A stretch of 64,000 bases of DNA, from NCBI GenBank assembly GCA_029260215.1, contig JAJDDQ010000014.1, positions 62,001 through 126,000 on the forward strand. The letters are read 5' to 3'. The notes under the pieces are model-generated. The model was not told where the DNA came from, did no database searches, and worked only from the letters and a program-made list of their open reading frames with translations. Position 1 is the first letter of the stretch. Each line of letters starts with the position of its first letter. A program made the translations under genes and the position numbers. Positions 1-64,000 of this stretch are shown here, in pieces. The DNA comes from Phycisphaerae bacterium (GTDB taxonomy: Bacteria > Planctomycetota > Phycisphaerae > UBA1845).

Positions 1-2620
1 CGTAGACCTCGAAAATGGACGACGGCGGGCCGGCGGGCCTGTCAAGCTGAGTGATGAGGTCGTTGCAGCTGCTCATGGCGTCCGGGGTGCCGGAGAGAAT
101 CAGCGTGTTGCTGCGTTCGTCCGCGATGAGTGTCGGCTTGCGGAACAGGTCGGGTTCCGCCGATTCGCTCTTTCGGGCGTCGAAGAGTTCGTTGAGCATC
201 TCGGTCAGCTTCACCGCGTCCGCGAATTCGAGATTCACGATCTTGGTATCGTCGCCGAGCAAGGGACTCATCTCGCCGTCCATGCGTTCGATGAGCCGTT
301 CGATGATGGAGAGGTTCGGCTTGGATGCGCTGACGATGACAGCGTTGATGCGTGGGTCGGCTGTGATGGCCACCTTGTTGCGCTCCTCGACGATCGGGCT
401 TTCGATGCCCGAAGTCGACGAATAAAGCCCCTGATCGAACAGTTCCTTGATTTTGTCGGAGACGTCGGACGCTTCCGCGCGTTCGAGGATGAACAGGCGC
501 ACGACGCCCTCGGCGAGCGGCAGGACGTCGATGGCGTGCGTGATTCGGTCGATTTCGGCGAAGTTTTCGCGACTGGACGCGATGAGCAACGTGTTGGTGG
601 CAGCGTCCACCGCGATGGCGACGCGGTCCGACGGGCTTGGCTCCTGACCGCTGGCGAGCCGCTGCTGCATGCGTTCTTCAAACAGCGAGGTGAGCATGTC
701 GCCGGTCTGGGAGGCGTCGTTGTTGGTCAGGGTGAGCAGGCGGATTTCCGCGATGGGAGAGAGCGGCTGCGCTTCGAGGCGGGCGACCAGCTCCTCAATT
801 TCGGAAAAATCCTCCGGGCTTGAGGCGACGATCATGGCGTTGCTGCGCTGGTCGGCCACGATGATGGGCTTGTCCACGGGCAGGTCGTCGGCGCTGCGCA
901 GGTCGGCTTTGCGCTGCCAGAGTTCGTCGATCTTGGTCGCCAGATCGGCTGCGTTGGTGTTGGCGCAGTTTACGATGCGGATGTTGTCGATGAGTCGGTC
1001 GGGGGCGACGTTCAATTCGGTGACGATCCGGCCTATTTCAGCGACGTTTTCCTCGCTGGCGGAGACGATGAGAGCGTTGCTGCGGATATCGACAGCCAGA
1101 AAGACCTTCTCGCGGGCGGCGGCCAGCTTGCCTGCGTCGGTTTCGTTGAGCAATTCGACGCGTTTTGTGTACAGCTCCTCGATGATGGCTTTGACGCGTG
1201 AGGCGTCCACGTTCTTGCCCAAAAACAGGAGTTTGAGCGGAAAAACCACTGTGGTGACCGGGACGTCGAGATTATTGACCACCATTTCGGCGACGGCCAA
1301 CTGCTCCGGTCGACCGGAGACGATCAGCGTGTTGGTACGCGCGTCGGCGGACAGGCCTATGTTGTAAACGAGGGCTGCCCCCAGGGTGGTCTCGGGGACG
1401 GCTTCGGTCTTGGTCCCGCCCGGTGCTCTTTCGGAGAGTTTCTTGCCCTCGTCGAACATGGTTTTGAGCATTTCCAGAACCTGATCCGCTTCGGCGAACT
1501 TGAGCGGGAAAATCTTGACGTTCATCGCGTGGCCCGTCGGGTAGCTGTCGAGCAGTTCAATGATCGCGCTGAGGGAGTCGATGTTCTTGTCAACGGTGGC
1601 GATGATGAGCGAATTGGTGCCTTTGTCGGACAGGACGCGCAACGGCTTGTCGAGATCGAGCGGTGCCAGTTCGGTTCGGGTTCCGTCGGTATTGGTTTTG
1701 ATAATGCTCAGGCGGCGGATGGTTTCCTGAACGTCGGCCTGCCCCGTGGTCGTGGCGAGCATGTCGGTGAGCACCTGCGACAAGTCGTCTGCCACCGCGT
1801 TGAGCAGCGGGAAGACGACGAGCTTGACCTGGCTGAAATCGCTGGTGGGTTCGACATCGATCTGATCGATCAACCTCTGAATCTGCTCGCGGATGGCGGC
1901 TGGGCCGAAGACCATGATGCTGTTGTCCGCGTCGTTGATCTCGATATCGATCTTTTCACGATCTTCCGCCCCTTGCCGGCCTTGTAGACGCTCGAGAATC
2001 GGCTTGAGTTGTTCGGATACTTCGCCGGCTTTGCGGTACTTGATGAGGAATTTCATCGTTTCGAATTCCGGCAGCCCCTGTTCGACATCGTCGATTGTTT
2101 GGGCCAGGCTGATCATGCGTTCGATGCGTGATTCGGGTGCGGAAATCAGGATCACGCTGGAGGAGACGGGTATTACGGTGACGCGCTGGGCGGGGATGTC
2201 GGCCATTCCGGGCCAGATTTCCGCTGCGATACTCTGGAGTTTCTCGGCCACTTGCTCGGCGCTGGCTTTTTCGAGCCGAACGAGTTCGATGGCTTTGTCG
2301 GCTGGTTCGCGGTCGATCATCTCGGCGAATCGCTCGAGGATTTCGATGTCGTGTTGCGGGCCTATGATGACGATTTCACCCGAAGAGAGCGTTTCGACGC
2401 TGACCTGCGAGCCACTGAGCTTGAGCTGGAGGTTTTCCAGCCCTGAAGCGTCGCTGGCACCCTGCTGGGCCTGGGCCAAGCGGTCGCGAAGGGCGCGTTT
2501 GGCGGCTTCGTCTTCTGCCTGCGCTGCCCCTTGGGCCAACACGACGGTCCCCAGGGTGAACAACGTCGCCAGCGTTAGAAGCGTGATTCGAGTTTTCAGG
2601 TTGAATCCGCGAAGTACCAT
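1..2620 (-). CDS. Secretin N-domain repeat protein (GspD-like), C-terminus cut by window edge
   Basis: The reverse frame is open from an ATG at 2620 to base 1, giving at least 873 residues. GAGG lies 9 nt upstream of this ATG; an in-frame ATG at 2629 is the alternative. The N-terminus is a signal peptide (MVLRGFNLKTRITLL... ending near VLAQGAAQA). After a short Ala/Gln-rich helix come at least 10 copies of a ~75-95 residue secretin N1-like unit. Each has a beta strand of the type TNTLIV or SNALIV, an amphipathic helix, and an end such as IDVP or LDRP. These units form the periplasmic gate rings of secretins (GspD/PilQ). Ordinary GspD has three or four. No secretin beta-barrel is visible before the sequence ends, so whether this is the true outer-membrane pore cannot be decided here. 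It is last in the T2SS-like gene block. Confidence 0.85.
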   Translation of the reverse strand, partial: MVLRGFNLKTRITLLTLATLFTLGTVVLAQGAAQAEDEAAKRALRDRLAQAQQGASDASGLENLQLKLSGSQVSVETLSSGEIVIIGPQHDIEILERFAEMIDREPADKAIELVRLEKASAEQVAEKLQSIAAEIWPGMADIPAQRVTVIPVSSSVILISAPESRIERMISLAQTIDDVEQGLPEFETMKFLIKYRKAGEVSEQLKPILERLQGRQGAEDREKIDIEINDADNSIMVFGPAAIREQIQRLIDQIDVEPTSDFSQVKLVVFPLLNAVADDLSQVLTDMLATTTGQADVQETIRRLSIIKTNTDGTRTELAPLDLDKPLRVLSDKGTNSLIIATVDKNIDSLSAIIELLDSYPTGHAMNVKIFPLKFAEADQVLEMLKTMFDEGKKLSERAPGGTKTEAVPETTLGAALVYNIGLSADARTNTLIVSGRPEQLAVAEMVVNNLDVPVTTVVFPLKLLFLGKNVDASRVKAIIEELYTKRVELLNETDAGKLAAAREKVFLAVDIRSNALIVSASEENVAEIGRIVTELNVAPDRLIDNIRIVNCANTNAADLATKIDELWQRKADLRSADDLPVDKPIIVADQRSNAMIVASSPEDFSEIEELVARLEAQPLSPIAEIRLLTLTNNDASQTGDMLTSLFEERMQQRLASGQEPSPSDRVAIAVDAATNTLLIASSRENFAEIDRITHAIDVLPLAEGVVRLFILERAEASDVSDKIKELFDQGLYSSTSGIESPIVEERNKVAITADPRINAVIVSASKPNLSIIERLIERMDGEMSPLLGDDTKIVNLEFADAVKLTEMLNELFDARKSESAEPDLFRKPTLIADERSNTLILSGTPDAMSSCNDLITQLDRPAGPPSSIFEVY

Positions 2621-2708
2621 AATCGCCATCCTCGCCTTGCTATGAATTTCGTTCACACATCGTGACATCCCTGCCGCGATGCGTGGCTGCTTTCCCTACG
2701 TTATACCG

Positions 2709-2752
2709 CCACCCGTTCGGGTGGATGCCCGGCATCAGCCGACCGTTCGGTC
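2709..2752. repeat. Cluster of three short palindromes in intergenic DNA
   Basis: Three hairpins follow one another with almost no spacing. CCACCC-gttc-GGGTGG is at 2709-2724, GATGC-ccg-GCATC at 2724-2736, and GACC-gttc-GGTC at 2741-2752. They lie in the 300-bp gap between the giant secretin-N gene and the next secretin-N gene, so they would be in the leader of the latter. The stems are short, and no adjacent T-run supports a terminator. A structured leader, or the end of a decayed IS200/IS605-type element, is possible but unproven. Confidence 0.45.
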
Positions 2753-2843
2753 ACGATCTACACATCGCCCGCTGCTTCCGGCTGCACCGTTGCGACGGTC
2801 GTGCCCTGGTGCGTTGCTACAACCCAACTGACGGATTCGACTT

Positions 2844-2865
2844 CCCCACCTCTGAAGAGGCGGGG
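2844..2865 (-). terminator. Hairpin 3' of the giant secretin-N gene (possible terminator or IS end remnant)
   Basis: CCCC-a-CCTC-tgaa-GAGG-c-GGGG forms a stem of 4+4 pairs with one A/C mismatch and a 4-nt loop, 56 bases downstream of the giant gene's stop. There is no T-tract after it on the minus strand, so a Rho-independent terminator is only weakly supported. With the palindromes at 2709-2752 it makes this gap unusually structured. Confidence 0.35.
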
Positions 2866-2920
2866 CACTCATCTGTCGAATCAGGCGTGGCTACGCATTG
2901 AGCTTCGATTTCGTGCCTGT

Positions 2921-5900
2921 CTACCTGCGTCCGCGTCGCCCCCCGCGCCGGGAGTTGCCACGGTTGCCACGGTTCGAATTCGGTCGGCGGCTGGATGAGC
3001 CGCGTCGCGCATTCGAGCCTCGGCCTGTCGAGCTTGTATTCTCTTGAATTACGCCGTCAAGTAAACGCTTAAGTTCCTCAGACGAAATATTTGTTGGATC
3101 GAGCACGCGCATGGTTCGCCCGCCGACAGGCCCGAGCGACTGCATCTGGCCCACGAGTTGCCGGACATCGGCGAACAAGGGGGCTGACCCGGCTACGAGA
3201 AGCAGGTTCGTGCGGCGATCGGGCGTGATGACCACGGTTTGCGGGTCGATGCCCCAGCGATCGGCTTTGATACGCTCGCCCTCGTTGATCGTGGTTTGGA
3301 TCATATCCGCCAATTCGTTGACGTTGAGGCCCTCGGGCACCTGAATGGTCGTGTAGGCATCTTGCTGTGCCTGGTCTTCGGCGTCGAGTTGATCGATCAG
3401 ATCGCGAATCTGCCCGTAATCGCTCGCGCTGGCCCGGATGATGAGCGTACCACTCGCATCGTCGGCTACGATGATGGGTTTCATGCGTTGGGTCTTGTTT
3501 CGCCCCCGACTGCCGCTTCCACCCCGGCCGCCCGCATCGACGAACATTTTGGTCAACATAGGCTCGACGATCGACGGGCGCGTGTTTTTCAAGAGCACGA
3601 TGCGCGGGGCGGTCCCGCCTTCAACCTCGATGTCGAGCTTGGCTATCGTATCTTTGATTTCGTTCAAATGGTCAGCCGCGGCGGAAACGATCAGCGTGTT
3701 GTTCTGCGTGTTGGCACTGATGCGTACGTCGCCGCGCAGTTCGGTTGACCCGCCTCGACCGCCCTTTTTGCCCGGCATGGAGAGGTAGGTTTCGAGCGCT
3801 TCCTTCATGGTGTCAGCGTCGGTGTGGACCAGCGTGATGACCTCGATCTCGCCCACGTGGCCTGAGGCGGTGTCGAGTTCGTTGATGATGCCCAGGATTT
3901 CCTCGAAATCTTTCTCGTTGGCTTTGACCAGGATGGTGTCGCTTCCGGGGATGGCTGAAATCTGGACGGGGGGGCCGCGGCGGTCCTGCTTGCCTTTGCT
4001 GCCACCCTTAAACATCTCCTGCAGAGCGCGATTGATGGATTCGCCGTCGCCGTGCGTGAGTTCGACGACGTGAATGCTGCTGTCGCTCGCGCCGGGCTGG
4101 TCGAAATCGGCGATGAACTTCTCCACCTCAGCCATCCTGTCCGCTGAGGCTGCCACGATCACGGACATGGTGTCCCATTCTTCGAACGCGGTGATTTCGC
4201 GTGAGGGATCGCGCGAGCCGACGATGCGGAAAAGCTCCGTGATGGCCTGCTTGGTCGCCCAGGGGTTGGCGTGGGCGAGTTTGAAGCCTCGGATCAGCCG
4301 CTCGCGCGATGCGTCCGGCTTGTTGTCCAGTGTTGCGACGAGTTTCGTCACACGGTCGAATTCGGCGTCGTTGGCGAAGACGATCAGCGAGCCTGTGCCG
4401 ATATCACCGGCGATGGTCATTGTCTGTTGGCCTCGCTCGCTGCGAATGATTCGGCTGAACAGTTCCTGAAGTTTGCCGGCTAGCTCGTCGGCGTTGGCGT
4501 GCTTCAGTTTGACGATGCGTTCGCTGCGTACGGTGGCGGCGGCGACATCGACCTGTTCGAGAATTTTCACGATTTTTTTCTGATTTTCCTCGCTGGCGGT
4601 GATGACGAGCTTGCTCGTACCCCAGTCGTAACCGACATCGACGAGATCTTCGGGCTTGCTGCCGCGCTGGGGCCTGAACATCTGATTGAGGGAGCCGACC
4701 AGCGAGCCGGGATCGGCGTAGTTGACGGAATAGACGCGCACGACGCGTTCGGAACTGAGCGAGGGTTGATCGAATTCCTTGATGAGCGTGACGATCTCTT
4801 CGACCTCTTCGCTGGTCCCGCCGACGAGCAGGGTGTTGAGGGCTTCGTTGGCGATGACGGTCGGGCCTGACGGGGCGCTGCCGCGTGAAGCGGGCACCTG
4901 TCGCGAACGGTTGAACTCATTGATCACACGTGCGAGGTCCGCGGCTTCGGCGTGTTCGAGCACGACGATCTTTCGCGATCGGCTGGCGGCTGACTCGCTG
5001 GCGGGGACGTCGATTTCGCGAATCACGCTTTCGACCAGCATAAAAGCCGTCGGCCCGCCGATGGCGACGATGGTGTTGGAGCGTTCGTCCGCGACGGCGG
5101 TGAAAACGTCGAGTTTTTTGCTGTTTTTGACCTGTTGCGCGAGCTGGCGGACGATGTCCATCAGCTTCCCATGCACATCGACGGCCTTGGCATGTTCCAG
5201 CTTGAAGATACGCGGCTGAATGTCCAGCGAGGATTGATCGAGCGTTCGGGCGAGTTTTTCGATCTCTTCGAAGAGGTCGTCGGCTGCGGTCACGATAAGC
5301 TGGCTGGTCACGTCGTCGCCGACGATCTTGACCCCGCCACGTTTACCCTTGCCACCGCCGGTGTCGAAAATCGTCTTCAGGGCGTTTGCGATGTCGCTGG
5401 CTTTGCCGTCGGTCAGAGTAATGACGCGGGGTTTGGATTCCTGCGTCAGCGGTTGATCGAGTTGGGTGATGAGAATTTCGACGCGCGGGAAATCTTTCTC
5501 GAATGCACTGACGATCAGCGTGTTGGTGCGTGCGTCGGCGATCGCGTTGATGGAGTTCACGTCGCGCGGATCGCGTGCGTCGTCGGCGCTGCGTCTTGAG
5601 CCGCCGGACTTCGCCTTGAACACGTCGCCGATGCGGGCGGCTACGTCGACAGCGTCCGCGTGTTCGAGCTTGTAGCTGCGTTCGACGAGTTCGGGCACGT
5701 CCTGAGCTTCGAGTTGCTCGATGAACTTACTGATCAGATCGAGCGCGGGTTTCGGCGCTTTAACCAGAAGCGTGTTCGCCGTCGAATTGCTGGTGATGAT
5801 GATATCACTGGCAGCGTCGATGGAGCCGGCATCGCCGCCCATCCCGCCGAGGTTAAGCAGTGCGTCCTCGATCTGCTGCATAGCCTGGTTCTGCCCGCCG

Positions 5901-8900
5901 GCCCGCCCCCCGCGCGGTCGGGGCGATCGCCCGGCGGAGGGTGAACGACCGGGTCTACTGACGCCGAGCAGGACTTTCAACTGTTCCTCGACCTGTGCGG
6001 CGGCCAGCTTTTCGAGCTTGTAGATTTTGAACTCTTCCTCGATCTCCGTGGGGCGATCGATGGTGGCCAACAGCTCCACGATGATGGGGAAGTCCTCGGT
6101 GGCGGCCTTCACGATGACCGAGCGATTCTGCGGATCGGCGGTGATGGTGATGCTGGACATGCCCGCTTTTTGAGCCTTGCCGTCTTTGCCGTCCGCCGGT
6201 TGCTCACCCTCCCGGCCTTTCGGCTGTTGCTGCGGGGCCTGCCCGCGGGCCATCTGCTGCTGCAACTGCTGCATGCGTTGTTGCATCTGTTTCATGCGTT
6301 GTTGCTGTGCAGCCGCCCCTCGATTGCCCCGGTTGGCTGCGGCGGCGCGCTGTTGCGGCGCGAACATACTCTGAAGCAGATTGGCGACGACATTAACGTT
6401 TCGATAGCGGATGCGGAACACGCGCACGTCTGGTTTGCCGCCGACCGACTCGATTTCCTCCATGATGTCGTTGAGCATGTCTTCGACTTCTTCGACCGCC
6501 TGGGGGGGGCCGTCGATCACGAGCACGCCCTGTCGATCGTCGAATCGCACGCGTACAGCGTCCTCGGCGACCGGTTGATCCTCGTTGTCCGCCGTCAAAC
6601 TCTCCTTTATGGCCAGCTTGGCATCCTCATCAGAGGATTTGTCGGACGCACCGCCAGCATCGTGTTGCGTGGGCGCGGACAGCGTGACGCCGCCCATCGT
6701 CTCGATGAGTGACATCGGCAACGCACATGGACGGTACGGCTTAAGTTGATCGACGGTAGGGATGTCCTCACCGACCTGGTCCAAATTAACGACCAGAGTC
6801 GGCATCCTCATTTTCAGGAGCTTGGCTACCTCGCTGGCACTGTTGCCTGCGACGCGTTTGAAGACGATCGCACGGGAGGACTTGGCTGCCTCCGATTCCT
6901 TGTCCACGTATTCCTTGATGTAATCAAGGACCAGTTGCTCGTGCTCGGGCAGCGTCTTGACGACCAGGATGTTCGTGCCGGAAATGTAATCAACCTCCGG
7001 CGTGTCGCCGTGAGGCCAAAGCACGTCGAGCACGCTCTCCAGGCGGATGGTCGCATCGAACGGGTCAACATATTTCAGATCAAACGTCAGCACGGGGACC
7101 GGCTCGGAAGCGGAAATCTCCGGCTCTTCGGATTCGGTACCGTCGTACAACTGCACGAGTTGATCGATCTCGAATATCTTCACCGGCTTGGCCCGGACGA
7201 GCATGATACGATTGATGTAGTCGGTTGTGATGGTGATTTCGCTGCCTTTGCGCACGCCGCCGAGCATGTCGAAACCGAAGTCGTCAACCGTGTCAGCCTT
7301 CTTCGCCGGCTTGCCCGTCGTGTCGCAGAAATCCATGACGGTGTCGGCCATCTCGTCGGGGTCCATGCGAATCAGTTTGTAGACCTTCATGATCGTGCCG
7401 GAGGTGGCGGTCTCGTCCAGCATTTTGATCCACGATTCCACCTCGTCGACGGCTTCGGGGGATCCGCTGAGCACGATGGCTCCGCCGCCGGGGGCAGCCA
7501 CTACGGCCACGTCGTCGGTCGTGGTCGAGCTGGCACTGGCATCGCCGGCTTTGGCATCGCTTCTGCGGCGCAATCGCGGACGGCGTGCGGACGGCGTGCT
7601 CTGCTTGCCCGAAATCATGGCTGACAGGGTTGTCACCATCTCCATCGGATCGGAGCGACGAAGCTGAATGGTGCGCACGATGCGCTGTGACTCGCTGCCC
7701 GGCTTGTCCAACTCGGCGATCAGCGCCTCCGCCTCAGCCACGATGGTCGGCGGGGCAGCGACCACGATGCGACCGGTGTTCGGCTCGGCGGTGAGCGTGA
7801 TGCCGCCTTGCGCGGGTTGTTTCCGGCCGCCCTTGGGGGCGCCGTCGGTGGACAGCTCGCCGGTGGACTTAAGCTCCTGCATGCGCTGCAGAAGAATGGG
7901 TTCGAGCAGATCAACCACCTCGGCTGGCGAGGCGTGGGTGAGGGAAATAAATTTCACTATAATGCTTTCGGGCGAAGCGCCTTCCAGCAACTCGTGCAGG
8001 TAGCCTTCGATTTCCTCGAAGCGATCCACCGGGGCGACAATGAGGATGCGGCGTGTGGTCATCTGCGCCACAATGCGCGCGTTATCCATCATCGCGATCT
8101 GCGTAGCACCGCTCTTGCCGGCGGGCCGTGCGCGACGTGTTGAAGCGCTACCTGTCAGCAGCGTCTCCAGAAGCGTGACGATGTTTTGCACATCGTGACC
8201 GGGCGGAACGTCGTAGACACGCATCGCCGTGTCGTCGTCCGACGGCGCGTCCAATTCCACGATGAGCGTGGAGATATCCTCGACATCGTCAAGCAACCCG
8301 CTGACCACGAGTGAACGCCCGTAGACTACGATGATGAGCGGTTCTTCACCGGCGGCTGTCGGGGTCTTGCCCGCACGACGGCGTTTCGGTTGGGATCGAC
8401 TGATAACACCCGCGTCGATGAGGGCCTTCAATTCGACGGGGTCTGCGTATTGCAGCGTGAACACGCGACGCACGCGCCCCGCACCGGCTACGTCGATGTC
8501 CGCGATGAGCGCTTTAATCTGCATGATTTCCGACGGCGTTGCGTCGGTCACCAGAATGGCCCCGCCGGCTGCACTGAACCTCGGCGATCCGCCTGAGGCC
8601 ACGCGCTTGGGGCTCGCTCCGAACAATTGCGTCAGCGTCTGGATGACATCGTCCGGGGCGGTGTTCAGCAGTTCTATCCTGACGTGATTGGGTTCGAATC
8701 GGGCCTGCTCGTCGAATCGTTCGAGCATCGGAAGATAGTGCTCGACCCATTCTTCGCCGGTGCAGATAACGTGGAGCATTTTGGTCGCATCGTCGGCCAC
8801 CATGTTGCCCGTTCCGGTTGCGGCTTTTCGTCTTCCGGCCGTCTTGCGCATCGGGCTTTTCTTGCCGGGGTTTTCCGCCCCCCCCCCCTGGGCGCTTTCA

Positions 8901-10708
8901 AGGAGCTTCAACAGTTCCATCGCAGCCGTCGGAGACGCGTCCGAGAAACGATAGCTGTGCAGTTCAACGCCCCCGTCACCGACATCAAAGCGTTCGATCA
9001 GAATCCTGGCTGTCGCGATGTCGTCCTTGCTGCCGGTGAGAATGAGCGTGTTGGTCGACGACTCGGCATGCGCATTGAAAATATCCCCGACGGCCTGTTT
9101 GCCACGGGCTTTAGCCACAACGATTTGCGTGAGCAGCGGAGCCAGTTGGTCGGCCGTCGTGAACCTGAGCTGGACGAATTCGGGCCTGTCCGCCTCGATC
9201 GGCACGTCGAACATTTTCACGTATCTTCGAACACGAGCGACATCCTCATCGGATGCGCGAACGATGAGCGTGTTGGTGCGCATGTCCGCGTGCAGGGCAA
9301 TCGCGTCGGCTTGTACCATCGTCGCCGTTTTCGGCTTGTTTGCCGTTCCACGGTTCTTCCCCCGGTTTCGCGTGACAGCCCGGGGAGTCTGGATGCGCTC
9401 GCCGGTAACCAGCGGACTGATCAAAGCCATGATCTCGTTCACGTCGGCGTGGATGATCGGAATCAGGACGGGGTCAGCCTCTTTCAGATCGTTGTCCACG
9501 TCGATGAACTTGAGCATCTCCTTGATCTGATCGATCTGCCTGGTTACAGCCCGAACGATGATGACGCTCTGAGCGTCGTCTGGAAACAGGATGGTCAGTT
9601 GGCCCGGCAGGTTGATCGGCTCGGCCCCGCCGCGTCGCCTGCGCGCCGTGCCGCCCGGTTTCCCGTTTTCGCTGAGTTCGTCGCCCATCAACGTACGCAG
9701 CAATTCGACGGCTTCGGTCGGGCTGATGAAGTTCACCGGCAGCTTGACCAGAATCCGCGGATCGTCGCCCGCACCCTCGAACAGTTTGATAAGTGACAGA
9801 TACTTCTTGATATCCTCAGCCAGTGCGAAAATCGTGATCGAGTTGGCTTCCTCCAGCGGCGCGATACGTACGTAGTCGGGCATGAAATCACGCAGCATGG
9901 TGAAATCCGCCACCGACGTTTCCGACGGCGTATACAGCACCATAGCCAGTTCAAAATCATCGGTACCGGAGGCTTCGAACGACTTGACGTTGATGAATAT
10001 CTGGTCGAGCGGTAGGTGGCGAGGAACGTCCGTTACACGGAGCACTTCAAAACGATTGTCCTGGTAGAGCAACCAGTAAGGCTCGATCGGCTTGTACTTG
10101 AACAAGAGCTTGCGCACGCGCTTGAGCGCGGTCTTGAAATTCATCTCTTCGGTACTGACAAACGTCACCGGACCGATCGGGGCTTCGCCGACCACACCGA
10201 TGCCGGCCATCCGGGCGAAGTTCTCGACCAGGTCTTTGTACGAACCATCGACAATGGAGAAGGAATAGGTGCGTTCCTCGGGGGCTTTGCCCAGATCGTC
10301 AGGGTTGATATTCAGACGCGAGGAAACCGGCTCGGTCGCACCGCTGGGCGGCGGCGTCCGGGGCGTCGGCTTGGCGGGCGACTTCCCCGGCGCGGCGGCA
10401 CCGGTTGCGGGCGTGGTGCGATTTCGCGGGTTGCGGCGCGGTGTGCGTCCGCGCGAACTGCCCTTGGGCGTCTTGCCGCGCGTCGAGCGTGTCGTTGTTT
10501 TTCCGCCCTTGGACTCATCGCCCTTTTTCTGTTGCAACGCGGCAGGCAGGCCGAACGCGGATGCGTCAGCCAACGTCGGGAAATCGCTGATTTCCTGCGC
10601 GGATGATTCACGCGCCGTCAGGCTGAGCATCAGCAACACGGCTGAGCAAGTCATCCAGCACATCCGTGCGGTCATTCCGAAGAGGGGCTTCGCTTGTCGA
10701 TCCATCAT
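2921..10708 (-). CDS. Giant secretin N-domain array protein, 2595 residues, no visible pore domain
   Basis: The chosen ATG (10708) has GGAG six bases upstream and gives MMDRQAKPLFG followed by a hydrophobic segment and a cleavage-like SSAQ. An ORF start 36 bases further out lacks this. Residues ~60-135 are a basic K/R/P/G/T linker. Residues ~145-230 resemble an STN/N0 domain. By eye the rest contains about 26 secretin N1-like units, each with a strand such as NTLIVSA and a helix ending near LDQP or IDVP. They are separated by Gly/Arg/Lys-rich linkers and one Gln/Met-rich stretch (DNA about 6200-6350). The last ~45 residues are an Arg/Gly/Ser/Asn-rich tail. The secretin beta-barrel family signature is not seen. 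Secretin N-domains stack into periplasmic rings, so an extended periplasmic fibre or scaffold of the T2SS is the likeliest inference. It lies 96 bp after the GspM-like gene, in operon orientation. Confidence 0.88.
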   Translation of the reverse strand: MMDRQAKPLFGMTARMCWMTCSAVLLMLSLTARESSAQEISDFPTLADASAFGLPAALQQKKGDESKGGKTTTRSTRGKTPKGSSRGRTPRRNPRNRTTPATGAAAPGKSPAKPTPRTPPPSGATEPVSSRLNINPDDLGKAPEERTYSFSIVDGSYKDLVENFARMAGIGVVGEAPIGPVTFVSTEEMNFKTALKRVRKLLFKYKPIEPYWLLYQDNRFEVLRVTDVPRHLPLDQIFINVKSFEASGTDDFELAMVLYTPSETSVADFTMLRDFMPDYVRIAPLEEANSITIFALAEDIKKYLSLIKLFEGAGDDPRILVKLPVNFISPTEAVELLRTLMGDELSENGKPGGTARRRRGGAEPINLPGQLTILFPDDAQSVIIVRAVTRQIDQIKEMLKFIDVDNDLKEADPVLIPIIHADVNEIMALISPLVTGERIQTPRAVTRNRGKNRGTANKPKTATMVQADAIALHADMRTNTLIVRASDEDVARVRRYVKMFDVPIEADRPEFVQLRFTTADQLAPLLTQIVVAKARGKQAVGDIFNAHAESSTNTLILTGSKDDIATARILIERFDVGDGGVELHSYRFSDASPTAAMELLKLLESAQGGGAENPGKKSPMRKTAGRRKAATGTGNMVADDATKMLHVICTGEEWVEHYLPMLERFDEQARFEPNHVRIELLNTAPDDVIQTLTQLFGASPKRVASGGSPRFSAAGGAILVTDATPSEIMQIKALIADIDVAGAGRVRRVFTLQYADPVELKALIDAGVISRSQPKRRRAGKTPTAAGEEPLIIVVYGRSLVVSGLLDDVEDISTLIVELDAPSDDDTAMRVYDVPPGHDVQNIVTLLETLLTGSASTRRARPAGKSGATQIAMMDNARIVAQMTTRRILIVAPVDRFEEIEGYLHELLEGASPESIIVKFISLTHASPAEVVDLLEPILLQRMQELKSTGELSTDGAPKGGRKQPAQGGITLTAEPNTGRIVVAAPPTIVAEAEALIAELDKPGSESQRIVRTIQLRRSDPMEMVTTLSAMISGKQSTPSARRPRLRRRSDAKAGDASASSTTTDDVAVVAAPGGGAIVLSGSPEAVDEVESWIKMLDETATSGTIMKVYKLIRMDPDEMADTVMDFCDTTGKPAKKADTVDDFGFDMLGGVRKGSEITITTDYINRIMLVRAKPVKIFEIDQLVQLYDGTESEEPEISASEPVPVLTFDLKYVDPFDATIRLESVLDVLWPHGDTPEVDYISGTNILVVKTLPEHEQLVLDYIKEYVDKESEAAKSSRAIVFKRVAGNSASEVAKLLKMRMPTLVVNLDQVGEDIPTVDQLKPYRPCALPMSLIETMGGVTLSAPTQHDAGGASDKSSDEDAKLAIKESLTADNEDQPVAEDAVRVRFDDRQGVLVIDGPPQAVEEVEDMLNDIMEEIESVGGKPDVRVFRIRYRNVNVVANLLQSMFAPQQRAAAANRGNRGAAAQQQRMKQMQQRMQQLQQQMARGQAPQQQPKGREGEQPADGKDGKAQKAGMSSITITADPQNRSVIVKAATEDFPIIVELLATIDRPTEIEEEFKIYKLEKLAAAQVEEQLKVLLGVSRPGRSPSAGRSPRPRGGRAGGQNQAMQQIEDALLNLGGMGGDAGSIDAASDIIITSNSTANTLLVKAPKPALDLISKFIEQLEAQDVPELVERSYKLEHADAVDVAARIGDVFKAKSGGSRRSADDARDPRDVNSINAIADARTNTLIVSAFEKDFPRVEILITQLDQPLTQESKPRVITLTDGKASDIANALKTIFDTGGGKGKRGGVKIVGDDVTSQLIVTAADDLFEEIEKLARTLDQSSLDIQPRIFKLEHAKAVDVHGKLMDIVRQLAQQVKNSKKLDVFTAVADERSNTIVAIGGPTAFMLVESVIREIDVPASESAASRSRKIVVLEHAEAADLARVINEFNRSRQVPASRGSAPSGPTVIANEALNTLLVGGTSEEVEEIVTLIKEFDQPSLSSERVVRVYSVNYADPGSLVGSLNQMFRPQRGSKPEDLVDVGYDWGTSKLVITASEENQKKIVKILEQVDVAAATVRSERIVKLKHANADELAGKLQELFSRIIRSERGQQTMTIAGDIGTGSLIVFANDAEFDRVTKLVATLDNKPDASRERLIRGFKLAHANPWATKQAITELFRIVGSRDPSREITAFEEWDTMSVIVAASADRMAEVEKFIADFDQPGASDSSIHVVELTHGDGESINRALQEMFKGGSKGKQDRRGPPVQISAIPGSDTILVKANEKDFEEILGIINELDTASGHVGEIEVITLVHTDADTMKEALETYLSMPGKKGGRGGSTELRGDVRISANTQNNTLIVSAAADHLNEIKDTIAKLDIEVEGGTAPRIVLLKNTRPSIVEPMLTKMFVDAGGRGGSGSRGRNKTQRMKPIIVADDASGTLIIRASASDYGQIRDLIDQLDAEDQAQQDAYTTIQVPEGLNVNELADMIQTTINEGERIKADRWGIDPQTVVITPDRRTNLLLVAGSAPLFADVRQLVGQMQSLGPVGGRTMRVLDPTNISSEELKRLLDGVIQENTSSTGRGSNARRGSSSRRPNSNRGNRGNSRRGGRRGRR

Positions 10709-10804
10709 GGTTGGCTCCGAATATCGCGGTACGGGCTTGTACACCCGGCCTACGCGCCGACTCGTGCGATTCTTGAACGCTCCGCAGGTGAAACCCAGGA
10801 TGCG

Positions 10805-13045
10805 TCAATCGCCGTTGTCGTTCGCGTTTTCGTTCTTGTTCTTGTTTTCGTTCGCGTCGTCGCTTGCGTTCTTATTGTCGTTCACGTTCTTGCCGTCGCT
10901 GCTCGCGCTCTTTTTCGGCTTGGAAACCGATTTGGAGGCCGACTTCTTATTTGACGGTTTTTTTCGCGTGCCCGGCTTCCGTGCGGCGGTCGATGCGGGA
11001 TTCGACTTTTTCGCCTCTTTCCCGCCCGCCTTCTTCGCGTTCGACGTTTTTTTCGTGTTCTGACCGGCCTTCGCTCCCTTATTCACCGCTGGCTTTGCAG
11101 CGGTTGCGTCCGGTGCCCCGGGACGACTGCTTTGCGGTGTGCCGGCACGTTTCGCACCTTGATCCGGTTTTTTTCCGGTGGCAGCTTTACCGTTTTTGCC
11201 GGTTATCGCGGGCTTGCCAGTCGCGGGAGGCTGGCCGGATTCCGTCTTTCGCGAATCGGCACGCTCCGCGGATTGGCTTGCCTTGCCCCGGTCGCGCGGT
11301 CGAACGCGGCGTGTCCGCCGTCGTGAAGTCCTCTCGTCGGCTTCGTTCTCTTCCTCTTCCTCACCCTCATCCCGCCTCGGTGCGACTTTGTCCCGTCCGA
11401 AGATGTTTTCGATGACATTGCCAGCCGGGCGTCGCGGATTTCTCTTGGGTGGCATCGCGTCACCACTATCGCCTTTAATCGTCGGCGGAAATTTTTCGGT
11501 CGATTCGGCATCGGGAGCATTGGTTGACGTCGGCGGTTTCGGTTTGCCGTCGCCTTCTTTGCTCGCGGATTCACCCTCTTTTTTGTTGCCCTCGCCATCG
11601 CCCGACTCCTCGTCAACGGTTTGATCGTCGGCGGCTTTGAGCGTCTCACGAATCGACTCATAGGCGAAGACGACTTCCGGGAAAACATCGACAGCATTCT
11701 CGACCAGCATGGCGTCAGCCAGCCTGTAACCGACTGGATAAATTCGTGTCGTGCCGTCCTCACGCCGGGAGGCAGCCCCGAGTGCATGAACCAGCACGAT
11801 GTTTCCACCGTCCAATTCCTCGCCGAGACGCACGTAGTCGGACTGCTTGCTCTGCGTGTTGACGACCATGACCTCAGCCACGTCGTCGTACACCATAGCC
11901 ATGCGGATGACTTTGCTGTTGCGATCGGGGTCGCCGGTGTTCGGCGGCTTACAGCCTGCCTCGGTACTGCGAACCTGCGTACACTGCTGGTTTTCGAAGA
12001 ACGATCCACCTCGTGAGACACACTGCTGGGACGTAAGCGCGCCGCAAACACCCCCACCGTAACAGCACGCCCACTTCGGGTCGTTGGTCGCGACCTGCGG
12101 CGGCGGCTCTTCCTTGCAACGCACATTCTTGCATTTGTTGCGACCGGGGCGAATTTCGCCACCCTGCGCTTCGCACTGATCGCGCGGAATCTCGACACAT
12201 TGATCGTTCAGGCAGCACGCCACCGGGGGTTTGCACGCGGCTTCGCGCGAACGCACCTGGCCACAGGTTTCGTTCTCGAAAAAGCTGCCACCCTTGGAGA
12301 TGCACGCCTGCGCGTTGATCTTCTCACACTGTCCCGCCCCGTAGCAGCAGGCCCAGTTCGGCGGCGGTGGTGGCACGTACTCTTTGAAGAACGCCCGTTC
12401 CGACACGAGTGCGTAGTCGTGGTTCTCGTGTTTGACGTGCGTCGCCACCGGTTTGATCAGTTTCGGGTTGACCTCGGCTGTCCGATCCAGCGGCGGCACG
12501 ATCGCTTCGTACGTGGCGCTCAATCGGACGAGTCCTTCGCCTCTTTTCGCGGACCTGCCACTCGGCGGGTCGAGCGTGACGTCCGTGAATTGCGAAATGT
12601 AGGGCAATTCGTAGCCGGCTTTGAGAAAGTTCATGATCGATGCAAACGTGCCGTCAGCCGTCACCGAAAAACGCACGACGCGAATGTCCGTCTTCTTCGA
12701 TCGTCGTCCGGGCGGGCGATAGTCGGTCAGATTCTTGGGTGTGACGCGCGGGTTGCTCAGGCCAACGTCCTCGACCAATGCGGTCAACCGGGCGTAAAGG
12801 GCAGCACGAACTTCGTTGCCGTCCGTGGATCCACTCCGCCCCAGAAGCTGTTTGTAGTCTTCGCGATACGGCTGAATATCGTCCAGCCGATTCTGCAATT
12901 CACGCAACTCCATCTCGCGTTCGTCATTCTTGGCGGCGATCGAGAAGACATGCTCGTTCAGCACAGGCCAAACGAGACTGCCGCCGAGATAGATCGCTCC
13001 AGCCAGGCCGACCAGAGCCGCAAGCGTTTTTTCGCGTTTGCTCAT
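10805..13045 (-). CDS. PilO/GspM-like inner-membrane protein with Cys-rich insert and charged tail
   Basis: 746 residues; ATG at 13045 with GGAAG nine bases upstream. Residues 8-28 form one membrane segment after a short basic cytoplasmic end. Residues ~35-60 look coiled-coil, and ~60-190 fit the PilO/GspM ferredoxin-like periplasmic domain. Residues 231-365 hold three Cys-rich modules starting WACCYG, VACCLN and WACCYG, with six cysteines each (233, 234, 240, 248, 261, 271; 277, 278, 283, 291, 305, 310; 327, 328, 334, 342, 355, 365). Residues ~380-465 are a beta-rich domain that may be PilP/GspC-like (inference). The last ~270 residues are low complexity: acidic, then Lys/Ala/Ser-rich, then Asn/Asp/Lys-rich. 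GspM is normally ~160 residues, so this protein is greatly expanded. It follows the PilM-PilN gene by 19 bp. Function as part of the inner-membrane platform is inferred from position and the N-terminal half. Confidence 0.75.
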   Translation of the reverse strand: MSKREKTLAALVGLAGAIYLGGSLVWPVLNEHVFSIAAKNDEREMELRELQNRLDDIQPYREDYKQLLGRSGSTDGNEVRAALYARLTALVEDVGLSNPRVTPKNLTDYRPPGRRSKKTDIRVVRFSVTADGTFASIMNFLKAGYELPYISQFTDVTLDPPSGRSAKRGEGLVRLSATYEAIVPPLDRTAEVNPKLIKPVATHVKHENHDYALVSERAFFKEYVPPPPPNWACCYGAGQCEKINAQACISKGGSFFENETCGQVRSREAACKPPVACCLNDQCVEIPRDQCEAQGGEIRPGRNKCKNVRCKEEPPPQVATNDPKWACCYGGGVCGALTSQQCVSRGGSFFENQQCTQVRSTEAGCKPPNTGDPDRNSKVIRMAMVYDDVAEVMVVNTQSKQSDYVRLGEELDGGNIVLVHALGAASRREDGTTRIYPVGYRLADAMLVENAVDVFPEVVFAYESIRETLKAADDQTVDEESGDGEGNKKEGESASKEGDGKPKPPTSTNAPDAESTEKFPPTIKGDSGDAMPPKRNPRRPAGNVIENIFGRDKVAPRRDEGEEEEENEADERTSRRRTRRVRPRDRGKASQSAERADSRKTESGQPPATGKPAITGKNGKAATGKKPDQGAKRAGTPQSSRPGAPDATAAKPAVNKGAKAGQNTKKTSNAKKAGGKEAKKSNPASTAARKPGTRKKPSNKKSASKSVSKPKKSASSDGKNVNDNKNASDDANENKNKNENANDNGD

Positions 13046-13064
13046 GGATAGATTCTTCCGAGCG

Positions 13065-14681
13065 TTACCGCCCCTTGGTCTTGCGTTTGCCGTCGTCGCG
13101 ATCCTGGACGTCCGCCACGTTCACCGTCAGCGTTCCGATATACGAATAATCGTCGCGTTCCTTCGTGCTCGTGCCGCCAAGCTTGGCTGCAAATACAGGC
13201 TCCTTGCGGTCGGCGGGGTGAAACGCCTCCAGAGCACGGGCAGCACCGTGCCCGACATTCATCTCCCTGGCCCGAAACGGCAGCTTGATGCTCCGAGATT
13301 TCTGCGACAGACCGATACGCGAGAGAACGAATTTCTGCTGATCGGGAAGCGTTCCCGCCAAGTCATACAGCGTATCAATCCAAACAATGCGATGCGCCTC
13401 GTAATCCCGGAGCGTCTTTACAAGCTCAATGAAGTCCTTCTGCGAATCAAGCTCATCCTCAACCTCACTGATGGCCACCTCCAGTTCAGCACGGCGGTCG
13501 TGCTGCGGCTTGATCATCTGCACATAGACCACGCCGCCCGCAATCAGAAACAACGCCACAACCGCGGCTGCGAGCGGCGCACTCTTGACACGCCGCTCAG
13601 CCACAGAGATTGGCCGCTTCGGATCGAGAAAGTTGAACCGCAGCGAAGAATCCTGCGTCTGGGCGAGCACCAAACCCAAAGCAGCCGCGAACGCGCCCGC
13701 AGCCGCTCCCTGATCCGCGTTCCACCCGAAACACTTGGCTGGGTTGTAAGGCTGGGCGGTGATGTGGTATTGGCGTTCGATCGCTTCAGCCAACGCCTCC
13801 TCAATCTCACTGCTTCCACCGATAACGGCATGATCGAGCACCGCCGCCGGATTGCCCACCTTGTAGGCTTCGATGGACCGCGTCACTTCGATCATCAACG
13901 CCTTCTTCGCCCGCTCCAGAGTCGTCGCCTCCGGTTCGCTGGTCACGATCAACGAAAGCCCTTCATCCTCGCCGGCGCCCAAGTCCGCTTCCGGCGTTGA
14001 TGTCGCAGTCGGCGCCTCCGGGACCACCAGCTCAGCCGGAAGTTCCACGTCCGCAGCCCGTGAGAAAACGAGATGCCCGTCGCACAGGATATCGATTTCC
14101 GTGGTGAGCGGGCCGACATCGACAAACAACACGTGTTTGTGCGGGTTGTTCTTGAGCAGCTCGTTGACCGCGAATTGATTGGCATTCGGACGCAGGCCGA
14201 CCCGCACCAGCTTCAGGCCAGCCGTCTTGAATACCTGCTTGTAGAAATCAACTTCCTCATGACGAACCGCAGCCACCAGCACATCATGCGTTTCAGATTC
14301 GTCGTCCAACTCCGGTGGAATCGTAAAGTCGACCGCAGCCTGATCTATGGGAAAATGCAGTTCCTTCGGCACCTGGAAAGCGACCATGCCCGCCGTGTCA
14401 TCGATCGATACACGCGGCAGGTTCAGCGTGTGAAAATTGACGCGCTCGCGCGGGATATCCACGACGGCGGTTTTGGTCTTGATGCCGGCTTTCGACAGCG
14501 CTTGCCCGAGAAAAGCCCCCATAGACTCAATCTCGTCCACGCGCACGTCCGCAGGGATCGGAACGGCGAGCACCTGATCGACGGTGACACGTTTGCCCTT
14601 GGCACGCGCCTGCACGATGCGCAGCGTCCGCGCATCCCAGTCCACGCTGATCAGCGACTTGTCAACGATCGAATCCAACAA
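13065..14681 (-). CDS. pilM: PilM-PilN fusion (GspL-like platform protein)
   Basis: 538 residues from a TTG start with AGGAG nine bases upstream; the start lies inside the end of gspK (20-bp overlap). Residues 1-~345 match the actin-like PilM ATPase fold: an N-terminal VDWDARTLRIVQ strand, then PNANQFAVNELL, and the phosphate-loop-like FVDVGPLTTEIDI. Residues 368-390 are a single membrane helix, ~395-420 coiled-coil, and ~430-538 a PilN-like periplasmic domain. In type IV pili PilM and PilN are separate, while T2SS GspL joins the equivalent parts, so this is a GspL architecture with a PilM-like head. It should connect the cytoplasmic assembly ATPase with the PilO/GspM-like protein encoded next. 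Confidence 0.88.
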   Translation of the reverse strand: MLDSIVDKSLISVDWDARTLRIVQARAKGKRVTVDQVLAVPIPADVRVDEIESMGAFLGQALSKAGIKTKTAVVDIPRERVNFHTLNLPRVSIDDTAGMVAFQVPKELHFPIDQAAVDFTIPPELDDESETHDVLVAAVRHEEVDFYKQVFKTAGLKLVRVGLRPNANQFAVNELLKNNPHKHVLFVDVGPLTTEIDILCDGHLVFSRAADVELPAELVVPEAPTATSTPEADLGAGEDEGLSLIVTSEPEATTLERAKKALMIEVTRSIEAYKVGNPAAVLDHAVIGGSSEIEEALAEAIERQYHITAQPYNPAKCFGWNADQGAAAGAFAAALGLVLAQTQDSSLRFNFLDPKRPISVAERRVKSAPLAAAVVALFLIAGGVVYVQMIKPQHDRRAELEVAISEVEDELDSQKDFIELVKTLRDYEAHRIVWIDTLYDLAGTLPDQQKFVLSRIGLSQKSRSIKLPFRAREMNVGHGAARALEAFHPADRKEPVFAAKLGGTSTKERDDYSYIGTLTVNVADVQDRDDGKRKTKGR

Positions 14682-16203
14682 GTTCAGAATCTCCTTCCGC
14701 GTAACGAATCGGGTACGCCGTACCCAGCATGGTTATATCACGGTTGTAAACGGTCTGCGCGATCGGGCCGCGCATTTCAATAATCGACTCCAAACGCACA
14801 ACCGTCCCGAGATGATCCGAATAACCCATCGACTCGACATGAAATCGATTGCCGCGCGCTGTGAGAAACGGAGAAGCCGTAATAAACCGCTCGCCCCCCA
14901 GGATCGGTGCCAACCATCCGATCGATCGTTTTTCTTCGGGCGCGAGCGCCGCCCGAGCCTCGATGACGGCTGTGACTTCTTCCTCGGAAAAGATTCCGGT
15001 CGCCGTCAGAACTGCCGCGGGGGCCGTGTTGATGTTGACCCTGCCCGTGAATTCCGGCGAACGCGACGTGGTCAGCAGGTCCATCACCCAGATCATGTCC
15101 GAAACGGAAATCGGCGACGGAACCGTCTCCGGCGGCAAACCCAGTTGATTGTTCCCGTTGCCCCCCGCCTGCATCTGCCGAGGCCTCAGCAACTCCGCCG
15201 GATCCTTAATTCGCGGTTCACCCGAACCCGCATCGGCGATGAAGTTGATCTTGCCCTGATCGTCCACAAAATCAGTAAGAGCCGTGCGCACTTCCTCGGC
15301 GTCGCCGAAAAGGTACGTGCGCGGTTTGTTCTCCGAAGTACGGTTGGCCGACCGGGAAAACACCGTGATGTACGGCAGAATCCCGCGATTCAACGCGGCG
15401 TCCGCGTCGTCCGGCGGAAAGGTCTCGTCGCCGTCGTCCTCGTTCGGGCTTAGCAAGCCGTTGCGATCGTAATCTTCGCCATACAGCAGCGTACCGGAGA
15501 ACCCGCGCACAAGCAGTATTTCCTCGACCGTGTCGAAAGGAGCATTCTTAACCCGGTAAGGCGGCTCCAGGCGGGCGTAGTATTCCGTCTCCGCACCGAA
15601 CGGGCGTGGTGTTTCGTCAGCATCCCGCCAGTCGATCAACGCATCGACCAGCTCCGACACGTTCGTTTCCTCGTCGGCAAACTGCCGAAGAAGCAACGCG
15701 AGTTGATTAGGGGTCGCGTCGTTGATGTTGAGCTTGGACGACTCGTCCGTAATGCCGTACCGCACGAGCACCTCGTCATCCAGCGGATCGTCGGCCACAA
15801 TGCTGAAGCGGAAGACGCGACGATCGTCCTCGAATTCATCGATCGTGCCGAGTTGGTCCTCGGTAAGATCGTCACCCCAGACGATCACGCGATGGTATTC
15901 CTCAGGGTTGTGATACCATGCATCCACGTTGGTCAGGTCGGTGCGCAACTTGAACATGACCTTTTGCAGACCAGCCTCAGCCGCCATCCTCGCCTGAAAC
16001 CGATGCGAAATCGACCGCGTCGCCGACAAATCCGCATGCACATAAAACGAACCGCTGGCCGCGATCAACCCGAGCAATACCAACACCAGAAGCGTCACCG
16101 GCAACAAGACAGCCCTGCGCCTGCTATCGCATCGACGCCCAACCCACGCTCGCATATTGAGCGCCCGCGCTTGCCTGTCTGCCAACTTGCTTTGCTTTGT
16201 CAT
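14662..16203 (-). CDS. gspK: GspK-like minor pseudopilin
   Basis: 513 residues; ATG at 16203 overlaps the gspJ stop by four bases (ATGA). A basic N-terminus precedes the hydrophobic stretch AVLLPVTLLVLVLLGLIA (~residues 31-48), the pseudopilin-type segment. Then comes the GspK pattern: a long helix rich in Ala/Arg, a DESSKLNINDATPNQL-like segment with the conserved 'LNIN' signature, and helix-hairpin-helix-like repeats (also VNINTAPAAVL). GspK is the largest minor pseudopilin, has no Glu+5, and caps the pseudopilus tip with GspI and GspJ. Its length exceeds the usual ~320 residues because of an Asp/Glu-rich insertion around residues 235-260. Confidence 0.9.
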   Translation of the reverse strand: MTKQSKLADRQARALNMRAWVGRRCDSRRRAVLLPVTLLVLVLLGLIAASGSFYVHADLSATRSISHRFQARMAAEAGLQKVMFKLRTDLTNVDAWYHNPEEYHRVIVWGDDLTEDQLGTIDEFEDDRRVFRFSIVADDPLDDEVLVRYGITDESSKLNINDATPNQLALLLRQFADEETNVSELVDALIDWRDADETPRPFGAETEYYARLEPPYRVKNAPFDTVEEILLVRGFSGTLLYGEDYDRNGLLSPNEDDGDETFPPDDADAALNRGILPYITVFSRSANRTSENKPRTYLFGDAEEVRTALTDFVDDQGKINFIADAGSGEPRIKDPAELLRPRQMQAGGNGNNQLGLPPETVPSPISVSDMIWVMDLLTTSRSPEFTGRVNINTAPAAVLTATGIFSEEEVTAVIEARAALAPEEKRSIGWLAPILGGERFITASPFLTARGNRFHVESMGYSDHLGTVVRLESIIEMRGPIAQTVYNRDITMLGTAYPIRYAEGDSELVGFDR

Positions 16204-17216
16204 TCCACATCCTCCAGCCCCGCCAGCGACGACACCTCGCGCTGCAATCTCGGGCCCAGGAACAATGAATCCGCCTGCGGCACGCGCACGATCACCATGT
16301 AGCGATCCCTCGGCAGCGGATCGATGTCGCCCTCACTCTTGAGGATGTCATCAATGATTTCGATATCCTCGTTCTCGGGCAGTTCCGGCTCATACCCGAC
16401 GGTAATCATCACCATCTGCGGCAGAGAATTGCCCTCGGAGATTTCCCACGAATCCCACCAGCGCGTGCCGTCATGATAGAAAAACTCGATGAACTTCAAC
16501 TCCGGAGCGTACAACTCGCGCTTGGCTCCCTCCATCTCCTCATCAGCCAACTCTTCGCCCAAATTGTCGTCGAAGACATCGTTGCTGCTCTGACCAAACT
16601 GCGGGCGAGGCGCACCGTCGTCGTTCGCCGCATCGCCGCCGAGCAAACCACCGGCATCGTCCTGTCCAATTCCGCTCCCATTATCGTTCGCGTTGTCGTT
16701 TGCATTGTCACTGGAAGCCGCGTCAGCCTCACCAGCCAGCGCTTCCGCCTCAGTCACGCCAAGCCGATTGAACGTCTTGCGTTCGCGACGAATCAAGCCC
16801 AGAGCACGCGGATCGTTGTCCTCGTCAAGATTCACGTCGTCCCACGCGATGTAGTAATCAATTTGCCGCAAGTCGAATTGGCCGGGGCGGCGCTCCGCAC
16901 GCGCACCGCGACGCTCCACCAACGCCTTGTCCGGTATCACCACAGTGTTGATCGAAATACGCTCGCGCGTGCCGAAAATCCCAGTTCCGAACCCGCCCGA
17001 AAAGCCCGTGGCCTGCCTGATTTCCTTGGCCATGCGGTCAATCACGACGCGGGCCAACTGCGTGTGACGGATGCGCTCGACCGAAGCGTCCCGCGTGTCC
17101 AGCGCGTTGGCGTAGAACCAAAAGAGCAAGCCCAAAACCGGCACCATAAGCCCAGTCGCAAGCAATATCTCCAGAAGCGTTACCGCTCGTTTTCGGTGTC
17201 GATTACGTGAAGGCAC
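16200..17216 (-). CDS. gspJ: GspJ-like minor pseudopilin
   Basis: 338 residues from a GTG start with GGAGG eight bases upstream. The prepilin motif AVTLLEILLATGLM sits at residues ~11-25, where the Leu-Leu-Glu matches the peptidase cleavage site with Glu+5, followed by a hydrophobic helix. The mature part has the GspJ pattern with an early amphipathic helix (IRHTQLARVVIDRMAKEIRQ). A low-complexity Asn/Asp/Ala insertion (about residues 160-190) is extra relative to typical GspJ of ~200 residues. It is translationally coupled to gspK. Confidence 0.88.
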   Translation of the reverse strand: MPSRNRHRKRAVTLLEILLATGLMVPVLGLLFWFYANALDTRDASVERIRHTQLARVVIDRMAKEIRQATGFSGGFGTGIFGTRERISINTVVIPDKALVERRGARAERRPGQFDLRQIDYYIAWDDVNLDEDNDPRALGLIRRERKTFNRLGVTEAEALAGEADAASSDNANDNANDNGSGIGQDDAGGLLGGDAANDDGAPRPQFGQSSNDVFDDNLGEELADEEMEGAKRELYAPELKFIEFFYHDGTRWWDSWEISEGNSLPQMVMITVGYEPELPENEDIEIIDDILKSEGDIDPLPRDRYMVIVRVPQADSLFLGPRLQREVSSLAGLEDVE

Positions 17217-17221
17217 AAATA

Positions 17222-18175
17222 CTACCTCCCGCCACGACGCCCGCCGCCGCGATTCGACTGGTTGGACTGACCTTGATTGCGCCCAGGCCTCTGTTGCGTG
17301 CCACCGCCTCCGCCTGTTCCGCGCCCGCCGCCGCCAAGCTGATCGCGCGTCGTGCCGAACATGTTCAAATCCTCGTCGGAAAGTTCATCAAGCGGGCCGC
17401 CCGCCGGAGAATTCCGCTGCCCGGGTTGTGCGGAATCATCGCCCTGCCCCTGCGGTTGAGGCGCATCCGGCTGCTGAATCTGGCCATCGGGCGTCAAGCC
17501 AAGCTCCTCCAGATCAAGCATCGCCCGGAATTCCGGCGGTAGAGAATTGATCAGCGACTGTGCATTTTCACCAAACAAGGAAATGATCGACGGCAACAAT
17601 TCGACCAGCTGCTCGAAATCGAGCGAGGCGAACATAGCCGGGTTTAAGGAATCACCGTCGAAGAATTCCGGCGGCAACGACTCCTGCAATTCCAGTATCT
17701 TTTCCTCATCCAGTCCCAAGTCCGTACGCACATCCAGCACCGCAGGGTCCGGACGCATCAGATACACCGCGTAGACCACCGCAGCCGCTTCAAAGTCGAA
17801 TTCCGCGTCCTTCGATTCGCGAGGCTCATTCAGAATCTCTAACGTGATCGCCCACATGCCCACGGTGGCCGTCTCGGAAAAACGCATACGCCAACCGTAG
17901 TCCGGAATACGCAGCGTGAAATCACCCTCAACCTCGTCGTCGGCCTCCTGATCGAAGCGAATGATGCCGGCGTCCAATTCCGCGACCTTCGACTCCGCCA
18001 TCATCATCAGACGCGTAAGATTCTCGCTCCCATAAGACGATTCAAGCGTCTTTTGAATCTGAGCCCCCACGAAGGTCAACCCCAGGATCAGCAGGCCGAC
18101 CGATATCACGACCTCCATCAACAAATACGCGCGACGCGACGAAGCATGCGAAAAACCTTTGCTACACGCACGCAT
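17222..18175 (-). CDS. gspI: GspI-like minor pseudopilin with Gly/Gln-rich tail
   Basis: 317 residues. The ATG at 18175 shares one base with the gspH stop (TGATG), and this choice puts the prepilin site SSRRAYLLMEVVISVGLLIL at residues ~12-31, so an ORF start 93 bases upstream is rejected. The Glu of the cleavage motif is present. The domain after the helix (SSYGSENLTRLMMMAESKVAELDAG split over residues ~45-70) is typical of GspI. The C-terminal ~80 residues are Pro/Gln/Asp then Gly/Arg-rich, which ordinary GspI (~125 residues) lacks. The assignment to I rather than another minor pseudopilin rests on order between H and J and on the N-terminal pattern. Confidence 0.8.
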   Translation of the reverse strand: MRACSKGFSHASSRRAYLLMEVVISVGLLILGLTFVGAQIQKTLESSYGSENLTRLMMMAESKVAELDAGIIRFDQEADDEVEGDFTLRIPDYGWRMRFSETATVGMWAITLEILNEPRESKDAEFDFEAAAVVYAVYLMRPDPAVLDVRTDLGLDEEKILELQESLPPEFFDGDSLNPAMFASLDFEQLVELLPSIISLFGENAQSLINSLPPEFRAMLDLEELGLTPDGQIQQPDAPQPQGQGDDSAQPGQRNSPAGGPLDELSDEDLNMFGTTRDQLGGGGRGTGGGGGTQQRPGRNQGQSNQSNRGGGRRGGR

Positions 18176-18963
18176 CACGACCGCACCCTCGTTTCCTGAA
18201 TCTCGAGCACCTGCTCCTTGGTCAACGGCTCGACGCGAAGAAAATCCCTCCGCAACACCGGCGGCCAATCGTTCTCCTTGAACAAGTCCAACTCTTCCTC
18301 ATAGAAAGGCCTCTGCAACCAGATCAAGCCGGTCAGCCCGTCGAGAATCACCTCGATGCGTTTGTACTCGCTTTCGATCGTCTCCAACTCAACATCCACC
18401 GGCGCGTTGGTAATGACGAACGATGCCCACTCACTTGTCCCGTCCGTCTCGATGTACAGCGGCGGGAATCCTTCGTCGAAGTCCTGGCCGACCATCTCGA
18501 AACGCTCTTCCAGATCGTCGCCGACCAATTGATCCTCCTCGATCATTTCCAAGGTCGGCTTGCCCAGACGGACGGACATGCAGCGCATGTTGCGAAGCAA
18601 CGTCTGCCCCCGTGCCCAGGGAAGCGTCACGCGATTGAACACACCGGGCGCAAGAAACGGATCGTCCTCGCGCTCGATCAACGGCTGGCGACGCTCGCCC
18701 TCGCTGTCGATCTCGTCTTCCATCGGAAAACGAAGACGATAACGCTTGCCGTCCATCATGGCTTTGCCCCGCACCAGCGTCAGCATCGAGCGCATCTGCC
18801 GCGCCGATTCGGGTAACCGCCGAGCCTCAAGATCGCGCATCAGGTTCGGCATCGCCATCGCCGCGATCATGCCCAGCAGCGCGACGACCAGCAACACTTC
18901 AACAAGCGTGTACGCGCGCCGTGTCGGCAAGATTGCGTTCGATTTTCGACGGCAAACTCTCAT
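18175..18963 (-). CDS. gspH: GspH-like minor pseudopilin
   Basis: 262 residues. The prepilin motif RRAYTLVEVLLVVALLGMIA at residues ~15-34 carries the Glu+5. A GspH-type segment follows (LPESARQMRSMLTLVRGKAM), consistent with the helix packing against the beta sheet in the family. No Shine-Dalgarno sequence is evident before the ATG at 18963. Instead a 30-nt palindromic repeat ends two bases upstream of it. The stop overlaps the gspI start. Usual GspH is ~170 residues; the additional length lies in acidic loops. Confidence 0.85.
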   Translation of the reverse strand: MRVCRRKSNAILPTRRAYTLVEVLLVVALLGMIAAMAMPNLMRDLEARRLPESARQMRSMLTLVRGKAMMDGKRYRLRFPMEDEIDSEGERRQPLIEREDDPFLAPGVFNRVTLPWARGQTLLRNMRCMSVRLGKPTLEMIEEDQLVGDDLEERFEMVGQDFDEGFPPLYIETDGTSEWASFVITNAPVDVELETIESEYKRIEVILDGLTGLIWLQRPFYEEELDLFKENDWPPVLRRDFLRVEPLTKEQVLEIQETRVRS

Positions 18964-18965
18964 AA

Positions 18966-18995
18966 CAACGAGCCGTGAACTTCAGTTCGCGCGGA
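18966..18995. repeat. Palindromic intergenic repeat, copy 1 (abuts gspH start)
   Basis: A 30-base element centred on a near-palindrome around AACTTCAGTT. It matches the copy at 62999-63028 with one difference in 30 bases (T instead of C, which makes the stem here imperfect). In the gspG-gspH gap it occupies the position where a ribosome binding site for gspH would be, so the transcript could fold there. Dispersed REP-like behaviour is inferred from two copies only. Confidence 0.75.
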
Positions 18996-19061
18996 CCCCA
19001 GGACCATTGAGCAATACCAGGAGGACATCAAGATGATTCGGTGCGCACTCCGAACAATTCC

Positions 19062-19517
19062 CTATCTCTCAATCCAGTTCTTGATATCGTCGTCCGTACC
19101 GTCCTTACCGTCCGGACCGACGCTCCACAGGTCGTAGCCGGTTTCGTTGAACTCACCCGGAGAGCGGTACCGAAACTGCTGAACCCACGGATCGTTGAGC
19201 GATTCGATTTCACCGTCCATGTAAGGCCCTTGCCAGATATTCCGCTCCTCGTCGATGCTGCTGGGCCGTTCGTACAAGGCAGCCAAACCCTCATCCGTGT
19301 CCGGATACCTGCCCACGTCGAAGTTGAACTGCTTCAGCCCGCTCGCGATCGCGCCGTTGCGCTGAATCGTGGCGTTGACAATGCTGACCTTGGCCTTCTT
19401 GCCGGAATTGGTCAGCGCAGGCACCGCAAAGGCAGCCAGCAACGCAAGGATGGCCGCCACCATCAACACTTCAATAAGCGTAAAACCAGACCGCCGTCTC
19501 ATTCGCTTCGCTCTCAT
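19062..19517 (-). CDS. gspG: GspG major pseudopilin
   Basis: 151 residues using the ATG at 19517 (GGAG nine bases upstream); ATGs at 19532 and 19547 are in frame. The N-terminus MRAKRMRRRSGFTLIEVLMV is the classical class III prepilin leader with cleavage after Gly and Glu+5, followed by a hydrophobic helix. The body has the GspG hallmarks: NATIQRNGAIASGLKQF helix, DVGRYPDTDEGLAAL, PWVQQFRYRSPG, and the C-terminal calcium-binding loop with GPDGKDGTDDDI. This protein polymerises into the pseudopilus that drives substrate through the secretin. It is separated from gspF by 74 bp and from gspH by 98 bp. Confidence 0.96.
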   Translation of the reverse strand: MRAKRMRRRSGFTLIEVLMVAAILALLAAFAVPALTNSGKKAKVSIVNATIQRNGAIASGLKQFNFDVGRYPDTDEGLAALYERPSSIDEERNIWQGPYMDGEIESLNDPWVQQFRYRSPGEFNETGYDLWSVGPDGKDGTDDDIKNWIER

Positions 19518-19591
19518 CACATCAGTCTCCATTTCATTAAGAGTCAACGGGCTTCCGCATCACCCGCATTCAGAATTCATCAAAACAAACA

Positions 19592-20794
19592 CTAAACCGT
19601 ACCCGTCGCACCCATCTGCAGAATCGGCAACAACAGCGCGAACGCGATCGCCCCGACGATAATCGCCATCATCATCAGCAGCGCCGGCTCGACAAAACGC
19701 ACCGTCGTTTCGATCGTACGTGCGGTGCGTGTTTCGTTCGTCTCCGCAATCTGCACCAGCACGTTTTCGAGATTATTGCTCTCTTCCGCCACGGCGATCA
19801 TGCTCAAAATATCGCCGGGAAACATACCGCTCTTACCCAGCGGCACCGAAAGCGTTTCACCGCGACGCACACTCTCCGTCGCACCGTCGATGATCTCCGC
19901 CAAAATCTCGTTGCCGGCTGAGTCCCGCGCGATCTTCAGCGATTGCAGAATCGGCACACCGTTTTGCAACAGCGTCCCCAATATCCGGCAAAAGCGGCTG
20001 ACCGAGACCATCGTGTACAGCTTCCCGAACGCCGGGGCGCGCAGCGAAAGCTGCGCCATCGCCCGCTGTCCCTTCGCCGTACGCTTGGCTGCGTTGAACG
20101 CAAAGATCGCGACAATCACGCCGACGATCAAATACACGTAGTAATTCGTCAAAATATCACACACGCCGAACAGGGCGTGCGTCATAATGTTGAACGCAGC
20201 CGGGTTCAGGTTGTCACGCAACTTCGGAACAACCACAATCATGATCAGCGTCACAACCGCCACGCCCGCGAGCATCAACATGGCTGGGTAGATCATCGCA
20301 CCCAACAGCTTGTTACGCAGCTCGTCCTGCTTCTCCGCGAAGATCGACAGGCGCGACAGCACGTCCTCCATAAACCCCCCGCGCTCACCCGCCCGAATCA
20401 TCGAGCAGTGCAGCGGCTTGAAAATCTGCGGATTCTTCTCGAAAGCGTCCGCCAGCGTATCCCCGCCCGCCACGTCCTCCCGCGCCTCTTTCAGCACCTG
20501 CCGCATCGCCAGCGGCGAACCGTCCTGAGACGAGAGCACATCCAGCGCCCGCAGCATCGGCACGCCCGAACGCAGAAGGTCCGATAACTGTTGGTAAAGC
20601 GTGGTAAGATGGCGAAGCTTGACGCCCTTCCGCCGGCCCGTCACCGCCGAGACCGCTTGCGACTCCTCCACGCTCAGCGGAAACAGCGACTGCTCTTCCA
20701 GCATGCGCAGCGCCACCTGATGGTTCTCAGCCGTCAGCGACCCCGTCGACGGCTTGCCACCCGATCCAACTGCCTTATATGCATAAGTCGGCAC
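19592..20794 (-). CDS. gspF: GspF/PilC-type inner-membrane platform protein
   Basis: 400 residues, the family's normal length, from a GTG at 20794. The start PTYAYKAVGSGGK is the standard opening of GspF. Two repeated T2SSF domains are visible, with the conserved pattern LRSGVPMLRALDVL in the first and LLQNGVPILQSLKIAR in the second. The membrane helices lie about residues 165-190, 210-230 and 370-392. It forms the inner-membrane platform contacting the assembly ATPase and the PilM/GspL head. It is first in the gene block, so the promoter should lie in 20795-20978, but I recognise no clear -35/-10 there. No gspE precedes it. Confidence 0.95.
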   Translation of the reverse strand: MPTYAYKAVGSGGKPSTGSLTAENHQVALRMLEEQSLFPLSVEESQAVSAVTGRRKGVKLRHLTTLYQQLSDLLRSGVPMLRALDVLSSQDGSPLAMRQVLKEAREDVAGGDTLADAFEKNPQIFKPLHCSMIRAGERGGFMEDVLSRLSIFAEKQDELRNKLLGAMIYPAMLMLAGVAVVTLIMIVVVPKLRDNLNPAAFNIMTHALFGVCDILTNYYVYLIVGVIVAIFAFNAAKRTAKGQRAMAQLSLRAPAFGKLYTMVSVSRFCRILGTLLQNGVPILQSLKIARDSAGNEILAEIIDGATESVRRGETLSVPLGKSGMFPGDILSMIAVAEESNNLENVLVQIAETNETRTARTIETTVRFVEPALLMMMAIIVGAIAFALLLPILQMGATGTV

Positions 20795-20978
20795 TGGTTT
20801 ACACTCACACTTTACAACAACACTCGATCGGCGTAATCATCCCATCCTCACCCCTGTTTGTACACAGACCGCCGCCCCCGATTGCAACCGCCCCTGATTC
20901 CCCGTCCGCCGGGAATCGACCTCATTGGGGGGATCAGGCCGGAATCCACCCGTCATGGGCTTCCGAATGATATGGAAA

Positions 20979-21004
20979 GAGGGCTGCCGAAACCGGCAGC
21001 CCTC
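20979..21004 (-). terminator. Terminator-like hairpin 2 after the giant secreted protein gene
   Basis: GAGGGCTGCCG (20979-20989) pairs perfectly with CGGCAGCCCTC (20994-21004) around a 4-nt loop. On the minus strand the stem is followed by TTTCC. It is the second of two hairpins downstream of the gene ending at 21066, and together they should separate it from the gspF operon. Confidence 0.75.
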
Positions 21005-21022
21005 GAAAAGATTCATGAATTA

Positions 21023-21054
21023 TGCCCGACCGGCTTCAGGGCCGGTCGGGCATC
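21023..21054 (-). terminator. Terminator-like hairpin 1 after the giant secreted protein gene
   Basis: A perfect 13-bp stem, ATGCCCGACCGGC (21023-21035) with GCCGGTCGGGCAT (21042-21054), and a 6-nt loop, beginning 11 bases after the stop codon of the minus-strand gene. No long T-run follows, but the stem strength and position fit transcription termination or 3' end protection. Confidence 0.75.
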
Positions 21055-21065
21055 TTCAGTTTGGT

Positions 21066-24000
21066 TTAACGCAGCCCGATTGAGGTCGGAGCTTTGACAA
21101 CGATCACCGCCGGCGTGACATAGCCGATCTCGATCTTGTCACGATCGCCCGCACCGACCATGAAGGTCTGGTCGCCATCGGCTTCGTTGTGCAACACATC
21201 AATCACGAACGCGCCCACCGCGTCACTCGAAACGCGGTACGTAAACGTAGCCAGGTAACCCTTGCCAGCCGTCGGCACACCACCGTTGCCATGCAGGCCG
21301 CTGAGCATCTGACTCGAATTCACATTGAACGCATCAAACACACCGCTGGCGGTGGCAAACACGTGGTCGTCGCGATCCGCGATCGACACGTCCACCAACT
21401 CTAACGAGCCGCCACGCCCACCGGACACGCCGGTGTGCAACTGGTAGCCGCTAAGAGCCTTCAGCGGATCGTTGACAAACGCATGCACCTCGAACGTCGC
21501 TCCACGACGCACCGTACGCGTGCTGGATTCCAGCGTCAGGCCGGTACCACCCACGACGATCGGTCCGATCTTCGGAGCAGGACCGCTCAAACAACCGCAC
21601 GGATTCACGGTCGCGAAACAGGCTTTGGCATGGTTCGCATCGAACAGGTTGCCGAATCCGTCCGGTTCGCAAGCGCCAAACGGGCCACCCGCATCGATGT
21701 TGATGAGATCACACGGGCTTTGAGTGGCGAAGGCCAACAACGCGTGGTTGATGTCCGAGTTGTTGCAGAAACCATCCGGCTCGCAGTTGCCGAACGCACC
21801 ACCCATATCCGACGGTTCAACCAACGCAACCGACTGACACTCGAACGGTGTTCCGGGCACGCAAGTGCCTGCACCGCAATCGCTGTTGGAATCACACGGC
21901 TTGGTCGGATCGTTGCTGCACGAACCGCCCGCACAACGCCACCACACGCAGACATCATCAGTGATGCCATCCGCCGGACACGGCGGTCCGCCCGCACACA
22001 CGTCATCGTTGTCCACGACGTCGGCGCACTCGTCTGTGGTTCCGTTCGGGCAGGTGGTTATGCCCGGACCGCAATCCACAGTCCCGTCGTTGCAATCCGA
22101 GCCGACCGCCTGCGGGGTTCCGCCGGCAGCGTCGCAGCAGGCGCGAGCCATGTTCTGACACGTTCCGTCCGGCAGGCAACAGGCAGCGAACGGTCCACAC
22201 GGAACGCCGTCGCCTTGATAGACTCCGCCGTTCGTGGCTGACTCGCATGCCACCTGTGTTATCTGGACGCAGGCACCGCCCGGCAGGCAGCAGGCGCCAC
22301 GCACCTCGGGCACGCAATCGCAGCACAGGTCATGAGCACCGGTGAGCGGATCGATCGTGCGCGTTTCGACACAAGTCTGACCCGGCGGGCAACCACCCAC
22401 GCACTGCGGAGCGTCGCCGGTGGCCATGCGAATCGTCGCGGTCGTCGTGCCGCTCATACCCTCGAGCGCACTTCCCGGACATCCCACGAACTCAATCTGG
22501 TAGGTGATGTCGAAGAAACTGTCGACCGAGAAGCCGCTGCCCGGAGGCCCGAGACGCGTCAGCGTCGTGTGACCCGGACTCGGCAGGCCGAAGTCGGACC
22601 CGCCGCGAATGCGCAGCTCGCAGAAATCAGGATCGCCGAACAAGTTGCCTTGCAGACGGAACATGTCCGTATCGAAGTCCTGTACCGCATCGCCGGAATT
22701 GCGAGGCGCTGTGTGAACTTCGGTAAAGACCGGGATTGACAACATGCGGCTGAAACCAGCCAGAGCGCCCGTTCCCTGAACCTGGGCCTGAAGGTTGGAG
22801 TTGAAGCAATCGAGGCTTCCACCAAGATCACCGCCGCCGCGCTCACAATCACCCGGCGGGATCGGCTGCGAGCATCCACCTTGCATGCCCTTGGCACAGA
22901 TGAAGTCCGTGTGGATCGGCGCGAACTCGATGGTCGTGTTCGCGGGCAACCCGTCGAGGATCAAATGCACCTCGTCCGGACTCAGGTAGTCACAGCCGGC
23001 AGGCGGCAACGTGACCGTTCCCGTGCCGTTGTCCACAACCGTACAAGGATTGCCCGGGCCTTCCGGTGCAGGACCACCCACACCCGGAATACCGACGCGG
23101 CATTCATCCGCACCCAGACATTCACAGTCTGTAACGATAATTCCGAACTGCGGAACGTAACGCACGCACCTCGGCTGACACACTTCAGCTGAGTCTGGAC
23201 AGACCGTATCCACACAGCCGGTCATGGCAGCATTCGGCTCACATGCAGGCTGCGGGCATGTAATCGTGCCGTCGTTGCAGTCGGACGGCGCCGGTTGCGG
23301 CGTGCCGCCACCGAGCAAGCAACATTCACGATCCATGTTCTGACACGTGCCATCGGGCAGACAACATGCGGCAAAACCACCGCACGCAGAGCCGTCACCA
23401 AGATACGTGCCGCCCACGACAGCCGACTCGCAATTGATCTGTGTCGTCTGGATGCATGCACCTGCCGGCAGACAGCAAGCGCCTTCTACCTCTGGCACAC
23501 AATCACAGCACAGACTGTGTTGGCCTGTGACAGGATCGATCACCCGGTCCTCGACGCAAGCCATACCAGCCGGGCAACCGCCCACGCACTGCGGCGCTTT
23601 GCCGGTGGCCATCCGGACGGTTCCGGTGGTCGTACCGCTCGCACCCTGAAGCACAGGAAACGCCGAGCCGGGACAACCCTGGAACTCGATCTGGTAGGTG
23701 ATGTCGAAGAAACTGTCCACCTGCCAGTTACCGCTCGGCAGACGTGTGAGCGTCGTGTGTCCGGGACTGGGCAAACCATTGGCGGAACCACCCCGCACGC
23801 GGAACGTACAGAAGTCGGGATCGCCGAACAAATCGCCCTCAACGCGGAACATGTCCGTATCGAAGTCCTGCACAGCATCGCCCGGCGTACGCGGGCCAGT
23901 GTGAACTTCGACGAAAGAGTTCGAAAGAACCACCGTCTTGTTCAAACCGGCAAGCAAACCCGTACCCTGCATCTGGAACTCGAGGGACGAGTTGAAGCAA

Positions 24001-27000
24001 TCCAGATTGCCGCCCAGATTACCGCCGGTGGCCTCGCAATCGGCAGACAATGCCAATGCAGGGTCACTACAAGCGTTCGGTCCGGTAGGCTGCTTGTTGC
24101 AGATGAAGTCCTTATGGATGGGTGCCAGAATGATCTCCGTGCCTGCGGGCAGGCCTTCGATGAGCATATGCACTTCATCCGCACTGAGATAGTCGCAACC
24201 CGGCGGTGGCAATTCCACCGTGCCGCCGTTGTCGAGAATCTCCGTACAGGGATTACCCGGACCCTCCGGCACGGGACCAACCCCGCCGGCCGGGCCGACG
24301 CGACAATCATCGGGACCGACGCAATCGCACGCATCGACAATCACAGCACCCGTGAGCGGATCATACGTCACACACGAAGGCCTGCAGTCTTCACCGGCGA
24401 CCGGACAGACTGTCGGGATGCAACCGGTGTTGGTGTTGTTCGGCGCACACGACGGCTGCGGACACGTGACCGTGCCATCGTTGCAATCCGAACCAGAGGC
24501 CTGAGGCGTTCCACCCTGAAGGAGGCAGCATGCACGATCCATGTTGTCACACGTTCCGTCCGGCATACAGCAAGCGGCAAACCCGCCGCACGGTGTGCCG
24601 TCGCCCAGATAGGTTCCGCCAATCACAGCAGACTCACAGTTCACCTGTGTCGTCTGAATGCACGCACCGCCCGGCAGGCAGCAAGCGCCCAGAATTTCAG
24701 GAACACAATTGCAGCACAAGGTTTGGATGCCAGCCGCATCGATGGTCCGCATTTCTTCGCAAACCATACCAGCCGGGCAACCGCCCACGCACTGCGGCGC
24801 TTTGCCAGTGGCCATGCGGACGGTTCCGGTGGTCGTACCGCTCGCACCCTGAAGCACAGGGAACGCCGAGCCGGGACAACCCTGGAATTCGATCTGGTAG
24901 GTGATGTCGAAGAAACTGTCCACCTGCCAGTTACCGCTCGGCAGACGCGTCAACGTCGTGTGTCCCGGGCTGGGCAGACCATTGGCGGAACCACCCCGCA
25001 CGCGGAACGTGCAGAAGTCGGGATCGCCGAACAGGTCACCCTCGACGCGGAACATGTCCGTATCGAAGTCCTGCACAGCATCGCCCGGCGTACGCGGGCC
25101 GGTGTGAACTTCGACGAAAGAGTTCGAAAGAACCACCGTCTTGTTCAAGCCAGCCAGCAACCCCGTTCCCTGCATCTGGAACTCGAGGGACGAGTTGAAG
25201 CAATCGAGATTGCCGCCGAGATTGCCACCGGCGCCCTCGCAATTGACGAGCGCGGGATCGCTGCACATGTTCGGACCGCCAGGCTGCTTGTTGCAGATGA
25301 AGTCCTTGTGGATGGGCGCCAAGATGATCTCAGTACCTGCGGGCAGGCCTTCGATAATCATATGCACCTCGTCCGGACTCAGATAGTCACAACCCGCAGG
25401 CGGCAAATCTACAGTGCCGCCGTTGTCAGGAATCTCCGTGCAGGGATTACCCGGACCGACCGGTTGCGGACCGCCCAAGCCCGGCGTCAAACCCACGCGA
25501 CACGCATCCGGACCGATGCAATCGCAAAGATCGACAATGGTTCCGGTAAGCGGATCGTACGTCACACACGTTGCTTCGCATGTATCGTTCGCGTCCGGAC
25601 AAACCGTGTTCACGCAGTCCGTACCAGTTGCGTTCACATCACATGCGGGCTGCGGACAGGTGTTCGGGGTGCAGGTCGAACCTGCCACGCCCGGAGTTCC
25701 ACCATGCAAGGTCACGCAGCACTCGGTGTCTGCGTCAATACATCCGCCATCCGGCAGGCAACAGGCAGCGTCTATACCACTGCAAACAGTACCGTCGCCA
25801 AGGTACGTACCCAGCCCGGAGCAGCCGTTGGCTGTCGTCTGAGTACAAAACGGCGGACCGAAGGTGAGGCAGCACGCGCCAGTCGGCACGACCACCGGCT
25901 CACAATCGCAGGTAAGGATGGTATCGACGGGGAACGACGACACAGAAACCATGCCCTGTTGCCCTGTAGACTGCGGGCCAAGACCGTCATTGACGTCGGC
26001 AAACACCACACAGTTGCCCGGAGTTGCCGCAGGACACACACCGGGGCACGAGGCGAACTGACCACTCGGGTCGAGATCGATCGGGCCACAGTTACCGGTT
26101 GGCGTGAAACAATCACACGTCAACGCTGCTGCGCCTCCTGGCGGTACTGGCTGAACAACAATCGCGTTCGGCAGACAAACGTCAGCCGCCGTGTTCGGCG
26201 TCGTGCAACCCGTGATCAAACCGGCACAGGGATCGTTTGCCACGTCGATCGGCGGGCAACGATCAAGCGGAGGCCTGACAACGTGGATCACCGAAGGCGG
26301 AATGTCTTTGGTTGAAGCATTGAGCGGCACGATTTGCTGAACAATGCCAATATCCTCGTGCTCAATACCCGTCGTCATCGTCGCCCCCGGCGGGACAGCC
26401 ACGCCTAGCGCCGGATCGACGTTGTGGACGAACGGGCCAGCGATATTGAAGTCCAACGGCGTTACAACGAGCGGATCCGGACAGAGATCGAGCGTCGCGG
26501 TCAAGCCGTCGGATTCGCGTACGAACGTGAGAAGGGGGCACACGAAGAAGCCAGCCGTGAAGTTGCCACCATTCGGGTGCGTCTTTATGGCATCGAACTG
26601 ACCGAAGGAAACACCGTCCTTACCGCTCGAACCGAGGTTCGAGACACGCAGACGCCAATTCTGCTGAGAGCCATCGTCGAAATCCACGGTGATCGGATCA
26701 GCCGAAACAAGATTCAATTGGACTATCTCAATTGGAACTGTTCCGGATTGACCGATCGGGTCGTTCGGAAGAACCGGATCTCCAAGCCTCTGCAGTACAA
26801 CCGAAGGCCCAACAAGCGGATTGCCCTCAAGCTCCACCAATCCCGCGAAGGGATTTGAACTCGGACCTGTCGGAACGGCTGGATCATCAAAGAAACCAGC
26901 CGGGATGGCTGGGATCGCATTTCCGTTACCGAATTCAACGGTTGTTCCCGGTAGCGTGGCATGACCGTCCGGCGGTGGCGGGAGCGGGCACGGTGTGTTT

Positions 27001-28028
27001 GCGCAATTCGTGCCAGGCCCTTGAGGAATGCCGCCGTAGAAGTTGACGCAATCAAAGGGCGTAACGTCCACGCAAGGCGGAATAGCCCCCGGCGGGAGAC
27101 AGCAAGCCTCCGTAACGACGCCCGGGCCACCAGGACCCGGATCACGCTCAATATTGGCAGGGAAAATACCGTGAGCAGCCAGCATGGCCTGCTCAGGCGT
27201 TAGCGCCGGTTTCTCAAAGGTGCCCGGAGGGCCGCCGCAACTGCCGCAATCACCGGACCACAGGCCCGCGAAGAAATTGGGCGGCACAACCGCATTGACC
27301 GTTGGGGTAGCCAAACCGGTACACAAATCCTGAATGAAGGTACCCGGCGCAAGAAAATCAAGAATGGTCGGGAAGGGCTGATTGTGCGACCACCACCCGC
27401 TGGAATTCATGTTGACATTCTGGAAAATGGGTGGGCTGGGCGCGGGAATGCCCACAGCCGGATCAACGAAAGTAAGCTGAACATTGACCGGAAGCGAGGA
27501 GTTGTAGCTGCCGCCGTTTTGACACTCATGATTGATGACCATGAAGCCCTGCGGCTGCGGCTGCCCGTCCAGGCAAACCTGCACATCCCATTGCTGAGAT
27601 GGGCCTCCACCATAGGTCACCGTAATCGGTGCGCAGCTCACCAAGCTCAGTGCGACGATTTCGATCGGAACCGTCTCAGTGCTACCGCATCCAAATAAGG
27701 GATCGGTAGTGCCGCCACGGCGAACGATCGTATCGACCGCAGCGCCGTTTGGCTGAGGAGGCGGATTGATGAAAATCTGGTTCGGGTCACCGCCCACCTG
27801 AATCTGCCCGCTGAACGCATCGGACCCAGGCCCGAAATAACCGGGTGGTATCGGGTTGGCCGAAAAATCAACGTAGGCGCCGCCTCCGCACGGCGTCCCC
27901 CAAATGTCGTCGCCGGCCGGAACCGGTCCCGACGCTTGCGCCCTTGGGACGCTTACGAGGCACAATACCATAGCAACACTGACGCAGCCCCAGCGACAGC
28001 GCGCATTTGCAGCGCGTACCCTCATCAT
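21066..28028 (-). CDS. Giant secreted Cys-rich repeat protein with dockerin-like and cohesin-like end
   Basis: 2320 residues. The ATG pair at 28028/28025 follows AAGGAG and leads into a signal peptide (CVSVAMVLCLVSVPRAQASG). The N-terminal ~700 residues contain two related beta-rich domains (both with GTVPIEI- or TETVPIEI-type strands). Four Cys modules of the form ACCLPGGAC...C...GGTYLGDG...C alternate with three copies of a ~250-residue domain (CDYLSPDEVHMLIEGLPAGT ... DAVQDFDTDMFRVEGDLFGD ... PQCVGGCPAG). Near residues 2080-2155 are two EF-hand-like segments (NCEPDGFCNNSDINHALL and ACEPDGFGNLFDANHAKA) that resemble dockerin. The last ~150 residues resemble a cohesin-type beta sandwich. No catalytic motif is recognised. 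An extracellular structural or adhesive role is inferred. Its gene is divergent from the MMPL transporter. Confidence 0.85.
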   Translation of the reverse strand: MMRVRAANARCRWGCVSVAMVLCLVSVPRAQASGPVPAGDDIWGTPCGGGAYVDFSANPIPPGYFGPGSDAFSGQIQVGGDPNQIFINPPPQPNGAAVDTIVRRGGTTDPLFGCGSTETVPIEIVALSLVSCAPITVTYGGGPSQQWDVQVCLDGQPQPQGFMVINHECQNGGSYNSSLPVNVQLTFVDPAVGIPAPSPPIFQNVNMNSSGWWSHNQPFPTILDFLAPGTFIQDLCTGLATPTVNAVVPPNFFAGLWSGDCGSCGGPPGTFEKPALTPEQAMLAAHGIFPANIERDPGPGGPGVVTEACCLPPGAIPPCVDVTPFDCVNFYGGIPQGPGTNCANTPCPLPPPPDGHATLPGTTVEFGNGNAIPAIPAGFFDDPAVPTGPSSNPFAGLVELEGNPLVGPSVVLQRLGDPVLPNDPIGQSGTVPIEIVQLNLVSADPITVDFDDGSQQNWRLRVSNLGSSGKDGVSFGQFDAIKTHPNGGNFTAGFFVCPLLTFVRESDGLTATLDLCPDPLVVTPLDFNIAGPFVHNVDPALGVAVPPGATMTTGIEHEDIGIVQQIVPLNASTKDIPPSVIHVVRPPLDRCPPIDVANDPCAGLITGCTTPNTAADVCLPNAIVVQPVPPGGAAALTCDCFTPTGNCGPIDLDPSGQFASCPGVCPAATPGNCVVFADVNDGLGPQSTGQQGMVSVSSFPVDTILTCDCEPVVVPTGACCLTFGPPFCTQTTANGCSGLGTYLGDGTVCSGIDAACCLPDGGCIDADTECCVTLHGGTPGVAGSTCTPNTCPQPACDVNATGTDCVNTVCPDANDTCEATCVTYDPLTGTIVDLCDCIGPDACRVGLTPGLGGPQPVGPGNPCTEIPDNGGTVDLPPAGCDYLSPDEVHMIIEGLPAGTEIILAPIHKDFICNKQPGGPNMCSDPALVNCEGAGGNLGGNLDCFNSSLEFQMQGTGLLAGLNKTVVLSNSFVEVHTGPRTPGDAVQDFDTDMFRVEGDLFGDPDFCTFRVRGGSANGLPSPGHTTLTRLPSGNWQVDSFFDITYQIEFQGCPGSAFPVLQGASGTTTGTVRMATGKAPQCVGGCPAGMVCEEMRTIDAAGIQTLCCNCVPEILGACCLPGGACIQTTQVNCESAVIGGTYLGDGTPCGGFAACCMPDGTCDNMDRACCLLQGGTPQASGSDCNDGTVTCPQPSCAPNNTNTGCIPTVCPVAGEDCRPSCVTYDPLTGAVIVDACDCVGPDDCRVGPAGGVGPVPEGPGNPCTEILDNGGTVELPPPGCDYLSADEVHMLIEGLPAGTEIILAPIHKDFICNKQPTGPNACSDPALALSADCEATGGNLGGNLDCFNSSLEFQMQGTGLLAGLNKTVVLSNSFVEVHTGPRTPGDAVQDFDTDMFRVEGDLFGDPDFCTFRVRGGSANGLPSPGHTTLTRLPSGNWQVDSFFDITYQIEFQGCPGSAFPVLQGASGTTTGTVRMATGKAPQCVGGCPAGMACVEDRVIDPVTGQHSLCCDCVPEVEGACCLPAGACIQTTQINCESAVVGGTYLGDGSACGGFAACCLPDGTCQNMDRECCLLGGGTPQPAPSDCNDGTITCPQPACEPNAAMTGCVDTVCPDSAEVCQPRCVRYVPQFGIIVTDCECLGADECRVGIPGVGGPAPEGPGNPCTVVDNGTGTVTLPPAGCDYLSPDEVHLILDGLPANTTIEFAPIHTDFICAKGMQGGCSQPIPPGDCERGGGDLGGSLDCFNSNLQAQVQGTGALAGFSRMLSIPVFTEVHTAPRNSGDAVQDFDTDMFRLQGNLFGDPDFCELRIRGGSDFGLPSPGHTTLTRLGPPGSGFSVDSFFDITYQIEFVGCPGSALEGMSGTTTATIRMATGDAPQCVGGCPPGQTCVETRTIDPLTGAHDLCCDCVPEVRGACCLPGGACVQITQVACESATNGGVYQGDGVPCGPFAACCLPDGTCQNMARACCDAAGGTPQAVGSDCNDGTVDCGPGITTCPNGTTDECADVVDNDDVCAGGPPCPADGITDDVCVWWRCAGGSCSNDPTKPCDSNSDCGAGTCVPGTPFECQSVALVEPSDMGGAFGNCEPDGFCNNSDINHALLAFATQSPCDLINIDAGGPFGACEPDGFGNLFDANHAKACFATVNPCGCLSGPAPKIGPIVVGGTGLTLESSTRTVRRGATFEVHAFVNDPLKALSGYQLHTGVSGGRGGSLELVDVSIADRDDHVFATASGVFDAFNVNSSQMLSGLHGNGGVPTAGKGYLATFTYRVSSDAVGAFVIDVLHNEADGDQTFMVGAGDRDKIEIGYVTPAVIVVKAPTSIGLR
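22060..25890 (-). repeat. Three ~1.2-kb tandem coding repeats plus a fourth partial Cys module
   Basis: The same coding block recurs with anchor points at 24904, 23701 and 22507, i.e. offsets of 1203 and 1194 bases (401 and 398 codons). The first two copies (counting from the N-terminus) are nearly identical over long stretches at DNA level, while the third is clearly diverged. The Cys module occurs four times (about 25.87, 24.68, 23.48 and 22.29 kb), so the array starts and ends with it. The pattern points to recent unequal duplication of units 1 and 2. Confidence 0.9.
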
Positions 28029-28392
28029 TTCGCTCCTTGATAAACTACACCGAAACTTGCACAGCCTTGACACGACAAACCGTGTCAATCGAGCCGACGT
28101 GGGTTACAGGCTGCCTCGTGAAATGAAATCCCGACCCCACTCGGTCACCGCCCAGTCTTCACACTGCCCGGCGGATAGGCAAACAACCAACATCGCTTCC
28201 GTGCGTGGGAGACACACCAGCCAAGCGCCTTCCGACGAGCGCCCGGTCGTTGTGACTGGGCGCAACAGAAAGCAGCCGGCCCGATGCCAAACAGCAGTAT
28301 ACACCGTTTACACACCCGCACACAATCTGAAATACGACCTTCCCCCAACTTTCTGTCGCGCGTTCTTGCCACTTTCCGACGAAACGCCATGA
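28029..28392. promoter_or_regulatory. Divergent intergenic region between giant secreted protein and MMPL transporter
   Basis: This 364-bp gap separates two genes that are transcribed outward, so it must carry both promoters. The only clear signal is the AAGGAG ribosome binding site at 28033-28038 for the minus-strand gene. I see no tRNA, repeat or convincing ORF, and cannot name the -35/-10 boxes. Confidence 0.5.
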
Positions 28393-31218
28393 TTGGCTTC
28401 GGAGTTAGGTCCGAATATATTGAAAATTCGGGTTTTGTTTGGTTTTTCCCGGAGCGATACCACGCTTTCCGACTTCGCAATACGACATCCCCGTAAAACG
28501 CTGGCTATCGCATTCGCCATCGTCGCCCTCGCCGCACCCGGCGGTCTCCTTCTCCATTTGCGAACCGATGGCCACGCGCTCGTGCCCAGGGAGCATCCCG
28601 AAGCCCGGATCGATGCCCAAATCCGCGAGCAATTCGACGTTCACGATCTCATCGTCGTCCTGATTCGCAACGAAACGCACGAGGGCATCTTCAACGCCGA
28701 CACCCTGTGCCTGATAGACGACCTGACCAACCGGCTGATCGACGCGTTTCCAGAGTTGCCAGAACATCTCATTTCCAGCATCGCGACCGAGCAAAGCCAT
28801 CGCGTTCGCCAGGGCACGCTCAATTTTCGGCGATTCCTCGAACCGCCACCGACCACCACCGAGGAAATAGAGAGGCTGCGAGACGATCTCAGGCGAATCG
28901 AGGTCCACGACGGGTCATTCATTTCCTTCGACGGGTCGGCTGCGTCGATCTTCGTCGGTATCCCCGACGATTTGGATCGCATGGACGCTTACCGGCGCGT
29001 CTGCAAAGTCGTCTCGCAGCAGGGGCAGACGCTCGAGCGCATCGATGTCATCGGCGCTGTTGTGGCGGAAGCGTTGCTCGGGACGCACATTCTGGAAGAC
29101 CTCGGCATCCCCCGCCCGTTGTTGGGCCTGCCGGAACGCACCGCCTCCACCCTCGAAACGCCGCAGGGAAGCACGCTCTACAACCTACGAATCTGGATCG
29201 CGCAACACGTAGGCCTGCTGCCCATCGCACTCTTGACCATGACGGCTGTCTTCGCAATCGGATTTCGAAACCTCCCAGGCGCGCTCATACCGCTGATGGA
29301 GGTCGGAGCTTGTCTCGCTTTCGTCTTCGGTCTGATGGGTTGGCTGGGCGTACCGATCTACCTGACCATCGCCGTCATGCCCATCATTCTCACCGCCGTC
29401 GGAGTAGCCGACGAAATCCACATCTTCTCAGCGTTCCTGCAGGAATTGCGCTCCGCCGACGCGAATTCGGAACTGTCAGCCCCAGGCGCATACAGAAACG
29501 CCGTCCGCCGGGCGATGGCGGAAATCGGCAGGCCGGTGGTCAAAACCTCCGTCACGACCGCGATCGCGTTTCTTTCGTTCGCCCTTTCCTCGCTTGAACC
29601 GGTGGCTGCCTTCGGCGTCTTTACAGCCGTCGGCGTAATCTTCTGCATGCTCTGGTCCCTGACCGTCGTGCCAGCCATGCTTGTGCTGCTCAACGAAAAC
29701 TGGTTTCGAAGCGCGATCAAACGTTCAAGGCACACGATCAGCAAACCATTGTGCGTTTGGCTGGCCCGCATAACACGCAAAGGTCGCTGGCCCATCGTCG
29801 TGTGCGCCGCAGCCATCGCAGCCGTCGCGCCCCAGGGCATCGCCAGGGTCGTCGTGCAGGACAGTTGGATCGACGGGTTCGCGCCCGAGAGCGATTTCGC
29901 CCAAGCCACCAACGCATTCAACAAACGGTTCCTCGGCATGCACATGCTGCTCGTTCGCGTGGAGGAGGACCGCCGCGTCTATTCCGGTGAAATCGGTACC
30001 GAGCATCTCGACCACCACATCATCTCCGTCCGTGCGGAGGACGTTGACAAACCCGAAGCCTGGCTGGGATACATGCTTCGCGTCACCCGCCCCGACGCCC
30101 CACCCGTGGTCGGCCCACCGCAGCGGGGCGCTTTCAGACAGGCTTCCAATGAGTGGCAGGCGCGTATCGAGCGTGTTTGGCCTGTGGACGACCGCTTCAA
30201 AATCCGCACCGAGCGAAAACGAGGCTCGCCGATACTCTCGCTGCAATCCATGGACGGCGAAACGTTTCACTGGGAAGTCGCCATCGAACCGTTCAGAATG
30301 CCCCAGCCGATCCATCGGTTGCAAACCCTTGAGCAATACCTGAAGAGCCTGTCGCAATACACGGTCGGAGGCGTCATCGGGCCTGCACGTCTGTTGGCCA
30401 CCACAAACTTCATGGCCAAAGCGCTCCAGGAAGGCACGCGCGTCATTCCGGAAGACCCCGACCGCATCGACTGGCTTTGGCGACAATACAAACGCATTCG
30501 CGGCGAGGATCGCCTGCATCAGATCGTCGACGCTCAATTCTCGTCGGCTTTAGTCTCCGTCTTCCTCAAGAACGCAAACTTCGTCGACGTGGGCAATCTG
30601 CTGGCTGAAATCCGAAACCACGAAAAAGAACACTTGGGCCCGCACGGCATTCGACTGAGCTTTGCGGGCGACGTGGCTGTCAGCCAGACCATGATCGAAG
30701 CCATCGTCAACACGCAGGTTCAATCCCTGCTGATATCGCTCGCGGGCATTCTGATCGTCACGTCGATTCTCGGACGGTCCGTTCGCTGGGGTTTGCTGTG
30801 CGTGCTGCCCTGTGCGTCAGCCGTCGCGTTCAATTTCGCGTTCATGGGTGCCAGCGGCATGCCCTTGGGTATTGCGACGTCGATGTTCGCGGGCATGACA
30901 CTCGGCATCGGCGTGGATTACGCGATTCACTTCATCGAACGCTTCCGCAAAGCCCGCGACACGGGCGCCGATACGGAATCCGCCGCTGCGGAGGCTCTGC
31001 AGCGCACAGGCCCAGCCATTATGATCGACGCACTGGCTGTCGGTTTGGGTTTCGGCGTTCTAACGCTCTCACAAGTCCCCGCCAACGCCCGGCTGGGCGC
31101 ACTGCTCGCATTGAGCGTCGTCGTGTGCCTCGTGATGACACTCATCGTGCTACCAGCGATACTGCAAATCGTCTCGCACGATCCAATTGACGCCCGTGAC
31201 GACGGCGGGCAAACGTAG
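28393..31218 (+). CDS. MMPL/RND-superfamily transporter (HpnN-like)
   Basis: Up to 941 residues. The start is uncertain: TTG at 28393 is the longest, and TTG at 28420 has AGG eight bases upstream and fits better. A membrane helix near residues 32-50 is followed by a large periplasmic loop, then a block of five helices (~270-430) with DEIHIFSAFLQEL. A second helix (~470), a second periplasmic loop and a final block (~780-930) carry the family motif GIGVDYAIHFIERFRKA. This twofold 1+5 arrangement defines RND exporters, and the sterol-sensing/MMPL subgroup exports hydrophobic lipids such as hopanoids. The substrate here is unknown; no hopanoid or lipid synthesis genes are nearby. Confidence 0.88.
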   Translation: MASELGPNILKIRVLFGFSRSDTTLSDFAIRHPRKTLAIAFAIVALAAPGGLLLHLRTDGHALVPREHPEARIDAQIREQFDVHDLIVVLIRNETHEGIFNADTLCLIDDLTNRLIDAFPELPEHLISSIATEQSHRVRQGTLNFRRFLEPPPTTTEEIERLRDDLRRIEVHDGSFISFDGSAASIFVGIPDDLDRMDAYRRVCKVVSQQGQTLERIDVIGAVVAEALLGTHILEDLGIPRPLLGLPERTASTLETPQGSTLYNLRIWIAQHVGLLPIALLTMTAVFAIGFRNLPGALIPLMEVGACLAFVFGLMGWLGVPIYLTIAVMPIILTAVGVADEIHIFSAFLQELRSADANSELSAPGAYRNAVRRAMAEIGRPVVKTSVTTAIAFLSFALSSLEPVAAFGVFTAVGVIFCMLWSLTVVPAMLVLLNENWFRSAIKRSRHTISKPLCVWLARITRKGRWPIVVCAAAIAAVAPQGIARVVVQDSWIDGFAPESDFAQATNAFNKRFLGMHMLLVRVEEDRRVYSGEIGTEHLDHHIISVRAEDVDKPEAWLGYMLRVTRPDAPPVVGPPQRGAFRQASNEWQARIERVWPVDDRFKIRTERKRGSPILSLQSMDGETFHWEVAIEPFRMPQPIHRLQTLEQYLKSLSQYTVGGVIGPARLLATTNFMAKALQEGTRVIPEDPDRIDWLWRQYKRIRGEDRLHQIVDAQFSSALVSVFLKNANFVDVGNLLAEIRNHEKEHLGPHGIRLSFAGDVAVSQTMIEAIVNTQVQSLLISLAGILIVTSILGRSVRWGLLCVLPCASAVAFNFAFMGASGMPLGIATSMFAGMTLGIGVDYAIHFIERFRKARDTGADTESAAAEALQRTGPAIMIDALAVGLGFGVLTLSQVPANARLGALLALSVVVCLVMTLIVLPAILQIVSHDPIDARDDGGQT

Positions 31219-31269
31219 AGTCGTTTCGATCCAAACCCAGCGAGCCACCAGTAGTGCGACGCCTCCGGG

Positions 31270-33519
31270 CTATTTGTGATCATGACTGATATCGGATTTG
31301 ATTCCGCTGGATTCATCAAGTGAGACCACGCGGGATGGTCGTTTCGCGTTGCGATTCGGGAAGGTTCTAATAGCGCGCAACCGGCCAGTCTCGTCGTATT
31401 CGTAAACATCGATTTCGCCGCTAGCCTCGATAGTAACTTCTACCTTGCCATCATCGTTGTAGAAATAGGTCGTCACCGCCAATTCCCGATCACCGATGTA
31501 ACGCGATCGCTCTGCGACCATCCCGCGCCCGTCAAAGTCGGTATATTGCGATGTACCATCGCTTCGTGCGGTCAAAACGACGCGCCCTTGGTCATCATAT
31601 TTGTACAAAGTCGACGAGGCCGTCGTGTCGCGGCTATGACGTGATTCCAATATCCACGTTCCCGTCTCGTCGTAAGTTTCTTCGCTTGTTTCCTTCGGAG
31701 CGAGCTCATTCGAATTGCCAGCACCTACAACCGACTCTGTCTTGGTGACTCGTCCCGACACCGGGTGGTGTTCGTATCGCGTACGTTGCAGGAAATCACC
31801 CGCCTTTGATAATTCGAACCGCGACAAATCGCCTTTGTGCTCGAATACAAGCTCTTCCTTGAGCCGGCCTCGTTTGTCGTGAATGAGCGCACGCACGAAC
31901 GATGACTCCTTCGAAAGAACAAGTTCGTCAAATGCGTTGTACGCGTATTCGGTTTCTCGGAGGCCATTCCGGTCACGAACGCGAACACGTGTAGCGCGGC
32001 CTCGAAAATCGTACGCCGTCTCGCGAACATGAGCCCATTCTCCCCCTGAATGTTCTTCCTTCGTGATACGCCCATTTGCATCATACTCGTATCGCACTCG
32101 GGTCACGTCAGAACCGTCAGTCTTGCTTATGCGCGTCTCAGAAATCAGAAAATCGGGGTTCGCGGGATCAAAATCGTATTCAACCGCAGATCCGTCCGGC
32201 TCGATTACGCGCGTCACGTTCGAGTAGCCTGTCAAGGTGTTGTATCGTGAAAACTTAGCGTGCCATTCCTGTTTGTCTTCGTCCGCCGGGTCTTCTTTAT
32301 GGGTGACATATGTTTCAAAAACATACGTTGATCCCTCCGTGTTACGTTCCCCGATGTAATACCCACGGCGCACGTCACGCTTCCCCGAAGGATGTATCGT
32401 GATACGCCAATGTTTCGATATGTATCCTTTGTCGTCGTCTTCTTGCCCTGTCTCGATTCGCGTCAACAGGTGTTCTTTGGGAAGCGCGGCACCGTGTGGC
32501 GAAATCAACTCGGGATATTCCTTGATCCACATGCGCCCACCGCGTTGATCATAGCCTTCTACCACTACCTGCTCATGTTCGTCGTCCACACGACTCCGCG
32601 TCTCCTGTTCCCGTTTTCCGTCCGCGCTGTATCGGTATAGGAAATACTCTACAAGAACCAGCGTTTCCTTGTCCGGGATTCTCTCATATCGCTCAAGGAC
32701 ATGACCTTTTTCGTTGTACGTAACATATTGAAGTATCGTCGCCTGATGAGGAGGATCTGTGGCTGTGGTCTGCATGTAGGGGCGATCGTTACGGTCATTA
32801 TAGGAAAAAATATTACTCTCCCCAACTTCGCCGCTGAGTAACGCCCCGATTACGTCGCCAAACCGGTCATAAAAGTACGTTGTCTCACGCGGTTCGGCCG
32901 AACCGTCCACAGCGGTCTCCACCTTGCCGATGATACGTTCGTACTTGTCGTAAACATAACGTGTCTCAGTCTGGACAGTGTGCGCACTGTCCCAACCAAC
33001 ATGGCGAATGAGTCGATTCCCGTCGTACTCAAAGGACTCCAGCTCATCGCCGGATCGATTGTTGACCGATTGAAGCTGCATACGGTCCCAATCCTCGCAA
33101 CGATCACCCACTCCATCACCGTCCTCATCCGACTGCCAGCAACAATCTCGCCACGGTCGAGAACCACATTCACAATCCTTCTTGAATAGCGGATCGCCGC
33201 GCCTGCGTGGCTCAAAAGGATTATAAGTATCGGGACAGTTGTCACAGCCATCTGGGATGGAGTCGCCGTCTTTGTCTGTGTCCAAGCCACCCGGACATTC
33301 ATCGCACGCATCCGGCATTCCGTCCTCATCTTTGTCCATGCGGTCGTCGTTCCCTGGGCACCGGTCGAACGCATTCCGAACCCCGTCGCCGTCAGAGTCG
33401 CCCTCCAAGTCTAAGGCGGACACCATTGCGTTTTCCTGAGCAAATGCCGTGCCTGAGTCAAAGTAGCACGCGACCATCACTACGATTACAACGCTCATTC
33501 CAAAAATATTCGGATTCAA
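31270..33519 (-). CDS. Secreted TSP3-repeat and RHS/YD-repeat protein
   Basis: 749 residues from a TTG at 33519 with GAGGG seven bases upstream (an ATG at 33498 is the alternative). The N-terminus is a signal peptide (VVIVVMVACYFDSGTAFAQ). Residues ~38-135 contain thrombospondin type 3-like calcium-binding repeats (DSDGDGVRNAFDRCPG, DKDGDSIPDGCDNCP) with paired cysteines. Residues ~150-735 hold many RHS/YD repeats (FEYDGNRLIRHVG, YEYDANGRITKEEHSG, YDDQGRVVLTARSDG). Polymorphic RHS toxins end in a conserved core and a variable toxin domain, but here the protein stops after the repeats with no recognisable core motif, so a surface-shell or adhesive role is more likely than a toxin. It appears more AT-rich than its neighbours by eye, which could mean separate ancestry. 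Confidence 0.85.
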   Translation of the reverse strand: MNPNIFGMSVVIVVMVACYFDSGTAFAQENAMVSALDLEGDSDGDGVRNAFDRCPGNDDRMDKDEDGMPDACDECPGGLDTDKDGDSIPDGCDNCPDTYNPFEPRRRGDPLFKKDCECGSRPWRDCCWQSDEDGDGVGDRCEDWDRMQLQSVNNRSGDELESFEYDGNRLIRHVGWDSAHTVQTETRYVYDKYERIIGKVETAVDGSAEPRETTYFYDRFGDVIGALLSGEVGESNIFSYNDRNDRPYMQTTATDPPHQATILQYVTYNEKGHVLERYERIPDKETLVLVEYFLYRYSADGKREQETRSRVDDEHEQVVVEGYDQRGGRMWIKEYPELISPHGAALPKEHLLTRIETGQEDDDKGYISKHWRITIHPSGKRDVRRGYYIGERNTEGSTYVFETYVTHKEDPADEDKQEWHAKFSRYNTLTGYSNVTRVIEPDGSAVEYDFDPANPDFLISETRISKTDGSDVTRVRYEYDANGRITKEEHSGGEWAHVRETAYDFRGRATRVRVRDRNGLRETEYAYNAFDELVLSKESSFVRALIHDKRGRLKEELVFEHKGDLSRFELSKAGDFLQRTRYEHHPVSGRVTKTESVVGAGNSNELAPKETSEETYDETGTWILESRHSRDTTASSTLYKYDDQGRVVLTARSDGTSQYTDFDGRGMVAERSRYIGDRELAVTTYFYNDDGKVEVTIEASGEIDVYEYDETGRLRAIRTFPNRNAKRPSRVVSLDESSGIKSDISHDHK

Positions 33520-33686
33520 TTAATAACCCTCACTTCCAAATAATTGGTGTCTTGTGCCCTGCCGTTAATGACAACGCGAAGCAACGCCATAATATCAAAC
33601 GGAGGTTACAAGTCAAAAACACGCTCCAAGAACGTCTTTTCTTGTTCGATATGAAAAGCGCGGCTTGAAACTGGGTTCATGGTCTT

Positions 33687-33890
33687 TCAAGGTCGCGGCT
33701 CTGACAAGACTCGATCGAGCGCATTCTTTGGCGATCGCGCATCCTGCCGTGCGATGGGGTAAACATCCTTCCACACATCCCAGTATTTCGATCGTTCGTA
33801 CAGAAAATTGATCCGGCTGCGGAGGCTGTCTCTGAACGACTCGTCAGACTCCAGCCGCTTGTCGTACCCCGCCTTGAACTTCTCATCGCC
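33687..33890 (-). pseudogene. Truncated copy of the 3' end of the M14 carboxypeptidase gene
   Basis: The reverse frame here encodes ~42 residues (from DEKFKAGYDKRL through RINFLYERSKYWD to KDVYPIAR) that match the C-terminus of the M14 protein encoded at 34921-36765 with about seven differences. Its own C-terminal ~20 residues and anything upstream of the match are unrelated to M14. There is no catalytic domain, so this is a gene remnant, not a functional gene. Confidence 0.85.
33756..33890. repeat. Direct repeat, left copy
   Basis: 135 bases that match 34981-35115 in the same orientation, with 9 differences by my count (about 93%). It is the DNA counterpart of the M14 3'-end duplication and lies on the left side of the metallopeptidase-like gene. 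Confidence 0.9.
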
Positions 33891-34022
33891 GGCGGCGATA
33901 CTGCAAATCGTTACGCGCGATCCGGTTGATACCCACGACAATCAAGTACTCGCGCACTCACACGGAACTTGAAACGGCGTGCGTTCGATTCGTTCATGAC
34001 GACGAAGAAAGGCTTGCGAATC

Positions 34023-34850
34023 ATGCGCGGCAATCGCTCAAAAAACGGCTCTCGATTCGTTCAAAGAAAAACCACGCCAAGAGTCCGTGATGGCCAAGTC
34101 CAACGGAAGAACCCGAGAGATATCGAAACGGCAAGCTACTCCCAACCATTGAGGATAATGACAGAGGTTCCTCGGTGGCCGAATCGACACGTGTTGCGTG
34201 AGGACGACGTACACAAGTTCATCAGCATCCTGCCCGATTGGGAAAAACTCTCAAGAGGGCTTGAAGAAGTCATTCTTGCGAACAGGGATGATGAAGATGT
34301 GGACGGGTGGTATGCGCTCGGTACGGTGGCTGTCTGTGCATGGCCTGACGGACTGACCGACACGTGGCCGGCAGCGCATTACGAGGAGCATCGAAAACTC
34401 CTCGAACGACTCGGCGTCCCCTGCGAGCCAGAGTACCTTCACGTATGCCACTTGAGCAACGCCCACGTGCCGGAGCTTGATGCGCGACAGCCGAAAAATC
34501 TGTTGCGACACTTCCCGGTTGATTATGGCGAAGACCTGACCGTCGAAATTCTCAAACCGTCAAGCGAATGGGCACTCAAGGACGAAGACGACGTCACAGT
34601 GTATTCCATCGTGTCCGCCCCGAAGGGCGTCGATGTCTACGACGTTTACTACAAGTGTCGCTTCCAGGAAGGCACCGTAAGAGCATACCAGCTTCTGCAC
34701 ATATTCCTGCACGAGCTGGGTCACCACCACGATAACATGACGATACCCTTCAAGGGGTGGGTCGTGCGTGGAGAGTCGTTCGCCGAAGATTACGCGTGCA
34801 AATATGAACGGCAGATATGGGATAAGTATTTCGAAATCTTCAAACCATAA
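34023..34850 (+). CDS. Putative HExxH metallopeptidase of unknown family
   Basis: 275 residues with the ATG at 34023 (AAAGG ten bases upstream); a TTG at 33969 and ATGs at 33996 and 34158 are also possible, and the N-terminal ~45 residues are basic and may be non-coding. The C-terminal part has LLHIFLHELGHHHDNM, a zincin HExxH motif. About 23 residues later comes RGESFAEDYACKYE, whose Glu could be the third zinc ligand as in gluzincins. Residues ~140-150 and the Trp-rich centre (VCAWPDGLTDTWPA) are not recognised. There is no signal peptide, so it may act in the cytoplasm. It lies between the M14 gene and that gene's fragment and is convergent with the M14 gene. Confidence 0.65.
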   Translation: MRGNRSKNGSRFVQRKTTPRVRDGQVQRKNPRDIETASYSQPLRIMTEVPRWPNRHVLREDDVHKFISILPDWEKLSRGLEEVILANRDDEDVDGWYALGTVAVCAWPDGLTDTWPAAHYEEHRKLLERLGVPCEPEYLHVCHLSNAHVPELDARQPKNLLRHFPVDYGEDLTVEILKPSSEWALKDEDDVTVYSIVSAPKGVDVYDVYYKCRFQEGTVRAYQLLHIFLHELGHHHDNMTIPFKGWVVRGESFAEDYACKYERQIWDKYFEIFKP

Positions 34851-34920
34851 CACGCAGCGCACCGTTCGATCGTGACCGCCGCTTTGCAACGCGAGAGAGG
34901 TACGATGCCGTGAGAAACCA

Positions 34921-36765
34921 TTACTCGCGAGGACCGGAACTCTTGGGCGCTTCGTGTGTCGACGCTGCGAGCCGCGCTACGGGGTAAACATCCTTCCACG
35001 CGTCCCAGTATTTCGATCGTTCGTACAGAAAATTGATCCGGCTGCGGGGGCTGTCTCTGAACGACTCGTCAGACTTCAGCCGCTTGTCATACTCAGCCTT
35101 GAGCTTCTCGTCGTTGGCAAGCATCTCGCGTGCGATGGGTTCGAAGGCATAGGTTTCGACATACTCCTTCTGCTCGAAAACCTGATTGAAGAACCCCCAC
35201 GCCAACACCGAGTCAGGCCCCTTCGGCTCGAACAGGTGCATGACCAGTCGAGCGAGCGGCTGACCGACGGGCACGACCATCGTTCCGGGCGGCATGTCAA
35301 CATCGCGCGTAACCGTCTCGATGTCGTAGGCAGGGCGGGCGTGTCCCTCGAAGGGCCGTCCCGCGAATCGCACTTGGCTGCATCGCGCATAGTCGAGACG
35401 GAACGCCGTCCGCTCCGACAGCACGCGATACGTTATGCCGTGCAAATCAAGCAGCTCACGAACAAACGCCCACTCCGGCGGAATCACATACGCCGTCGGC
35501 GGAACAGCCTCCACGGTCGCACTTATCGCGTCGGAGAATCGCGATGTGTAATCGACCGCGTCAGCGGTATACACGAGCACTTCTCCGTCGATGATGTCGC
35601 TTTCTCGCTTTTCGATGCGCACGCCCTTGAACACGAACGGCTGCCATGTTTCCTCGCGTTCAAATCGCAGCGGCATGCTTTGGGCGTTCGACTCCGCGTC
35701 ACGTTGGGTGAATTGTTTCTTCGTGCTCGCGTCCGCACCGGTCACAGCCCCGCGCAGCGCCGCAACATCGCGATTCACCTCTTCAAGCACGCGCCTCATG
35801 ATGGAGTACGTAGACAACACGCGCGTGCGAAACGGCTTGAGCGCATGGGTTTCCACGAGAATCGACGGGCGATTGCACACACCGGCATACCCGGTGGAAA
35901 AACGCGGCGTGAACGATGACGAACCGTAGATACCCTTCGAAGGATCAGCCCGATCGACGTACGAGAAATAAGGCATTGCGGTGAACCCGTCCGCCTCCAC
36001 CCTGGGCCAAACAGCCGGGTACAGCACGTCCTGCGTGTATGCGGCGATCTCCGAAGCGGTATTCTCATGCATGGCCGACGCATAAAGCACATCGTACCGA
36101 TGATCGCTGCCGTCGGTGGTGTGGTTGTCGATCAGCAGGTCGGGATCCCACTCGTCCCACAGTCGAAGCCAATGGCGCATCTCGACCGTATCCGCCTTGG
36201 TGTAATCGCGATTGAGATTGAGGTTGGCGGCTGTCACACGCCAGCCCATCTCGTCCGGACCGTTCTGATTCACGCGGTTGAACGCGCTCCGGCGTTCGTG
36301 GCCATCGACGTTGAAAACGGGCATGATCAGAATGTCGATTTTGTCGATCAGATCGACGAGCGACCGAGTCACGACGATATCGCGCGCCAGCGCCAGAGAG
36401 GCGTCCTTCCCCGCGCACTCCCCCGCGTGGATGCAATTCTGGATGAGCATCACGGCTTTACCACTCCGGTGGGCCGCTCCGGACGCCGGTTTTTCATCGC
36501 GGGAGAGGATCAGCAGCGGCAAATCACGCCCTCGCGCACTTTGCCCAAATGTTGTGTAGTGGGCAAACGGCGACGCATCCGCCAGCCGCTTGCAATAAGC
36601 GACAGCTTCCACATACGTTCCCGTCTCGCGGTAGCCGGTGCGCTCCGCCGCAGTCTGCCAGACCGCCTCCCCTTCGCCGGAAGCGTGCGCGCAGCAGGCT
36701 GCAATCGAGAGAATCAAACAGATCGCGGCGAAAACGCCGTTTTTGGGGATTTCTGACGTCAACAT
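34921..36765 (-). CDS. Exported M14-family zinc carboxypeptidase
   Basis: 614 residues. The ATG at 36765 gives a signal peptide (GVFAAICLILSIAACCAHASG) and has AAGGAG about 13 bases upstream; an ORF start 198 bases further out is rejected. The M14 zinc site is seen as IHAGE (His, Glu ligands) and DNHTTDG (His ligand), with RGRDLPLLIL and NLNRDYTKAD typical of the family. VETHALKPF probably carries the catalytic Glu. A C-terminal ~240-residue extension follows the peptidase domain. The role is hydrolysis of C-terminal residues from peptides or cell-wall peptides outside the cytoplasm. The last ~45 codons are duplicated at 33756-33890. Confidence 0.9.
   Translation of the reverse strand: MLTSEIPKNGVFAAICLILSIAACCAHASGEGEAVWQTAAERTGYRETGTYVEAVAYCKRLADASPFAHYTTFGQSARGRDLPLLILSRDEKPASGAAHRSGKAVMLIQNCIHAGECAGKDASLALARDIVVTRSLVDLIDKIDILIMPVFNVDGHERRSAFNRVNQNGPDEMGWRVTAANLNLNRDYTKADTVEMRHWLRLWDEWDPDLLIDNHTTDGSDHRYDVLYASAMHENTASEIAAYTQDVLYPAVWPRVEADGFTAMPYFSYVDRADPSKGIYGSSSFTPRFSTGYAGVCNRPSILVETHALKPFRTRVLSTYSIMRRVLEEVNRDVAALRGAVTGADASTKKQFTQRDAESNAQSMPLRFEREETWQPFVFKGVRIEKRESDIIDGEVLVYTADAVDYTSRFSDAISATVEAVPPTAYVIPPEWAFVRELLDLHGITYRVLSERTAFRLDYARCSQVRFAGRPFEGHARPAYDIETVTRDVDMPPGTMVVPVGQPLARLVMHLFEPKGPDSVLAWGFFNQVFEQKEYVETYAFEPIAREMLANDEKLKAEYDKRLKSDESFRDSPRSRINFLYERSKYWDAWKDVYPVARLAASTHEAPKSSGPRE
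34981..35115. repeat. Direct repeat, right copy (within the M14 gene)
   Basis: The intact source of the 135-base duplication, encoding the M14 protein's C-terminus. The offset from the left copy is 1225 bases, with the metallopeptidase-like gene in between. Confidence 0.9.
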
Positions 36766-37150
36766 GGGCAATCGTCCACTCCTTGCGTTTTCCAACCCGC
36801 CCGCCGTGGGCGTGAACACCTTCCTTATTACATCGCGGTGGGAATTGTTCGCAACGGGCAAGTCGGCACAGCCTTGGCCAATCTGGACAGGGTGAAAACA
36901 CCCATACGTGAACAAGAAAGTGGAAAATACGGCGGTTTGGTACGGAAATTGCTGTAACCACAATCAGAGGCGTCGGGACGGTCGCTGACGATTGAAAGGT
37001 CTCGATCTTCCCGAGCCGATGATACTCCCGGACTTCGGTGACCGCGCAGAGCGGCCTTGAATTTGGGAAACCGGGGCGGGTTTTGCGTCTCGACAACAGC
37101 GCGTGGCGGGTTCATAATCCCTCCAAGCGGCACAGTGTTCCGCATTGCGA
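36766..37150. other. Divergent intergenic region, nothing recognised
   Basis: 385 bases between the M14 gene (minus) and a small membrane-protein gene (plus). Apart from the AAGGAG upstream of the M14 start I find no repeat, RNA gene or credible ORF. It presumably carries outward promoters. Confidence 0.5.
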
Positions 37151-37675
37151 ATGGGCAATCGTCAAATGATCAGCCGATCTCAATCCAACCGAATCACGTG
37201 GGCAGCCTTCCGCATCATGTGGGTGGTTATGTTCGCCGCCCACGCGCATTGGCTTTTCCGCTCATTCGGTTCCGACTCGTCGTGGTTCGGCTCGAAGCTG
37301 GCCACCGCGGCGGCGGTCGTTTTCTTCGCACTCAAAGCCGTCGATTACGCTCCGATTCGCGTCCCGCTGAATCGCCAAAGCCTCGTCGTATGCGTCATGG
37401 TCGTCCTGCTCCTGCACTCCGGTGTTATCGGACGATCCGTCGGTCACGACGTTACCCTGACGCTGTGGACCCTGCCTGCTTTCATCGCGACCGCATTGGC
37501 ACTCAAGCCGGTCGCCGTCAGCTTCATTCGCCACCTGCTGCGCGTTGCGGCTGTCATAGGCCAAGTGCCGATGTGCTGGTCGCGGACGTACTGGCATCGA
37601 CGCGCACGCACGCTTCTTTGCGCCCATCAATACTTCCTGACCGCCTTGGGCGTCCCGCGCGCACCGCCCGCGTAA
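37151..37675 (+). CDS. Small hypothetical membrane protein
   Basis: 174 residues from the ATG at 37151 (a TTG six bases upstream is possible). Four hydrophobic segments can be seen: AAFRIMWVVMFAAHAHWLF, ATAAAVVFFALKAV, LVVCVMVVLLLHSGV and LPAFIATALALKP. A basic, Cys/His/Trp-containing tail follows. The family is not recognised. The coding assignment rests on the membrane pattern and the lack of a better frame. A strong hairpin follows 33 bases after the stop. Confidence 0.55.
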   Translation: MGNRQMISRSQSNRITWAAFRIMWVVMFAAHAHWLFRSFGSDSSWFGSKLATAAAVVFFALKAVDYAPIRVPLNRQSLVVCVMVVLLLHSGVIGRSVGHDVTLTLWTLPAFIATALALKPVAVSFIRHLLRVAAVIGQVPMCWSRTYWHRRARTLLCAHQYFLTALGVPRAPPA

Positions 37676-37707
37676 CTCCTCAACACCCGATCGAATGCCC
37701 TTAATGA

Positions 37708-37742
37708 CCGTGAACACGCACGCGCATCGTGCTCGTTCACGG
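37708..37742 (+). terminator. Extended hairpin after the small membrane protein gene
   Basis: CCGTGAAC (37708-37715) pairs with GTTCACGG (37735-37742). Inside, GCACG pairs with CGTGC across a 2x2 internal loop, leaving a 5-nt apical loop. No T-run follows, so it could be a terminator or a structured leader of the next gene (start 37841). Confidence 0.55.
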
Positions 37743-37791
37743 ATGGTGACGCGACATATTCCGCTTCGCCACCGGCGCTTCAAGACGGAAA

Positions 37792-37813
37792 CGCCCCGGA
37801 TCAAGCCGGGGCG
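37792..37813 (+). promoter_or_regulatory. Hairpin in the leader of the dockerin-protein gene
   Basis: CGCCCCGG (37792-37799) and CCGGGGCG (37806-37813) form a perfect 8-bp stem with a 6-nt loop. It ends 11 bases before the GAGGAG ribosome binding site of the gene starting at 37841. Its position suits transcript stabilisation or translational control, but no known riboswitch class is recognised. Confidence 0.5.
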
Positions 37814-37840
37814 CAGCACACCGTGTGAGGAGATGAAAAG

Positions 37841-39277
37841 TTGTCCAGCAAGAAGATACTCAGTTCCGCAGTTATCGGACTCTGCCTTGTCGCAGATTCC
37901 GCCACCGCAGCCGATTTTGTGCCGATCATCGGCGTCGATCCATTTTTGAATCCCGGACCTGTCCGGCAGGTTTTCCCGACCCCAGGCCCCGGTTTCCCAG
38001 GCCCGATCGCCGACGGCAACCGATTGGCTGGCACGAGCGTTGCGGGGGATACAGCCGAGTACGCCGGTATCGGCACACCCATGTATCAGCCGAACGCTTT
38101 CGGCGCGCTCAGTTTCACGTTTCGCAGGGGCAGCATTCCCGTGCCGCCGAATAATCGCGTGCCGATTCTCGGGATCGACTTTCTCGGCGGACCGCTGATC
38201 GACATGGATGGCGACCTCGACAACGGATCGCGAAGCCTTATTCCCGTATTCGGAGAAACGCCGATCGTCATTCCCGATTCAGAAAGCGTCGTCGTCCTCA
38301 ATCCCGATTTCGACGCGGGGACGATTGAGCTTCCCTGGATGGATATTTTGGGCACGAATGAAGGCGGGCCTGGCATCAACCCGGAGGTCTCAACAACCAT
38401 CAACGTCCCCGCCGGCACCACGGTCGATGCGCAATCCGGTGCGGCCATCAATCCCGACTTCGATACACGCACTGGAGCCATCACTGAATTCACCGGTGAC
38501 AGTGGCACGCTTGGGGGCGTGTACGCGATCGACGACCTCGGCTACGAAATATGGCAGGACTCAACCAACCCGCAAAGCAGTTCAGCCTCTTTGCTTGGCA
38601 CGATTCAACTGCTCGGCTCGTTTCGCGGTTGGCTGGTCACGCGTGATCCGGTCACCGGCCTTTTTCCGACGCTCGAAGGTGAAGGGCTTGGCACGACGCT
38701 TTGGCCTGCGGTTGCGACGGAATTCGTTGGTGAATCCGTCGTGACGGCCAACGGTTTGCAAGGCGGGTCAGCCACCATCACGTTCGGGCCGGGCAGCGAT
38801 GCGTTCGATGCCTGCGCCCCAGCCCCGCCCGGAAACTGCAATGGCGGCCTCGCGTACACGGACAACGACGGCGATGTCGGTGCCTACTTCGATCAAGTCG
38901 TCGTGCCCAACCTCTCCGACGATGAATTTAGCTTCGTCTATCTCGAAGCGGCGGGGTTCGGCGTGAACAACAGCTTCGATCCCGTTTTCGGCGATACCGT
39001 GGGGTGGGATGTCGTCATCATTGCCGGGTCCAAGTGCGGCTTGGGGCCCGAAGCATTGCCCGGTGACTTTGACGGTGATTTCCAAATTGATCTCGACGAT
39101 TTTTCCGGTTTCACCCAGTGCGTGGGCGAGCCGGGCGTGCCTGCGGGAGAAGGTTGCAGCCCCGTCGATTTCGACGACGACGCCGATGTCGACCTGATTG
39201 ATTTCGCCGCGTTTCAAAGCCGCTTCGGCCAATCGTTACGCGTACCTTCATGCCTCTTGCAGGGAGGTCAGCCATGA
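37841..39277 (+). CDS. Secreted protein with C-terminal dockerin-like EF-hand pair
   Basis: 478 residues from a TTG start with GAGGAG eight bases upstream. The N-terminus is a signal peptide (KKILSSAVIGLCLVADSATAA). The central part is beta-rich and Gly/Pro/Asp-rich, and no enzyme motif is recognised. The last ~70 residues contain two calcium-loop segments, GDFDGDFQIDLDDFSGF and VDFDDDADVDLIDFAAFQ, spaced as in type I dockerin domains. Dockerins bind cohesins; a cohesin-like domain ends the giant protein encoded at 21066-28028, though a link is only speculative. The stop overlaps the start of the prepilin-like gene by four bases. Confidence 0.8.
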   Translation: MSSKKILSSAVIGLCLVADSATAADFVPIIGVDPFLNPGPVRQVFPTPGPGFPGPIADGNRLAGTSVAGDTAEYAGIGTPMYQPNAFGALSFTFRRGSIPVPPNNRVPILGIDFLGGPLIDMDGDLDNGSRSLIPVFGETPIVIPDSESVVVLNPDFDAGTIELPWMDILGTNEGGPGINPEVSTTINVPAGTTVDAQSGAAINPDFDTRTGAITEFTGDSGTLGGVYAIDDLGYEIWQDSTNPQSSSASLLGTIQLLGSFRGWLVTRDPVTGLFPTLEGEGLGTTLWPAVATEFVGESVVTANGLQGGSATITFGPGSDAFDACAPAPPGNCNGGLAYTDNDGDVGAYFDQVVVPNLSDDEFSFVYLEAAGFGVNNSFDPVFGDTVGWDVVIIAGSKCGLGPEALPGDFDGDFQIDLDDFSGFTQCVGEPGVPAGEGCSPVDFDDDADVDLIDFAAFQSRFGQSLRVPSCLLQGGQP

Positions 39278-40038
39278 TATCAGCAATTCGCCGAAACCAT
39301 CGCGGTTTTACTTTGATCGAGTTGCTTGTCGTGATCAGTATCATCGCGTTGCTTATGGCTATTCTTGTTCCGTCGCTCCGGTCCGCCCGGGATGAGGCAC
39401 GTCGCGTGGTCTGCTCGACGCACTTGCGCGGCATTGGTCAGGGCATCTGGAATTATTGGACGTCGGAAAACGGTCGGCTTCCGTATCTGGAAAGCCCAAT
39501 GACCAATGGCGGCGGCACCACGGCGGAGGGGCCGGCCCACGGATACGGAAATCCGGGGTCACAGGCGGTGGACACCGACCCCTTCGATATGAAGCTTTGG
39601 CCTCTTTCGCTGCCGAATGTGTTGATGCCGACGCACCTGAATGTTGACCCGAGCATTTTCGTTTGCCCGTCGGCAATCGCGGGTTGGCCTAAAGATGGGC
39701 CGCCGTGGAAATACACGTATCGATCCGCCGCCGCGAATCAGCCTAACGGCGTGGTAACGGCTGAAGGCTCTTATTTCCGCGAGAACTTCGGGTTCATGGA
39801 TGGCCGCATGTTGAAGACGTTTACCGTCCAGATGACCGATGATCCTATCAAGAACGCCCAGCAGCTCGCGATGAAGCGCAGCACGTACCTTCGGGACTTT
39901 GTGCGCAGAGACCCGCAGTTTCGCGGGCCTCATAAGGGTGGGATGAACGTGCTCAATCGGCGGCTTGATGTTGAATACCGGAATCGTCAGAAGGTCATCG
40001 AGGACTTGGCCTCTTTTGGTGAAGGGGTCGCGTTTTGA
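39274..40038 (+). CDS. Prepilin-like protein (planctomycete type)
   Basis: 254 residues. The ATG at 39274 overlaps the previous stop (ATGA) and has GGAGG six bases upstream. The leader NHRGFTLIELLVVISIIALL at residues ~9-28 is a textbook class III prepilin cleavage and methylation site with Glu+5, then VPSLRSARDEARRVVC. The mature domain (HLRGIGQGIWNYWTSENGRLP) matches the large group of planctomycete secreted pseudopilins whose function is poorly known. It would need a prepilin peptidase, not found here. Coupling with the dockerin protein suggests the two work together at the surface. Confidence 0.9.
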   Translation: MISAIRRNHRGFTLIELLVVISIIALLMAILVPSLRSARDEARRVVCSTHLRGIGQGIWNYWTSENGRLPYLESPMTNGGGTTAEGPAHGYGNPGSQAVDTDPFDMKLWPLSLPNVLMPTHLNVDPSIFVCPSAIAGWPKDGPPWKYTYRSAAANQPNGVVTAEGSYFRENFGFMDGRMLKTFTVQMTDDPIKNAQQLAMKRSTYLRDFVRRDPQFRGPHKGGMNVLNRRLDVEYRNRQKVIEDLASFGEGVAF

Positions 40039-40344
40039 CCCGGTATCGCAGAGGCTTGAATGCCTGACGTAGCTTAACCTTGTTCGTCTAAAGGCTTTCG
40101 ACAGAACAAATCACTCGGAATTCACCTCGGTCGAAGTCCAGGCAGCGGGAAGCTGTCCACAGGTTTGACCGAAGCGTCAACGTTGATCGACTGTGCCGAA
40201 TCGCCGATGATACCCGCATGAGCATCGGGGAAATTGCTTAACATTATCGGGCCGAGGAAACCTCAACGGCGTTGACGTTATGGACGGGTTGCCGACGTTG
40301 AGTGCCCGCGACAGGCGATAGTTGGGACTCTGAAGGATTCCGTT
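40039..40344. other. Intergenic gap before the glycan cluster, nothing recognised
   Basis: 306 bases with no convincing ORF, hairpin or RNA. The promoter for the cluster that starts at 40345 should be here, but I cannot identify its elements. The only clear signal is AAGGA seven bases before the TTG start. Confidence 0.5.
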
Positions 40345-41562
40345 TTGGCAAAAAGTCCGCGTATTTGCTTCGTGGTGCATAAAGCCTTCGGTGTGCTGGC
40401 GGGCAAGCCGACCGGGCATATCGGGGGCGTGGAGCGTCAAACGACGCTGATGGCTCGGTGGTTGGCGGCGCGTGGTCACTCCGTGTGCATGGTGACGTGG
40501 GACGAAGGACAGGAGGACGGCGTCCTGGTGGACGGCGTGCGCGTGTTTAAGGTTTGTGCGCGCGAGGCTGGCGTGCCTGGGTTGCGTTTCCTTCACCCTC
40601 GTTGGACAAGCCTGAACCGGGCGCTCGCTCGCGCCGATGCCGATCTCTACTATCACAACTGCGCGGAATACATGGCTGGGCAGGTTGCGCTGTGGTGCAA
40701 GGCTCGCCGTCGCAAATTTGTTTTCTCCGTCGCTTGCGACACGGATTGCGACCCGCGCCTTCCGACGCTTAAGAAGCTCCGTGAGCGCATACTTTTTCGC
40801 TACGCCATGACGCATGCCGATCGGCTAATCGCCCAAACAGAGCACCAGCGCGACATGCTCGACCGTTGGCTTCATGTGGATGCGCCGGTCCTGCCGATGC
40901 CCTGCCCGGGACAAAGTGACAACGAGTATGTTCCGCCGTCGCCGCCGTCCGGAACGGATCGCCCGATCATCTGGGTCGGCCGCCTTTCGCCTCAAAAGCG
41001 TCCGGATCGACTCATCAATGTGGCTGAGCGCTGCCCGCAGCACCGGTTTCACATTATCGGTCCCATTGGAGACGACAAGTACAACCGCGACGTACGACGG
41101 CGGGGCGAGAGTCTGCCCAACGTGACGTTCTTGGGGCCGGTGGCGCATGACAAGATAGGCCAACACTACCGCGAGGCGTCGCTGATGTGCTGCACGCCGG
41201 ACTATGAGGGTTTCCCCAATACGTATCTTGAGGCGTGGAGCTATGGATTGCCGATCGTCTCGACATTCGACCCGGATGGCCTGATCGCGCGCAAGACCCT
41301 TGGTGTGGCTGCTACGGATGAAGATTCGCTTATCAGCGGCATCAACCGGGTGCTGGGTGATTCGGAATTGTGGCGAACCATTTCGGATAATGCACGGGAT
41401 CATTTCGTCCGCAATTACGCAGTAGACGTATCGATCGCCCGATTCGAGCGGGTGTTTTTGGAGGTCTGTGGTATTGCCCCGCCCGGTCGGAGCGAAGAGC
41501 GTGAGTCGCTGTCGGCTTCGGTGCCGGTCACCGCAAACCCCAAGCAAGAAACGACGGTCTAG
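40345..41562 (+). CDS. Glycosyltransferase family 4
   Basis: 405 residues from a TTG start with AAGGA seven bases upstream. It shows the GT-B fold pattern. The N-terminal half has RICFVVHKAFGVLAG and GHIGGVERQTTLMARWLAARGH, the usual acceptor-side glycine loop. The C-terminal half has PIIWVGRLSPQKRPDRLINVAE and a donor-site region CTPDYEGFPNTYLEAWSYGL, with the EGFPNTYLE glutamate typical of GT4 retaining enzymes. It transfers a sugar from an activated nucleotide sugar to a lipid-linked or growing glycan in the cytoplasm. It is first in the glycan cluster, six bases from asnB. Confidence 0.92.
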   Translation: MAKSPRICFVVHKAFGVLAGKPTGHIGGVERQTTLMARWLAARGHSVCMVTWDEGQEDGVLVDGVRVFKVCAREAGVPGLRFLHPRWTSLNRALARADADLYYHNCAEYMAGQVALWCKARRRKFVFSVACDTDCDPRLPTLKKLRERILFRYAMTHADRLIAQTEHQRDMLDRWLHVDAPVLPMPCPGQSDNEYVPPSPPSGTDRPIIWVGRLSPQKRPDRLINVAERCPQHRFHIIGPIGDDKYNRDVRRRGESLPNVTFLGPVAHDKIGQHYREASLMCCTPDYEGFPNTYLEAWSYGLPIVSTFDPDGLIARKTLGVAATDEDSLISGINRVLGDSELWRTISDNARDHFVRNYAVDVSIARFERVFLEVCGIAPPGRSEERESLSASVPVTANPKQETTV

Positions 41563-41567
41563 GAAAA

Positions 41568-43445
41568 ATGTGCGGAATCACCGGCATCTGTGAGCCTTCA
41601 CCAGACGATCGCGTCGATCGTGCCCGGCTGCAAGCGATGACCGACGTCATCCGCCACCGAGGCCCCGACGGTGATGGTATCCACATTACCGGCAACATTG
41701 GTTTGGGCCATCGTCGGTTGAGCATCATCGACCTTGGCGGCGGCGCTCAACCGATGGCCAACGCGACCGGCGACTTGATCGTTACCTTCAACGGCGAGAT
41801 ATACAACTATGTCGAGCTGATGGGCGATCTGCGCAGCGATGGCTACACGTTCCAAACCAGCAGCGACACCGAAGTCATTCTGCACGCATACGCTGCCCAC
41901 GGCGACGGTTGTGTCGAGCACTTCAACGGCATGTTCGCTTTCGCTCTGTGGGACGACCGGCAAAGACGCCTGCTGATCGCCCGCGACCGCATGGGCAAGA
42001 AGCCGCTGTATTACCATTTTGACAACGGCCGCCTGATCTACTCAAGCGAGCTTAAAGCGCTCCTCCAGCATCCGCGCGTGCCGACCGAAGTGTGCCCGCA
42101 CGCGCTCGACGAATACCTGGCCTACGGCTACGTGCCGGAGGATCGCTGCATCATCCGGGGCGTGAAGAAACTCCCGCCGGGCTGCCTGCTTACCTGGCAG
42201 GACGGTCGCATCGAAATCAAGCACTACTGGGACGTTCACTTCAACGACGAACAGCCGACCGACGAACGCGCGTGGGTCGCGGAGTTGGAAAACCTTCTGC
42301 GCGACGCCGTCCGCATCCGCCTGCGCTCCGACGTGCCGCTGGGTGTTTTTCTCAGCGGCGGCGTCGACTCGAGCGCAATCGTTGCGCTGGCCAGCCAGGA
42401 GTCGGACACCCAGCTGCGGACGTTCGCCATTGGATTCGACGAGGCGGAGTTCGACGAACTTCACTACGCACGCATGGTGGCAGACCGATACAAGACTGAC
42501 CACACCGAAATCGTTGTTCGCGACCACGATCTGTCCATGCTGTCGGACATCGTCTACCACCTGGACGAGCCGTTCGCCGACCCTTCCGCACTGCCCACCT
42601 ATTACGTCTGCCGCGAGGCTCGCAAACACGTTACCGTCTGCCTCTCGGGTGACGGCGGCGATGAGGTTTTCGCGGGGTACTCCCGATATCGCCACGCACT
42701 TGCACAGGCGAAGTGGGACTGGTTGCTGAATCTCGGCGGTCGGGGGCTTGCGAAATCGGCTTCGCGAATCGTTCCTCGACATTGGCGCGGGCGCGGCATG
42801 ATCGATCGGGCGGCGTCGCGTGGGGCTGCACGGTACGCGTTGCAGATCGGCATCTTCGACGAGTCTGAACGGGCTGCGTTGCTTGGGTCTGATGCGTCGC
42901 GTATCCAAAGTGCGGGCGCTCTGTTCGCACCCTACTTCGCAAACCGCAACGGCCATTCTCTGACGACTGTGTTGCAGCACGTCGACCAGAAGAGCTACCT
43001 GCCCGACGACATCCTTGTGAAGGTCGATCGCATGTCGATGCAGAACAGCCTCGAAGTGCGCGCACCGCTGCTGGACTATCGCGTGGTCGAGTTCGTCAAC
43101 AAAGTTTCAGCCGGTTGGAAAATCCGTGACGGCCAAGCCAAGCACGCTCTGAAGAAACTCCTCGAACCGCATTTGCCGCACGATGTGCTGTATCGCAAGA
43201 AGATGGGCTTCGGAATCCCCATCAAACACTGGTTCCGTGGGCGGCAGAAGGAATATGTTCGTGAGTTGCTGCTTTCGTCGGAGTCCAGGGCGACCGAGTG
43301 GATTGATCGCACGAGTGTGGAGCGGCTTCTCGATGACCACGTTCGCGGGCAGCGCGATCTGAGTCAGAAAATCTGGGCGATCGTTGTATTTGAACATTGG
43401 TGTCGACGCGTTCTCCAACCATGTCCCCAAGTCGCGACAGCCTAA
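41568..43445 (+). CDS. asnB: Glutamine-dependent asparagine synthetase-like amidotransferase
   Basis: 625 residues, normal for AsnB. Cys2 after the initiator Met (MCGITGICEP) is the glutaminase nucleophile of class II amidotransferases. RHRGPDG, FNGEIYNY and SSDTEV follow as in the family. The synthetase domain has the PP-loop SGGVDSS at residues 263-269, with an ammonia tunnel implied. The family makes asparagine, but members inside glycan clusters are believed to amidate sugar acids or other carboxylates. The setting beside glycosyltransferases and an ATP-grasp gene favours a glycan role (inference). Its stop shares a base with the next start (TAATG). Confidence 0.93.
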   Translation: MCGITGICEPSPDDRVDRARLQAMTDVIRHRGPDGDGIHITGNIGLGHRRLSIIDLGGGAQPMANATGDLIVTFNGEIYNYVELMGDLRSDGYTFQTSSDTEVILHAYAAHGDGCVEHFNGMFAFALWDDRQRRLLIARDRMGKKPLYYHFDNGRLIYSSELKALLQHPRVPTEVCPHALDEYLAYGYVPEDRCIIRGVKKLPPGCLLTWQDGRIEIKHYWDVHFNDEQPTDERAWVAELENLLRDAVRIRLRSDVPLGVFLSGGVDSSAIVALASQESDTQLRTFAIGFDEAEFDELHYARMVADRYKTDHTEIVVRDHDLSMLSDIVYHLDEPFADPSALPTYYVCREARKHVTVCLSGDGGDEVFAGYSRYRHALAQAKWDWLLNLGGRGLAKSASRIVPRHWRGRGMIDRAASRGAARYALQIGIFDESERAALLGSDASRIQSAGALFAPYFANRNGHSLTTVLQHVDQKSYLPDDILVKVDRMSMQNSLEVRAPLLDYRVVEFVNKVSAGWKIRDGQAKHALKKLLEPHLPHDVLYRKKMGFGIPIKHWFRGRQKEYVRELLLSSESRATEWIDRTSVERLLDDHVRGQRDLSQKIWAIVVFEHWCRRVLQPCPQVATA

Positions 43446-45031
43446 TGCCCGACCAGGAATCATCCGTCTCAATTCCGACGCGCCTGGCCTGCTGGTTGCT
43501 GCCGGCAGCGCTGCTCACGCCGATGATCTTTTTCCCGCTCACGCGCGATTCGGGCATTTTTGCCTATGTCGGCGGGACAATCCTGGACGGCGGCTTGCCG
43601 TATCGCGACGTGTTTGATCAAAAAGGTCCGGGCATTCACTACGTCTACGCGTTGGCGATGGCGGTCTTTGGCCGATCGGACTGGGGCGTGCGTTTCTTCT
43701 TCTACCTGCTCGCCCTCGGCGGCGCGCAGGCGGCGGCCAGCGTGGGAAGACGCATCGCCGGCTCGGCGGTTGCGTTGCCGAGCGCTATTTGCTTCGCCTT
43801 GGCCGTCATGGAAGGCGACAAACATTGCCCCTGGAAAACCGCACAGGCGGAGGATGTGCTCGCGGTTCTGACTCTTGCCGTCGTGGCATTACTCAGCACA
43901 CGCGACGGCTTGCGTTCGACGGGCCGGGTGTTTCTGGCGGGTGCCATGCTGGGGCTGTCATGCTGGTTCAAGCCGACTGCGCTTGTGCCCGCGCTGCTTA
44001 TCGGTGCCGCAGCCTTGTACCGCCGGGCGCGCGAGGCTGACACTTCTCCGGTCGCGGCGGTGTTCAGACTGTCAGCCGTCGCAACCGCGGGTTTTCTGGT
44101 TCCCGCCGTCGCGTTCGCCAGCTACTTCATTTACGTCGGAATATGGGACGATTTCTGGTCCAACGTCGTCACGTACAACCTTTCGGGATACGCCGGCGCC
44201 GACACGGGGCGAGACCTCACCAACGCGTTCGCCTTCGTCGATGTCCGCTGGCGAGGCCTGCTTCTGCTGGCCTTTGCAGGCGTGGTCATCGTTCGAACAC
44301 GCAGCGCCACGCCGGTCGTGTTGTTATGGGCTGCTCTGGTGGGAAACTGGTTGGCTGTCGTCGGGCAGGGGAAGTATTTCATCTATCACTGGACGCCGAT
44401 GATCGGTTGTGTGGCCGTTCTTGCGGGCTGCGGAGTCTCGGGCTTGTACGGTGTTCTTCGTGATCGCTGGACGAACTGGATCGCCGGTGCGATCGGGCTG
44501 GCTGGATTGGTCGTGGTGCCGTTGGCAGCCGCACCGGCGGACCCTGCCTATGTCGTGCGGGAGTGGTGGCTGAACGTTGCCCGGCTGGCTGCGAAAAAGA
44601 CAACGGTGGACGAGTTCCGCAGTAACGTCTGGACGGGGTCAGCCAAGCACAAGGTATCGGACGAAGTCGCGCGGTATTTGGCTGACCATGTCGGCGATGG
44701 CGAGTTCGTTCTGATCTGGGGGCATGAGACCGTGGTCAACTTCGAATCCGGTACGCGATCGCCCACGCGCTTTGCCTTCGATGCAGTGCTCTCTGTTGAA
44801 GGTCCGCTTCGCGAATCGTATCGCCGGGAGTTCCTCGAAGACCTGGCTCAGCGTCCGCCGGCGTATGTTGTGGTCGTGACCGACGATTTGACGCCTTTTG
44901 AACCGAAGAATTCGGACGATCAGTTGAAGGACTTTCCCGAGCTGGAAGGTTTCATCGATTCAAATTGTCGCGAGGAAAAGCACATTGGGAATTTCGACAT
45001 TCTCAGTTGCCGATCCGGAGCCGGGAAATAG
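43445..45031 (+). CDS. GT-C type membrane glycosyltransferase
   Basis: 528 residues; start ATG at 43445 overlapping the asnB stop. It is a polytopic membrane protein with ~10 hydrophobic helices. The first extracytoplasmic loop carries TRDSGIFAYVGGTILDGGLPYRD in pieces, which includes the acidic motif common in GT-C/GT39-like enzymes. The sequence DVFDQKGPGIHYVYAL after it also fits this group. The final ~150 residues form a soluble domain. GT-C enzymes use polyprenyl-phosphate sugars on the outer face, so it may act with the membrane GT2 encoded at 46183. The acceptor is unknown. Confidence 0.82.
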   Translation: MPDQESSVSIPTRLACWLLPAALLTPMIFFPLTRDSGIFAYVGGTILDGGLPYRDVFDQKGPGIHYVYALAMAVFGRSDWGVRFFFYLLALGGAQAAASVGRRIAGSAVALPSAICFALAVMEGDKHCPWKTAQAEDVLAVLTLAVVALLSTRDGLRSTGRVFLAGAMLGLSCWFKPTALVPALLIGAAALYRRAREADTSPVAAVFRLSAVATAGFLVPAVAFASYFIYVGIWDDFWSNVVTYNLSGYAGADTGRDLTNAFAFVDVRWRGLLLLAFAGVVIVRTRSATPVVLLWAALVGNWLAVVGQGKYFIYHWTPMIGCVAVLAGCGVSGLYGVLRDRWTNWIAGAIGLAGLVVVPLAAAPADPAYVVREWWLNVARLAAKKTTVDEFRSNVWTGSAKHKVSDEVARYLADHVGDGEFVLIWGHETVVNFESGTRSPTRFAFDAVLSVEGPLRESYRREFLEDLAQRPPAYVVVVTDDLTPFEPKNSDDQLKDFPELEGFIDSNCREEKHIGNFDILSCRSGAGK

Positions 45032-45058
45032 ACTCGTGGGAAACGCACGCAAACGATC

Positions 45059-46186
45059 ATGAACGCAAACGCAGTCGAATTCGATGCCGTCATCGTCGGC
45101 GGAGGCTTCTTTGGGTGCTCCGTGGCCACGCACCTCGCGCGCGAGCTCGGCGAACGCACGATTGTCCTCGAACGCGGTTCCGATGCTCTTCAGCGCGCCT
45201 CTTATGCCAATCAAGCCCGCGTCCACAATGGCTACCACTATCCTCGCAGCGTGCTCACCGCTTTTCGATGTCGGGTCAACTTTCCGCGATTCGTCGATGA
45301 TTTCCCCGGCTGCATCATGGACACTCATGAAAAATACTACGGTGTCGGCAAGCGATTCTCCAAGGTCAACGCGGTGCAGTTCAAGCGATTCTGCGAGTTG
45401 ATCGGCGCACCTGTTTCACCCGCACCGAAGGACATCAAGAGACTCTTTAATCTCGACTATGTTGATGATGTATTCAGCACGCGCGAGTACATTTTCGATG
45501 CCGTCAAACTGAAGAACGAAACCCTCGATCGAGCGCGCAACGCAGGCGTCGAGATTCGATTCAACACCGAAGCCACCTGCGTCCGGCGATCGGACGACGG
45601 CTCTATGGAACTGGAGGCGAACGGTCCCGACGGTGCGTACACGCTTACGACCCGCAGTGTTTACAATTGCACGTACGCCCGCCTTAACAAGCTCCTGCAC
45701 AACTCCGGCTTGCCTACGCTGTTCCTCAAGCACGAGCTGACTGAGATGGCGCTGGTCGAGGTTCCCGATGTTATCGCCAATCGCGGCATCACCATGATGT
45801 GCGGCCCGTTTTTTTCGATCATGCCGTTTCCGGCACGTGGGCTGCATACGCTGTCGCATGTCCGCTACACACCGCATTGCGAGTGGTTCGACCGCAAGAA
45901 CGAGCCGTACCGCGATCCGTACGAATACATCGAAACCTGCGACAAAACGTCCAACTACGTTTATATGGTCAAGGACGCTGAAAGGTATATTCCATGCCTG
46001 AGAGAATGCCGATATCAGGACTCGATCTGGGAAGTAAAAACCGTGCTCCCGAAGAGCGAGGTGGACGACAGCCGGCCGGTGCTGTACCAGAAGGACTGGG
46101 GGTTGCCGAATCTGACCTGCATGATGGGCGGCAAGATCGACAACATATACGACATCATGGACTTCCTGACGCCGGCCAGGGTATGA
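45059..46186 (+). CDS. FAD-dependent oxidoreductase (DAO-type fold)
   Basis: 375 residues. The N-terminal dinucleotide-binding motif is VIVGGGFFGCSVATHLAREL, followed by the acidic strand end LERGSDAL. A distinctive ASYANQARVHNGYHYPRS segment is where amino-acid-oxidase-like enzymes contact FAD. The rest is consistent with the DAO superfamily, but the C-terminal FAD motif is weak. The substrate is unknown; in this neighbourhood oxidation of a sugar or an amino-sugar intermediate is the reasonable guess. It starts 27 bases after the GT-C gene, and its stop overlaps the next start (ATGA). Confidence 0.8.
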   Translation: MNANAVEFDAVIVGGGFFGCSVATHLARELGERTIVLERGSDALQRASYANQARVHNGYHYPRSVLTAFRCRVNFPRFVDDFPGCIMDTHEKYYGVGKRFSKVNAVQFKRFCELIGAPVSPAPKDIKRLFNLDYVDDVFSTREYIFDAVKLKNETLDRARNAGVEIRFNTEATCVRRSDDGSMELEANGPDGAYTLTTRSVYNCTYARLNKLLHNSGLPTLFLKHELTEMALVEVPDVIANRGITMMCGPFFSIMPFPARGLHTLSHVRYTPHCEWFDRKNEPYRDPYEYIETCDKTSNYVYMVKDAERYIPCLRECRYQDSIWEVKTVLPKSEVDDSRPVLYQKDWGLPNLTCMMGGKIDNIYDIMDFLTPARV

Positions 46187-47193
46187 ACAACATGTCCAAA
46201 CAGCCCTCATCCGATACGTTCGTTTCCGTTGTTTCACCTCTGCACAACGACGCAGACATCGTCGAGGAGTTCATCGAGGAGATTATTGGTGTTCTCAAGT
46301 CCCACTACGCCAACTACGAACTCGTTCTTGTTGACGACGGCTCGACGGATGCGACCGTCTCAGCCGTCGTCCCAATGTTGAAAAGACACGAGTGCATCCG
46401 CCTCATCCGCCTGTCACGGAATTTTGGAAGCGAAATCGCGGTAGCCGCCGGGTTGGACACCGTCATCGGTGATTTCGTGGTCGTTATGGACCCCGCTAGT
46501 GATCCACCGGCGGCCATCACCGAAATGGTGGAGATGTGTCGTAAGGGTGTGGGCGCTGTTTTCGGCGTCAAGCCGCGGAATGATGACGCCCCATTTTACC
46601 TGCGGCATGGCCGACGACTTTTTTACTGGTTCCTCGATCGGGCGCTGGGCATCGACATTCCGCACAATTCGACCGGATTCAACGCGTTCAGTCGTCAAAC
46701 CGTCAACGCCATTGTCAGCATCAAGGACCGTTTTCGTTTCCTGCGCAGTTTTTCGATGCACGTCGGCTATGGCAACACGACCATGCCGTATGAACCGATT
46801 CGCCGACGCGCCGAGCGACGCCATCGCGGATTCCTCAACGCCCTCGATTTGGCTGTCAACATGATCGCCACGAACTCGACGCGACCGTTGCGATTCGTCG
46901 GCTTGATGGGCCTGCTCCTGAGCATGGCCAGCTTCGCGTACATCGGTTACGTCTTTCTGGTCTATTTTTTCAGCGACAATATCGCCGCGGGCTGGACGAC
47001 CCGCTCGCTGCACACCTCGGCGATGTTCATGTTCCTGTTCATGATTCTCGCGGTGATGAGCGAGTACATTGGCCGCCTGCTGGACGAGGTCAAAGGACGT
47101 CCGCTCTACTACGTCGTGGAGGAACGCCACAGCTCCGTCCTTATCGCTCACGAGGACCGCAAGAACGTTGTGACCGAATCCGTCGAGGAGTAA
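46183..47193 (+). CDS. Membrane-bound glycosyltransferase family 2 (polyprenyl-phosphate type)
   Basis: 336 residues using the ATG at 46183, which overlaps the previous stop by four bases; a longer frame upstream is antisense-like shadow. The GT-A domain has VSVVSPLHNDADIVEEFIEE, LVDDGSTD and RLSRNFGSEIAVAAGLD, then VVMDPASDPP, where DxD-like residues bind the donor. Two C-terminal membrane helices (~residues 242-265 and 280-300) and the ending LYYVVEE match the GtrB/ArnC/DPM1 group that loads sugars on undecaprenyl phosphate. It probably makes the lipid-linked donor for the GT-C enzyme two genes upstream. Confidence 0.92.
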   Translation: MNNMSKQPSSDTFVSVVSPLHNDADIVEEFIEEIIGVLKSHYANYELVLVDDGSTDATVSAVVPMLKRHECIRLIRLSRNFGSEIAVAAGLDTVIGDFVVVMDPASDPPAAITEMVEMCRKGVGAVFGVKPRNDDAPFYLRHGRRLFYWFLDRALGIDIPHNSTGFNAFSRQTVNAIVSIKDRFRFLRSFSMHVGYGNTTMPYEPIRRRAERRHRGFLNALDLAVNMIATNSTRPLRFVGLMGLLLSMASFAYIGYVFLVYFFSDNIAAGWTTRSLHTSAMFMFLFMILAVMSEYIGRLLDEVKGRPLYYVVEERHSSVLIAHEDRKNVVTESVEE

Positions 47194-47250
47194 GGCATGC
47201 CCGCGGAGGCCGTCAGGAATTTTGATTGACCACGCGAAGGAGCATCACTC

Positions 47251-48267
47251 TTGCCCGATATCACTGTACTAATCACCGGCGGAGGAACAGCCTGTTCCCA
47301 ATCGGTTATAAAGGCTTTGCGGTCCCAGCACGACTACAACACGCGCATTGTGACCGTGGACATGCAGTCCAATAACGCAGGCCGATGGTACAGCGACGCT
47401 TTTCATAACGTACCCGTTGCCAGCGATCCCGCGTTCCTCGACCGTGTGCTCGACGTCTGCCGAATGGAAAAAGTCGATATGCTTATTCCGATCGTCGATT
47501 ACGAATTCGACGCTTTCGCTGCGAACAAATCGCGATTCGCCGAGATCGGCTGCCGTGTCGTCATCTCCGACCCTGCCGCCATCACACAGTGCAATGACAA
47601 GCTGGCTACGTACGAGTTCTTCAGAAAAATCGGTGTCGAAACGCCGAAGTCCTGGCTGCCGCAAGATATCGACCCGCACACGCTCCAATACCCCGTTTTC
47701 ATCAAGCCGCGATTTATGGGGCGCGCATCGATCGATGCCCACAAAATTCGCGATGTCGAGGAATTTGAGTTTTACACCCAACGCATCGACAAGCCTCTCA
47801 TTCAGGAAGCCGTTGTTGGTGACGAGTTCACGGTTGATGTCCTTTGTGATTTTGAAGGCCGCGCACTCAATGGTGTCGTACGCCGCCGCATCGAAACCAA
47901 AGCCGGTGTTTCTTACAAGGGGGAAACCGTCAAAGACAACGCAATGCTCGAAACTGCCGTCAAGATTGCTGAAGCGTTGCCCATCATTGGTCCTGCCAAC
48001 ATCCAATGTTTCAAGTGCGACGGTCGCGAATGCTTCTTCGAAATCAACCCGCGTTACTCCGGCACGCTCGTGCTCTCCATCGCAGCCGGCTTCAACAGCC
48101 CAGCCTGGTTGGTGCGCTTGGCGCTCGGTGAACACGTCGAACGAGACATGGGTCGCTACGAAGCAGGCGTCCGCATGATGCGCTATTGGCAGGAGGTTTT
48201 TGTGGATTGCGAAGACCGAAAACTGCCCGACCTCAACATGGCACCGCAGACGGAGGTCGCTCGATGA
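47251..48267 (+). CDS. ATP-grasp ligase
   Basis: 338 residues from a TTG with AAGGAG eight bases upstream. The N-terminal Rossmann-like domain opens VLITGGGTACSQSVIKALR, as in carbamoyl-phosphate-synthase-like ATP-grasp proteins. The ATP-grasp core shows YPVFIKPRFMGRAS, QEAVVGDEFTVDVLCD and a metal-binding FFEINPRYSGTLVLS. These enzymes join a carboxylate to an amine or thiol through an acyl phosphate. Together with the AsnB-like protein it suggests amide chemistry on the glycan, but the partner substrates cannot be read from sequence. The stop overlaps the next start. Confidence 0.88.
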   Translation: MPDITVLITGGGTACSQSVIKALRSQHDYNTRIVTVDMQSNNAGRWYSDAFHNVPVASDPAFLDRVLDVCRMEKVDMLIPIVDYEFDAFAANKSRFAEIGCRVVISDPAAITQCNDKLATYEFFRKIGVETPKSWLPQDIDPHTLQYPVFIKPRFMGRASIDAHKIRDVEEFEFYTQRIDKPLIQEAVVGDEFTVDVLCDFEGRALNGVVRRRIETKAGVSYKGETVKDNAMLETAVKIAEALPIIGPANIQCFKCDGRECFFEINPRYSGTLVLSIAAGFNSPAWLVRLALGEHVERDMGRYEAGVRMMRYWQEVFVDCEDRKLPDLNMAPQTEVAR

Positions 48268-49277
48268 TGGATTTTCATGCGATCCAGAAACGACTCGAAC
48301 AATCAGAGATCATCGGCTACGGTCCGGGTGCGGCTTTGGCTGTCACACTCGAAACCGCCAACATCAACGTTGCGTTCGCGGTTGGTGACGATCCGGAACT
48401 CTGGGGTCAATCCACGGCGGGCGTGCCCATCCGGTCACCGGAAGTGCTGGCTACGGTGGACAAGGAACGCTCGTTCGTCGTTGTCTTCGCCTACACACCG
48501 CAAGCTATTCAGAGTATTCGCCGCAGGCTCGAATCGATGGGTTTTGAACACGGGCGCCACTGGATCGATTGCTCCGTCCTGCACTTCAGCAGCATCGCCC
48601 TCCGACTGAAAGAGACGTTGCGGATCGATGCCGATCTGTCGCTCTTCCACAAAACGCAGGTTCTCTCACACTACGCGAAACCGCTCACGCAATCCGGCGC
48701 TGCGGGCACTTGGCTTTTCGAAGAACTCGCCCGCCGCGCCGCGGCAAGCGTCCCCGGATCATTCGCTGAACTCGGTGTTTTTCAGGGGGGCAACGCGTTT
48801 GTGGCGAACACGCTGCTGGGCGATGAAATCGAAGGTCGCCCTTATCACCTGTTCGACTCGTTTGAGGGTTTCCCGACTCTGTCGCATCACGATCCCGCGT
48901 CGCGCGCCGGAGACTTCAAGGATACGTCGCTTGAGGAAGTACGTTCCATGTTCAGCCACTTCCCCAACACGCATATCCATGTCGGCTTTTTTTCCGACAC
49001 GCTGGCCGATGTTGCCGACGAACGATTTTCGCTTGTCTATGTTGATTGCGATCTGTACGAACCAGCCGTCGAGTGCTGTGCCTTTTTTTACGACCGCCTC
49101 AACCCCGGCGGATTTCTGCTTTTTCATGACTATTACACCCAAAAACTCGACTTGCCTCCGCAGATCAAGGCACCGTTCGATGGCATTACGCGCGCGGTCA
49201 ATGCCTTCCTTTCGGATAAGCCGGAGAGTATCATACCTTTTCCGGAAACGTCGCACGCATTGTTCGTCAAAGCCTGA
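48264..49277 (+). CDS. TylF/MycF-type O-methyltransferase fused to an N-terminal domain
   Basis: 337 residues. ATG at 48264 overlaps the ATP-grasp stop (ATGA) and has GGAGG seven bases upstream; the neighbouring ATG at 48267 is equivalent. Residues ~1-110 form a Rossmann-like domain (IIGYGPGAALAV) of unknown role. Residues ~140-337 match macrocin-O-methyltransferase: FAELGVFQGGNAFVA for SAM binding, FDSFEGFPTL, and VYVDCDLYEPAVE with NPGGFLLFHDYY, the metal and catalytic region. Such enzymes methylate sugar hydroxyls using SAM and Mg2+. The N-terminal domain is uncommon for TylF. Confidence 0.88.
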   Translation: MMDFHAIQKRLEQSEIIGYGPGAALAVTLETANINVAFAVGDDPELWGQSTAGVPIRSPEVLATVDKERSFVVVFAYTPQAIQSIRRRLESMGFEHGRHWIDCSVLHFSSIALRLKETLRIDADLSLFHKTQVLSHYAKPLTQSGAAGTWLFEELARRAAASVPGSFAELGVFQGGNAFVANTLLGDEIEGRPYHLFDSFEGFPTLSHHDPASRAGDFKDTSLEEVRSMFSHFPNTHIHVGFFSDTLADVADERFSLVYVDCDLYEPAVECCAFFYDRLNPGGFLLFHDYYTQKLDLPPQIKAPFDGITRAVNAFLSDKPESIIPFPETSHALFVKA

Positions 49278-49365
49278 CACGCACGCATCCCTGATGCGAT
49301 TTAGGCTATGGAATCGCGGCCACGATTCGGTTCGGAAGGCCGTATCGCAGCACAGGAGAGGTTAA

Positions 49366-50097
49366 ATGCGAGAGGAAACAGACAGGCTCGACAATGTCGC
49401 CAAGCATTACGACCCGTACCAGAGTTTCGACTATTGCCTCATACAGTTCGACGCTGAAGAGATTTGCCCCAGAGTTGAAGGGAAGTCAGCTTTGGAACTC
49501 GGCTGCGCTACCGGTGTCATGAGCGCCAGGCTTGCCCAAGCTGCCGCCAAACTCACCATCGTCGATGGGGCAGCCGAGTATGTCGATCAAACGCGCGCTG
49601 TCATCGAGAAAACCGAGGGTACGACCGCCGAAGTGACCTACGTTGCTTCCTTATTCGAAGACTTCGAACCCGACTGCAAATTCGACGCGGTAATTCTCGC
49701 AAACATCCTTGAACATATCGAGAATCCGACCGACCTGCTCAAGCGGGCAGCCGCATGGCTCAAGCCCGGTGGCGAGCTGCACATCGTCGTACCCAACGCC
49801 CAGTCGCTGCACCGTCGCATAGGCCACGCGATGGGCATGCTCGAGCACCCCGGCGCCATGACCGAGAACGATCACAAACTGGGCCATCGTCGCGTCTACG
49901 AATTCGATACGCTACGCGACGACATTCAATGCGCGAATCTGCAAATCATTCACGAAACGGGGATTTTCCTCAAACCCCTTTCCAACGCCCAAATGGAGTC
50001 CTATGGCAAGCAACTCACTGACGCCCTGTACAAAGTCGGTCAGGACCTCCCAGAGTGGTGCGCCGAGATCTATTTTATCGCTAGACCCCGAGCTTGA
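49366..50097 (+). CDS. Class I SAM-dependent methyltransferase
   Basis: 243 residues; ATG at 49366 preceded by AGGAGAGG. Motif I is ALELGCATGVMSARLA, motif II TIVDGAAEYVD, and motif IV DAVILANILEHIENP, followed by LKPGGELHIVVPN. The family resembles UbiG/Coq3-like and glycan-associated methyltransferases (type 11). The substrate cannot be decided. The last bases overlap a possible TTG start of the next ORF, but its better start is 36 bases downstream. Confidence 0.9.
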   Translation: MREETDRLDNVAKHYDPYQSFDYCLIQFDAEEICPRVEGKSALELGCATGVMSARLAQAAAKLTIVDGAAEYVDQTRAVIEKTEGTTAEVTYVASLFEDFEPDCKFDAVILANILEHIENPTDLLKRAAAWLKPGGELHIVVPNAQSLHRRIGHAMGMLEHPGAMTENDHKLGHRRVYEFDTLRDDIQCANLQIIHETGIFLKPLSNAQMESYGKQLTDALYKVGQDLPEWCAEIYFIARPRA

Positions 50098-50132
50098 TCC
50101 GCGTCGCCTTCGCCGCCGATACTAACAACACC

Positions 50133-50777
50133 ATGAAGATTTTCTTCGATCTCGACGGACCCATACTCGACAACCGTCGAAAATACCACGCTATCTACAC
50201 TTCATTGCTCGAACGCGGTCACCACGCCGCCCTCTCTGTAGAGGAATACTGGGATTGCAAGCGCAGGAAGATTCCCGAAGCGGAAATTCTCGCCAAGACC
50301 AGCCCCCCCGAGTTTTTTGATGAATACAGCGCCGAGCGCATGCGCATCATAGAGGATTTGGAGTACCTGAAACTCGATATTGTTTGGCCCGGAATCCCCG
50401 AACTGCTCGATTCATGGTCCCGCGAGCACGATTTGTTCGTCGTCACCATGCGAAATCGGCGCGACATGCTCCTGCGTCAGCTCGACCATTTCGACCTCCG
50501 CCGGCACTTCCGTGAAATCCTCAACGAGGATACCAACGCAGGAACCGCCGATGTCAAAGCAAGACTAATGACCCCTTACATCTCCAACCCAACCGAAGCT
50601 GTCATGATCGGCGACACCGAGCCCGATATCCGAGCGGGCCAACGCGTCGGCATCCGCACTGTGGCTGTCACCTGCGGTATTCGGACCCGCGAGCACCTGG
50701 AGACCGCCCAACCGGACCACTTCGTCCGCCACGCTACCGACATCACGCTGGCCTGGCTCACGTCGGCCCGAGCTTGA
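50133..50777 (+). CDS. HAD-superfamily phosphatase
   Basis: 214 residues from the ATG at 50133, which puts the nucleophile motif KIFFDLDGPILDN near the N-terminus (Asp6 and Asp8). A TTG at 50094 overlapping the previous stop would add 13 residues. Motif II is VVTMRNRR (Thr), the Lys lies near VKARLM, and motif III is MIGDTEPDIRAG. This is the phosphoglycolate-phosphatase-like subfamily with a helical cap. It could dephosphorylate a sugar phosphate within the glycan pathway (inference from position). Confidence 0.88.
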   Translation: MKIFFDLDGPILDNRRKYHAIYTSLLERGHHAALSVEEYWDCKRRKIPEAEILAKTSPPEFFDEYSAERMRIIEDLEYLKLDIVWPGIPELLDSWSREHDLFVVTMRNRRDMLLRQLDHFDLRRHFREILNEDTNAGTADVKARLMTPYISNPTEAVMIGDTEPDIRAGQRVGIRTVAVTCGIRTREHLETAQPDHFVRHATDITLAWLTSARA

Positions 50778-50853
50778 TTAAGAACATGCTCCAGCTTGCC
50801 GATTCTGACTCCAGGGACGATCATCCATGCTGACGATCAGATAGCAGGCCGAC

Positions 50854-51663
50854 ATGACCACGACCGCCATGACCGATCCAAAAGAATCGTCCGCCCCGAA
50901 TCCAGCACTGTCGCAGGCCAAGAGCGAATCCCCCAGGCCCACGATCAGCATCTGTATCCCCGCGTACAACGAAGCCGAAAACCTGCCGGCTGTTCTTGAT
51001 GAAGCGTTGGAGACTCTGGACGCGATCCCAGGCTGGCACGAAATTGTCGTGGTCGACGATGGCAGCAAGGACGACACCTGGCCTCTACTGGAGGAGAAAG
51101 CGGTGGCCGACGATCGCGTTCGACCGGTCCGGCATGACAAGAATCGCGGTCTCGCCGCCGCGTTGGAATCCGCCATCGCCGCCGCGAACGGTGAGTACAT
51201 CTTTCTCATCAGTGCGGATCGCCAGTGCAGCATGAACGAACTCATAGCCATGTACGCCCGGGCGCAGGACGGCTTCGATGTTGTCGTCGGTGCCCGTCGT
51301 ACGAAGCAATACACCCCTTGGCGAAAACTCGTCAGCGGCAGTTTCAACTTTTTCGTTTTCCTGCTGTGGGGCAAGCACTTCGGCGACATCGGATTCTGCC
51401 AACTCGCCCGGGCCTCCCTGTGGCAGCGCATTCCGATCACCACGCAATCCGCTTTCGCCCAGGCTGAACGACTTATCATCGCACACGGAAACGGCGCGAA
51501 GATCACACACGTACCCGTCGATCACCACGACCGGCAGGCCGGGACGAGCAGCTTTGCCAGCCCTATGACGGCTGTTCAGGCCTTCATCGACATGCTAGGA
51601 TTCCGCCTCTCAAAACGGGGGCGATTGAAAATCAACGCCGACTGGAAGAGGCTTCGACCTTGA
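50854..51663 (+). CDS. Glycosyltransferase family 2
   Basis: 269 residues. GT-A features: TISICIPAYNEAENLPAVL at residues ~30-48, VVVDDGSKDDTW, NRGLAAALESAIAAANGEYI, and SADRQCS in place of the common DADLQ motif. A C-terminal segment shows GNGAKITHVPVDHHDRQAGTS, with the HxxR/RxxGxS acceptor pattern of DPM-like enzymes. There is no long C-terminal membrane pair, unlike the GT2 at 46183. It transfers a sugar in the cytoplasm; donor and acceptor are unknown. Confidence 0.9.
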   Translation: MTTTAMTDPKESSAPNPALSQAKSESPRPTISICIPAYNEAENLPAVLDEALETLDAIPGWHEIVVVDDGSKDDTWPLLEEKAVADDRVRPVRHDKNRGLAAALESAIAAANGEYIFLISADRQCSMNELIAMYARAQDGFDVVVGARRTKQYTPWRKLVSGSFNFFVFLLWGKHFGDIGFCQLARASLWQRIPITTQSAFAQAERLIIAHGNGAKITHVPVDHHDRQAGTSSFASPMTAVQAFIDMLGFRLSKRGRLKINADWKRLRP

Positions 51664-51787
51664 GACGCCTCCTTCGACCATAGCGGCGACCACAATGTCG
51701 CAGCCCAGGGAATTGCGAAGGCGCCAGATTAGGTGCGATCAGGACGAGAAACGATCACACGCACCCTATTTCAAGGATCACGTCACC

Positions 51788-52915
51788 ATGCAGATACCGT
51801 TGATGGACCTCAAGGCCCAATACAACACTATCAAGGCCGAAGTCCTCGATGCCATTCAGAACGTTTGCGAAAACGCCCAATTCGCCCTGGGGCCGGCCGT
51901 TGAGGCTTTCGAGCTCGATTTCGCCAAATATTGCGAAGCCAAACACTGCATCGCGTTGAACACCGGCACCAGTGCTCTGCACCTGGCGCTCCGTGCCCTG
52001 GACATCGAGCCGGGCGATGAAGTCATCACAGTTCCGATGACGTTTATCGCGACGGCGTGGTCCATCAGCTATGTGGGTGCCAAACCGGTCTTTGTGGACA
52101 TCGACCCCGTCACACGCACCCTGAATCCGCTAAAACTCGAAAAGGCCATCACCCAGCGCACCAAAGCCATCATGCCTGTGCATCTTTACGGGCAGCCGGC
52201 CGAAATGGACGCGATACTCGCAATCGCCGAACGTCATGGCATCCCGGTCATCGAAGACGCCGCACAGGCACAGGGTGCTCGCTACAAGGGCAAACGTACC
52301 GGGTCGATCGGCACCGCCGCAGGATTCAGCTTCTACCCCAGCAAGAACCTCGGCGCTTTCGGCGAAGGAGGGGCATTGACCACCAACGACGACAAGATCG
52401 CCGAACGAGTGCGTAGCCTCCGCGATCACGCCCAGTCGAGTCGCTACCACCATGTCGAGGTCGGCTACAACTACCGCATGGACGGTGTGCAGGGCGCTGT
52501 TCTTGGTGTGAAGCTCAAGCACCTTGACGACTGGAATGCCGCCCGCCGCCGACACTTCGATGCCTATCGCAAAGGGCTGGCTGGCTCGGAAAAACTCACG
52601 CTGCCAATCGAGCCCGATTACGCCGAAAGCGCGTGTCACCTCTTTAGCGTCGAGACCGACGATCGCGACATATTGTGCGACGGGCTGACCAAATCCGGCA
52701 TCGGTGTCAGCAGCCATTATCCGATCCCGGTCCACCTCCAGCCAGCCTACTCCCATTTGGGGCGGAAAGCTGGTAGCTTCCCGGTCTCCGAACGTCTGGC
52801 CAACCGCTGCCTGAGCTTGCCGATGTTTCCCGAAATGAGCGCTGAGCAAATCCGCTTCGTGTGCGACAGCATAAGTCGCGTCGATCAGGGGGCTCGAGAG
52901 GGCGTCGCCGGATAA
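51788..52915 (+). CDS. DegT/DnrJ/EryC1-family sugar aminotransferase
   Basis: 375 residues. ATG at 51788 has AAGGA ten bases upstream and gives the typical opening MQIPLMDLKAQY; an ORF start 93 bases upstream is rejected. PLP-binding features are NTGTSALHLALRAL, EDAAQAQGARYKG and FYPSKNLGAFGEGG, with Lys186 as the Schiff-base residue. NYRMDGVQGAVLGVKLKHLD is also typical. These enzymes aminate nucleotide-linked keto sugars, so the glycan probably contains an amino sugar. It is the last gene of the cluster and converges on the large lipoprotein gene. Confidence 0.94.
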   Translation: MQIPLMDLKAQYNTIKAEVLDAIQNVCENAQFALGPAVEAFELDFAKYCEAKHCIALNTGTSALHLALRALDIEPGDEVITVPMTFIATAWSISYVGAKPVFVDIDPVTRTLNPLKLEKAITQRTKAIMPVHLYGQPAEMDAILAIAERHGIPVIEDAAQAQGARYKGKRTGSIGTAAGFSFYPSKNLGAFGEGGALTTNDDKIAERVRSLRDHAQSSRYHHVEVGYNYRMDGVQGAVLGVKLKHLDDWNAARRRHFDAYRKGLAGSEKLTLPIEPDYAESACHLFSVETDDRDILCDGLTKSGIGVSSHYPIPVHLQPAYSHLGRKAGSFPVSERLANRCLSLPMFPEMSAEQIRFVCDSISRVDQGAREGVAG

Positions 52916-53126
52916 GAGCGGATCGGCGGAAGGCTTCAACGACGGAAACATCAGGGCAGCATCAGCGGCCAATCGATTGAATCGACCGGGCGAGCACCCA
53001 ACCCGCTGAACGCTGTTCCGCGAATCCGCGGGTAATGCAAAGCCGTTCGACGGGCGCCCCGAGGAGCGGCTGTACGATTTCCGGTTAAGCCAAGCTTCTC
53101 CCACACATCTGATTGCGGGCCAGTGT

Positions 53127-56100
53127 TTATGGCGACTCGAATGCGCCTATGTCCGGTGCGGTTCCGTTCCAGGGAAGGTGCACGCCTTTGCCTGCATCAA
53201 ACGTCAGTGTTTCTCCGAGCGTAATGCTGTTCGATGTCATGCTGACAATCGCGGCTCGTCCGGGATCGGTTCCCCCTGTCGCATCCTCGATTTGAATCAC
53301 GTCTCCGACACGAAAGCGAACCGTCGGGTCATCGTTGACCTGGACGACGGATGTGCTCACGCCGAGCGTTGTTGTGGCCGTGATGAAGCCACCCGCGTCG
53401 ATGGCTGTTGACCCGCTTTGGAGCGCGAAGTTGGCCTGTATCTGCGCGCGAATATTGAGGAGCGTAGGCATGATGCCGCGCACATCGTCCTCGGCGAATC
53501 CTCCCTGCCACGACGTGTCGATAACGCCGGACGGGTTTGTGTACAATGGGTCGCCAAACAAGCAATCTGCGCAACCCTGTCCACCGTCGCCGACGAAGTT
53601 GTTGGAAAACCTTCCTGATCCTGCCGGGAATGGCAAGGTCATGTCGTTCGCCGCGTTCCCTGAAGCCACGCAATTCAAAGTCGTTTGGGCGGGACGAATT
53701 CCGTCAGTCGCATTGGAGAACGTACTGCAGTTTTGGAACACATTGATCGGTGCTGATCGATTCCCGATTCCCTCAAATCCATTGTTGAACGCGATACTGT
53801 TGCGAACGAGAAGTCGGAGACAGAATCGCAGGGGATCGGTCGCCACATGGTTGCCAACCTTAAATCCGCCACCATCGCCGTCGGGAAACCCTTGAATGTT
53901 TCCATTAAACGCGTAACAGGAATCGAACAAACAGTCTTTGGAATGGCTTCCGTCAAACCCGTCGTCCGTGTTTGCAAATGCAACGCAACGTCTAACTGTG
54001 ATTCGATCTGAACCGACCTGGGCCGGTGACAGGTGTATCCCGTCGGCGTTGTCCGGGAAAATTGGAGCGCCCGAACGCAACTGCCCATTGTTATGCACAA
54101 GGCAGTCCTCAATGAGACCGTCGCTCGCTCCCTTCGAATCGATACCCGCGTAACAAAAACGCGCGACACTTTTTCGCATGATGAAGTTCGTGGATTGGTC
54201 AAACTTGAACCCCTCGGACTCGGCGGCGCTTCCGACGTTCAACCCGCATTCGTCCGCAATACAGTTTTCGACCAGAACGTTGCTGCTGCTCAAAATCAGG
54301 AAGCCCTCGCGTGCTGCATTCTTCAGAATAAAGCCCGAGACTTCGACAAACTGCTGATTCTGCATCGCAATGCATCGCCGATGGAAGTTGACTCCGTCGA
54401 ATCCATTAAGGATTACGACTTCGTCGTTGAAATTCTGGTAACGAATTCGTGCCGTCGCCGTTCCGCTCACCTGAATGTTTAGCGGAGAAGACAGGAAGAC
54501 GTTGCTGCTTGGCGAGACATAGTTTCCTGCACGGACGAAGACTGTGTCTCCAGGTATCGTCGCGTCCGCCGCAGGCTGCAACGACGGATACGGATTGTTC
54601 ATCGTTCCCAAAGGGTCACCAGTGGCAAATCCAGGTTGAGCGCTCCCGTCATCGTCTACATATAAATTCCGGAACCCGGTGTAATTCTCGTTGGCGATAT
54701 CCGCCAGGACGTTCGCGTAGCTCGGACCGGCAATCCCCGGCTCAGCCACAAAACGATTGTTCACGCCGGTTGTGGCCGTTCCGCTAAAACCGTCCGGCAC
54801 ATCTGCCGTGTACGAGCCGTCGGCCGCCGAAGTCGTTGTCACGCTGAACAGGTCCGGATTGTTGTCTGGATCCGGTCCGTCCGGGACGGTTCCACTTAAC
54901 GTGATCGGGAAACCGGAGAACCCCGTTCCGCCCGCGCTGCCGCCGAAATCGAAGATTGTTCCGCTGATCAAATTCCCCACGAAGCAGAAGTCCTGATTTT
55001 CGTCGCATTGTTCGCCAGCGTTGCACGCGTTGTTCGCATGCACCGTGCATCCGCCAGCTCCGTCGCACGTGTCACCACCATTGCAGAACAAGTTGTCATC
55101 GCACGCCGTACCCGCCGACTCCAGGTTGGACAAGCACACGCCGCTCTGACACGTATCCGGATCGTCACACGCTGTGTCCGCAGAGCTGCCGCACGTGGCT
55201 CCGTTGGCTTCATTGTTGATCATGCAGTTGCCGGTACCGTCGCACGTGTCCGGATTGTCGCACACCGTATCCGCAGCGCTACCGCACGCCGTGCCTGATA
55301 ACTCGAAGTTGGCCGAGCAGCCTCCGAATCCATCGCAGACGTCCGGATTGTCGCAAGCCGTGTCTGTGTTTGAGCCGCACGCATCGCCCGTCGCGAGAGT
55401 CGGCGCATATACACAGGTATCATTGCCATCGCACACGGGTGCGCCACTCATGCAGGCCCCCAAGTCGGCACAGACGCCGCCGGCACACGGACCAAGACAC
55501 GCTTCGGCACCGAAACTCGCGTTGGGGTTGTCGTCAAAACAGGCCAGCCCGAATGCGGTGCAAGGATCGCCTGACGATTGGCAGGTACCTGCGCTACACG
55601 CATCAAGACCGTTGCAGAAATTGCCGTCATCACAGAGCGCCCCGTCCGGCAGCTGAGCCAGGTCCAGACAGGTGCCCGCATTGCACACCGAGGGAGCACA
55701 AACATTGCCGCCGCAGTCCGCGTCCAGACGGCATTCCACACACGTATTGGCCACACAGAAGGGCGTAGGTGCTGCACAATCGTCATTGATTGAGCATTCG
55801 CCGTTCCCCGGCCCAGGCCCGTTGCCACCTGGCCCGCCGCCACCCGGCGGGGACGAGCAGTTCGGAGTGGTGTTGATAACCTCTATTTCAAGCATGTCCG
55901 TCGGCTGCCCGCTCTCCGGGAGCGGCGAACCGGTTTCGTCGGACGTAATCGATAATCCAATCAGTATCACAACCGTCGCGCCAGGGTCGCACTCGTTCAC
56001 CTCCGGTGCGAGGAAACGGACCACTGGCAGATTCGACGGGCTGTCGATACCCGCGAACGTCGGCGGGGTGCTGAGATCGTCTGACACGAGTGCGGGGTCG

Positions 56101-57065
56101 TCGGGGAATCCGAGCTCTATTTGCGGACCACTGACCTGACTCCACAAATATCCCGACCCAACCGAATTCGGGCGGGCGTCTAACTGAACAACTGTGCCTT
56201 CCGACACGGCCACGCCTGGTGACACGGTAATGCCGGCCACCGGAATGCCTGCAATAAAGCTGCCGGCACCGCCCTCGTCATCCTCGACCTCGTCGGCGAA
56301 TGAGAGAAGACCGTTCAACAACTCGACCGACTGGCTGCCACACGTTTGACGCACGCCAGCCACACCCGCACCGGACTTCTCTACAGTGAATTGCGTGGTA
56401 CATGAATCGGGCGATTCGAACGATCCGAATTCGCTCGGAGATACCGTCCATTGGCACGAGCAGACAACCACCTGCCGCGTCAAAGGCTCATCAACCGGAA
56501 CGATAAGCGTGATCACATCGCCGACGCGAAGATCGCTCAAATCGATCACGTCGCCGGTAGACGCAAACGTCGCAAATGATTCCAAGTCACGTCGTGATTG
56601 TGTTGTGGTCGTATCGCAACCATCCGGCGTGCCGTTCCCGTCTTCATCATTTCCGTCGTCGAACCCTTCGCACGCGTCGCAGCCGTCCGCTATGCCGTCG
56701 CCGTCCCCGTCCTCGTTGTCGTCGGATCCTTCACACGCATCGCAGCCATCAGGCACACCGTCGTCGTCGACATCAGGTCCGTCATCGAAGCCTTCGCAGG
56801 CATCGCAGCCGTCCGCAACCCCATCTCCATCCGAATCGGTTGTGTCGTCGCCGTTCGGGCACACATCGCATCCGTCCGGCACACCGTCACCATCGGTATC
56901 AACATTGTCATCAAAGCCCGCGCAAACATCCGCTGCGTCCGCAATGCCGTCCCCATCCGAATCCATCAAATCGCCTACAGGCTGAATCGGACATCCGGTA
57001 AGCAGAAGCAGGCTGCCAAACGCCAACAGGACTCCGAAACTGCGACCGCGGGAGTTGCCAGACAT
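53127..57065 (-). CDS. Large lipoprotein: TSP3 repeats, Cys-rich repeats and beta-helix
   Basis: 1312 residues. ATG at 57065 has AGGAG seven bases upstream and leads to a lipoprotein signal (SFGVLLAFGSLLLLTGC), so the first Cys should carry lipid. Residues ~33-150 are thrombospondin type 3 repeats (DSDGDGIADAADVC, DTDGDGVPDGCDVC). Residues ~150-410 are beta-rich and may include a PKD-like domain. Residues ~440-720 are Cys-rich repeats of the DTACDNPDVCDGFGGC type seen in myxobacterial and planctomycete surface proteins. Residues ~800-1290 contain YVDDDGS...PYPSLQPAADATIPGDTVFVRAGNY and repeated N/G-rich strands (VLVENCIADEC, DGFDGSHSKDCLFDSC), a right-handed parallel beta-helix resembling polysaccharide lyases. 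Calcium-dependent surface attachment and glycan binding or cleavage is inferred. Confidence 0.88.
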   Translation of the reverse strand: MSGNSRGRSFGVLLAFGSLLLLTGCPIQPVGDLMDSDGDGIADAADVCAGFDDNVDTDGDGVPDGCDVCPNGDDTTDSDGDGVADGCDACEGFDDGPDVDDDGVPDGCDACEGSDDNEDGDGDGIADGCDACEGFDDGNDEDGNGTPDGCDTTTTQSRRDLESFATFASTGDVIDLSDLRVGDVITLIVPVDEPLTRQVVVCSCQWTVSPSEFGSFESPDSCTTQFTVEKSGAGVAGVRQTCGSQSVELLNGLLSFADEVEDDEGGAGSFIAGIPVAGITVSPGVAVSEGTVVQLDARPNSVGSGYLWSQVSGPQIELGFPDDPALVSDDLSTPPTFAGIDSPSNLPVVRFLAPEVNECDPGATVVILIGLSITSDETGSPLPESGQPTDMLEIEVINTTPNCSSPPGGGGPGGNGPGPGNGECSINDDCAAPTPFCVANTCVECRLDADCGGNVCAPSVCNAGTCLDLAQLPDGALCDDGNFCNGLDACSAGTCQSSGDPCTAFGLACFDDNPNASFGAEACLGPCAGGVCADLGACMSGAPVCDGNDTCVYAPTLATGDACGSNTDTACDNPDVCDGFGGCSANFELSGTACGSAADTVCDNPDTCDGTGNCMINNEANGATCGSSADTACDDPDTCQSGVCLSNLESAGTACDDNLFCNGGDTCDGAGGCTVHANNACNAGEQCDENQDFCFVGNLISGTIFDFGGSAGGTGFSGFPITLSGTVPDGPDPDNNPDLFSVTTTSAADGSYTADVPDGFSGTATTGVNNRFVAEPGIAGPSYANVLADIANENYTGFRNLYVDDDGSAQPGFATGDPLGTMNNPYPSLQPAADATIPGDTVFVRAGNYVSPSSNVFLSSPLNIQVSGTATARIRYQNFNDEVVILNGFDGVNFHRRCIAMQNQQFVEVSGFILKNAAREGFLILSSSNVLVENCIADECGLNVGSAAESEGFKFDQSTNFIMRKSVARFCYAGIDSKGASDGLIEDCLVHNNGQLRSGAPIFPDNADGIHLSPAQVGSDRITVRRCVAFANTDDGFDGSHSKDCLFDSCYAFNGNIQGFPDGDGGGFKVGNHVATDPLRFCLRLLVRNSIAFNNGFEGIGNRSAPINVFQNCSTFSNATDGIRPAQTTLNCVASGNAANDMTLPFPAGSGRFSNNFVGDGGQGCADCLFGDPLYTNPSGVIDTSWQGGFAEDDVRGIMPTLLNIRAQIQANFALQSGSTAIDAGGFITATTTLGVSTSVVQVNDDPTVRFRVGDVIQIEDATGGTDPGRAAIVSMTSNSITLGETLTFDAGKGVHLPWNGTAPDIGAFESP

Positions 57066-57576
57066 GAACCTGCTCCTTTTTTTGCGTGGACGATGCCCGT
57101 TTTGGAACCCTGCTTGCGGAGCGAAACGATCGTGGAACTCCTCAAAATGCGCAGGCCACGTACGGTAGTCGAATTCTTCCCGCAAAGTCAATCGCATTGC
57201 ATCCCTCACAATCCTTACAGTCCGAAAGAATGCGCCACCGGTCACAAGAATCCGAGCACGAGGAGCCTGGCTCTTGCACCGCTGCCAAGTCGTGTGCCCG
57301 ACAGCACACCGTACGATTCGCACGCGACTGAAAGCAAATTGGGACGTTGCGTCGCGAATATGATGTTTGCTCGATAATCACGAATACCGCTTGTTCTTGA
57401 TTGTTACGCGGGAATGAGGCCGATAACCGAGGGCCATCCGCCCCAAATCACGTTTTGGGACGTGAATTCAAATTCAGACGGGGGAAACACCCCGCCGCAG
57501 CAGTGGCGTAATAACAAAGTCCACATTGGGGCATGGCCTGCAAATTCTTCCCGCACATTCGCGAAAAAAATTCACC
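57066..57576. other. Intergenic region upstream of the lipoprotein, nothing recognised
   Basis: 511 bases between the lipoprotein start and the end of miaE, both minus strand. The lipoprotein promoter should be here. An upstream extension of the lipoprotein frame exists but has no ribosome binding site. I see no repeat, RNA gene or terminator that can be defended. Confidence 0.45.
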
Positions 57577-58185
57577 CTACACCGAAAAACCGCTGTGGAT
57601 CGCGGGGCCCAGCGGCTGACGCTGGATGATCGATGACTCCGCGTCCAGAAACTCGGTCCAACGCTCGTCCACCCGTGCCGCGTCAGGCAATTCGCGCGCC
57701 AGGTTCAGGAACAGTCTGAAATGCCCCGCTTCGGACTCATAAAGATCGCCGTAGAGCTTTGCCAACTCCCGATCTTCGCAGACTTCGCCGAGCAGGAAGA
57801 ACCTTTCGCACGAACGCGCCTCGATCAACGCACTCACCATAAGCCGATCGATCAATTCCTCACGCCCCTGTCCCAAACGCACCAGCCCACGCAATTCGGT
57901 CGCATAAGCATTGCGGTGCGTTCGCGTCAGCACGCCGCCCCGGCGAGCGAGCAGACGCACCACGATGGCCAAGTGATCCACCTCGTCCCTTGCGATGGCT
58001 GTCATCACCTTCACCCAGTTCTCGGGCGGATTCGGTTCGGGCCAGCGATTCATCAATTCCAGCGCGTTCGTCGCCGCTTTTTTCTCGAGATGCGCGTGAT
58101 CGTTCAGCACCGCCAGCGGCTCGCGCAAAACCTGTTTCGCCCACTCCACCGGTGTTCGCCAATTCAGCGGCAGTTCATCCAACAC
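57577..58185 (-). CDS. miaE: tRNA-(ms2io6A37) hydroxylase MiaE
   Basis: 202 residues from a GTG at 58185 with GGAG seven bases upstream. The start LPLNWRTPVEWAKQVLREPLAVLNDHAHLEKKAA is typical, with Glu/His ligands of a ferritin-like di-iron centre. ARDEVDHLAIV, EARSCERFFLL and YESEAGHFRLF supply the remaining carboxylate and His ligands. MiaE hydroxylates the isopentenyl group of ms2i6A at position 37 of tRNAs that read UNN codons, after MiaA and MiaB have acted; neither of those is in the window. It diverges from the next gene with a 150-bp gap. Confidence 0.92.
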   Translation of the reverse strand: MLDELPLNWRTPVEWAKQVLREPLAVLNDHAHLEKKAATNALELMNRWPEPNPPENWVKVMTAIARDEVDHLAIVVRLLARRGGVLTRTHRNAYATELRGLVRLGQGREELIDRLMVSALIEARSCERFFLLGEVCEDRELAKLYGDLYESEAGHFRLFLNLARELPDAARVDERWTEFLDAESSIIQRQPLGPAIHSGFSV

Positions 58186-58335
58186 AATAACGCTCCAAAC
58201 TTTGAAAAAAGGTAATTCTCAACGCCGCCGCCTCGCGTGTACGCATACGATCGGGCGGCTTGGACGCGCGTCGCGCCGATTGCTATGCTGCACGCGGAGT
58301 TCGTTCGCAAGCTTATCTCGCTCGAAGGAAACAAG

Positions 58336-59349
58336 ATGAAAACCCTGTTCGCCATCATAGCCGTATCGTGGATCGCGGTGATCCCCGCCCGATCCCAGGA
58401 GCCCCTGCGCAGTCGGGATCTCTCGCGAAAGTTCGCGGCAGCCCACCAAGCCCAGGACTGGAAAACCGCCATCGCGATTGGCGAGCAATGGGCTGGCCTC
58501 AAACCGTCCGATCGAACCGCCGCGTACAATCTCGCCTGCGCCTACGCTCGGAGCGGCGACGTTCCCAACGCGTGCAAATGGCTTCGCAAGTCAGTCGACA
58601 ACGGCTGGTCCGACCTCCAGCACATCCTGTCGGACACCGACTTGGACAACATACGCGAAAACGCCGATTACCTCGACATCCTCGAAACGGTCAAGGAGCG
58701 CGAGCGCGATGCATTCAAACGCTTCGCGGAGCTGGTCGACAAGCACGTGCCGATCGTTGTTCTGCCCAAAAACCACGACCCCGCCAAACCCGCACCGCTC
58801 ATCATAGCCATGCACGGATACGGAACCACTGCCGATGACATCGCCTCGCCGTGGCGCGACGTCGCCCGGGACGCCGGTGCGATTCTGGCTGCCCCGCGCG
58901 CCACGCGTGCCGTCGTCAGCGGGGGCATGCAATGGGGTTCCATTGATGAGGCAGACTACGTCGTCAACAAAGCCCTCGAGTACGTGCAGCGCGAGCACAA
59001 AATCGATACCAGTCGCATCGTACTCACCGGCTTCAGCCAGGGCGGATACATGACGTTCAACCTCGTCGCCCGTCACCCCGATCGTTTCGCCGGCGCGATC
59101 CCCATTGCGGGAAGCTATCGGCCTGATCGCGCCGAACTCTCCGCGCTTTCCCCCGAAGATGCTCCGCGTTTCTATCTCATGGTCGGATCCGAAGACCGCA
59201 CCCTCGAACAAAACCGCACCGCCGCTGAAAAACTGAAAGCCCTCTCGATCAAGGTACAACTCGTTGAGTTTCCCGGCGTAGGCCACACGCTTCCGAAAAA
59301 CTACGTTGAGGAGCTGAAAAAAGCCCTGGACTTCGTTCTTGCGAAGTGA
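58336..59349 (+). CDS. Exported alpha/beta-hydrolase (esterase) with TPR-like N-terminal part
   Basis: 337 residues; ATG at 58336 preceded by AAGGA with six-base spacing. The N-terminus is a signal peptide (KTLFAIIAVSWIAVIPARSQ). Residues ~25-110 look like tetratricopeptide helices (AAYNLACAYARSGDVPNACKWL). Residues ~135-337 form the hydrolase: PLIIAMHGYGTTADD (oxyanion region), TGFSQGGYM with Ser234 as nucleophile, GSEDRT for the Asp, and GVGHTLP for the His. It belongs to the phospholipase/carboxylesterase or LpqC-like group, cleaving esters in the periplasm, perhaps from acylated polysaccharides (inference). Confidence 0.88.
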   Translation: MKTLFAIIAVSWIAVIPARSQEPLRSRDLSRKFAAAHQAQDWKTAIAIGEQWAGLKPSDRTAAYNLACAYARSGDVPNACKWLRKSVDNGWSDLQHILSDTDLDNIRENADYLDILETVKERERDAFKRFAELVDKHVPIVVLPKNHDPAKPAPLIIAMHGYGTTADDIASPWRDVARDAGAILAAPRATRAVVSGGMQWGSIDEADYVVNKALEYVQREHKIDTSRIVLTGFSQGGYMTFNLVARHPDRFAGAIPIAGSYRPDRAELSALSPEDAPRFYLMVGSEDRTLEQNRTAAEKLKALSIKVQLVEFPGVGHTLPKNYVEELKKALDFVLAK

Positions 59350-59447
59350 CGCATCCCGCAAATAAGTATCGACGACGGGTAAATTTTCTCCTACAGTCTA
59401 GCGCGATGTTTCAATCACCAAGAGGCAGTGTGGAGCAAAATGAAATC

Positions 59448-60572
59448 ATGCGACCGAACACAAGACAACTCGTCATCGTTCTGAGCGCTCTTTTCCTGAT
59501 CCCCTCAGCCGCTCAGGGTATCGTGCGCGAACTCTCCGCGGACATCAGCAGCAACATTCAGGAATTCGTCAACGACGCGGCTGAGTCGTCCGACCAAGCC
59601 ACCGAAAACTCGGGTGTCGGCGGACTCGAACCACCCATCCAAACACGCGCCAATCTCGAAACGCTTGACGACGTCGGAAACACCGTCGCAAGAGCCATCG
59701 CCGTTTCCGAATTCCGCGACCCCACCGAAGGCGGGGGAGGCAGAAACCCTGAAGAGATCAGCGTCGAAGCCGACTGCTTTTCGAACGATGCCACAACGCG
59801 CTACGACCTGGACAGCACCGTGACCGAAACGCGCATCGTGGTCCTTTCCGCCTCCGAGCTTAACAACCCCATAGGCTCGCGAACCGTGCGGAGTATCTTC
59901 ACCGCTTCCGGTGCCATCTTCGCATGGTCTCTCGACGCCGACCGCGACCTCACCGGCTTGTCAGGTCAACTGTCGATTGCGGTCCGGCGAATCGATGCCG
60001 ACGGAATCGAGACCACGCTCGTCGACGAAAGTGTGGCCATCACCGGCGGCCCGGACGGCGGCTTCACCGGTCAGAATTCATCGGGCTTGCTCGTCTTTTT
60101 CGGCGACCTCGACATCCTCCCCGATACAGGAGAAGCTGGATTCGGCGACGTGAACCTAGACGCCATCGCAGCCTCACGGGTCGGCATCATTCTCCAGCAG
60201 AACATCAACTATGAGTACGACGCAGTCGCCGATGAAGAATTCACGCTCGTCGCCACCGTCACCACCAGCGTCAGCAATCTTCCCGACGGCACCGGCGTCG
60301 TCGCGGTGTTCGGTAGACCCTTCGACGACGTCCTCGAAATCATCGAAATCGGAATCCCGGCGGACAGCGCCCGCGTGCTCGAAGCGCGACTCAACAAAGC
60401 CATCACCGATTTCAAAGCCGCCGACCCACCCCTGTCCGCCAACACGACCTCACCGCTGTGCGGCGTGCTCGGTTTCGAAATGATCCCCATGTTGATGGGC
60501 GGGTTCATGCTGTGCGGTACCAGCCGCCGCATTATTCGTGCGCAGCGCCCCAACCGGCGAGCCGATTCATGA
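59448..60572 (+). CDS. Exported hypothetical protein with C-terminal anchor-like segment
   Basis: 374 residues from the ATG at 59448, which gives the signal peptide QLVIVLSALFLIPSAAQG; ATG at 59406 and 59346 are in frame but less well placed, and no start has a good ribosome binding site. The mature protein is Asp/Glu/Thr-rich and beta-rich, without any recognised domain. It ends LCGVLGFEMIPMLMGGFMLC followed by Arg-rich residues. A short hydrophobic helix followed by a basic end recalls C-terminal sorting tails such as PEP-CTERM or similar, but the defining signature is absent. A membrane-anchored extracellular protein is the best description. Confidence 0.65.
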   Translation: MRPNTRQLVIVLSALFLIPSAAQGIVRELSADISSNIQEFVNDAAESSDQATENSGVGGLEPPIQTRANLETLDDVGNTVARAIAVSEFRDPTEGGGGRNPEEISVEADCFSNDATTRYDLDSTVTETRIVVLSASELNNPIGSRTVRSIFTASGAIFAWSLDADRDLTGLSGQLSIAVRRIDADGIETTLVDESVAITGGPDGGFTGQNSSGLLVFFGDLDILPDTGEAGFGDVNLDAIAASRVGIILQQNINYEYDAVADEEFTLVATVTTSVSNLPDGTGVVAVFGRPFDDVLEIIEIGIPADSARVLEARLNKAITDFKAADPPLSANTTSPLCGVLGFEMIPMLMGGFMLCGTSRRIIRAQRPNRRADS

Positions 60573-60643
60573 GACGTTACTCTTCAGCCACGTGCAATAT
60601 GAAGCATGATCTGCCTCAATATCGTGGCGGGAGACAATCTTTT

Positions 60644-60740
60644 CCCCCCTTACGAAGGGGGGATACAGGGGGGTTTGGACCAGAGCCACGGCTCGCTTCG
60701 CTCAAAGAACCTCCCCCAGCCCCTCCTTCGCAAGGAGGGG
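60644..60740. repeat. Palindromic intergenic repeat element (REP/MITE-like)
   Basis: Two perfect hairpins bracket ~57 bases. CCCCCCTT-acg-AAGGGGGG is at 60644-60662 and CCCCTCCTT-cgc-AAGGAGGGG at 60720-60740. Next to each are complementary runs (GGGGGGTTT near 60669 and AACCTCCCCC near 60709), so the whole element can fold as one imperfect long inverted repeat. It fills the gap between the exported hypothetical protein and the amidohydrolase-like gene. This structure is common to short non-autonomous repeats in many bacterial genomes. Confidence 0.8.
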
Positions 60741-60873
60741 AGAAAGAGGGTAATCTTCACGTCCATGCAGCCCAACAATGTTCGCTGCTATTGGGGATTG
60801 TATGTGGCTGCAAAGTTACCATGAAACAACCCGCACGGATTATTGAACACTCTTCACGGAAACGGCTCTGTCG

Positions 60874-61794
60874 ATGATCGTCGATTGCTACACATGTATC
60901 TGGGATTCGCCAGCGAGACTGGGCCGTGGCGCTGAGCGCGCTGTCAGCCAAAACGGACATCCCCGCCGCCCCGGCAACGAACCGCCAAGTCACGCGGGGA
61001 TGGACGCTCATCGCACCGCGTCGCAACCGGTCGACACCAGCATCGTCCTCGGATTCAAAAGCCTGCACCTTGAATCCGAAGTCCCCAACGCGTTCGTCGC
61101 GGATTACGTCCGTCGCGACCCCGATCGCCTCATCGGATTTGCCGGCGTCGATCCCACCGAACCCAATCAAGCCATCGAAGAACTGCAAAACGCCCGCGAG
61201 GAACTCGGCATGCGCGGATTGGCTATCTCACCATCCGCACAGAACCTTCACCCCTGTCACACCAGCGCCAAAACCGTCTACGAAGCCGCCGCCAACGCAC
61301 AGATGCCCGTCCTGTTCCACAGCGGTCTGCTCAACACACCGGAATGCGCCCTCCAATACGGCCAACCAGTATTGCTCGACGAAGTCGCCCGAGAATTCCC
61401 CCGGCTCAAGATTGTCATCGCCCACATGGGCTATCCCTGGACGCATGAGACCATCGCCCTGCTGGCCAAGCACAACAACGTTTACGCGGATATCAGTTGG
61501 CTTTTGCACCAACCCTGGACCGCGTACCAGGCACTCGTCACCGCCCATCAATCGGGCGTTATCGAGAAACTCCTCTTCGGCAGCGGCTTCCCCTACACAC
61601 ACGCAGCCGCGTGCATCGAAGCGCTCTACAGCCTGAATCACATGGTCCACGGAACGAATCTGCCCGCGATCCCGCGTGAGCAGCTGCGCGGCATTGTCGA
61701 ACGTGACGCTCTGGCCATGCTCGGCATCGCCACAAACGGCACAACGCGACCAGCCGCCGCCGACGCATCGATGATTGACGAAGAAGAAGACTGA
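60874..61794 (+). CDS. Amidohydrolase-fold protein with substituted active-site residues
   Basis: 306 residues. The layout matches amidohydrolase family 2: an N-terminal strand with IVDCYTCIW, then GFAGVDPTEPNQAIEEL, MRGLAISPSAQNLHP, VLFHSGLL, KIVIAHMGYPWTHETI, NVYADISWLL, and LLFGSGFPYTHA near the end. In active members the first motif is HxH and the last is FGSDYP-like with a catalytic Asp. Here these are Tyr-Thr-Cys and Gly, read directly from TAC ACA TGT and GGC. The HSG and AHMG histidines remain. Catalysis of the usual metal-dependent type therefore appears lost, while the fold is kept. Three bases separate it from the M20 peptidase gene, so the two are probably co-transcribed. Confidence 0.82.
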   Translation: MIVDCYTCIWDSPARLGRGAERAVSQNGHPRRPGNEPPSHAGMDAHRTASQPVDTSIVLGFKSLHLESEVPNAFVADYVRRDPDRLIGFAGVDPTEPNQAIEELQNAREELGMRGLAISPSAQNLHPCHTSAKTVYEAAANAQMPVLFHSGLLNTPECALQYGQPVLLDEVAREFPRLKIVIAHMGYPWTHETIALLAKHNNVYADISWLLHQPWTAYQALVTAHQSGVIEKLLFGSGFPYTHAAACIEALYSLNHMVHGTNLPAIPREQLRGIVERDALAMLGIATNGTTRPAAADASMIDEEED

Positions 61795-61797
61795 TCC

Positions 61798-62979
61798 GTG
61801 CCTCCGCTTTCCGCCGAAGAGAAAACGTTTGTCAGGAACCTGCACGCCGACCTCGTGCGCATTCCCAGCGTCAACGAAGGACAAGCTCAAGCCGACGAGA
61901 CGCAAGCGGAACGCGCGGTAGCTGACTACGTCGATCGCTTCTGCCGCGAAATCGGCATGACCGTAACGCGATTCCCCTTTGCCCCAGGCCGTGACAATCT
62001 GGTGGCACACTGGCCCGATCAGACAGGCCAACAATCGTTCGCACTGCAAGCGCATATGGACACCGTCAGTGTAGCCGGCATGACCGTGGCCCCTTTCGAC
62101 CCCATCGAACGCGACGGCAGAATCTATGGGCGCGGAACCTGCGATACCAAAGGATCGCTGGCTGCTTTCCTCGCAGCCGCTCGATCAATAGCCGACCGGC
62201 GTGCGGACATGATCGACAAGTTCTACATCGTCGCCACCGTTGCGGAAGAAACCGGGTGCAAAGGCGCGGAGCGATTGATGGCCGACGGATTCCGCACGGA
62301 TGCGATCGTCGTCGGTGAGCCCACAAGTAGCCGCGTGGTCTCCGCCCACAAAGGCACCTACTGGACACGCATCGAAGTCGCGGGAAAAAGCTGCCACGCC
62401 TCCATGCCCCACCTGGGACAAAACGCGATCTACTTCATGAACGATGCCATCGCGTTCATGCGTCGGGAGTTCATACCCTCGCTCGCCGAGGCGAAACATG
62501 GTTTGCTCGGCAGCCCCACGCTGTCGGTCGGCATCGTCTCCGGAGGGACGGCGGTGAACATCGTCCCCGACCGCTGCACCGCCGATCTCGATTTCCGCGT
62601 TCTTCCGGGGCAATCCTTCGACGATCTCCGCGACCAGTTCCTCGCCCGTCTACGCACCGCCGTCCCGGACGCTGCCTTCACGCTGAATGATCGCCAACGT
62701 CAGTCGGGCATGGAAACGTCCGAAAATAACCCGTTCCTACGCAACACGCTGTCAATCGCAGCCGCCCGCACGAACCAGTCGAAGCCCGAGGGCGTGAACT
62801 ACTTCGCCGACTCGGGACCGTTCGCAGCCGCCGGCATCCCGTGCATCCTCTTTGGCCCCGGCGATATCGCCCAGGCCCACACCGCCGACGAGTTCCTCGC
62901 ACTCGACGAGCTTTATCGGGCGTACGAAATCGCCCGCGACTGGCTCCAAACCGCCACCAGAAAATCCCTTTTTTCGTAA
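61798..62979 (+). CDS. M20-family metallopeptidase/deacylase (ArgE/DapE/CPG2 type)
   Basis: 393 residues from a GTG three bases after the previous stop. Zinc-site motifs are present in order: QAHMDTVSV (His, with the neighbouring catalytic Asp), GRGTCDTKGSLAAF (bridging Asp), AEETGCKGAE (catalytic and ligand Glu), VVGEPTS (Asp/Glu ligand region), and FGPGDIAQAHTADEF with the final His. The dimerisation domain spans ~residues 180-295 (HKGTYWTRIEVAGKSCHASM). Substrates of this group are N-acyl amino acids or dipeptides; which one cannot be told. Confidence 0.93.
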   Translation: MPPLSAEEKTFVRNLHADLVRIPSVNEGQAQADETQAERAVADYVDRFCREIGMTVTRFPFAPGRDNLVAHWPDQTGQQSFALQAHMDTVSVAGMTVAPFDPIERDGRIYGRGTCDTKGSLAAFLAAARSIADRRADMIDKFYIVATVAEETGCKGAERLMADGFRTDAIVVGEPTSSRVVSAHKGTYWTRIEVAGKSCHASMPHLGQNAIYFMNDAIAFMRREFIPSLAEAKHGLLGSPTLSVGIVSGGTAVNIVPDRCTADLDFRVLPGQSFDDLRDQFLARLRTAVPDAAFTLNDRQRQSGMETSENNPFLRNTLSIAAARTNQSKPEGVNYFADSGPFAAAGIPCILFGPGDIAQAHTADEFLALDELYRAYEIARDWLQTATRKSLFS

Positions 62980-62998
62980 AACAACTTCGCTTCCAGCG

Positions 62999-63028
62999 CA
63001 ACGAGCCGCGAACTTCAGTTCGCGCGGA
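62999..63028. repeat. Palindromic intergenic repeat, copy 2
   Basis: The same 30-base element as at 18966-18995 with one difference. Here the core palindrome (CGCGAACT-tc-AGTTCGCG) is intact. It lies 19 bases after the M20 peptidase stop, on the way to the sulfatase gene, where it could act as a weak terminator or a REP-like site. Confidence 0.75.
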
Positions 63029-63125
63029 TCTTCCAACGATCACAACCGTCATACGCGCGATGATTTCATCCCAGCACACAATCCGTGCAAAAAGCGACAC
63101 GCCTGATAATCCGATAAGAGATTCA

Positions 63126-64000
63126 ATGGACGAAAACCCCAAAAAACTCGCGTTGAATCTCTCCGAACGCATACATCACGGGATCGCCTTTGGTGCAATT
63201 CTGGGGGCGACCCTGGGATCGATTGATGCGCTCGTTATCGCTGTGTGGGGAGACCGTATCCCAATCGTGCTGCCCGCTATTATTATCGGAACCTGTCTAA
63301 GTGCGGGGGGCTTATTGGGGGCGACCGTCGGGATCGCATGGAGGGCGATCCGCCGAGCGAAAAATGTTCAAAACGCAAACGACATCGCCCTCGGCATCCG
63401 CCATGCATGCGTCGTCGGCTGCATAGTCGGTGCCTGCGTCCTGTTCCTCGAACGGGGGCGATTGGGCTACGAAACCTTCACCGCGAACTTCACCGGCCTG
63501 TCGCCGTTGCTGGCAGGCTTGGCTGTCGCGTGGTGCGTTGCCGCCTTTGCATCAAGATCCCGTTCCGGTGGGAATCTCTGGCTGGTGGTCTGCGTCGCGG
63601 TGTTTTGCACCGTCTGGCAACCCGTTTCCCGACTTTACGATGCACCACTCTTCAGCGCTATCAGCCTGTTCGCCAACGCTACGCTCGCCGGGCTTATGCT
63701 GACTGTCTATTTCGTGGGGCGACGACTCGCCGGAAAATCCCACACGCGCCAACCGCGATTGAACGAATCCCCAGCCGTCATGGCCCCGTTCGTCATCGCC
63801 GCCGCCGGGTGCGCTGCCTCGGTGGCTTTGTTGAGCGCGTTGGCCCAGTCGCCGCTCGACACAACATCGGCGTCGCGGGACACGCGAACGGCGACGGTCG
63901 ATCAACCGGATATCATCCTCATCGTGATGGACACCGTGCGTGCCGACCGCATGTCGGTCTACGATCACAGCGCCCCGACAACGCCGAACCTGGACGCCTT
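63126..64000 (+). CDS. Membrane-bound sulfatase-family protein, 3' end outside window
   Basis: An open frame from ATG at 63126 to the window edge (291 codons). Residues ~15-225 contain several hydrophobic helices (for example FGAILGATLGSIDALVIAV and LVVCVAVFCTVW), then one more helix at ~220-240. The soluble domain begins DIILIVMDTVRADRMSVYDH and PTTPNLDA, the N-terminal metal-binding strand of the alkaline phosphatase/sulfatase superfamily. The Cys/Ser that becomes formylglycine lies beyond the window, so a phosphoethanolamine-transferase-like or LTA-synthase-like identity cannot be excluded. Confidence 0.8.
   Translation, partial: MDENPKKLALNLSERIHHGIAFGAILGATLGSIDALVIAVWGDRIPIVLPAIIIGTCLSAGGLLGATVGIAWRAIRRAKNVQNANDIALGIRHACVVGCIVGACVLFLERGRLGYETFTANFTGLSPLLAGLAVAWCVAAFASRSRSGGNLWLVVCVAVFCTVWQPVSRLYDAPLFSAISLFANATLAGLMLTVYFVGRRLAGKSHTRQPRLNESPAVMAPFVIAAAGCAASVALLSALAQSPLDTTSASRDTRTATVDQPDIILIVMDTVRADRMSVYDHSAPTTPNLDA

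Follow-up and report, generated by a model that had tools for sequence, protein, structure and literature searches.

A Phycisphaerae type II secretion locus with two adjacent genes that probably encode one hyper-extended secretin of about 41 N-domains

Secretins of the type II secretion system (T2SS) assemble as 12- to 15-fold rings that form a gated channel, and their N0 domain is bound by the HR domain of GspC. To our knowledge, the secretins described so far carry few N-domains. The barrel lies in the outer membrane, the N-domain rings are stacked below it, and N0 is located at the inner-membrane platform (PMC6882859, PMC5745081); PulD, with N0 to N3, is 20 nm long (PMC6882859). PilQ of Thermus thermophilus, with six stacked rings and a length of 350 Å, has been called exceptionally long (PMC5745081), and for the phage secretin pIV, length was found to match periplasm width in E. 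coli (PMC8563730). The N-domains (GspDN1-3) and the barrel of mitochondrial GspD are encoded by separate genes, two of the pieces are N-domain halves, and a contact between GspD and GspDN1 has been reported by two-hybrid (PMC8134430). DotD, of the Dot/Icm type IVB system, is a separate protein with an N0-like secretin subdomain. None of these precedents (GspDN1-3, DotD, and PilQ) comes near the number of N-domains encoded by the two genes described here.

The window, i.e., the whole stretch of DNA analyzed, comprises 64,000 nucleotides of a Phycisphaerae bacterium (UBA1845; GCA_029260215.1, contig JAJDDQ010000014.1, positions 62,001 to 126,000) whose genome totals 4.97 Mb in 88 contigs. Protein A is encoded entirely within the window; protein B, the next gene downstream on the same strand, runs past its left edge, and its full length is given in the coordinates of locus L013. 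The features of the two genes are as follows.

2921..10708, (-): protein A, 2595 aa, exported; N0, about 26 N-type domains, a terminal half domain, and a basic tail
10595..10708, (-): signal peptide of A (predicted Sec), aa 1 to about 38; relatives likewise
10016..10291, (-): N0 domain of A, aa 140-231, from the model and the match to ETEC GspD N0
3143..9949, (-): array of about 26 N1-type domains in A, aa 254-2522, with linkers of about 9 residues
3029..3121, (-): bisected N-domain, first half (beta1-alpha1), aa 2530-2560, C-terminus of A
2924..3028, (-): basic Arg/Gly/Ser tail of A, aa 2561-2595, net charge +13
2669..2920, (-): A/B intergenic gap, 252 bases
1..2668 in the window, whole gene L013:4662-9668, (-): protein B, 889 of 1668 aa inside the window and the rest past its left edge
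2309..2422, (-): bisected N-domain, second half (beta2-beta3-alpha2), aa 83-120, near the start of mature B

The frame of protein A is complete, from an ATG at 10708 to a stop at 2921-2923, with a GTG upstream, at 10744, as a possible alternative start; the signal peptide cleavage site was placed by eye near the junction of SSA and QE. A sequence-only reading had described A as roughly 26 secretin N1-type domains behind an N0-like start, with no secretin barrel, in a T2SS block, and each of these points held up. Searches against Pfam returned Secretin_N (PF03958) with an E value of 5e-183 (594 bits versus a curated cutoff of 28.2, in 20 significant stretches). A repeat HMM, built from A's own repeats and then refined with relatives, delimited 26 units. 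The secretin barrel (PF00263) was not found in A at E values of ≤0.1, and the NCBIfam GspD match was confined to the N-domain part of that model. Because this barrel is absent, A alone is not classed as a secretin.

Two AlphaFold models, of aa 140-760 (621 aa, mean pLDDT of 78) and aa 1905-2565 (661 aa, mean pLDDT of 75), bore out the fold by the route that the sequence-only reading had suggested, structure prediction of consecutive repeats: N0 is present in the model of aa 140-760, followed by consecutive beta-alpha-beta-beta-alpha units, i.e., a KH-like fold, which DSSP assigned in both models. The pTM of these two monomer models was low (0.41 and 0.32), and thus the models do not fix the domain-to-domain arrangement. 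N0 in the model of aa 140-760 superposed on the N0 of ETEC GspD (4jtm, Z of 11.2 and 2.4 Å over 77 residues; 3oss, 1.7 Å over 75 residues) and on the DotD structures 3ady and 7mud, while a repeat (model residues 368-439) superposed on GspD chains with 1.2-1.4 Å over 59-65 residues. T2SS secretins ranked at the top for the models and sequence of A in Foldseek and profile searches. The KH-domain Pfam matches in A (PARP14 and SLS1) most likely reflect the common KH-like fold. The net charge of the helix1-strand2 loops of A was +27 and that of its cores −80, and the loops of B were near neutral.

Protein B consists of its own signal peptide, the half domain, 15 N-domains, a secretin barrel, and a C-terminal tail (Secretin_N, E value of 8.8e-138, 449 bits, 14 stretches; PF00263, E value of 2.5e-51 at aa 1392-1557). 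A had at first been taken for a protein without a pore, which is correct for the chain itself but not for the system: A does not stand alone, as the pore is encoded in the adjoining gene B and forms part of a single chain in relatives. Together, A and B carry the PF00263 barrel, the N0 domain, the N-domains, and the T2SS operon setting of a T2SS secretin, and they do so on two chains, not on a single polypeptide with N0 to N3. GspD, PulD, and XcpQ share with them N0, N1-type KH-like domains, a C-terminal barrel (here in B), and the T2SS operon but have three N-type domains (N1 to N3) in one chain, compared with about 41 over two chains with the barrel in the second, and the C-terminal S-domain was not identified in A or B. 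T. thermophilus PilQ likewise has extra N rings that lengthen the channel in a wide periplasm, although these are six rings in one chain versus about 41 domains in two. Mitochondrial GspD and GspDN1-3 are also split, but they are eukaryotic, the pieces hold single or half N-domains, and their origin is independent. DotD has one small domain and no array.

Upstream of A lies a run of T2SS genes, given here with the E values of the family matches.

10805..13045, (-): GspM/PilO-like inner-membrane protein (T2SSM, 0.0015 in relative L023)
13065..14681, (-): PilM/GspL-like protein (PilM_2, 1.4e-20)
14662..16203, (-): GspK minor pseudopilin (NF037980, 1.2e-24)
16200..18963, (-): minor pseudopilin-like genes (GspH/I/J-like), convincing family match for the GspH-like gene only
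19062..19547, (-): GspG major pseudopilin (T2SSG, 1.3e-24)
19592..20794, (-): GspF inner-membrane platform protein (T2SSF, 4.8e-54)

A and B are thus co-located with pseudopilin and platform genes (GspF, GspG, GspK, and PilM-like), and this arrangement is kept in relatives, with the PilM- and GspM-like genes upstream at split and fused loci alike. The I- and J-like pseudopilins were assigned from position and N-terminal sequence. A GspE gene is absent from the contig of A and B, and the host genome has 14 T2SSE-domain matches. The C-terminal beta domain of the GspM-like protein is conserved; T2SSC matched in 1 of 14 members at an E value of 0.074, a hint from Pfam only, and no convincing PDB match was found for the GspC HR domain. 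This beta domain might, at a weak level of support, be a GspC-like partner of N0.

Two further observations concern cysteine-rich sequences in this gene run. Within the GspM-like protein of the window (10805-13045, minus strand), a Cys-rich motif (ACCYGAGQC...CISKGGSFFENETC) about 40 aa long is present twice; in its place, the GspM-like proteins of relatives carry either Pro-rich linkers or a PKD-like insert. A recurring motif of the same kind (ACCLPDGTC) occurs in a putative exported protein of 2340 aa encoded upstream of gspF (21066-28088, minus strand), which also contains three segments that resemble one another (CDYLSPDEVH...), several hundred residues in length, and an EPDGF-type region at its C-terminus. 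Judged by position only, this protein is a possible T2SS client.

Next, we looked into how A and B are organized across related genomes. The N0 region of A was matched in 54 of 60 related genomes, and the survey, another check put forward with the sequence-only reading, placed homologues of A, split or fused, in T2SS loci. Nearly all named relatives of f1, the family of the window, were MAGs of Phycisphaerae, Phycisphaerales, or Planctomycetota, UBA1845 included. A and B are separate adjacent genes in families f1, f2, and f5, with one three-piece locus in f2 and one in f1. Families f4 and f8, of the same order, have one chain of 4144-4890 aa composed of N0, 37-45 N-domains, and the barrel. In other Phycisphaerae orders, nearly all loci fetched encode an uninterrupted chain (N0, 22-51 N-domains, and the barrel), with PilM/GspK genes alongside where recognized. 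The total number of N-domains was 40.6 ± 2.9 in the 18 complete split systems of f1 versus 40.9 ± 2.3 in the 11 complete fused ones of f4 and f8; across the class, it ranged from 22 to about 59. The longest A found (L045:3269-18331, plus strand) has 5021 aa, with N0 and 55 N-domains; behind it lies another N-domain frame, truncated where the fetched sequence stops. At another locus (L110:5955-15035, plus strand), an open frame of 3027 aa runs antisense to the relative's giant secretin gene, most likely a codon-bias effect.

The boundary between A and B falls inside a domain. In every one of the 23 split pairs examined, the last whole domain of A is followed by strand 1 and helix 1 of one more N-domain and then by a tail, usually basic, and B opens with the other part of an N-domain (strands 2-3 and helix 2). 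The same bisected domain is present within one chain in the 11 complete fused homologues, where a long insert keeps the halves apart; this insert contains basic and hydrophobic stretches as well as low-complexity sequence. The fused chains thus resemble an A and a B linked at the point where the two were formerly separate. In f8, the hydrophobic stretch still resembles a signal peptide and closes with A-x-A/G-Q (e.g., MVAGSIPVFMMQVALSSAMAQ in L058). We read this junction segment as a putative signal-peptide remnant, weaker in f4 than in f8, on the basis of its position, its n-h-c pattern, and, in f8, the A-x-A/G-Q end, as a plain hydropathy scan did not single it out in every fused protein. 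The fused f8 loci also have a conserved GPRxDAxWTxxRR directly before this segment (e.g., L058 aa 2720-2780).

In L113, which is of the uninterrupted type, the homologue of the domain halved at the tail of A is whole. A tree of the barrels grouped fused f4 and f8 in a single clade (97/91), which had split f5 as its neighbor and split f1 and f2 outside; the branch uniting f5 with f4 and f8 was weak (84/54). Because the fused clade lies among split lineages, the simplest history starts from one ancestral chain, which in the order's ancestor was split within an N-domain and acquired a second signal peptide, and ends with one later re-fusion. Alternatively, a long insert with a hydrophobic segment may have come first and the signal peptide of B may derive from that segment. 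An independent fission in family f86 (L120) and an additional one in L061 likewise interrupt an N-domain close to the helix1-strand2 loop, which indicates that continuity of the chain is dispensable while the whole array is retained. Separately, an in-frame TAG in a Gln-rich loop (L025:8146-8148) cuts A without a new signal peptide; it may be a nonsense mutation, a readthrough site, or a sequencing error.

Given the split pairs and the fused and uninterrupted homologues, we interpret A as the part of a split, hyper-extended type II secretin that lies nearer the inner membrane, and we think it probable that A and B are the two chains of one such secretin with about 41 stacked rings. Each chain would be exported via its own signal peptide. 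B would provide the outer-membrane barrel and the adjoining 15 N-domains (the upper rings), and A would prolong this stack toward the inner membrane with about 26 more N-domains and then N0, which would dock at the inner-membrane assembly platform as in T2SS secretins. The chains would meet inside one N-domain, with strand 1 and helix 1 coming from A and strands 2-3 and helix 2 from B, and the two halves would complement each other by folding together into one ring of the stack, the joint. The product would be a gated channel of about 41 rings, about 100 nm long or more if all units stack as in known secretins; our own estimate of about 2.5-3 nm per extra ring, multiplied by 41, gives more than 100 nm. 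Such a channel could house the pseudopilus and cross the wide planctomycete periplasm. More tentatively, as a proposal that could readily turn out otherwise, the tube would measure 100-130 nm across an enlarged periplasm, the separately exported chains of its roughly 41 rings would be snapped together via the split N-domain, and the f8 protein would be a polyprotein cut at its internal signal peptide.

Several other explanations were weighed against the two-chain secretin. The sequence-only reading had suggested that A could form a periplasm-spanning fibre, a sleeve around the pseudopilus, or a large ring scaffold fitted to the planctomycete cell plan. That A is an exported chain of its own, with no barrel, is in keeping with a structure outside the secretin of B, but the fused homologues, the bisected boundary domain, the constant sum of domains, and the shared operon all tie A to B, and we regard a separate structure as improbable. 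A free fibre and a separate scaffold are accordingly not favored, A being the N-terminal half of a split secretin, while the sleeve came close to our explanation, in that the secretin's own periplasmic tube would surround the pseudopilus, except that it is not separate from the secretin. A looser arrangement within one machine, in which the N-domains of A and B tether the platform to the pore as a flexible string of beads and do not form a continuous ring stack, seems unlikely, yet it has the most in its favor among these alternatives. The width of the planctomycete periplasm varies greatly (PMC5394234), the N0/N1 rings are flexible in known secretins (PMC6882859), and the AlphaFold models show no fixed interdomain geometry. 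On the other hand, known N-domains pack as rings (PMC5745081, PMC6882859), and the linkers are uniform (median of 9 residues in 7 of 7 systems measured, nearly all within 7-12), which, with positional conservation of the domains, argues for fixed neighbors rather than a loose tether.

This positional conservation also bears on the view that the array is a neutral repeat expansion with no function of its own, to which the variable number in the class might point. When the repeats of A and B were compared in order with those of relatives, the best match was the order-matched counterpart for 36 of 36 aligned repeats in L023 (mean score of 190.8 on the path and 42.0 off the path), 29 of 35 in L029, and 20 of 34 in the fused L058. 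These alignments indicate that the N-domains are individually conserved, position by position, with their order kept. The repeats are therefore closer to their counterparts in other species than to one another, unlike the products of recent amplification, and the N-domain totals are conserved as well; we rejected neutral expansion, now very improbable, on the positional orthology of the repeats. Least probable of all, hardly deserving consideration, is that the split is a sequencing or gene-calling artefact and that the organism makes one chain. Some relatives do have one chain, and the extra TAG in L025 brings no new signal peptide, but the 252-base gap, the signal peptide of B itself, and the same boundary in 23 systems speak against it; on the last two of these grounds, we also rejected a frameshift artefact.

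If A and B form one secretin, the number of their N-domains suggests that a tube on the scale of 100 nm crosses the wide planctomycete envelope. The planctomycete periplasm can be greatly enlarged and is very variable in width, and crateriform "press stud" structures join the outer and cytoplasmic membranes (PMC5394234); the organisms in question were Planctopirus, Gemmata, and Rhodopirellula, not Phycisphaerae, and a link to these structures or to this periplasm is thus a suggestion. The giant secretin is a candidate bridge between the two membranes of planctomycetes. With 22 to about 59 N-domains in a widespread lineage, it offers a natural test of whether the number of rings sets the length and follows the width of the periplasm. 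The bisected domain and the fusion scar document fission and re-fusion of a subunit of a membrane machine, and the joint between the chains is open to experiment.

To assess how widely such arrays occur, we counted Secretin_N matches per genome. Of the 148 Phycisphaerae genomes sampled, 57 had at least 27, among them 31 of 31 of the window's order, and the other 91 had at most 23 and no long array. The maximum in sampled planctomycete genomes outside the Phycisphaerae was 21; phyla beyond the planctomycetes were represented by 14 control genomes only. These results indicate that the giant array is a trait of the class, although lost or absent in some of its members, and not an oddity of a single MAG. 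We found no description of it in the open-access literature on Phycisphaerae or planctomycete secretins, Secretin_N, or split secretins.

The genome that encodes A and B also encodes ordinary secretins of 585, 636, and 1034 aa, each with at most one recognizable N1 unit, and crossing the envelope therefore does not always need 41 rings. A 314-aa protein with two secretin N-domains and no barrel is encoded in the same genome away from the T2SS operon (L018:3899-4840, plus strand), and slightly downstream of B lies a gene for an exported protein of 299 aa (L013:864-1763, minus strand) in which an N0/STN-like stretch was recognized by eye.
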